The position numbers and the translations under genes are program-made. 27,852 nt of DNA, from positions 1-27,852 of IMG/VR virus record IMGVR_UViG_3300018065_000061. The stretch is one strand, 5' to 3'. Every line of letters begins with the position of its first letter. Positions within the stretch are counted from its first letter, which is position 1. The DNA is from a virus. Positions 1 to 27,852 of this stretch are shown here, in pieces. A model generated the notes under the pieces. The model worked only from the letters and a program-made list of their open reading frames with translations. It searched no databases and was not told the DNA's origin.

Positions 1-34
1 CCCACGTCTCATTGTTTGCGACGCTCGAAGGTTT

Positions 35-457
35 TCATCGCTGCACTCTCTTCCGCACTTCGGCGGGCGGCACAGCCTTGCGCCTGGCGGCGCGGTCGGC
101 CTGCTCGGCCTCCTCGAGCTGCTGCTTGCGAGCGCGGACGGCCACCGGCAGAGCGGCCGGAACCCGGCTACCCGATTCATTCACCGCGCGGTTTTGTAGG
201 TCCGCGACCAACGCATTGAGCTTGTACAGCATCCATTCCTGAGCCTCATCCGCAGAGATCCGGCAAGGCACGGTCACCGGCTGCACCTCGCATCCGGCAT
301 CATCACCGTCACTGTCGGCCTCGGCGGCGAAGTTGTTCTCGATCCAAATGCGCATGATCGTTTCATGATTCGGATCGTAGGACGGGACCGACAAGTCCTG
401 CGGCGCCTGCGCAGCCAGCCCAGCGCACGCGATCAGTAGCAAAATCAGTGTTTTCAT
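35..457 (-). CDS. Small exported EF-hand protein (paralogue 2)
   Basis: This 140-residue protein starts at the ATG at 457, with AGGAG 10 nt upstream. It follows the 1025-aa fibre gene by 13 nt. Residues 1-16 form a Sec-type signal peptide: basic start, hydrophobic core LILLLIACAG and an LAA|Q cleavage site. Residues 48-71 look like an EF-hand calcium loop (D48, D50, D52, then I67, S68, E71) interrupted by a 12-residue insert bounded by C56 and C65. The C-terminal third is charged and helical, rich in Q, E, R and A. It aligns with the product of 3554-3928 over the AEADxxGD and SAxEAxxW segments, so the two are paralogues. Each one follows a large fibre gene, which suggests a fibre partner, chaperone or calcium-binding cofactor (inference). 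No family is recognised. Confidence 0.75.
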   Translation of the reverse strand: MKTLILLLIACAGLAAQAPQDLSVPSYDPNHETIMRIWIENNFAAEADSDGDDAGCEVQPVTVPCRISADEAQEWMLYKLNALVADLQNRAVNESGSRVPAALPVAVRARKQQLEEAEQADRAARRKAVPPAEVRKRVQR

Positions 458-470
458 GTAGTGCTTTCTC

Positions 471-3400
471 CTAGTTTGTTTCAAACGACACATACACCGG
501 CAGGCCCCGGTCGCACTGGATCTGGGCGTCAATCACCGTGTTGGCCGGCAGGCCGGTCAGGTTCACAGTGCGGGGCTTGCCGGTGCCTGTAGCCACTTTC
601 GTTATGCCAGTTTCACCGCTGAAGCTCGTCACGGGTCCGACTTTCCATCCCAACTCACACACTGCTGACGTTGACCACGGCTCGAATTGTACACTTGCCG
701 TAGTGATCCCGGTTGCTGTGACCGTAACAGCGCGGACCTGCCCAATGGCATCGAGAATTGCATCGATATCAGCGCCTTCTGAGCCGGACGGCTCCCACGT
801 GCCAGCGGTGAACACTTCGTCTAGCCGCGTGTTGCATGATTGGCTATCGGCGCTGCCAGCCGGGAGAGGCCAGTTCGTCGCCATCGACCCACCCGCCGCT
901 GTCAGCCGTCCCGATGCTTCGGTATGGGCGGCGTTGGCTGTGTCAAAGTCAACCGTGGTAGGCGCAATGGTGCATGCCACAGTACGGTTCCCGCTATGCG
1001 TACCAAGAGTCGAGAACACGCCATTCGCCAGTGACGTTGCTTCGTAGTTCGCCCACGAGAAGCTCGTCGGCAAGATGAAGTGATTCTGGTTGCTCGAGCT
1101 GGCGTCCATGTCCACGTAGACATTGCCAGTGTTGGTGAATGCCGCTGTGGTCAAGCTCGAAATATCCAGGAACACGTTGTAGTCGCGCGAGATGTTGACC
1201 TGCGGCTGCTGCCACGCGAAGGTGTTGTTCGATACCGTCACGTCGCGAGAGCGCCCGATGCGCACAGCGTTGGGGGCAAAAAACGACGGATACGAGTCTG
1301 TAAACCCCGTGTCGCCGGTGGGCTTCTGGAAGATGATCTCCGGGGCGATGAAGTTGTTATCCACCAGCACGGGGCCATGGGCCGTGTACTGCCCCACTGC
1401 ATTACCCGGCGCCACGCGATCCACGAACACAGCTTGCGAGCCCCGCACGTAGTTGTTGCGGAACGTGATGTGGTCGCACTTGGAAACGTAGTCGATCGTG
1501 CTTGAGCTGTTGAACTGCGTCTGACAAAGCAAAGCCGCTGGTGAGCCCGTCACATTGTGCTTCTGATTCGCGATAGCCATTCCTTCGCCCAACAGGCGCG
1601 TGCCACCGTTCTTGAACTCCATTGGCTGCTGGCGTCCCGGCGACCAAAGGCCACCTGATGCAGCTTTGTGGCTCAACAGGTAGTCAGGAATTTTGTACAC
1701 CAACCCCGACACCGTGAAGTCGGACGGCTGCGTCACGGTCGGACCGTCCGTCGTCAAGACCAAGCTCTGATCGGTCTCCATCACGTTGTTGATGAATTGC
1801 GTATCGGTGCACTGGCGGCACTTGTAGACCTGGAAAAAGTTGTTGTTGTTGGCGCGGTTCTGCAAATGGGCGCTACCCGAAATCGGGTCAATCGGCGACG
1901 AATGGTAACCGCCCTTGAACCACGACCCAATGACGATCAAGTCATCAGCGCTGTCGTCGGCATCGATCGCATAAAGCGTAGACCACGGTGCGCCGCCGGC
2001 GTCGAACAATACCGATTCAACCGTGACACCCGTTGCGCTGCCGATGTCGAGCAAAGGCGGGGCCTCACGAAAGCCAAGCGCCATGTAGCCCGTGACCGTG
2101 AGGCCCGTGAAGTCCGGTGTAAAGGCCCCGGCAACATCGCTCACCTGGCAACTCCAGAGCTTCGCCGTGGTCTGGGTCACCACGGTAGCCAAGCACGACA
2201 TCGCGCTGTAGGTGTAGCCGCTCATATCGTGGACCCAGACCTTCAGGGGCATTTCGGCTGTCCCGCCATTGCACGTGATGTCGGAATCCGTAATGTCCCA
2301 CGTCCCGCTGCTGGTGCTTCGGCCGTTCACGCGATGCAGGGTGTTACATTCGGCGTCAGTCGTACCACCCGTGCCGGTGGCCCCCTGGACCAGAATCCCG
2401 TACTGATCGGCGTTGCTGCCGAAGGCGTAGGCATGAGCGCCCGCGCTGGTCGTGATGACCCCTGCGTTGATCGAGTTGGTCGCTGCCAGAGCGTATTGCG
2501 CCCCGGAAGCGTAGTTGAGGTTCGCCCCAAAGGTTAGGACAGGTTGCGATGTCGCTGTAGCTGATGTGAACTCGCGCGTCACGTCCCGCGATGCCACGCC
2601 CGCTTCCGTGCTGGCGGTTTCGGCTTCACCGCTGGAATCATTGAACTGATAGGTTGTGGATGTTTGGCGTACCCAATCTGCTGCTGTGGCATCGTTGCCT
2701 GCATTCTTCAGCCCCGTGCGAAGGCGGATTGTTTCGGCATTAGGGAAGTAGACTGAGAATTCATCACCCCATTGCTCTGCCGTGATGGCGTTAGCGAAAG
2801 TGACCACGGGTTGTGAGGCATTCGACCAGCCCGTCAGATTGACCTCAGGGTAGTCGGTGTCTTTCGCCGCTGGTCGTCGGATCACAATGTTACGCAGACG
2901 CACGTTCTGCTGGCCAGACCCAACCAAGGTGAGGGCTGCGACGTTCGTTGGAAGCCCAAGATTCTGGGAGACGACGCCCGTAGCGGTGTCGGGTGCGATC
3001 AGTCCGCCATCAGGTGGGTCCACGTCTGGATCGGCTGATTCGGAGTAGACCAACAGCGTGCAATCCGTATCGGTGATGTCGGGGATTGAGTACTGATCGA
3101 GCGCCCCGGCGGTTTCGTCTTCTGGGTAGCAAGTGATGCCCGCCGGGATCTTTACTGCATAGGTCACGGCACTGCTCGCAGCGGCGATACACGCAGCGGT
3201 TTGGCTGGTCAGCTTGGCCTGGAGGTCGTCGCATTCGCCACCCGTGACCGTAACCTCGACCTCGTCGTCAATCGTCCCCACTGCTGAGAACGTCCTGTCA
3301 TGGACCGGCAGGTCAGGGGTATCGACCGCGCCGTCGCTGGTGGTGGTGATCTGCAATACCCGATCCGTCCCGGCCCCGCCTCCATCAGCGTCGATGTCGG

Positions 3401-3548
3401 TGCAGTTCGATGGGAACGCTGCGCACACGCCAGCAGCTTGGATATTGGTCTGGTAGGTGGAATCGGTGTCGCTGGTCCACGCCGAACCGTTCCAGAAGTT
3501 CACGTGCGAGAGCAGCAGGATCGCGGCGATGGTGCGCAGTGGGTTCAT
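471..3548 (-). CDS. Large exported beta-helix fibre/spike-like protein
   Basis: The 1025-residue protein starts at the ATG at 3548, 5 nt after the stop of the preceding small EF-hand gene, which suggests coupled translation. The N-terminus (basic MNPLR, then hydrophobic TIAAILLLSHV) looks like a signal peptide or membrane anchor. It is followed by FWNGSAW, a phrase common in phage fibre N-termini. The middle (about residues 560-860) has the short polar repeats of right-handed beta-helix, pectate-lyase-like folds, for example DVTVSNNTF, HITFRNNYV and LRNIVIRRP. The last ~90 residues resemble a fibronectin type III domain (VNLTGLPANT). The likely role is receptor binding or polysaccharide binding/depolymerisation. 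No catalytic residues could be assigned. An exported host-surface protein is the alternative to a virion fibre. Confidence 0.75.
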   Translation of the reverse strand: MNPLRTIAAILLLSHVNFWNGSAWTSDTDSTYQTNIQAAGVCAAFPSNCTDIDADGGGAGTDRVLQITTTSDGAVDTPDLPVHDRTFSAVGTIDDEVEVTVTGGECDDLQAKLTSQTAACIAAASSAVTYAVKIPAGITCYPEDETAGALDQYSIPDITDTDCTLLVYSESADPDVDPPDGGLIAPDTATGVVSQNLGLPTNVAALTLVGSGQQNVRLRNIVIRRPAAKDTDYPEVNLTGWSNASQPVVTFANAITAEQWGDEFSVYFPNAETIRLRTGLKNAGNDATAADWVRQTSTTYQFNDSSGEAETASTEAGVASRDVTREFTSATATSQPVLTFGANLNYASGAQYALAATNSINAGVITTSAGAHAYAFGSNADQYGILVQGATGTGGTTDAECNTLHRVNGRSTSSGTWDITDSDITCNGGTAEMPLKVWVHDMSGYTYSAMSCLATVVTQTTAKLWSCQVSDVAGAFTPDFTGLTVTGYMALGFREAPPLLDIGSATGVTVESVLFDAGGAPWSTLYAIDADDSADDLIVIGSWFKGGYHSSPIDPISGSAHLQNRANNNNFFQVYKCRQCTDTQFINNVMETDQSLVLTTDGPTVTQPSDFTVSGLVYKIPDYLLSHKAASGGLWSPGRQQPMEFKNGGTRLLGEGMAIANQKHNVTGSPAALLCQTQFNSSSTIDYVSKCDHITFRNNYVRGSQAVFVDRVAPGNAVGQYTAHGPVLVDNNFIAPEIIFQKPTGDTGFTDSYPSFFAPNAVRIGRSRDVTVSNNTFAWQQPQVNISRDYNVFLDISSLTTAAFTNTGNVYVDMDASSSNQNHFILPTSFSWANYEATSLANGVFSTLGTHSGNRTVACTIAPTTVDFDTANAAHTEASGRLTAAGGSMATNWPLPAGSADSQSCNTRLDEVFTAGTWEPSGSEGADIDAILDAIGQVRAVTVTATGITTASVQFEPWSTSAVCELGWKVGPVTSFSGETGITKVATGTGKPRTVNLTGLPANTVIDAQIQCDRGLPVYVSFETN

Positions 3549-3553
3549 GAGTC

Positions 3554-3928
3554 TCAGAGCGGCGGCCAGTCACAGCCAGGGCAGAGACGTTCGCGTTGTT
3601 CCGCTATAGCCGCTTTGGCTGCGTCGAGAGCGGCGAGAGCGTCGCGATGCGCTTGCGGCAGCAGTGAGCGGTCGTCCGTCTCGGCGCGCACGACGGCCTT
3701 TACGGTGAAATGGTTGAACACATTCTGGCGGCGAGAGCTGAGCCATGCAATGGCCTCTGCTGCGCTGACGGACTCGTCGCCATTGGCATCTGCTTCAGCT
3801 TTGTAGTCCGAATCGAGCATTGCGATCACGGGAGCCGGGGCGCCCGGCTGGACCGTGAAGGAGTCCGGTACAACGGTCTGCGAAGTTAGCGGCAGCGCGC
3901 AGAATAGTAATGCGAGTATGTATCTCAT
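3554..3928 (-). CDS. Small exported EF-hand protein (paralogue 1)
   Basis: This 124-residue protein starts at the ATG at 3928, which overlaps the stop codon of the upstream 517-aa fibre (TGATG). Residues 1-16 are a signal peptide with hydrophobic core YILALLFCALPL. Residues 47-58 match the EF-hand loop well: D47, N49, D51, S53, V54, S55 and E58, although position 6 is Glu instead of Gly. After this comes a helical, Ala/Glu/Arg-rich segment and a C-terminal CPGC. It is a paralogue of the 140-aa product at 35-457, which sits in the same place behind the other fibre gene. A calcium-dependent fibre partner or chaperone acting in the periplasm or outside the cell is inferred from the order and the signal peptide. 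Confidence 0.75.
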   Translation of the reverse strand: MRYILALLFCALPLTSQTVVPDSFTVQPGAPAPVIAMLDSDYKAEADANGDESVSAAEAIAWLSSRRQNVFNHFTVKAVVRAETDDRSLLPQAHRDALAALDAAKAAIAEQRERLCPGCDWPPL

Positions 3929-5481
3929 CAGTAGATCGACCTCCAGGCGTAGGCATCGCCCGCGTCTTTGGCACAGACTGAAACGTCGTCTTTGACGCCC
4001 GCGCCGCCTTCGTCCGCCCAGAACGTGAACCGTGTTGAAGCGTCGCACGTGGGGCGCGTTCCGCCGTCGTTGATTTTGAGAGACGTCACTGTGGCTTTGC
4101 CCGCCGCCGTGATGGCTGCGTTAGGGGTATCGCTGCCGAATGGCCGAACCTCAAAAACATTGCCGGATTCACCAGCGCCGCCTTTGAAGACGCACAGCGT
4201 ATCGCCAGTGGTGGCAGTTTGGTCTTGGCAGAGGAAGCTTTGGGAGCCGCCGAAGGTGGCCAGAGTATAACTTGAGGTGGGACCACCTACGCGAAGATTC
4301 AAGGACGCACCAGATCCATCATTTGCCAGAAATATCTTGTAATCAGTTCCTATCCCAAGTATGTCTGGGTAAACATTTACATCATTGGCTCCCTGTCCGA
4401 CCCATAGCGACGAAGCGGCCCTGTAAAAATCAAACCCAGCTACAGCTAAACGCCCTGTACTACCTGAGCCTATTCGCAGCTCAGTCGTTCCAGCGTCGAA
4501 CGACAGATCAGCACTATCCGTAAGCGCCCCCCCACTCACAAATGGCACACGCCCATTCACCAGCCCACCACCAACCGCCGCCAATACGTTTGCGGACATC
4601 GCCGCTGTCGGGACATCGCCCGTCAGGTTCGCGGCATCGCTGAAGTCATACCCCGTAGCCGCTTCGATTTCCGCCACGCTATCCCATTCGCTATCGCGCG
4701 TAATTCCCGCAGCGATCGAAACATCCGCCTCGTTTGCCGAGTTCGTCACGTCGAAATCAGCACCCAGGAAGTCAATGCCAGTCAAGTCAGCCGCAGCCAC
4801 CACTTCGACGTTGTTTTCCTCGACGTTGATGCCCCCGCCGCACGCCCCAGGCTCCAGGCGGTTGTCCGTTACGCCGTCATACACCAGGCACTCGCCATCG
4901 GCGATCCCCGTCAAATCCACATCGCCCGCCTGCCCGATACTGGTCAGCGTGATCGTGTCGGGCACTTGGGAGTCACTGGCTGTACCAGTCAACTGTGAAA
5001 ACGCCACTTGAGCCAACGTACGGTCGTCGCGAACAAACTGTGAGCCGTCGGGCGTTCCCGATGCCAGCCACGAAATATCCAAACGTCCCGGCGAATCGTC
5101 GCCTTTAGGGACAGCACCGGCGCCTGCGGTGACACTAGCAGCAGCAGCGGCGAGAGCGCCGACCTCGGCATCGCGCGTAATGGCCGCCGCAATGGCAATG
5201 TTGGCTTCGTTGGCATCGTCCGTCACATCAAAATCAGCGCCGAGAAAATCAATACCAGTGAGATTCTCAGCAGCAATAACTTCGACGTTGTTTTCTTCAA
5301 TGTTGATACTGCTATCGCTACAATCAGCAGGTTCCCACTGGCTATTGCTAGAACTCCATGTCAGACATTGCCCGTCTGTTGCCGACGCTTGTTTCAGAAT
5401 CGACGGGGCCAGGATGCCTTGTGACGCAGCAACGTTGACGAACAACATTGCCAACAGAAGTGTTTGTGCAAAATGTTTCAT
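3928..5481 (-). CDS. Exported fibre-like protein with duplicated module
   Basis: This 517-residue protein begins at the ATG at 5481, one base after the stop of the adaptor gene (TAACATG). Residues 1-20 are a Sec-type signal peptide (MKH, hydrophobic TLLLAMLFVNVA, AAS|Q). Two copies of a ~68-residue module lie at residues 36-104 and 196-263, with the near-identical core LTGIDFLGADFDVT. The rest is low-complexity, beta-rich, Gly/Ser/Thr-rich sequence as in phage fibres. It ends in a Cys-containing segment (TCDAS...VSVCAKDAGDAYAW) resembling C-termini seen in uncharacterised phage fibre-like proteins. Its place after the neck protein supports a tail-fibre role. The signal peptide is odd for a virion protein assembled in the cytoplasm. 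Confidence 0.75.
   Translation of the reverse strand: MKHFAQTLLLAMLFVNVAASQGILAPSILKQASATDGQCLTWSSSNSQWEPADCSDSSINIEENNVEVIAAENLTGIDFLGADFDVTDDANEANIAIAAAITRDAEVGALAAAAASVTAGAGAVPKGDDSPGRLDISWLASGTPDGSQFVRDDRTLAQVAFSQLTGTASDSQVPDTITLTSIGQAGDVDLTGIADGECLVYDGVTDNRLEPGACGGGINVEENNVEVVAAADLTGIDFLGADFDVTNSANEADVSIAAGITRDSEWDSVAEIEAATGYDFSDAANLTGDVPTAAMSANVLAAVGGGLVNGRVPFVSGGALTDSADLSFDAGTTELRIGSGSTGRLAVAGFDFYRAASSLWVGQGANDVNVYPDILGIGTDYKIFLANDGSGASLNLRVGGPTSSYTLATFGGSQSFLCQDQTATTGDTLCVFKGGAGESGNVFEVRPFGSDTPNAAITAAGKATVTSLKINDGGTRPTCDASTRFTFWADEGGAGVKDDVSVCAKDAGDAYAWRSIY
4693..4896 (-). repeat. Second copy of the fibre module
   Basis: It encodes residues 196-263 of the 517-aa fibre (DGECLV through GITRD). 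It matches the first copy at the protein level almost throughout the INVEENNVEV...DFDVT core. The DNA differs at many third positions and is more GC-rich than copy 1, so the duplication is old or one copy came from another phage. Confidence 0.8.
5170..5376 (-). repeat. First copy of the fibre module
   Basis: It encodes residues 36-104 of the 517-aa fibre (DGQCLT through AITRD). It is the partner of the copy at 4693-4896, with a visibly more AT-rich codon choice. Confidence 0.8.
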
Positions 5482-5482
5482 G

Positions 5483-6436
5483 TTACGCCACCAGCACCCT
5501 ATACGACGCCACCAGCGGAATCCCCGACACTGGGGCAAAGCCCAGCGTCAGCGTGGCATCCGCCAACGTATACTGGTCAGTGCCGCTTCCCGTTGTCAGC
5601 AGCACGCCGCCGTAGTGCAACTCCAGTGACGACGCCGGGTCCGGGGCCGTCGCCAAAGTAAACGTTGTGTTTGTCCCGTTGACCGTGCCTGTCGGCGTTT
5701 CAGCGTCAACGAAGTCGAATAGATTCGCCACGTTATCCTCCGTTGCCAATACCGCTGATAGTCGCGGGTCCAAAAGTTCCAATTCACGTGGCGTCGCCGG
5801 ATGCAGCGCCGGGGCCATTTCCGGCCAGTGCTGCGCTTTGCGTGCGCCAATGCTGATGATGTCGGCTTCGAACAACGTTCGGTACTTTGCCGCTGTACGA
5901 ACGTCTTGGTTGGGGCCTTCGCGCAAATATGCCCTATACGCGCCATATCGAGCCGCTGACGGCGTTGTCCACGCAGGCAACGCAGACGTGGCCCCGTCAG
6001 ACGCCAACGCGTCCAGGAGCTTCGGATAGTGCAATTCGAGCGTCGCTGTCGCTGTGGACAACAGCGGAGGCCACAACGTCACTTCGTTGTAGCCATGCAG
6101 CACGCCGATCTGTGGCGTTTCCACACGGGACGCCGCTCGCCAGTCGGGCACGGCAGCATCGATCTGTGTGCGCCGAAACAGTGGCTGGCGTTTGTTGTTG
6201 ACGTACAGGCGGGCCGGCCGCAACACGTCGCTAGGCAACGTCCACGTGGCAGTGCTGGACACTGTTGTTGTGGCCGTGCCCCATACCAATTCACACCGAT
6301 GCTGGACAACGTCCTGCCACCGGGTGATGTACGTGTGCAGTTCGCTATTGGTCCACCAGCGGGCGGCTTCATCAAGCAGCTCGCGGCGTATGTCAGTACG
6401 CAACGTGGAGCGATCTTTGGCGTCGTAAAAAGCCAT
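5483..6436 (-). CDS. Neck/adaptor protein with C-terminal fibre-type beta domain
   Basis: This 317-residue protein uses the ATG at 6436; a TTG at 6451 is an in-frame alternative. No good Shine-Dalgarno is visible for either, and the ATG lies inside a hairpin (6435-6464). Residues ~1-200 resemble phage head-tail adaptor proteins: a helical LRTDIRRELLDE start, WWTNSELHTYITRWQ, then a beta-rich part with TLPSDVLRPARLYVNN. The last ~65 residues (TGTVNGTNTTFTLATAP...LELHYGGVLLTTG) match a small beta domain often found in phage fibres and baseplates. The protein therefore looks like an adaptor fused to a fibre-docking domain. It lies between tRNA-Thr and the fibre genes. The assignment rests on recalled family patterns, not a search. 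Confidence 0.65.
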   Translation of the reverse strand: MAFYDAKDRSTLRTDIRRELLDEAARWWTNSELHTYITRWQDVVQHRCELVWGTATTTVSSTATWTLPSDVLRPARLYVNNKRQPLFRRTQIDAAVPDWRAASRVETPQIGVLHGYNEVTLWPPLLSTATATLELHYPKLLDALASDGATSALPAWTTPSAARYGAYRAYLREGPNQDVRTAAKYRTLFEADIISIGARKAQHWPEMAPALHPATPRELELLDPRLSAVLATEDNVANLFDFVDAETPTGTVNGTNTTFTLATAPDPASSLELHYGGVLLTTGSGTDQYTLADATLTLGFAPVSGIPLVASYRVLVA

Positions 6437-6464
6437 AGGCAGGAGACACAAGCCCCCTGCCTAT
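6435..6464 (-). promoter_or_regulatory. Hairpin covering the adaptor start codon
   Basis: A perfect 9-bp inverted repeat (6435-6443 with 6456-6464, 12-nt loop) contains part of the ATG of the adaptor gene. In the leftward mRNA it would hide the start region between the tRNA and the adaptor gene. It could limit translation or be a tRNA-processing signal. On the plus strand it is followed by a short T-rich run, so a weak rightward terminator is also possible. Confidence 0.4.
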
Positions 6465-6485
6465 ATTTTCGCATGACGATGTTGT

Positions 6486-6560
6486 TGGAGGCCCCGACAG
6501 GAATCGAACCTGCATCTTCCTGAGTACAAATCAGGGCTCTACCGTTTGAGCTACAGGGCC
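6486..6560 (-). tRNA. tRNA-Thr (UGU anticodon)
   Basis: The minus strand folds as a 75-nt tRNA with a 7-bp acceptor stem (GGCCCTG with CGGGGCC, one G-U pair), discriminator U and an encoded CCA. The D arm is GCTC/GAGC. The anticodon stem CCTGA/TCAGG has the loop TTTGTAC, so the anticodon is UGU and reads ACA. The T arm is GCAGG/CCTGT with a TTCGATT loop. The D stem and anticodon stem abut with no nucleotide 26 unless the D stem is shortened, a small departure from the standard form. It sits 7 nt after the stop of the upstream gene and is probably processed from the operon transcript. Confidence 0.93.
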
Positions 6561-6567
6561 ACGGTGG

Positions 6568-7170
6568 TTACGTTGCCGGCAAACCCAGCGACAGCGGCAA
6601 CTTGTCCAGCAGCCCGGCAATGTTCGTGCCATGGACAGTTTCGAGCCATTTGGCTTTCAGGGCCTCGTTCGTGGCCCGTACGTCGCCGGGGACACGATCA
6701 TCGAACGGGACAAACACTGGGACGCCCTTGTTGATGAAGTCTTCCGATAGCACTCGCAACGCTGTTTCGTCGGCGCCATCAGACAGTTCCATGAAACGAT
6801 CCAGCGGAATACGCACAGGCAGCAGTTCGGGATTGCGCTGTTCGTTGCTGCCGGCGCCGGGCGTCGGGGCATCAGGGAAGAACACCCAGTATTGGCTGGC
6901 GGTGTTTTTGCGCCGGACAACGACGCCTTCACCGAAGTACCTTTCAAATTCGTCCATGACGTTGCCAAGGTACACCGACAAAATCGGATCGCTCTTGTAG
7001 TCAACGACGCCGACGAAGCTGTCGATGTCCTGTTTCCACGCTGTCACAGCAGCTTGTCGCGCGTGCAACGATGGGTACAGCGAAATGTTAGGCTTCTCGC
7101 CGAACAGTTCGATAGCAGCAGACGCCGGGGGCGTCGGTACGGTGGCTTTGGAGTGGCTAGTGAATCCCAT
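6568..7170 (-). CDS. Hypothetical protein, 200 aa, in the structural region
   Basis: The start is the ATG at 7170, with a strong AAGGAGA 10 nt upstream. The 200-residue product has no signal peptide or membrane segment. A Pro/Ala/Thr-rich N-terminus is followed by a mixed alpha/beta part (FVGVVDYKSDPILSVYLGN, YWVFFPDAPTPG, VPVFVPFDD). No family is recognised. It lies between the Tad1-like gene and tRNA-Thr, inside the head/tail gene run. It may be a minor virion or neck component, but nothing in the sequence proves it. Confidence 0.7.
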   Translation of the reverse strand: MGFTSHSKATVPTPPASAAIELFGEKPNISLYPSLHARQAAVTAWKQDIDSFVGVVDYKSDPILSVYLGNVMDEFERYFGEGVVVRRKNTASQYWVFFPDAPTPGAGSNEQRNPELLPVRIPLDRFMELSDGADETALRVLSEDFINKGVPVFVPFDDRVPGDVRATNEALKAKWLETVHGTNIAGLLDKLPLSLGLPAT

Positions 7171-7197
7171 AGTAATGGTGTCTCCTTCTATTGTCGC

Positions 7198-7590
7198 TTA
7201 CTTCGTGTGTGTACCCTCAACACCCCGTTTGATACGTTCACGGGTACGGCGTTGAAGCCACATCAAAGCCTCCTCACAGTGCGTGAGCGCCACGGCGTTG
7301 TCGCGACACGAATACGGTCCCGCCTGGAACGACCGCAACCGATCGATCACGATGGCAAGGAGTGCCTCATGCGTGACTCCGTTGGTGCCATGTTCTTTGA
7401 TCGGGCCGTTTTGGAACGACACCAGCAAGTGATTCGGCTTCTCATCGAACGCGCCACCGTGCTCAGTCAGCCAGTCGATGTGGTACTCGTGATTTGCGCC
7501 ACCAACCCCCGGTTCATCAACAACGTTAATTGTCAACTGATGGTTGACGGAATCGCCCTCGACGGTATGATCTGTGATAGTTCGTGGCAT
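7198..7590 (-). CDS. tad1: Tad1/Acb2-family cyclic-nucleotide sponge (anti-Thoeris/anti-CBASS)
   Basis: This 130-residue protein starts at the ATG at 7590, with AAGGAGA 5 nt upstream; that Shine-Dalgarno overlaps the stop of the glycosyltransferase gene. Residues 59-71 (FQNGPIKEHGTNG), the helix HEALLAIVIDRL (74-85) and the second helix from C95 to H128 (CRDNAVALTH..., RTRERIKRGVEGTH) match the Acb2/Tad1 hairpin domain as I remember it. The N-terminal beta part with GGANHEYHI (30-38) is the Tad1-like portion, absent from plain Acb2. Known family members bind and sequester signalling nucleotides: gcADPR made by Thoeris TIR proteins and, for some, CBASS cyclic oligonucleotides. The ligand here is inferred. 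Its position among structural genes is unusual for an early anti-defence gene. Confidence 0.8.
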   Translation of the reverse strand: MPRTITDHTVEGDSVNHQLTINVVDEPGVGGANHEYHIDWLTEHGGAFDEKPNHLLVSFQNGPIKEHGTNGVTHEALLAIVIDRLRSFQAGPYSCRDNAVALTHCEEALMWLQRRTRERIKRGVEGTHTK

Positions 7591-7600
7591 TTGTATCTCC

Positions 7601-9070
7601 TTACAACAGTTTGCTCTCGATCGCCTCGACAACGTCAGCGATCTGGATACCCACCGTGCACCGGGGCAGAACGATCTTTTGATCGCCGGCCTCGAGTTCG
7701 ACACGGGGGCATGAATCGTCAGTGTGATGCAATTGGAAACACGGGTGGCAAACGGCATCCGGCGCCAGTGCTGTCGTATTGGGCCAATAGCCTGCAATAC
7801 TATGCCCATCGCTATGCGATAGCAACAGCACCTTTGCCACGTGGTCATAACAGGCGGCAGCATTCAGCAGGCCCGTTTCCGGGCCAACAATGCAATCCAG
7901 GTGCTCGAGCAACGCCAGCGACAGCCGCAACGGTAGCTTGCCCACAAGCGAATGCAATCGCGGCGCATAGTCCGGTGTGGCGTCTTCGCCAAAAACGTAG
8001 TCCCCAGCGTCAGGTCCGCCGAGCTGTACGATGCCTACGTCACTGTGGCGACGGAGCAATGCTCCGGCGGCAACACCGGCGGCAGGATACACTTTGTGAG
8101 GCGACGTGCCACGCAGCGCCCAGCCCACAAGTTTGGGGGCCGTTCGTCGTAGCTGTTTGGCAATGTCGGCCGCCTGGCGTTGTTCGGCTGCTGTGAAAAA
8201 CAGTTCCGGGCGACAGGCGTCCACAGTGGCAGGCTGGGGCTCGATGCCGCACAGACGCATCGTCCGGCTGTAGTAGTTCTCCGCTGCTTCGCGGCGACGT
8301 TCCGCCGGCCAATAAAAGTCAGCGCGTCCCTGCGTCCGTAGCACGCTGGCCTCGACGCTTTCGCTGAGGTTGCAGTACACGTCGTATTCGCGGGACCATT
8401 CGCGCCAGTACTCGCCGAGCCACGGGTTAAAAACCATGTCGCGGGGCTGCGGCAGCAGATTGGTAACGTGGGGATTCTCGTGCAACACGACGTGGCTGCC
8501 CTGTGTGGCGTTGACGGTGATGTCATAGCCCATGGCGGCAAAGCGCCTGATGGCAGGCGTAATCACGACCATATCGCCAATGGCGCCATAACGGGCAATA
8601 CAGACACGGGGCTTCGTGGGCTTTGGCCTGCGGAACACTCCACGTTTGCCATCGCGGGCGTAGCGCGCAATACGAAGTGCCCAGCCATCCCGGTGTTGTT
8701 CGTCTTTGATAGTCCATGAGCCCCGTGGAGGCAACGCGGGCAGAGCTGTGTCTTTGGCGAACTGAATCAAATGGCTGCCGTTGTGGAGCAACTTGACGAT
8801 GTGCTCAGTGACTTCGCCTGTCTGTTCCAGTACGACCCAGTCGAGCGAACCAGGGGCCAACGACGCTATGGCGTCTTTGACGCTGACATATGCTGAGTCC
8901 GGGCCGCCGATGGCGACACATGAAATGCCCGGCGCCAGAGCCCGCTTGGGCACGATTTGCCCGTGGACAGCGCCAAAATGCGCCCCGTGGCCGTTCAAAT
9001 AGACAGCGCTGCGGAACATCAGCCACCGGGGCATCGACGATTCGAACGGGCTGGGAACATACTGGGGCAT
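7601..9070 (-). CDS. GT9-type glycosyltransferase (ADP-heptose:LPS heptosyltransferase-like)
   Basis: This 489-residue protein uses the ATG at 9070; an ATG at 9034 is an alternative and neither has a clear Shine-Dalgarno. Residues ~155-455 look like glycosyltransferase family 9: the N-terminal strand-loop CIARYGAIGDMVVITPAIR, then WALRGTSPHKVYP, LVGKLPLRLSLALLEHLD and the donor-site motif IVGPETGLLNAA. This family normally moves L,D-heptose from ADP-heptose onto LPS core. An extra N-terminal ~150 residues (LDWVVLEQTGEVTEHIVKLL) look like a worn methyltransferase-type fold, though this is uncertain. A Cys/His cluster (CHPCFQLHHTDDSC) near the C-terminus may bind metal. ADP-heptose-type genes elsewhere in the window could supply the donor. 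The target (LPS, capsid or fibre) is unknown. Confidence 0.82.
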   Translation of the reverse strand: MPQYVPSPFESSMPRWLMFRSAVYLNGHGAHFGAVHGQIVPKRALAPGISCVAIGGPDSAYVSVKDAIASLAPGSLDWVVLEQTGEVTEHIVKLLHNGSHLIQFAKDTALPALPPRGSWTIKDEQHRDGWALRIARYARDGKRGVFRRPKPTKPRVCIARYGAIGDMVVITPAIRRFAAMGYDITVNATQGSHVVLHENPHVTNLLPQPRDMVFNPWLGEYWREWSREYDVYCNLSESVEASVLRTQGRADFYWPAERRREAAENYYSRTMRLCGIEPQPATVDACRPELFFTAAEQRQAADIAKQLRRTAPKLVGWALRGTSPHKVYPAAGVAAGALLRRHSDVGIVQLGGPDAGDYVFGEDATPDYAPRLHSLVGKLPLRLSLALLEHLDCIVGPETGLLNAAACYDHVAKVLLLSHSDGHSIAGYWPNTTALAPDAVCHPCFQLHHTDDSCPRVELEAGDQKIVLPRCTVGIQIADVVEAIESKLL

Positions 9071-9088
9071 CAGAGCAACGCCCAGTGG

Positions 9089-9637
9089 CTACCGCAACGA
9101 ACTCGCCAGTTGCTCCACGGTGGGCATCGCCGACGGCACCCGTGACAACGTCATGAAAGCCCAGCCACGGTTCTTGTCATCGATACGTCCGTTCACGTCG
9201 GGGAATGCCCCGAGCAACCGCTGGAGCAACGTCGGATGGAACGGCTGCGAAATGATGGCAGCGCCGAAAAGCGAATTGTACGCCAGACGCATATCGAGCA
9301 TTTCAACGCCGGCCTCGGCCAACTGTTGCCAGCCAGGCCACGGCGTCTCGTCGGTTTTGCGCTCGCGCAGTTTGACAGCAAACGACCCGCCGTAGCCCTC
9401 GCCACGGTCGTCCTGACGGTCGATGTCGCGGAGCAGCGTGGCAGCATCGAGCTTCATGAGGCTGTGATGGCCGTGGTCCTTCGTAGGACGAAGGTCACTA
9501 TAGGGTACCTTCGGGTCGTGCAAGTACCCCTGCGAGCGGATGGTTTCGGGGACCAGGCCCTCGAAGTTCTTCCAATTCGTCATGGTCTTGGGAGGCGCTG
9601 CGACAGCAGCAGGAGCAGAAGTCGATTCTCTGGGCAT
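9089..9637 (-). CDS. Hypothetical protein, 182 aa
   Basis: The chosen start is the ATG at 9637, with GAGGG 10 nt upstream. An in-frame ATG at 9772 would add 45 low-complexity residues without a Shine-Dalgarno. After an Ala/Pro-rich first 20 residues the protein is soluble and charged (RDIDRQDDRGEGYGGSFAVK, AGVEMLDMRLAYNSLFGAA). No family is recognised. It begins the group holding the glycosyltransferase and the Tad1-like gene, downstream of a promoter candidate at 10017-10046. Confidence 0.65.
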   Translation of the reverse strand: MPRESTSAPAAVAAPPKTMTNWKNFEGLVPETIRSQGYLHDPKVPYSDLRPTKDHGHHSLMKLDAATLLRDIDRQDDRGEGYGGSFAVKLRERKTDETPWPGWQQLAEAGVEMLDMRLAYNSLFGAAIISQPFHPTLLQRLLGAFPDVNGRIDDKNRGWAFMTLSRVPSAMPTVEQLASSLR

Positions 9638-9815
9638 ATGTTGGAGTCCCTCGAAAACAGTAGGGTGCCGGTCTCTCCCGACTGTCACGCACTGAGCGGC
9701 GTTCACTGGTGGCTTTGAGCGCAAGGGTAACCCCAGACCCTTTTCGTGAGCCACTGGTAGTGGCAAAGTCATTTGTTGTGCCGCAACCCAAAAGGGTCCA
9801 TAATCAGTTCAATGG

Positions 9816-9896
9816 TTAGCATGATAACTTTTCAATCACCCAAGCCAAAGCCACTAGGCAGCACAACAGCAACACAAAAAGGAATAGATTCATCAT
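9816..9896 (-). CDS. Possible 26-aa membrane peptide
   Basis: Two adjacent ATG codons (9896 and 9893) open a 26-codon frame whose residues 4-21 are almost purely hydrophobic (LFLFVLLLCCLVALAWVI), ending EKLSC. AGAGG lies directly upstream, too close for the first ATG and 3 nt from the second, so the initiation signal is mediocre. It lies downstream of the promoter candidate at 10017-10046. It could be a tiny phage membrane peptide or chance. Confidence 0.35.
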   Translation of the reverse strand: MMNLFLFVLLLCCLVALAWVIEKLSC

Positions 9897-10016
9897 CCTC
9901 TGTCGCTACTCTCTGACACGTAACGGGCCGCCATTGCTGACGACCCGCCCACGAGAAGAGGAACATGCAGCAGGTGACATTGGCAACCCACCAGGAAACC
10001 GCCGCCACCTGCAAAC

Positions 10017-10046
10017 ATACTAGCAGTCCGCTAGCACTTCTGTCAA
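10017..10046 (-). promoter_or_regulatory. Promoter candidate TTGACA-N18-TAGTAT
   Basis: The -35 box at 10046-10041 is a perfect TTGACA. The -10 box TAGTAT at 10022-10017 matches TATAAT at 4 of 6 positions, and the spacer is 18 nt. The spacing matches the two other promoter candidates in the window. It lies in the 450-nt gap and faces the GT9/Tad1/adaptor/fibre genes. Confidence 0.5.
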
Positions 10047-10088
10047 ATCACAACGCAAGCGTCGCAACCGACACGTCGTTGCACGGAG

Positions 10089-10493
10089 CTACTCTAGCTC
10101 CGCCCAAATGTCGTAGTCACCCAACGACAAGCCACTGGCCGACGCCGTTGCCACGACTTTGATCGTCATGGTGCCGTCCACAGGCATGAACGTATTGGCC
10201 TCGGTAGTTGACGGCGTCAGGTCCACGAAACCATTGGCAGCGGCGCCGGCGGCGTCGCCACTGGCAACCGTTGTCGTACCGTTCATGGCAATGACGGTAG
10301 CCACCGCGACGTTGGCGTGCGGGATGGTCGTACACTTCAGACGCATCTTGCGCACGCGGGTCTTGTTGAAGAACTTCGCCAGTACGGCCGCCGCCGTGAC
10401 AGTTGTCGCGCCGGACACCGTCGAAGTTGACAGATCCACTGCAAAGCCAAGCGGCGTCAGCGGACGGGGAGCACTGTATCCAATTCCAGCCAT
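10089..10493 (-). CDS. Probable capsid decoration/head-stabilising protein
   Basis: This 134-residue protein starts at the ATG at 10493, with AAGGAG 7 nt upstream. It is a Thr/Ala/Val-rich, almost wholly beta-type protein (TVSGATTVTAAAVLAKFF, TIPHANVAVATVIAMNGTT, GTMTIKVVATASA) without signal peptide. It follows the major capsid gene by 21 nt. A small beta-rich protein immediately after the capsid gene is usually a decoration or head-completion protein. That role is inferred from position and composition, not from a recognised family. Confidence 0.6.
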   Translation of the reverse strand: MAGIGYSAPRPLTPLGFAVDLSTSTVSGATTVTAAAVLAKFFNKTRVRKMRLKCTTIPHANVAVATVIAMNGTTTVASGDAAGAAANGFVDLTPSTTEANTFMPVDGTMTIKVVATASASGLSLGDYDIWAELE

Positions 10494-10514
10494 AGTATTT
10501 CTCCTTTGCTCCTG

Positions 10515-11471
10515 TTAGGCCGACGTGATGAAAATGCCGCGACCGTTGTTGGCGCCATCCACAGACGGTTGCCAGACGATTTTGTAGCCCAGATGCGCCA
10601 GCCAGGCAACACCCTGCGAGCGTTCGTAATCGTCGGAGTCCGTGCGAACAGTCTCCGCCATGGCTTCGCCTTCCATGACGTAGTCGTCGCCAAAGATGAC
10701 CGCTTGGCCGTAAGCCGAGCTGGCGCCAATGTCATTGGAGAGGTAGCCCGTTTCCTTCATGATGCGAAGGTTGAAGTACGTGCCCATCTCGGCGCCGTGC
10801 ACCTGAGCCGCGTAGCGCTCGGTGTACTTCGAGATGTCCACCCAGCCGCCAGTGCCAACGTCATCGTGGAGACCGTAGGCCGCTTCGATCGACGCAATGC
10901 ACATGTAGTTGTTGCCGTCGTACTTCGGGACGTTCTTCTTTTCGAGGAACTTCACGAAGTCGCGAATGTTCGACGCCGACAGATTTGCCGTGGCCGTGGT
11001 CGTAGCCGTGCCTGTCGTGACGATGTCAGTGGACGCCGTGGAGACGCAAACGCCGACCCACTCCGAAGCAACGAACTGATCGCCGGCAGCGGACTCGAGC
11101 ACTTTGACAGCGTCGTCAGCGAGAGCTTCACGGACCTGCTGTTCGACGGGAAACTTCGAGTACAGCGAATGCTTCTCGGTAAAGCCCACACTGTTGCCAT
11201 ACTCGTAGATCGTGGCAGTACCGCGCCACGACGTGTAGTTGGTACGAGGCACCGTGGCCGTTTCGACCAGCGTGCCGCCCTGCGTCGCCACATTGCCGCG
11301 CTTGGCAAACTCGACCGTGTCGCCACGGCCCTTGCCAAATGCTTCGTGGGACGAGACGAAATCACGAAACACGAAATTGGGCTGCGTCACTTTACGCAGC
11401 ATGTCGGTGAGTTCAACCTGGGAGAAGTTTCCACCCAGCGTGTTCACCGAATAAACCTGTTGTCCAGCCAT
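10515..11471 (-). CDS. Major capsid protein, N4-gp56 family
   Basis: This 318-residue protein starts at the ATG at 11471, with AAGGAG 5 nt upstream. It has the pattern of N4-gp56-type HK97-fold capsid proteins: an N-terminal DFVSSHEAFGKGRGDTVEF, the E-loop-like GGTLVETATVPRTNYT, central NNYMCIASIEAAYGLHDD followed by GWVDISKYTERYAAQVHGAEMG, and a C-terminal AVIFGDDYVMEGEA. There is no fused protease. It sits between the scaffold-like gene and a decoration-like gene in the usual head order. Its Shine-Dalgarno is part of a long inverted repeat (11474-11543), so translation may be regulated. Confidence 0.87.
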   Translation of the reverse strand: MAGQQVYSVNTLGGNFSQVELTDMLRKVTQPNFVFRDFVSSHEAFGKGRGDTVEFAKRGNVATQGGTLVETATVPRTNYTSWRGTATIYEYGNSVGFTEKHSLYSKFPVEQQVREALADDAVKVLESAAGDQFVASEWVGVCVSTASTDIVTTGTATTTATANLSASNIRDFVKFLEKKNVPKYDGNNYMCIASIEAAYGLHDDVGTGGWVDISKYTERYAAQVHGAEMGTYFNLRIMKETGYLSNDIGASSAYGQAVIFGDDYVMEGEAMAETVRTDSDDYERSQGVAWLAHLGYKIVWQPSVDGANNGRGIFITSA

Positions 11472-11473
11472 AT

Positions 11474-11543
11474 TCGCTCCTTGCGATGCTACAGCACCGC
11501 GCTAAGTCCACCACTATGTTGTCCGCGCTGTGGAAAGGAGCGA
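11474..11543 (-). promoter_or_regulatory. Inverted repeat masking the capsid-gene Shine-Dalgarno
   Basis: In the mRNA, TCGCTCCTT (11543-11535) can pair perfectly over 9 bp with AAGGAGCGA (11482-11474), which contains the capsid gene's Shine-Dalgarno. Inside this, ACAGCGC and GTGCTGT add about 7 bp with one G-U pair. The arms are separated by 52 nt. The structure would hide the ribosome site of the most highly expressed virion gene, consistent with a translational operator or regulated release. Confidence 0.5.
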
Positions 11544-11583
11544 TATGACGCTAGCAGTTTCGTGCGCGTAGAGGCTTCCACCG

Positions 11584-12507
11584 TTAGAAACCCCGTCCTT
11601 TGATTCTATTCAGGCGCTCTTGCCGTGAGACAAAATGCCTATTCTGGAGGTCCTCGAACGTTTCAGGTCCAGCAGCGACATTTGCCGCCGGGATCTGTTG
11701 CAACGCCGCTCCGGGCTGTGCCGCTACAACACTCTGTTGCATCTGTTGCGGCGACTGCTGCTGAGGCTGCTGAGTCGAGTCAACGTACTGACGCCATTGT
11801 TGGAGGGCTGCCAGCTTGCTGTTCTTGACATGCTCTACAGCAGTTTGCCAAGCGGTGATTTCCTCACCTGCTTTGATTTTACCATCGCCAGCAAATTGTG
11901 AATATAACTGGCGAGCGCCTTGTTCGATCTCGTTGCGGAACGGCGACATAGGCCCGGACGTTGCCCGGTCCAGCACAGCAGTCTGCTGCACAGCCAACGA
12001 TGCCGCACTGTTGATCTGCTGGGCGATTTGCTTTTGGTCGCCAATCAGCGCACGCAAACGGTCTTCCACGAGTTTTTCGACCGTCTCTTGGGCTTTGCTT
12101 CCCAGCCGCTTGTCAAGCTGTTCGATGAAACGCCGTGTGTCACCAGACTGGAGCACTTGCTCGAATTCGTCGTCGGGCGACGTTGCCTGTTGCCCCGGAC
12201 GCTGCTGTTGTTGCTGGGCCAGCAACTGTTGGATTTGCTCCAAGCGTTGTACAGCGGGGTCCACTGAGGGCTCCTGGCTGTTGCCACCGTAGAGCTTTGC
12301 GTAGTACTCGGCACGGGGGTCAGCCGGCGGAGCCGGCGCCTGTGACGACGCCTGCGGCGTCTGCTCTGTACCAGTGCCCTGGGGCTGCTGTTGCGGCGCT
12401 TGCGATGCCTGCTGTTGGGATTCTGTTGGGGACGACGGCGGAGCCGCCGGGGCTGCTGACGGCGCTGCCGTCTGGGGCGCTTGTTGCGCCGGTGCTGTCT
12501 CGGACAT
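11584..12507 (-). CDS. Scaffold-like protein
   Basis: This 307-residue protein starts at the ATG at 12507, with GGAGA 7 nt upstream. The first ~100 residues are a disordered Gln/Ala/Pro/Ser tract. The middle is acidic and strongly helical with coiled-coil character (VQRLEQIQQLLAQQQQQ, DTRRFIEQLDKRLG, ETVEKLVEDRLRALIGD). A Gln-rich tail then leads to the basic end RQERLNRIKGRGF. Position between portal and major capsid, helical content and a basic C-terminus are the usual marks of a capsid scaffold. Sequence identity within such proteins is low, so the call rests on context and composition. Confidence 0.75.
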   Translation of the reverse strand: MSETAPAQQAPQTAAPSAAPAAPPSSPTESQQQASQAPQQQPQGTGTEQTPQASSQAPAPPADPRAEYYAKLYGGNSQEPSVDPAVQRLEQIQQLLAQQQQQRPGQQATSPDDEFEQVLQSGDTRRFIEQLDKRLGSKAQETVEKLVEDRLRALIGDQKQIAQQINSAASLAVQQTAVLDRATSGPMSPFRNEIEQGARQLYSQFAGDGKIKAGEEITAWQTAVEHVKNSKLAALQQWRQYVDSTQQPQQQSPQQMQQSVVAAQPGAALQQIPAANVAAGPETFEDLQNRHFVSRQERLNRIKGRGF

Positions 12508-12526
12508 TAGAGTCTCTCCAATTGTC

Positions 12527-12823
12527 TTATTGGCGGGTTTTCAACATGGCATCACGGGCCGCACCGACAAAATCGTCGATGGGGCGAGCCATGCGGATGT
12601 GCTTCTCGAAGATGGACAATACGTGTTCGATGGCCGCCGACATGGCAGCGTCGGCTTCGGCAGGCACTGTAGCATCCATGCGTCCCAACAGTTTGTCGCG
12701 GGCCGACAATGCAAATTCGTCCACGGCGCGGTGCATGTCGCGCCGGAGAACATCGTCCCAGCCGAGAACTTTCAAAGCGTGTTCCGCTTGTGCGGCTTCT
12801 GTTTTGCGATCTACCGGAGTCAT
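12527..12823 (-). CDS. Small helical protein after portal
   Basis: This 98-residue protein starts at the ATG at 12823, with a weak AGGT that overlaps the portal stop codon. It is all-helical and mildly acidic (RKTEAAQAEHALKVLGWDD, ADAAMSAAIEHVLSIFEKH). No family is recognised. It lies between portal and scaffold and is probably a minor head protein or assembly factor. Confidence 0.65.
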   Translation of the reverse strand: MTPVDRKTEAAQAEHALKVLGWDDVLRRDMHRAVDEFALSARDKLLGRMDATVPAEADAAMSAAIEHVLSIFEKHIRMARPIDDFVGAARDAMLKTRQ

Positions 12824-12832
12824 TTCAAATAC

Positions 12833-14794
12833 CTACGTGTTGTTCGGGCGTTGCTGAGCCGCCTGTGCCGTTTCGCGTTGCACCTGCGCGGCTTCGGCGG
12901 CAGCCTCAGACGACGCCGCTGCTTTGATAACGTCGCCCTGAATCTCCATGACCTTTTGAGCCATGGCGGCCTGTTGCATTTGCTCGCGGATGGCGGCGGC
13001 TTCTTCGGGCGAATTGATGAGCTTGTCCACGTCACGGATGCCGTTGAACGACTCGATGATGCGTTTCAGGATTTCGCCCTGATTGATGTTCGGCAACCAC
13101 GCTTCGCCGTTCTGCCCGATGACAGTGAAGAACGTCATCAGTTCTTGGAGTTGTTCGGATTTTTTGGCTTGGTCACTGACGCCGTGGACTTTCAACACAC
13201 AGTCGCACTGGACAATTTGCAAACGCTCCTCGAGCGTCGTGCTTTGCCAAAAGGCATAATCATCAAAACCCAGAATACGCGCCGCCCGTTTGTCGCCGAT
13301 GGTGTGCAAAAACTGTAACGTCAGATCCATGCCTTGCTCGACCAGCGGCTGAATGCCGACTTCGTCGATACGCTTCGCCAGCGACGACATGAAGTCTTGT
13401 CCCTGGGCGCCTTTCATTTCGATTTCGCCCAACGTCTGAGCGCCCCGGAACCGTGGCAGCGCTTGCTGGATTTCGCTGATCTGCGAGCCCTCTTGGACGG
13501 CTCTGTCCAGGATGCCCAGCAGAGGCACTGTCTGGGGCGACAGGCCGCCGATCTCCAGCGGTTGCAAAGCATTCTTCAAATTGCCGCCCATCTGCATCGC
13601 AGCAGCCCTGGAGATCCGCAACAGTTTGCCCGGTGTGATGCCGGCATCGAGGTCTTCGGGGTTTTCAAAGGCGTCAGTGACACCGAGCATCGTGGGCAGA
13701 ATCGCTAGCAGTTCGCGGTCGATGCCCATGTTGGTGATGCGCGAGATGGCTTTGTTGATTTCCAGCGCGGGCTCCACGACACCGATACCGTCCACCGGAC
13801 GCCGGGGATGCCGCATCGGCGAAAACGCCGTGTACGGAGGCTTGTTGCTCCAAAGCTGATTCCGCTGGGCCACCAACAGATGCCTGTCGCCCACAATGAG
13901 AATGTGCCACTGGTTGCCGCCGTCCAGCGTATTGTGCTGACCGTCCACCAGAGGCCCCCAATACTCGGTGACCCACGCCGTTGCCAGAGCACTCTTGGCG
14001 TTGTTCCTGCGTTGCCATTCGTCACGTGCCGAGCGATGCTCATTGCGAGCGTCTGACGACGTGGCCCCGGACGGAACGATGTCTTGCGACCGCAGGACGC
14101 CGGAATCCTCCAGCCCTAGTTGCTTCACCAGTTCGCGTAGCTCGTGGACAGGGGCCTCGTAGTCCTCGATGCAGCCTGTCCAAGCATTCAGTCGGCTGCC
14201 CGGCAGCCAGAAGAACCCAAACGGGTCCACTTCGCGCACAGCCAGCCCGCCTTCCATGACGACAGGACGTTCCACGGCGCCAAAAGCGTTGACACGCGGC
14301 GGCAACTGGCGACGTTGCATTGACCATGCCGTGCGCCAGACACCGAGCCCGGTGAGAAACGCTGTCTCCAGCCCGTTGCCCATGGCATCGTAGGCGCCGC
14401 TTTCGTCAAAGAGAAACTTCAGCAGCATCGCCAGGCGCGAGCCAGCGGCAGCGTCTTGTAGATTGTCAGGGTCCACGGGCTCCAGCGTCCACGGCTGCTC
14501 CGCAGTGCGAAGCATCTGGGACACTGACGACGTGGCCTGTTTGACAGCGGCGAATGCTTTGGGGAGGACGATTTTGCTCTGCCAATCTTGCTTGGCAGCA
14601 AAGTCGCCTTTCAGGTCATAGAGGTCTTGGCAGTCTTGCCAGACACTGTGGCGAGACCGCTGGGCATCGGCCAGTGCTTTGCGCTTGTCGATGACAAAAT
14701 CGACAATGTCACGCCGCGACATCGGCAGCGTCTCTTGTGACTGTGCCGATACAAGTTCGATTGGTTGGTCAGTGCTGAAGGATACAGCGGACAA
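12833..14794 (-). CDS. Portal protein
   Basis: The 653-residue frame opens with TTG at 14794, preceded by AGGTGG 5 nt away; an internal ATG at 14722 (MSRRDIVDF) is an alternative start. Features of large podovirus-type portals are present: an N-terminal helical region with SVWQDCQDLYDLKGDF, KIVLPKAFAAVKQATSSV, a central WVTEYWGPLVDGQ and PMRHPRRPVDGIGVVEPALE, a helical stem region (GTQ-like RFRGAQTLGEIEMKGAQGQ), and a long Gln/Ala-rich helical C-terminus that may form a barrel. It forms the dodecameric DNA gate at one capsid vertex and docks the terminase. Its neighbours are the terminase nuclease upstream and scaffold/capsid downstream. Confidence 0.87.
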   Translation of the reverse strand: MSAVSFSTDQPIELVSAQSQETLPMSRRDIVDFVIDKRKALADAQRSRHSVWQDCQDLYDLKGDFAAKQDWQSKIVLPKAFAAVKQATSSVSQMLRTAEQPWTLEPVDPDNLQDAAAGSRLAMLLKFLFDESGAYDAMGNGLETAFLTGLGVWRTAWSMQRRQLPPRVNAFGAVERPVVMEGGLAVREVDPFGFFWLPGSRLNAWTGCIEDYEAPVHELRELVKQLGLEDSGVLRSQDIVPSGATSSDARNEHRSARDEWQRRNNAKSALATAWVTEYWGPLVDGQHNTLDGGNQWHILIVGDRHLLVAQRNQLWSNKPPYTAFSPMRHPRRPVDGIGVVEPALEINKAISRITNMGIDRELLAILPTMLGVTDAFENPEDLDAGITPGKLLRISRAAAMQMGGNLKNALQPLEIGGLSPQTVPLLGILDRAVQEGSQISEIQQALPRFRGAQTLGEIEMKGAQGQDFMSSLAKRIDEVGIQPLVEQGMDLTLQFLHTIGDKRAARILGFDDYAFWQSTTLEERLQIVQCDCVLKVHGVSDQAKKSEQLQELMTFFTVIGQNGEAWLPNINQGEILKRIIESFNGIRDVDKLINSPEEAAAIREQMQQAAMAQKVMEIQGDVIKAAASSEAAAEAAQVQRETAQAAQQRPNNT

Positions 14795-14804
14795 ACATTG
14801 CCAC

Positions 14805-14828
14805 CTGCTACCAGGATATCAGTAGCAG
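14805..14828 (-). promoter_or_regulatory. Hairpin before the portal start
   Basis: A 7-bp inverted repeat (CTGCTAC, 10-nt loop, GTAGCAG) lies in the 58-nt gap between the terminase nuclease and portal. Its 3' arm abuts the AGGTGG used by the TTG start. There is no T tract, so attenuation of portal translation is more likely than termination. Confidence 0.35.
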
Positions 14829-14852
14829 CAGATAGCAACGTCAGCACAGTGG

Positions 14853-15782
14853 CTATGCCATGTAGCGTTTCCAGTGCGGCAGCGTTTTGCTTTTGTGCCG
14901 GCCACGCTCGATGCTTTTGGTGATCGGCACTGTGGACAACATGCCCATCTTCACGGCGTCCATGGCGTGATTGTGCTTGTCCACCATTTTGTCCGACGGG
15001 TTGCTGTTCTCGAGCATCCTGGCGGAGAGCTTCTGGAAACGGGCCTTTTCGAACTCGTCGATCAGATTGGGACAGCACTTCCAAATGCGGTACGTGGGCT
15101 CGCGAATGTCCAGATCGCGCCAGGCATTCGCCATCAGCGATATCCATGTGTTCTCGGACGTTTGGCCCGGAACGATTTTGTCGAAGCCGGCCTCGAGCAG
15201 CAACTGGGCAATTGTCGGTCCGTCGCTGCCCGTACGGTTCGGTCCCCAGACGCTCCGGGGGTCAGACCATATCGAATTGATCTGGGCGTAGTACGGACAG
15301 TTGTCCATGACCTTTTGGGCAAAGTTCGCCGGCGACTTCGCGGGTTCATAGAGTTCCCAAATGGTATCAATACACGGCTCGCCGTCAGCGTTCTCTATCC
15401 ACGTCATCACTTCGAACGATGATGGGTTCACGGCTCCCCAGTCCATGCCGGCCCAGCACGGCTGCATCGGCGATACGTCGGGAAACGGGGGCTCCACGAT
15501 GATTTTGCTCCGGTGCTCCATGATCTGCGGAAACGTCGCGGCGCCCGACATCGCATTGAAGTTGATGTTGTACTCGCGGTCGAATGCCTCGGGCGACGTG
15601 GACGCTCGTTGCTCCGCGATCCAATTGGCGTTGTTTTTGGCAGGGTCCGCCGTGAAGTGTAGCGCCGCCACGTGGAAACCGTTTTTGGGGTTCTCCCAAA
15701 TTTGCAACCCCGGCTTGTTGACATATGGCGCCGCATTCGGAGTCACGGCGCACAGTGCCGCTGTTTCGCGATCTGCCGACAT
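14853..15782 (-). CDS. terL: Terminase large subunit, separate nuclease half
   Basis: This 309-residue protein uses the ATG at 15782, overlapping the upstream stop (TGATG). It has only the RNase H-like nuclease half of a large terminase. It opens at the linker strand (GLQIWENPKNGFHVAALHF, residues 25-43), followed by the DREYNINF region. The catalytic acidic residues are probably D114 in AGMDWG, D174 in SDPRS and D275 in NHAMDAVK. There is no ATPase motif. The missing ATPase half is the gene at 19164-20165. The split falls at the domain linker and both halves look intact. It cuts concatemeric DNA during packaging, presumably as a complex with the separate ATPase (inference). Confidence 0.87.
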   Translation of the reverse strand: MSADRETAALCAVTPNAAPYVNKPGLQIWENPKNGFHVAALHFTADPAKNNANWIAEQRASTSPEAFDREYNINFNAMSGAATFPQIMEHRSKIIVEPPFPDVSPMQPCWAGMDWGAVNPSSFEVMTWIENADGEPCIDTIWELYEPAKSPANFAQKVMDNCPYYAQINSIWSDPRSVWGPNRTGSDGPTIAQLLLEAGFDKIVPGQTSENTWISLMANAWRDLDIREPTYRIWKCCPNLIDEFEKARFQKLSARMLENSNPSDKMVDKHNHAMDAVKMGMLSTVPITKSIERGRHKSKTLPHWKRYMA

Positions 15783-16201
15783 CAAACGTCTCCCTGTTCC
15801 AGTGCTGCCAGCAACGCGGCGCCGTCAGCTTCAGTATCGGCTTCGGCCGGCTTTGCCGCTGCCGTCTCTGCCGTGTCGCCCAACGTGGACATGCCCTTGC
15901 TGTACTCCATGACGCCTTTGCCGAACATTTGCATGGCCTGAGTTTGGCCTTTCTGTATAGCCAATTGCCTCGCCATGATCGTGTCGAGTTCTTCGTCGGT
16001 CATGCTTTCATCTTCGGCCAGCCGCTTTTTATCCTTCGCCATGATGGCTTTGGTGATGAGAAACGATTCATTGACGCTTTGCGTCATGCGGCGCATTGTC
16101 TCTTCGAACACCGTGTCGTTGTCTTTGCGCCGGGGCTTGCCCCCACGGGCGGCGCCTGTGCGGCCCACATTCGGCGGCGGACGTTTTGCTCGTTTTGCCA
16201 T
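15782..16201 (-). CDS. Small helical protein, possible terminase partner
   Basis: This 139-residue protein starts at the ATG at 16201, overlapping the methyltransferase stop (TGATG), with AAGGAGA 7 nt upstream. The N-terminus is very basic (MAKRAKRPPPNVGRTGAARGGKPRRK). Helices follow (DTVFEETMRRMTQSVNESFLITK, AKDKKRLAEDESMTDEELD), then an Ala/Glu-rich acidic tail. No family is recognised. It directly precedes the terminase nuclease and has DNA-binding charge, so a small-terminase or nuclease-partner role is possible, but this is inference only. Confidence 0.65.
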   Translation of the reverse strand: MAKRAKRPPPNVGRTGAARGGKPRRKDNDTVFEETMRRMTQSVNESFLITKAIMAKDKKRLAEDESMTDEELDTIMARQLAIQKGQTQAMQMFGKGVMEYSKGMSTLGDTAETAAAKPAEADTEADGAALLAALEQGDV

Positions 16202-16941
16202 CAGCGTGTCTCCTTGTCCCACGGCGCCGTCACAAACGATGTCTGTCCGCAGTCAGGACATTGCAGCAACGCCCGTTTGCCCGCAGCATAACCCTCGAAC
16301 GTCAGCCGTGCGTTGCCACAAGGACACTGTGCTCGTGACACCAGACTGCTCCGCCAGCGCTGCGGCAGCACTTTGCGGACGACCATTTCAATTTGACGCT
16401 CTGCCGTTCGCTGGTCCTGGCCACGTTTGCTGGCATCGTAGCCCCAGTCGCACCGTTGCAACAGCTCCAGGCGTCCATTGTCCAGCAACGTCAGCATGTC
16501 TGTCAAGCACAATGTCTGTGGCGCCCGAAGCCCCGGCGCTTTGTACGCCGTCCACGACGCTTTGTGGTCGGGGTTGAAAATGCTCGGCCACACATGCTGC
16601 TCGTAGAGGTCTTCGTCCGGGACAGCCACGAACAGCACGCCTCCGGGCGCCACGCACTGCCACCACCGTACGATGGCTCTGCGGGGCTCTGGCAGGTGCT
16701 CCAGCACGTGCGACGCATAGACACAGTCGAACGTCTCGGCGTCCACGCCAGCAAGCTCTGTGGCGTCGCCGTCGCCCCTGGCGATGTCCCACGGGCGAGC
16801 ATCGGGAACGACAGTGGCTGCTCCGCAGCCGATATCGAGTACCCGGCCCCGGAGCCATTTGTCAAAGTACCCCGCGTCTCGACGGCGCTCCGCCGCGTTG
16901 CCGCTTTCGTCGCCGGCCTGCGGTTGCCAATCATTCGCCAT
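16201..16941 (-). CDS. SAM-dependent methyltransferase with C-terminal zinc ribbon
   Basis: This 246-residue protein starts at the ATG at 16941, with GGAGG 9 nt upstream, and overlaps the previous gene by 11 nt. Class I methyltransferase motifs are clear: motif I VLDIGCGAATVV (~34-45), the FDCVYASHVLEHLPEP segment typical of Methyltransf_11, and APGGVLFVAVPDEDLY. Near the C-terminus CPCG and CPDCG (about residues 203-231) form a zinc-ribbon-like pair. The substrate is unknown. This type often methylates sugars or small molecules, and sugar genes are present in the window, but a protein or nucleic-acid target is not excluded. Confidence 0.85.
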   Translation of the reverse strand: MANDWQPQAGDESGNAAERRRDAGYFDKWLRGRVLDIGCGAATVVPDARPWDIARGDGDATELAGVDAETFDCVYASHVLEHLPEPRRAIVRWWQCVAPGGVLFVAVPDEDLYEQHVWPSIFNPDHKASWTAYKAPGLRAPQTLCLTDMLTLLDNGRLELLQRCDWGYDASKRGQDQRTAERQIEMVVRKVLPQRWRSSLVSRAQCPCGNARLTFEGYAAGKRALLQCPDCGQTSFVTAPWDKETR

Positions 16942-17329
16942 GTGGCGTGTCCTCCGTATCGGCGACGAAGTACCGGAGCTTTTTGCGTCCCTTTTTGCTG
17001 ATGTTACGAATGACGATTGTGCCCTCAGCCACCATCTGCTGTAGCAACGTGTCGAAATTCGTAAAAGCGCCTAACACATCATACAGTCGCGACCCTTGAT
17101 AGCCGCTGGATGGCGCTGTTTTTATGACACGAATGATGTCAGCCTCAGTCAATTGCGAAGTTCCCCACGCGGGGTCACTTTGTACTTTGTCGCGGACAGC
17201 GTTGACACAGGTTTCGACGTTAGCAAAAGCGTCCTCTGTGTCATTCGTGTAGTGATTCCACGAGTACACTAAACGGCGGGACAGGTCAGAAACGGAAACA
17301 GTAAGACGAAATTTATGGCGATCAGACAT
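16931..17329 (-). CDS. Winged-helix-like small protein
   Basis: This 132-residue protein uses the ATG at 17329, overlapping the RepA-like gene by 8 nt; its Shine-Dalgarno is weak. The C-terminal half (TEADIIRVIKTAPSSGYQGSRL..., then FDTLLQQMVAEGTIVIRNIS, KKGRKKLRYFV) has the helix-helix-wing pattern of winged-helix DNA-binding domains. A helical N-terminal part precedes it. Coupled to the replication ATPase, it may load it on DNA or regulate the region. No specific family is recognised. Confidence 0.7.
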   Translation of the reverse strand: MSDRHKFRLTVSVSDLSRRLVYSWNHYTNDTEDAFANVETCVNAVRDKVQSDPAWGTSQLTEADIIRVIKTAPSSGYQGSRLYDVLGAFTNFDTLLQQMVAEGTIVIRNISKKGRKKLRYFVADTEDTPHGE

Positions 17330-18356
17330 CGACTTCAACCCCCTTGCTGATGTAGTACTTGTCGTCCTCTTCGTAGATTTTCTTGGCTCGCAACATATAC
17401 GCAATCAGCTCGTCGTAGTTGTCGTACTTGGCGTACGCTTTGTTGAGCCGTTTGACGTAGTACCCCGAGCCTTTGTTGTCACGGATGCGTTTCAGCAGTT
17501 CGTGCTCTGTGACCAAATCGGCAATGACAGCCGTTTTGCCATCGAGCCCATGTACGCTACGTTCGAGAAGTTTTGTTTTCTGATTCAGATGCAACGTCAG
17601 CGCCTCAGGCGTATTGCCGTTGCGATTGCTAAACTCGAGCACCCGTGGTCCGCGTTCGTTCGACGAGTCTTTCAACGACAGCGACATATAGAGGTCGTAC
17701 CAGCCGGGAATCGCTGACGAGCCCCGTGAACGGTAACCCACCGTTGGCTGATCGCCGGCCCCTTTACCCTCGTGATGCACAAGCACCACACTAATGCCAA
17801 GCTCACGCACCCGGTTGAACGTCTCCATGACACGCTTCATGTCGCTGGCGGAGTTTTCTTCCTGGTTGTGGAAATTGGCAAAAGGGTCCAAAAAGAGCAC
17901 ATCGGGCAAGTCCTCTTCGATCACTTCGCCGATGATCGGGTGCATACCACCCATGTGCTCGCAAACTTTGATGAGTCCCCGTGGGAAGTGGAACACGACG
18001 TTATCGCGTACCATTTCCAGGGGAAACTCCGGCGCCTGCAAATCGATGCGCGTCTTCATGCCGTGTTCGGACATTTCGTCCATAAGGTATGAACATTTCA
18101 GTGGCTTTTGCAACGTAACAGGCAGCCCCATAAAGCTCTGATTCGATGCCAAAGTCAGCGCCATCTGCACGGCCAAAATCGTCTTCGATGCCTTCGGCGT
18201 CCCGCCAATGATGACACCACTGCCACGCACCGGACACAGGTCCGTTCCGATCAGCGATTCCATCGGCGGAGGCTGCCAGTCGAGCATCTCGCCGACCGAC
18301 ATCCGAGTACGAATCCTCTCGGCGATCCTCTTTGTAAGTGATTTGTTTTCAGCCAT
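17322..18356 (-). CDS. RepA/RecA-like hexameric ATPase (AAA_25 type), replication
   Basis: This 344-residue protein starts at the ATG at 18356, with AGAGG 10 nt upstream. The Walker A motif is GGTPKASKT (51-59) and Walker B is DVLFLDPF (152-159). LVHHEGKG (192-199) and RSRGSSAIPGWYD follow, as in plasmid RepA and related DnaB-like ATPases. The C-terminal ~90 residues look like a small winged-helix extension (LLKRIRDNKGSGYYVKRL). It probably acts as a replicative helicase or initiator on phage DNA. It lies directly downstream of a repeat and hairpin block that could be an origin. Confidence 0.85.
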   Translation of the reverse strand: MAENKSLTKRIAERIRTRMSVGEMLDWQPPPMESLIGTDLCPVRGSGVIIGGTPKASKTILAVQMALTLASNQSFMGLPVTLQKPLKCSYLMDEMSEHGMKTRIDLQAPEFPLEMVRDNVVFHFPRGLIKVCEHMGGMHPIIGEVIEEDLPDVLFLDPFANFHNQEENSASDMKRVMETFNRVRELGISVVLVHHEGKGAGDQPTVGYRSRGSSAIPGWYDLYMSLSLKDSSNERGPRVLEFSNRNGNTPEALTLHLNQKTKLLERSVHGLDGKTAVIADLVTEHELLKRIRDNKGSGYYVKRLNKAYAKYDNYDELIAYMLRAKKIYEEDDKYYISKGVEVDV

Positions 18357-18565
18357 TTACAAATTTCCTCTCGAAAATCCTCTCGGGCCGAGAGGAAAAC
18401 GGCTTCCGCAGCGGATTTTTCCGTTTCCTTTTCTGGGGGAGGGGCCTATAAAGGCCCCCTACCCCCAATCCGCAAGAGGATTTTTCCTCAAGAGGATTTT
18501 GTCTTAGGGGTAAAAACCCCCTACGGGGTTTACCCCTAAAATTTCCGCTCCTCCGGCGGAGTCCT
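18357..18565. repeat. Repeat and hairpin block, candidate origin or regulatory RNA
   Basis: About 210 nt contain no gene. On the plus strand CCTCTCG occurs at 18367-18373 and 18379-18385 (12-nt pitch) and again inverted at 18389-18395, the last two making a 7-bp hairpin. CAAGAGGATTTT is repeated at 18473-18484 and 18489-18500 (16-nt pitch). A GGGGCCT(ATAA)AGGCCCC hairpin lies at 18441-18458, extended by flanking G5/C5. A long hairpin at 18504-18539 has 11 bp plus 4 bp with a 2-nt bulge. The iteron-like repeats next to the RepA-like gene suggest a replication origin. A structured 5' leader or terminator array is the alternative. Confidence 0.6.
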
Positions 18566-19171
18566 TTAGCCACGTCCGGAGCCCCCCGACGTCCCCGCCG
18601 TTCCCAGCTCGGCGTCCGTCCGGCGCCGACCATCGACACGGCGCCAGAACTCGTCCGTCGAGAGGTCGGTGACGACTTGCGCTGAGAGCCGTTCTAAGCC
18701 CTCGGAGATCAGAAAGGGTCCTGACCCCCGGACATGAGCCACGGACGCCACAGAGGCCGCGAGAACGCTCAAATCGGCCATGTTTTCGTACACAGCCACA
18801 GCGTCTACCCACGGAAGCGCCGAAATCGCCGCGATGCGCTCCAATTCGGACTGGATCGGGCGACCGTCCGGGAGCCTGGCTGACGCCGCCGCGTCGGACT
18901 CCACAGCCACGAGCAGAGCAGCAGCAGCGCCGGCAACCGCTGTGCCGTATTCGGCTGCTCCGCGTAAGAGTTGTATATGGGCCGCCAGCAGCCCATCCCA
19001 TACGCCGTTGACGATGACAACAGGACGCCCGTCCAGAGCCTCGGGGCGTAGGGCGCTTACCCAGGGCTTTTCGAACCATGTGGCTTTCCAGGGGATTTTT
19101 GGCAACATCGTGGCTGCCTTTTTTGTTGCTTTTTTACGATTTGCCAATTGTGATTTTCTCCCACTATGCAA
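18566..19171 (-). CDS. Degenerate HldE/RfaE2-like nucleotidyltransferase
   Basis: The 201-residue frame starts with TTG at 19171 (GAGG 9 nt upstream, inside the terminase end); an ATG at 19108 is the alternative. After a basic N-terminus, residues 51-125 follow the HldE C-terminal cytidylyltransferase pattern: VIVNGVWDGLLAAHIQLL, LLVAVESDAA, LPDGRPIQSELERIAAI, PWVDAVAVYE. The family's HxGH nucleotide motif reads L62-A63-A64-H65, so the first His and the Gly are lost. The usual C-terminal motif is not visible; the end is Gly/Ser/Arg-rich. It may be inactive or regulatory. It overlaps the terminase ATPase by 8 nt and is a second copy of the fold present in the 21342-22274 fusion. Confidence 0.7.
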   Translation of the reverse strand: MHSGRKSQLANRKKATKKAATMLPKIPWKATWFEKPWVSALRPEALDGRPVVIVNGVWDGLLAAHIQLLRGAAEYGTAVAGAAAALLVAVESDAAASARLPDGRPIQSELERIAAISALPWVDAVAVYENMADLSVLAASVASVAHVRGSGPFLISEGLERLSAQVVTDLSTDEFWRRVDGRRRTDAELGTAGTSGGSGRG

Positions 19172-20165
19172 TCAATTTGTCCTCGACAACAGCCTGGAAA
19201 AAGCCAGGAAACGCTGACGACAGCAGCCAACACTGTCCACCGCCACTGATGGCGGGCTGAATGGCGGAGTACGCTTCAGCAGCCTGCGGCTGGAACGCTG
19301 CTTCGTCCATCCATATCAGCGCAGGGTGTAAATACCGTACTTGGTCCGGCCCCTGTGCCACGCCTATCACGCTGATGTCCCGCGACGGTACGCTGAAGAC
19401 GCCGCCTTTGGAGTCGCCCAACGTGATGTCTGTGAGATCCGGTGGCCTCAGAAACGCCGGCTGCTTGCTGATGACGTGATGGACACGTCGCGTGAGGTCC
19501 AGGGCTTTGCTGCCTTTTTCGCTTTGGACAACATTCTCGAGCCCACTGTCGAACGTGCAGTTGTAGGCCAGGCGAATCGTACACATCCACGTGCCCATCA
19601 TGTCGCGTGATTTTGGCACAGCACAGAGCTTCGCTCTGCCGAGCATTTCCAGGATGTCCCTAGCGTACGCATCCACGAGACGCTCCGGGAACGGCCGCGA
19701 TGCCGACAGCCGCGTGAAATGCTCGCGTTCGTGCTGATACGTCGGCGTCGCAATACCATGGCCCATGACGAGATGCCGTTTGCGGCCATCAGCCCCAAAT
19801 TGCCACAGGGCCTCCGGGGGCTTCGGCTGTTCGCTGTTGCAAATGTTGCACGAATAGATCGGACGCTTGTCCCACGTGTACACGTACGCCATGCCGGGAT
19901 GCTGCGACGTGTCCAGCCAATAGCCAATGTCGGCTTCGCACCGTTGCCGTTCGCGATCAGCCACAGCCGCCAGCAGTACTTTGCGCTGAGCCTCAGGCTG
20001 CTTCGCGATGCGATCGAGCAAAGCCGCCGTCAGTACGCCACCGTTGTCATCGGCTGCCCGGAGCCCCACAGCGTCCCGCTGTTGCCCCGTCGCCGGCACC
20101 GCAGCCAGCTCGCGGCCCATCCGTTCGCGTACAAGCCGGGCCGCTTTGCTCAGCCGCCTAGCCAC
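19164..20165 (-). CDS. terL: Terminase large subunit, separate ATPase half
   Basis: The likely start is GTG at 20165 (GGAG 11 nt upstream, overlapping the cupin stop), giving 333 residues. Upstream in-frame codons only read through the cupin gene. The terminase Walker A variant is VPKSRDMMGTW (183-193), Walker B with catalytic Glu is LIWMDEA (283-289), and the coupling motif is LLSSAFPGFF (314-323). The protein stops 10 residues later at ...VVEDKLIA, exactly where the linker to the nuclease should begin. An insert with CNIC (106-109) may bind metal. It powers DNA translocation into the capsid. The nuclease half is encoded 3.4 kb downstream. Confidence 0.87.
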   Translation of the reverse strand: MARRLSKAARLVRERMGRELAAVPATGQQRDAVGLRAADDNGGVLTAALLDRIAKQPEAQRKVLLAAVADRERQRCEADIGYWLDTSQHPGMAYVYTWDKRPIYSCNICNSEQPKPPEALWQFGADGRKRHLVMGHGIATPTYQHEREHFTRLSASRPFPERLVDAYARDILEMLGRAKLCAVPKSRDMMGTWMCTIRLAYNCTFDSGLENVVQSEKGSKALDLTRRVHHVISKQPAFLRPPDLTDITLGDSKGGVFSVPSRDISVIGVAQGPDQVRYLHPALIWMDEAAFQPQAAEAYSAIQPAISGGGQCWLLSSAFPGFFQAVVEDKLIA

Positions 20166-20589
20166 GTGGAGTTTCGCTCCGCTTCGCCGGACGCGAAGGC
20201 TCCATGCGGACGACATCATCATCAGCATGGGGCGTTGAGACTTCCATGATGCGGGCGCCCGACGGAGCAAGGCCAGTCATGCGATGCCACGTTGCCGGCG
20301 GCAACGACAGCACAGCGCCCTGCCGCAGCGTTTCGCAACGGTGCCCCGTGCCGCCATCGTATTCGACACGCACGGCACCATCGAGCACCAGCCACGTTTC
20401 GTGTTTCTCTCGGTGCCAATGTTTCGACCCGGAGGCCCCCGGAGCGATCTCGAGAACTTTGCCGCAGTAGCCATCCGCGATACCGCCATCAGCCTGGAGC
20501 CACAATTCGCGGCCCCATACCTTTTCCACGACGTGCAACGTCTTCACGACGCCACCGGGACGTTGCGACATTGTTTGTTGCTCTGGCAT
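20158..20589 (-). CDS. Cupin protein, sugar-phosphate isomerase-like
   Basis: This 143-residue protein starts at the ATG at 20589, overlapping the upstream stop (TGATG), with AGGGAG 6 nt upstream. It has a single cupin barrel. The first motif is KVLEIAPGASGSKHWHREKHETW, with the metal ligands H, H and E; the second contains LPPATWHRMTG. The opening VEKVWGRELWLQ is like mannose-6-phosphate isomerase/guanylyltransferase cupins that act on sugar phosphates. Given the HldE- and GmhB-like genes nearby, an aldose-ketose isomerase step or sugar epimerisation is plausible. The substrate cannot be read from the sequence. Confidence 0.8.
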   Translation of the reverse strand: MPEQQTMSQRPGGVVKTLHVVEKVWGRELWLQADGGIADGYCGKVLEIAPGASGSKHWHREKHETWLVLDGAVRVEYDGGTGHRCETLRQGAVLSLPPATWHRMTGLAPSGARIMEVSTPHADDDVVRMEPSRPAKRSETPRG

Positions 20590-21005
20590 CACTCGCTCCC
20601 TGTTGCCGCTAGCAACGCTTTCGTCAGTTTCCGCACTGCCATCTCTTCGCGAACGTCCCAACTATCGATCATGTCGGTTTCGCGAAACACGAGATGCAGC
20701 ATTTCGTGCAACAGCACGGCATCCATGTAGGCATACGTCCTGTTGTGCTCCGGCAGCTCCTCGGGATACACCAGTGTGATCGTGGCGTCGCGTTCCTGAG
20801 CGTTGGCTTCGCATTCGCCCACATTGTGAGCGTCCTGCATTTCATGGCGCGAACACAGCCCCAATTCGATGTCCCAATCAGCCACACGAAGTATCTGCTG
20901 CCAATGCAGCGCCCTGTCGTTGAGCCACGCGGCCAGAGCATCATTTGTCGCCGGCGTCGTCGGCAGCCGCTGCTGCCGCTTTCGTTTGATTTGCTTTTTT
21001 GCCAT
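20589..21005 (-). CDS. HExxH metallopeptidase-like protein
   Basis: This 138-residue protein starts at the ATG at 21005, one base after the upstream stop (TAACATG). It has a basic N-terminus (MAKKQIKRKRQQR). DWDIELGL and ATITLVYPEELPEHN lead to a zinc-site helix LLHEMLHLVF (HEMLH at 100-104) and a downstream acidic stretch (VREEMAV) that may give the third ligand. The layout is like small SprT/gluzincin-type phage proteins. The protein substrate is unknown. It sits between the endolysin-type peptidase and the cupin. Confidence 0.75.
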   Translation of the reverse strand: MAKKQIKRKRQQRLPTTPATNDALAAWLNDRALHWQQILRVADWDIELGLCSRHEMQDAHNVGECEANAQERDATITLVYPEELPEHNRTYAYMDAVLLHEMLHLVFRETDMIDSWDVREEMAVRKLTKALLAATGSE

Positions 21006-21006
21006 G

Positions 21007-21342
21007 TTACTTGTTGGCCCCCTGCTTCGGTTGGTACTCCACGTGGAGATGCTCATTGATGCCCCCGGCGTCCTCCCAGACTACGTCGTACAAAGCGCCA
21101 AGAGACGCTAGCATAGCATTCAGCACCGTTGCTTTCTGCTCTAGCGTAGCAATGTGTTTTAGTCGAAAATCAAGTGCCAACCCTACATAGTGCAACGATC
21201 CCCGAGAATGCGAACCATCGACACCAGCAGTAATAACAGCATCGACGCCACAGTTGCCAAACACTGTTGCAGCATTGACGAGCACAGGCGTCATTTCAGG
21301 CCGCAGCCCTGTCAAATGCACACCGGATTTGATTTTGAGCAT
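21007..21342 (-). CDS. M15-type peptidoglycan peptidase (endolysin candidate)
   Basis: This 111-residue protein starts at the ATG at 21342, overlapping the upstream stop (TGATG). SLHYVGLALDFRL gives H51 and D58, and NEHLHVEY gives H100. Together these form the His/Asp/His zinc site of the M15 D-Ala-D-Ala carboxypeptidase/endopeptidase family, which cuts peptidoglycan cross-links. It has no signal peptide, so release would need a holin; a 30-aa membrane peptide is encoded two genes upstream. It is short but within the range of single-domain M15 endolysins. Confidence 0.8.
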   Translation of the reverse strand: MLKIKSGVHLTGLRPEMTPVLVNAATVFGNCGVDAVITAGVDGSHSRGSLHYVGLALDFRLKHIATLEQKATVLNAMLASLGALYDVVWEDAGGINEHLHVEYQPKQGANK

Positions 21343-22274
21343 CAGCTATTACCCCCTTCGCGCAGCGCCGTGCTGCTCCAGCCGCCGAGTCTCGGTAGCG
21401 CCACATACCGACAGCCGACATCGCGCACCGCCGCCATTTCCACCGGCTCGTCGCCGTACTCCGCACTGTTGCAGTACAGTTCCGGTCGCAGCCGCCGTAT
21501 CAGCGCCGACGGTTCCGTGTCATGCAACAGTGTCACGTTGCCGGACTCGAGCACCGTCGCCACTTGCATCATGCGTTGCATCTGGCCCTGCCGGGGCTGG
21601 CGTCCTTTGTACGCCACATAGCTGGCGTCACTATTGACAGCCACCATGGGCACCAGCCACTTGGCCTCCGTTGCCAGACGCTCCAGAGCCCACATATGAC
21701 CCCAGTGCAACATATCAAATGACCCCGTCATCAGAGCCTCGGCAGCCGTGGGCTGCCTGACGTACTTCTGCCGCACGTGCCACGGCGCCAATACGAATGT
21801 CACAGCATCGGCCCATGACGTAGCGTCACAAAGCGCCGTCGGCGTCGTGCCGCCAGCCAACAGACAGCAATGCACACCGGCAGCATCCGCTGCTTGCAGA
21901 TCGCGCAAATCATCACCAACGTAGACAACGTTGATTTTGTCCACGGCAAACATCCGCATTGCCACTTGCAGCATATGCGGTGCCGGTTTCGGAGCAAAAT
22001 CGCCGGCTTCGCCAACGCAGTACCAAGCATCCACTGTGACGCCATACAGCGCCAGTAGCTTCACCAACTCCGCATTGTACTCCGCCACGCTGACGTTGCC
22101 ATGCTGATGTTTACCGTCCTGATTGCTACAGACAGCCAGTGAGCAGCCTGCCGTTGTCATCGCTTGCAGCGCCTCGCCACAGCCATCACGGAGCCTCGGA
22201 GGCCACACGGCTTTGCCATCATCGCCAACGACATTCACCGTGGCGTCCCGATCGAGCAATACCAGTTGTGTCAT
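21342..22274 (-). CDS. GmhB-like phosphatase fused to HldE-type nucleotidyltransferase
   Basis: This 310-residue protein starts at the ATG at 22274, with GGAGG 10 nt upstream. Residues 1-165 are a HAD phosphatase of the GmhB type: LLDRDATVN (nucleophile D8, D10), CSNQDG, FAPKPAPHML and VYVGDDLRDLQAADAAGV. The zinc-binding Cys loop of classic GmhB is missing. Residues 178-310 are an intact HldE C-terminal nucleotidyltransferase: GSFDMLHWGHMWAL (HxGH 190-193), VAVNSDASYVAYKG and the closing GWSSTALREG. In bacteria these are consecutive steps making ADP-heptose, the phosphatase on heptose-1,7-bisphosphate and then adenylyl transfer. Fusion of the two is efficient but unusual. The kinase lies ~2 kb upstream. 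Confidence 0.87.
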   Translation of the reverse strand: MTQLVLLDRDATVNVVGDDGKAVWPPRLRDGCGEALQAMTTAGCSLAVCSNQDGKHQHGNVSVAEYNAELVKLLALYGVTVDAWYCVGEAGDFAPKPAPHMLQVAMRMFAVDKINVVYVGDDLRDLQAADAAGVHCCLLAGGTTPTALCDATSWADAVTFVLAPWHVRQKYVRQPTAAEALMTGSFDMLHWGHMWALERLATEAKWLVPMVAVNSDASYVAYKGRQPRQGQMQRMMQVATVLESGNVTLLHDTEPSALIRRLRPELYCNSAEYGDEPVEMAAVRDVGCRYVALPRLGGWSSTALREGGNS

Positions 22275-22363
22275 TCAGCATCGCCTCCGTGCGTAGCCAT
22301 CCACCACGACAATGCCGCCATGATGGCAGCAGCCAATGTCGCTATACCGTATTCTGTTGCCAT
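22271..22363 (-). CDS. 30-aa single-membrane-segment peptide, holin candidate
   Basis: The ATG at 22363 has a near-perfect GGAGGAG 5 nt upstream, embedded in the end of the methyltransferase gene. The stop overlaps the next start (ATGA). The product has one hydrophobic segment (GIATLAAAIMAALSWWMA) between a short acidic start and the polar end THGGDAE. Initiation signal, overlap and position make it more convincing than a random short frame. Near the M15 peptidase it may be a pinholin-like or other lysis/membrane peptide (inference). Confidence 0.6.
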   Translation of the reverse strand: MATEYGIATLAAAIMAALSWWMATHGGDAE

Positions 22364-23481
22364 GTTGTCTCCTCCGTCACACCAAGCCGTTTTGCCAATA
22401 CACAGAAAGCCAACGCCGCACTTGTTGGCACGACGCCGTTTCCCAGCATCTGTAGTCGCTCTGTGCGATGCTCTGCCAACGTGTCCAGCCACGGGGCCAG
22501 CCCATCAGCCATTCGACAAAACGGGGATTCAGCCGCAACGTCTTCCGCGTTGCTGCGTCGTCCCAGCACAGGCAGAGCAGGTGCAACAGTGGCGTCGTGC
22601 CGGAGCACATCAAGCCACCGTCCGATGTCGCCAGGTCCAGGGGCAAAAACACTGCCACCGGCCAGCGATCCACTGCTGTTTGTAGATTCATCCCCCCGCT
22701 GCGTCCCTGTGTCCCAGGACCTGTGCTCATATTGGTTGTTGCCGTCGGCCAATGACGTACAGCACTTTCCAGACCTACTTGTACTTTGCGGCCGTCCGTC
22801 AGTCTGCCCTTGTTCGCCACCGTTACTGCTGACACCGAACGTCCCCCGCCCGGCGTCTGCGGCGACGGCCACTGGCGTACCGCCCGGTCGGTCAGTGTCG
22901 TTCCCGAGTGTCTCCCACTGGCTGTGGAGTATTCCGCTGCTCCCGAACTGTTGGCATCCCCAGCCGTCGCTGTAGGCCATGATGAACAGTCGCTTTCGCC
23001 GATGCGTCGCGCCAGTTTCCGCCGCGCTAACGATCTCTGCTTCAACGCGGTAGCCCAACGCTTCCAAATCGTCACGGACTTCTCGGTAGCCAAGGGACAA
23101 GTGTCCATCGACGTTTTCGAAGAAGCAGAGTAAGGGTCGTAGTGTGTTGACATGCTTGATGATGTGGGGCCATAAATGACGCGGGTCGTCGGCGCCTCCA
23201 CGTTTGCCGGCGTGTGAGAATGGCTGACAGGGGTACCCGCCAGTGATGATATGTACTTTGCCACGCCAGCATCTGCTGTCGAATGTTGCGATATCGCTCC
23301 ACACAGGCGCGTCATCCATGATGCCGTCCGCAATACGCGAGACCAGCGTTTCGACGGCAGCAGCTTCCCTCTCCACGTAACAGACGTTTCGAGTAACGAA
23401 GCCACAGAGGCGTCCGGCGATGCGGAGCCCGAGATCGAGCCCACCGGCTCCGGTACAAAAGCTGACGGTATGTAGAGCCAC
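22342..23481 (-). CDS. DNA cytosine-C5 methyltransferase
   Basis: This 379-residue protein starts with GTG at 23481, 12 nt after GGAGG. It shows the ordered C5-methyltransferase motifs: I TGAGGLDLGL, IV GGYPCQPFSHAGKR with the catalytic Cys, VI ENVDG, VIII GATHRRKRLF, and the C-terminal RMADGLA and LQMLGNGVVP. The target-recognition part contains the usual SDG/ADG-rich stretches. It methylates cytosine in a specific DNA site, probably to protect phage DNA from restriction; no paired nuclease is seen. The +1 frame stays open over 1.1 kb and carries WPTAT and LNPRFVEWLMGWP-type signatures of other phage methyltransferases (see findings). Confidence 0.93.
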   Translation of the reverse strand: MALHTVSFCTGAGGLDLGLRIAGRLCGFVTRNVCYVEREAAAVETLVSRIADGIMDDAPVWSDIATFDSRCWRGKVHIITGGYPCQPFSHAGKRGGADDPRHLWPHIIKHVNTLRPLLCFFENVDGHLSLGYREVRDDLEALGYRVEAEIVSAAETGATHRRKRLFIMAYSDGWGCQQFGSSGILHSQWETLGNDTDRPGGTPVAVAADAGRGTFGVSSNGGEQGQTDGRPQSTSRSGKCCTSLADGNNQYEHRSWDTGTQRGDESTNSSGSLAGGSVFAPGPGDIGRWLDVLRHDATVAPALPVLGRRSNAEDVAAESPFCRMADGLAPWLDTLAEHRTERLQMLGNGVVPTSAALAFCVLAKRLGVTEETTWQQNTV

Positions 23482-23485
23482 AATG

Positions 23486-24379
23486 TTATGCAGCCTCCGC
23501 CGAGGCTTCGCCTCGGAACGCTTGTTCCACGTCAGCCAACGTTGCGTATTCGCTCCGTGGCAGCGCCACCGTCAGCCCAGCAGCCACCGCTGCCCAATCG
23601 ACAGCCCGTTGCCATGTGGCGCCAACGACGCGCTTCGCCACCGTTGCCGCCATGAAAACGTCTCCGGCGCCGCATGTGCTCCGCACATTTGCCACGTTGT
23701 ACGCTTGCCAAGAGCCTCTGTAGGGTTCCACAGGCAGCATGAACCAACCACCGTCCACGCCGTCCGTGATGACACGTTGCAAAGGCACTCTGTCTAGAGC
23801 GTCGTATTCACTCCTGTTGAAAAAGTACGTCGCCCGTGGCCCCACGTTGCTGTGCCACCAATCATACCGTTTGGTGTGTACAAACAGACGCCGAGTGAGG
23901 TTACCGGCAAGCCAATAAATCAACTGGTCCAGCAACTCATCGGTCACGGCCCCTTTGTCGTAGTCCACGACGACAATGTTGCTGACACTGTCGGCCGCCG
24001 GCGCCAGAAGCTCCGCCAGTGACTTTCGCCACTCCGTCGCGATGCTCTCCGCTGTCACGTCACGATCGACCCGTAGCAGTTGCTGCTGCGACGCCACATC
24101 GACGTAGCGGACCTTTTGGCTCACGGGGTTGCCAACATGGAACATCAGGGGCTGCCTGACAGCCATCCCGGAACCACCAAGGTACTCCTCGAGTGCTGCT
24201 GCCACCAGTGACGCCCCGCCGGGCTGTCGCCGGGGCTGTCCGGCCCACGTCACCACAGGTACTGGGGCCTCTGCCGAGAGCTTCACAACGTTCATGTCGT
24301 TCCACTCGTCCACAATGCGGTCGCCAAGTACGACAACAGACGGGACGACGCGGTCGCCACTTTGCTTTGCTTTTGCCAT
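23486..24379 (-). CDS. HldE N-terminal-type sugar kinase (PfkB/ribokinase family)
   Basis: This 297-residue protein starts at the ATG at 24379, with GGAGG 12 nt upstream. It follows the HldE/RfaE heptose-7-phosphate kinase domain: VVVLGDRIVDEW, LSAEAPVPVV (the family signature), PGGASLVAAAL, VSQKVRYVDVASQQQLLRVD, VVVDYDKGAVTDELL and the ATP-site STCGAGDVF (235-242) with catalytic GAGD. The HldE nucleotidyltransferase domain is not attached here; it is fused to the phosphatase at 21342-22274. It should phosphorylate heptose-7-phosphate, or a similar sugar phosphate, at C1. It is slightly shorter than bacterial kinase domains. Confidence 0.87.
   Translation of the reverse strand: MAKAKQSGDRVVPSVVVLGDRIVDEWNDMNVVKLSAEAPVPVVTWAGQPRRQPGGASLVAAALEEYLGGSGMAVRQPLMFHVGNPVSQKVRYVDVASQQQLLRVDRDVTAESIATEWRKSLAELLAPAADSVSNIVVVDYDKGAVTDELLDQLIYWLAGNLTRRLFVHTKRYDWWHSNVGPRATYFFNRSEYDALDRVPLQRVITDGVDGGWFMLPVEPYRGSWQAYNVANVRSTCGAGDVFMAATVAKRVVGATWQRAVDWAAVAAGLTVALPRSEYATLADVEQAFRGEASAEAA
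23500..23516 (-). promoter_or_regulatory. Hairpin at kinase end before the methyltransferase ribosome site
   Basis: A perfect 7-bp stem (CCGAGGC, GAA loop, GCCTCGG) in the last codons of the kinase gene is followed within 2 nt by the GGAGG assigned to the methyltransferase. It could tune coupled translation. It lacks a T tract. Confidence 0.35.
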
Positions 24380-24397
24380 TTGCTGCTGATGCCTCCC

Positions 24398-24796
24398 CTA
24401 CTGCGTCTTCTGCACGTCCGCAACGTACTTGCCCTGTTGCGCCGCGCCCATGCGGCGTACGTCTTTGCCCCGGCCATCAAGCACCAGTGCGCCACGCCGG
24501 CTTTCGCCGGGCTTCCCCGTGTAGTCCAGTGTCAACGGCGCCAGTGCTTCGGGAAACTCTGGCGACGGCATCACACCGGGCCATTCGTCTATGACAAGCA
24601 GCCCGAGCAAACCGTTCAAAAAGCCACCCACTAGCAACGTGTTCGTTTCGCCGTCGGGCGGCAGCTCCTCCGGGTACATATGCCGCAGGGCGTTGTACAT
24701 CGTCTGCGGTGTGACGCGAATCTCACGATGCTTTGGCGGACGTTTCCACTGGGGCATTCGTTGCGATCGCAATGGTAGCTGTGGCTGGCGTTTCAT
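24398..24796 (-). CDS. Hypothetical protein, 132 aa
   Basis: This 132-residue protein starts at the ATG at 24796 (overlap ATGA with the upstream gene), with AGGAG 6 nt upstream. The basic N-terminus (MKRQPQLPLRSQRMPQWKRPPKHR) is followed by TPQTMYNALRHMYPEEL, then a hydrophobic stretch LLVGGFLNGLLGLLVIDEW and a basic C-terminus. The hydrophobic stretch could be a buried helix rather than a membrane span. No family is recognised. The kinase gene starts 18 nt downstream. Confidence 0.65.
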   Translation of the reverse strand: MKRQPQLPLRSQRMPQWKRPPKHREIRVTPQTMYNALRHMYPEELPPDGETNTLLVGGFLNGLLGLLVIDEWPGVMPSPEFPEALAPLTLDYTGKPGESRRGALVLDGRGKDVRRMGAAQQGKYVADVQKTQ

Positions 24797-25032
24797 GTTG
24801 CTCTCCTGGTCTGTTCGTTGGTCAGTGTGATCGTCAGGCGCTGCTCGTCCTCGAGTTCGTCCGACGTGAACGTCAGCCGGACAGCCTTGTCCTCGAACGT
24901 CACGTTGCTGATGATGGCGTTGTCTGGGATGTGCAACGGCGTAACGCAGCGTTTCATAGCCTCAGCCAGCGTCTCGCGGTTGAACCGCAGCAGCCGTTGC
25001 CGGCGGTGTTTGCGAGTGTCAGCAGCAGCCAT
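24793..25032 (-). CDS. Hypothetical small protein, 79 aa
   Basis: This 79-residue protein starts at the ATG at 25032, overlapping the upstream stop (TGATG), and its own stop overlaps the next start (ATGA). It has a basic helix (TRKHRRQRLLRFNRETLAEAM) followed by beta strands (IISNVTFEDKAVRLTF). No family is recognised. The overlap on both sides supports it being real. Confidence 0.65.
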   Translation of the reverse strand: MAAADTRKHRRQRLLRFNRETLAEAMKRCVTPLHIPDNAIISNVTFEDKAVRLTFTSDELEDEQRLTITLTNEQTRRAT

Positions 25033-25487
25033 CAGCGAATGAACCCCTGTTTACGCATAGCCCTTGTTAGGCTATCGGGGTTTTGCCCTTTGGTCCGTAC
25101 AATCAGCATGTCGGGCCAAACGCTGCCCCCAGAAGGGCGACTGGTCTCAACACCAAATGTACGTTCGATAGCTTGGATTGTGGTCTCGGTGACAGCTTCG
25201 GGATAATGCAGAATGAAATTACCAGGGACAATGGTATCCCACATCGCATCAGCACACTGATGCTTCGGCTTCAATACGCCGGCTTCGAGAAGCTCTGCTT
25301 CGGTGGCGTTGGTGACAATACCCCGGTGGCCCGCGTACAAACGGGCAAACGGGGGATTGAGTTCCTTACCTCGCTCAGCGGAGGGGATCCTCAGGACAGC
25401 CCGGATGGTTTCGTTCGTGACGATATCGTCAAACTCCACAACGCCTAGATCCTTTCGCCAGGCTGTATATGTTCCTTGCTGTTTCAT
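25032..25487 (-). CDS. Hypothetical protein, 151 aa
   Basis: This 151-residue protein starts at the ATG at 25487 (ATGA overlap), with GGAGA 7 nt upstream. It is a soluble mixed alpha/beta protein (GVVEFDDIVTNETIRAVLRI, GNFILHYPEAVTETTIQAIE, WPDMLIVRTKG). No motif or family is recognised. It belongs to the run of small genes behind the main leftward promoter, where phages often keep host-takeover functions. Confidence 0.65.
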   Translation of the reverse strand: MKQQGTYTAWRKDLGVVEFDDIVTNETIRAVLRIPSAERGKELNPPFARLYAGHRGIVTNATEAELLEAGVLKPKHQCADAMWDTIVPGNFILHYPEAVTETTIQAIERTFGVETSRPSGGSVWPDMLIVRTKGQNPDSLTRAMRKQGFIR

Positions 25488-25912
25488 CGTGTGGTCTCCA
25501 CATCAAAAGGCAATTCGAGTTGCACAGGCTGCGTGCGCTCCGGCGGATCCGCCGGTACGGGACGTTCGATGACCATCGAGGCTCTGTACGACAAGCCGCT
25601 TTCGCCCAAGCAGCGCCGGGGCAGGCCCATCTGTTCTGTGGTCACTTCGACGGCCAACGTCAGCGACGCCGGCTGTTCGTTGCACATCGGACACAGCGCC
25701 ATCTGGGTCAGCAGCACGGGCTGTTGTGCCGTGCAGCCACAACCGTGCAACGTCAGCACCGGCTGCCACTTGTGGCCGCAGGACGAACACTGCCAGAACG
25801 AGCACGTGCCTTGAGGCTGCTCCGGCGCCGCCTCGGGAAACAGCCGTGGCAGAGCATCGTCAGTGGGCTCTGCGACGACTGTGGCGACAGGGGCGTCCAC
25901 GATGTCAGTCAT
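25484..25912 (-). CDS. Zinc-ribbon small protein
   Basis: This 142-residue protein starts at the ATG at 25912, with GGAGG 10 nt upstream. In the middle lies a Cys cluster CSSCGHKW ... HGCGC ... LCPMCNE, that is two CxxC knuckles plus an extra CxC, typical of one or two zinc ribbons. The N-terminus is acidic and Ala/Pro-rich, and the C-terminus is Pro-rich (PADPPERTQP). A nucleic-acid or host-protein-binding role is plausible, but no named family is recognised. Confidence 0.7.
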   Translation of the reverse strand: MTDIVDAPVATVVAEPTDDALPRLFPEAAPEQPQGTCSFWQCSSCGHKWQPVLTLHGCGCTAQQPVLLTQMALCPMCNEQPASLTLAVEVTTEQMGLPRRCLGESGLSYRASMVIERPVPADPPERTQPVQLELPFDVETTR

Positions 25913-26240
25913 TTTCGACGACCTCCAAAGGGGTCTGTGACCGTACACGCCACCATGTTTGTTTGGCCCCAACCCAGCCCACCAAGATGTGTGCCCTGCG
26001 AGCAGGCACTACAGCAACCACGCCCAGGATTGCTGCTGTGGTAGGATGTTTTACGCTCTTGCCTGCGGCGTCGGCAGGTAACACTTTCGAGGGCTCGAGG
26101 TTCCATTTGTAGGCGGGGTTGTAGTATTCCGGATCGGTCCGACCTTCGTACGTCACCATGATTGCTGGCCGCACCGTTTTGACAGTGCCCATGCCTATCA
26201 CTTTGTCGCCAGGCTTCAGTTCGTCGCTACGTTTCGTCAT
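25905..26240 (-). CDS. Small protein with SH3/KOW-like N-terminal barrel (paralogue A)
   Basis: This 111-residue protein starts at the ATG at 26240, overlapping the upstream stop (ATGA). The segment LKPGDKVIGMGTVKTVRPAI followed by VTYEG resembles a small SH3-like barrel (intein/Hint- or KOW-like turn). It matches the LRPGDKTATGVISKI part of the 26518-26865 product, so the two share a domain. The C-terminal half has a hydrophobic stretch (AAILGVVAVVPARRAHILVG). The function is unknown. Confidence 0.65.
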   Translation of the reverse strand: MTKRSDELKPGDKVIGMGTVKTVRPAIMVTYEGRTDPEYYNPAYKWNLEPSKVLPADAAGKSVKHPTTAAILGVVAVVPARRAHILVGWVGAKQTWWRVRSQTPLEVVEND

Positions 26241-26521
26241 TGCTTCGGTTCTCCTTCGGTGTTCCACATTGCGAGTACGTCCAAAATGTCGCTGCCGTCA
26301 CGGCGGCGCAATTCGCCAAGTACGCCGGCGGCAACATGGCGTGTCAGCTCGGCGTTGGACATGACAGCGTATTCGTCGTCACGCGCCGCTTCGATGGCTG
26401 TCATGAGTAGGCAGACAAAATGCTCCGGGCCGAGCATGTCCAGCAGCATGTCGGCCAGCACAAAAGATTCGCTGACGGCGTTTTCGTCAGCGGGTGAGAG
26501 GGGGTCGGCAGATGGCGTCAT
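26237..26521 (-). CDS. Hypothetical small acidic protein, 94 aa
   Basis: This 94-residue protein starts at the ATG at 26521, overlapping the upstream stop (ATGA), with GAGGT 7 nt upstream. It is acidic and helical (SFVLADMLLDMLGPEHFVCL, NAELTRHVAAGVLGELRRR). No family is recognised. It sits between the two barrel-domain paralogues. Confidence 0.65.
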   Translation of the reverse strand: MTPSADPLSPADENAVSESFVLADMLLDMLGPEHFVCLLMTAIEAARDDEYAVMSNAELTRHVAAGVLGELRRRDGSDILDVLAMWNTEGEPKQ

Positions 26522-26865
26522 TCGGAAACCTCGGTGATGATGGTGTCGAGGTAGAGGGGGTACCAGCACATTTGGCCTCTGTCGGCGCCGAAGAGAACAG
26601 TGGTTCCGCTTTTGGCTGTGCCGACGCCTGACACTTGCAATTCGTATAGAAATTTGTCACAACCCCTGCTACCGATTTTGACACGCTTGCCGACAGCTTC
26701 GTCCGGCGTCAGCGTACGTGGCTGGATGGTGACGAGGTCGTCGGGCAATAAGCCCAGAACAGTACCGTTATTCCATTCCACGTGGAGTCTCGGCGTGATT
26801 TTGCTTATGACGCCTGTGGCTGTCTTGTCACCAGGACGCAGTTCACTGGCTTTTACTTTTGGCAT
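26518..26865 (-). CDS. Small protein with SH3/KOW-like barrel (paralogue B), first leftward gene
   Basis: The chosen start is the ATG at 26865 (115 aa). An in-frame ATG at 26952 would add a basic segment with a GRPRPR AT-hook-like motif, but it overlaps the promoter -10 region and has no Shine-Dalgarno. Residues ~7-45 (LRPGDKTATGVISKITPRLH, then VEWNNGTVLGLLPDD) match paralogue A. A second beta-rich half ends in YPLYLDTIITEVSE. It is the first gene of the leftward operon. The function is unknown. Confidence 0.65.
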   Translation of the reverse strand: MPKVKASELRPGDKTATGVISKITPRLHVEWNNGTVLGLLPDDLVTIQPRTLTPDEAVGKRVKIGSRGCDKFLYELQVSGVGTAKSGTTVLFGADRGQMCWYPLYLDTIITEVSE

Positions 26866-26942
26866 TTGCTTTGTCAACACACGAGGACGTGGACGCCCTC
26901 GCTGCTTTGCTCCTTTGCGGGCTTCTGGCCCGGTCGCCGTCC

Positions 26943-26972
26943 AGTATGGCATTTTTGCTGACGTTTTGTCAA
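26943..26972 (-). promoter_or_regulatory. Leftward promoter TTGACA-N18-CATACT
   Basis: A perfect TTGACA at 26972-26967 and CATACT at 26948-26943 (4 of 6 to TATAAT) with an 18-nt spacer. Transcription would begin about 70 nt before the first leftward gene. Boxes and spacer length are identical to the rightward promoter at 27480-27509, and the spacers share GxCAGCAxA at the same positions. Confidence 0.65.
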
Positions 26973-27036
26973 GCCAATGGCCAATATGTTGTGTGTTTTC
27001 AGGCGGGTACGCCAGGGGGTCACGTTGCTTTTTGCG

Positions 27037-27052
27037 ATCACGGAAACGTGAT
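27037..27052. promoter_or_regulatory. Hairpin with GAAA tetraloop
   Basis: ATCACG-GAAA-CGTGAT, a perfect 6-bp stem with a stable GAAA tetraloop on the plus strand. It is probably an RNA structure or operator in the control region. Confidence 0.35.
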
Positions 27053-27210
27053 ACATCCCCGCGTGGGGCGCGGGCCGGCCGCAACGGATTGGGCGCCCCC
27101 CACCTCGATTTTTAGGCCGGGGGAGGGGGTCTGACTATCACAACAATAAATGGGCAACAGCACCTAAGTACCTGCAAACAAAGCCTTGCAGCACGTTGCC
27201 TAGCAGCTAT

Positions 27211-27231
27211 TGAGTACCATTGCGGTACTCA
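27211..27231. promoter_or_regulatory. 8-bp inverted repeat, operator or hairpin
   Basis: TGAGTACC-ATTGC-GGTACTCA, perfect 8-bp arms with a 5-nt centre. The size and symmetry fit a dimeric repressor operator or an RNA hairpin. Confidence 0.45.
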
Positions 27232-27277
27232 GAGGCCCTCCGAACGTGGGCGGATAGCGTCATCAGGGACCACGCCC

Positions 27278-27295
27278 TTGTGGGCCGGCCCACAA
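27278..27295. promoter_or_regulatory. 18-nt perfect palindrome
   Basis: TTGTGGGCCGGCCCACAA is fully self-complementary with no central gap. It lies just left of a run of AT-rich palindromes. It may be an operator or a recombination/replication site. Confidence 0.5.
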
Positions 27296-27300
27296 TAATT

Positions 27301-27331
27301 AGGCTTGCCTAAATATGATATTTGGTATACC
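27301..27331. promoter_or_regulatory. Cluster of short AT-rich palindromes
   Basis: AGGCTTGCCT (27301-27310, preceded by T), AAATATGATATTT (27311-27323) and GGTATACC (27324-27331) follow each other directly. Each is an inverted repeat. The AT-rich stretch stands out against the GC-rich phage and may be a melting or protein-binding site. Confidence 0.4.
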
Positions 27332-27479
27332 TACAGTGAGCCACGCTGGCGAAATACATACATTGTGTACGTAACTAGATCCTTGCTGCTGTGTACTTGC
27401 CCTTCGGAAACCGTCATCACTCTCCGAGCCTCCTATCCGGCGATCGCCAAATTTTTTTCACAATCGCCCATTTTCCCAC

Positions 27480-27509
27480 TTGACACTGTGCCAGCACATG
27501 CCCCATACT
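27480..27509 (+). promoter_or_regulatory. Rightward promoter TTGACA-N18-CATACT
   Basis: TTGACA at 27480-27485 and CATACT at 27504-27509, spacer 18 nt, about 54 nt before the rightward gene. The boxes equal those of the leftward promoter at 26943-26972. Confidence 0.65.
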
Positions 27510-27562
27510 CCAATTGTCACCAAGGCCAACAGGCCCACCGACACGCAAGAGAGAGAGACAAA

Positions 27563-27775
27563 ATGACACGCAACCCCCGAACAAACAAACTTGAACGTTA
27601 CATTGTAGCCACCACATGGATAGGCTACGTCGAACCCGTTGGATCATTCCGAACCGTCGCTCAGGCGAACTGGTTCGGTTACAGACGCTTTCGCAATCGC
27701 TGTGGCGCTTTCTCGATCTACGATCGCCAGACTGGCAAACAACGATACTCCGCGAACGTCGTTCGGCGCCGATAG
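27563..27775 (+). CDS. Small basic protein, only rightward gene
   Basis: This 70-residue protein starts at the ATG at 27563 behind a GAGAGAGAGA stretch that may serve as ribosome site, 54 nt after a strong promoter candidate. It is very basic (MTRNPRTNKLERYIVATTW..., FGYRRFRNRCGAFSIYDR, ending VVRRR) with predicted beta strands. No family is recognised. A small basic protein expressed from its own divergent promoter could be a regulator or early host-takeover protein. The longer frame from 27305 begins with TTG and is not favoured. Confidence 0.6.
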   Translation: MTRNPRTNKLERYIVATTWIGYVEPVGSFRTVAQANWFGYRRFRNRCGAFSIYDRQTGKQRYSANVVRRR

Positions 27776-27852
27776 CAGCCTTCCCCGCATTGCGAAACGC
27801 TATCTGTGATCGCATCCGTACCATGCTCACTGAGCGTACGTCACTATTCGCA
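27776..27852. other. Right edge, nothing assigned
   Basis: These 77 nt contain a short GCTCA-CTGAGC-type inverted repeat and no assignable gene within the window. Confidence 0.4.

Follow-up and report, generated by a model that had tools for sequence, protein, structure and literature searches.

Why should a tailed phage carry, among its structural genes, a run of fibre-like proteins that begin with apparent Sec signal peptides, when the accepted view is that the structural proteins of tailed phages fold and assemble in the cytoplasm, a reducing compartment, and fibres are normally built inside the cell? The question is raised by an uncultivated virus from IMG/VR, represented by a contig 27,852 bp long (the window). 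By the types of its portal (12833..14779, minus strand; Pfam SU10_portal, 1e-22) and head-tail adaptor (5483..6436, minus strand; Pfam SU10_adaptor, 5e-12; PHROG structural protein, 6.5e-8), the virus would be a SU10/Kuravirus-like podophage. Its major capsid protein (MCP; 10515..11471, minus strand), our query for finding relatives, is 33-36% identical to those of its nearest isolates, Vibrio and Escherichia podophages, and up to 54% identical to those of viral contigs. Other routes to relatives yielded little: the portal had no match in a scan of genome contigs, single-sequence IMG/VR scans with the MCP and with a terminase half returned no relatives, and tblastn of the adaptor against phage records found none. 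A tRNA-Thr gene (anticodon TGT; 6486-6560, minus strand) lies just upstream of the adaptor gene.

The cassette consists of four minus-strand genes in the order fibre, small protein, fibre, small protein, and both the order and the sizes agree with those given in an earlier, sequence-only reading of this DNA. Fibre 1 (3928..5481, 517 aa) has a Sec signal peptide, MKHFAQTLLLAMLFVNVAAS|Q, eight cysteines in four close pairs, and a C-terminal two-cysteine domain of about 50 residues. It is followed by small 1 (3554..3928, 124 aa; also EF1), with the signal peptide MRYILALLFCALPLTS|Q, an EF-hand-like loop, DANGDESVSAAE, and a C-terminal CPGC. Fibre 2 (471..3548, 1025 aa) has a weaker signal peptide, MNPLRTIAAILLLSHV..., and 18 cysteines in close pairs; small 2 (35..457, 140 aa; also EF2), a paralogue of small 1, has the signal peptide MKTLILLLIACAGLAA|Q and an interrupted loop, DSDGD...ISADE. 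The start codons are backed by tight coupling of fibre 1 to the adaptor gene (the adaptor stop TAA, a single C, then ATG), by a GGAGG about 10 nt upstream of the small 1 start, where the fibre 1 stop overlaps the ATG (TGATG), and by an AGGAGA upstream of small 2, at the junction TAGGAGAAAGCACTACATG. Small 1 and fibre 2 are joined as TGA-GACTC-ATG. Because the contig ends 34 nt past small 2, the downstream neighbourhood of that gene is missing.

Since the adaptor gene stands immediately upstream of fibre 1, the cassette belongs to the virion structural module. The portal and MCP genes are close by, and a place in this module beside head-tail connector genes is one that marks tail fibres and spikes. 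Beyond this location, the fibres are poorly connected to known families. Fibre 1 matched a single PHROG family, which is of unknown function (2.6e-5). Fibre 2, which we read as a probable fibre with beta-helix-like repeats and an FnIII-like end, matched no family, PHROG included. With either fibre, single-sequence IMG/VR scans and tblastn against phage records found no relatives. A sequence search of the PDB gave no match.

Signal peptides were called by a heuristic of our own making, with thresholds set in this analysis, which looks for a positive n-region, an uncharged h-region and a -3/-1 site. All four consecutive genes scored positive, fibre 2 most weakly, which bears out the suggestion that every N-terminus of the cassette is of Sec type. 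Applied to 4426 internal Met sites, the same heuristic gave 12 positives (0.27%); shuffling the four N-termini protein by protein gave 0.02-0.9%, and 49 structural proteins from six annotated control phage records gave none. The predicted leaders thus have the charged n-region, hydrophobic core and -3/-1 site of signal peptidase I substrates, marginally so for fibre 2, which has no clean A-X-A cleavage site and has a possible alternative start past the hydrophobic stretch, an in-frame GTG at 3501, that would skip the leader. On the whole, we consider export of the cassette proteins well supported and very probable.

The hydrophobic N-termini could instead be uncleaved membrane anchors, or hydrophobic peptides for attachment to the virion, as the lack of a clear cleavage site in fibre 2 and the signal-anchor-like N-termini of two relatives (L098 and L099) would allow. 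We consider this quite improbable, given the clear c-regions with host-style [AS]Q sites on fibre 1 and both small proteins. Moreover, the leader pattern is common to otherwise unrelated proteins, which would be unexpected of a peptide for specific attachment.

The cleavage sites themselves carry information. Those of the cassette read [AS]Q, as do signal peptides of Bryobacterales, and a site of the form [AGSCTVLI]-x-[AGSC]-Q is present in 10 of 15 exported proteins of this phage and three of its MCP relatives (L012, L019 and L025), against a background of 10% (1.9e-7). Gln at +1 is allowed in 10 of 19 signal peptides from one Bryobacterales genome versus 5 of 36 from one Thermodesulfobacteriota genome. 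This style supports real signal peptidase sites and suggests that the host is acidobacterial; cleavage-site style may offer a simple host clue for other uncultivated phages.

Cysteine content points in the same direction as the leaders. Mature exported fibre-like proteins contain 1.70% cysteine compared with 0.76% for unexported ones (p=1e-4), and the counts in fibre 1 and fibre 2 are even, with close pairing that exceeds chance (p=0.015 and 0.004, respectively). The pairs could form disulphides if the proteins fold in an oxidising compartment.

The last 50 or so residues of fibre 1, comprising the two-cysteine domain, gave 17 database matches, two of the viral ones being on the contigs L088 and L089, and both cysteines are invariant in the 18-sequence alignment. 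A signal peptide is present on eight full-length phage proteins with this domain (fibre 1, L088, L089, L091, L094, L095, L096 and L118) and absent from two, L093 and the tailspike of Bacillus phage vB_BmeM-Goe8 (QDP42877.1). The Goe8 protein demonstrates that a homologous C-terminal domain can sit on a phage spike; it differs from fibre 1 in having no signal peptide and in having Ala in place of the first domain cysteine, a single case that is not a statistic. A fold search with the domain found Goe8 as the top structural match, with only weak phage matches besides, and nothing useful in the PDB. The copies in metagenome-assembled genomes (MAGs) that have a readable start (L097, L098, L099, L100, L101, L103, L105 and L106) all bear a signal peptide or signal anchor; three further copies whose start is unreadable (L102, L104 and L115) were left out of the count.

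One contig, G011, has copies of the domain at opposite ends, L093 (3783-5135) and L118 (6871-7932). In L093, the domain follows an unrelated N-terminus, and the protein is probably an assembly chimera, or perhaps a deletion variant. We set it aside as a signal-peptide-free counter-example, as it shares its contig with the signal-peptide-bearing L118 and its N-terminus does not look like that of a fibre.

Several of these relatives lie in cassettes resembling that of the window. In L094, a domain-bearing fibre (230 aa), a small exported protein (125 aa) and another exported protein (605 aa) follow a tail protein gene and precede an endolysin gene, and L095 has the same order (284, 113 and 274 aa). 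In L097, which resembles part of a prophage and includes a gene for a major head protein, the small protein comes first (135, 238 and 338 aa). The 274-aa protein of L095 matches a virion structural family, and an exported L097 protein matches tail-fibre families, as does an exported protein of the MCP relative L012. A parallel to fibre 1 is found in a Bryobacterales prophage, L101, where a tailspike with a signal peptide (PHROG tail/tailspike, 1e-11) ends in a domain of the fibre 1 type. Its gene has adaptor-like genes around it and a nozzle-like gene (755 aa) downstream, a location close to the slot of fibre 1, and its N-terminal region is also found on an exported fibre encoded by the MCP relative L025 (5.5e-22).

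A second set of relatives was chosen without regard to fibres. A search with an alignment of four MCPs gave 80 viral loci, many of them fragments, in which fibre-like ORFs were defined by composition. Signal peptides were found on 9 of 69 fibre-like ORFs versus 5 of 425 other ORFs (p=1.4e-5). L019 has a run of four consecutive exported proteins, L025 and L012 have fibre-like exported proteins with exported neighbours, and L031 and L035 share a related exported pair immediately after the MCP gene. None of the common tail genes of the clade, such as those starting MANNYYNF, encodes a signal peptide. L012 also carries, within its exported cassette, a gene for an exported matrixin-type metalloprotease (2268-2807; Peptidase_M10, 5.5e-9).

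What, then, do the small proteins contribute? They had been proposed to be paralogous calcium-binding partners of the EF-hand type. Paralogy is clear: their mature regions align with a score of 63, compared with 30.7 +/- 5.5 for shuffled sequences, none of 2000 shuffles scoring as high. The EF-hand label fared less well. Small 1 does have one 12-residue motif, with ligands at the canonical positions (1, 3, 5, 7, 9 and 12), but its residue 6 is Glu rather than Gly, which by our reading breaks the strict PROSITE pattern PS00018. The loop of small 2 is split by an insertion carrying a cysteine pair, and Pfam EF-hand models did not match the small proteins at E<=1. A low-confidence AlphaFold model of small 1 (from two sequences, pLDDT 62) places the loop between helices at 32-48 and 56-84. 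These proteins may plausibly bind calcium.

A stronger proposal gives each fibre a small protein of its own, a calcium-dependent chaperone or co-factor that would interact with it. Each small gene directly follows its fibre, the two products are paralogous and both keep a loop start of the form DxNGD or DxDGD, and export would put them in a calcium-rich compartment. Even so, we consider this role unlikely, as the small 2 loop is interrupted, no EF-hand family model matches, and relatives are wanting: an IMG/VR single-sequence scan with small 1 found none, and an EF1/EF2 profile was empty in 396 Acidobacteriota genomes, a result that says little. EF1/EF2-like proteins were found in this contig alone. 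In other cassettes, the same position is filled by unrelated small exported proteins, those of L094, L095 and L097 being homologous neither to each other nor to EF1 or EF2, so a dedicated calcium-binding chaperone would be at most a local variant. We therefore rejected an EF-hand partner as a general feature of these cassettes. Elsewhere, one unrelated metagenomic phage, ctUh1700, does encode near its exported proteins a small protein that is anchored in the membrane and has an EF-hand loop. Thus, of the idea that exported fibres mature with a calcium-binding partner, the export part has gained from its recurrence in related and unrelated phages, the paired cysteines and the host-style cleavage sites, and the calcium part stands on weaker ground.

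We suggest the following route for these proteins. Each of the four would be made with a cleavable signal peptide and exported across the inner membrane by the Sec pathway of a host that is probably acidobacterial and Bryobacterales-like. Folding would then occur in the oxidising periplasm, where the paired cysteines could form disulphides and the EF-hand-like loop of the small partner could bind Ca2+. The likeliest continuation is that, on lysis of the cell, the fibres, by then folded, would encounter particles assembled in the cytoplasm and attach to them as a final assembly step. P22 spikes attach last, and spontaneously, to otherwise complete particles. Virion attachment is favoured by this precedent, by the position of the genes among head and tail genes, and by an exported homologue, the tailspike encoded in the tail module of a prophage. 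As a reading of this locus, a late structural module of a SU10-like phage that is exported by Sec and whose fibres join particles at lysis, it is the one we prefer, tentatively, at a little short of even chances. More loosely, we entertain the wider possibility that some tailed phages complete their virions outside the cytoplasm. Their receptor-binding spikes would pass through Sec, become oxidised and fold in the periplasm, in some cases together with a partner that binds Ca2+, and be added to particles at lysis, a strategy that would have arisen or spread across phages of several bacterial phyla.

The proteins might also be exported without ever joining the virion. Made along with the late gene products, they would act on the infected host or in its surroundings as adhesins, either secreted or on the surface, as spikes that degrade the matrix or as blockers of superinfection. 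Such a role, as a secreted adhesin or enzyme, is nearly as likely as virion attachment, because the end domain is shared with cellular exported proteins in MAGs of Acidobacteriota, Geobacter, Thermodesulfovibrionales and Patescibacteria and occurs away from any phage context in L103, L105 and L106, and because cassettes of this kind also contain proteases and lipoprotein-like genes. The matrixin-type protease, a HELFH-motif protein and the lipoprotein-like genes of related cassettes suggest secreted effectors, and L019 has additional, unexported tail-type genes after its adaptor gene, so that the virion may have fibres of its own, distinct from the exported set. A role outside the virion is nevertheless somewhat doubtful to us. 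Many lineages have these genes among those for the head and tail, the tailspike of L101 occupies an adaptor-nozzle slot, several of the exported proteins have matches in PHROG tail or virion families, and in a diderm host Sec alone would strand the proteins in the periplasm.

Compared with known systems, the cassette resembles the spikes and fibres of podophages (P22 gp9, the phi29 pre-neck appendage and those of the SU10/phiEco32 type) in its place in the structural module beside adaptor genes and in its beta-structured proteins rich in Thr, Ser, Gly and Ala, and L101 matches both the PHROG tailspike and pre-neck appendage families. It differs from them in its Sec signal peptides, its even, paired cysteines and its small exported partners. 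The PblA and PblB proteins of Streptococcus mitis phage SM1 are likewise fibre-type phage proteins, and act as host-surface adhesins; unlike those of the window, they carry no signal peptide and arrive at the surface by way of lysis. Late phage proteins do use the host Sec system, as the SAR endolysin of JG068 (PMC3765740), other SAR or signal-peptide endolysins and the spanin lipoproteins illustrate, but these are lysis proteins rather than fibre-like proteins of a structural module. ctUh1700 (MW202637.1) is like the window in that a series of proteins with signal peptides, in its case from the tail module, is accompanied by a small protein, there membrane-anchored and with the EF-hand loop DRNGDGKIDGKDF; it has no recognised homology to the window proteins. 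Its tail-module stretch (locus L156, 33156-39470) has exported and lipoprotein-like genes and encodes a HELFH-motif protein; the protein with DRNGDGKIDGKDF is annotated as a dockerin. A literature search, which covered few subscription papers, found no published description of Sec-exported tail fibres. If Sec-exported, disulphide-rich fibres do form a recurrent class, such phages would either assemble their virions in two compartments or secrete an arsenal late in infection, and the prediction and expression of receptor-binding proteins of soil phages would have to change.

Two further features of the window deserve mention. The phage likely encodes a heptose pathway, with minus-strand genes for a heptosyltransferase-like GT9 protein (7601-9070), a cupin isomerase-like protein (20158-20661), a GmhB/RfaE-type HAD-cytidylyltransferase fusion (21342-22274) and a PfkB (HldE-N-like) kinase (23486-24379). 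Among the loci collected, 31 have a homologue of the GT9 gene, and L008 and L015 likewise carry a gene for an RfaE-type nucleotidyltransferase. In addition, the large terminase looks naturally split, with the ATPase and nuclease halves in separate minus-strand genes (19164-20270 and 14853-15785). Cargo genes, including a methyltransferase and an RfaE-type gene, lie between the halves, and the split is conserved in at least five clade members, among them L008 (1171-2046 and 3130-3981), L020, L015 and L021.
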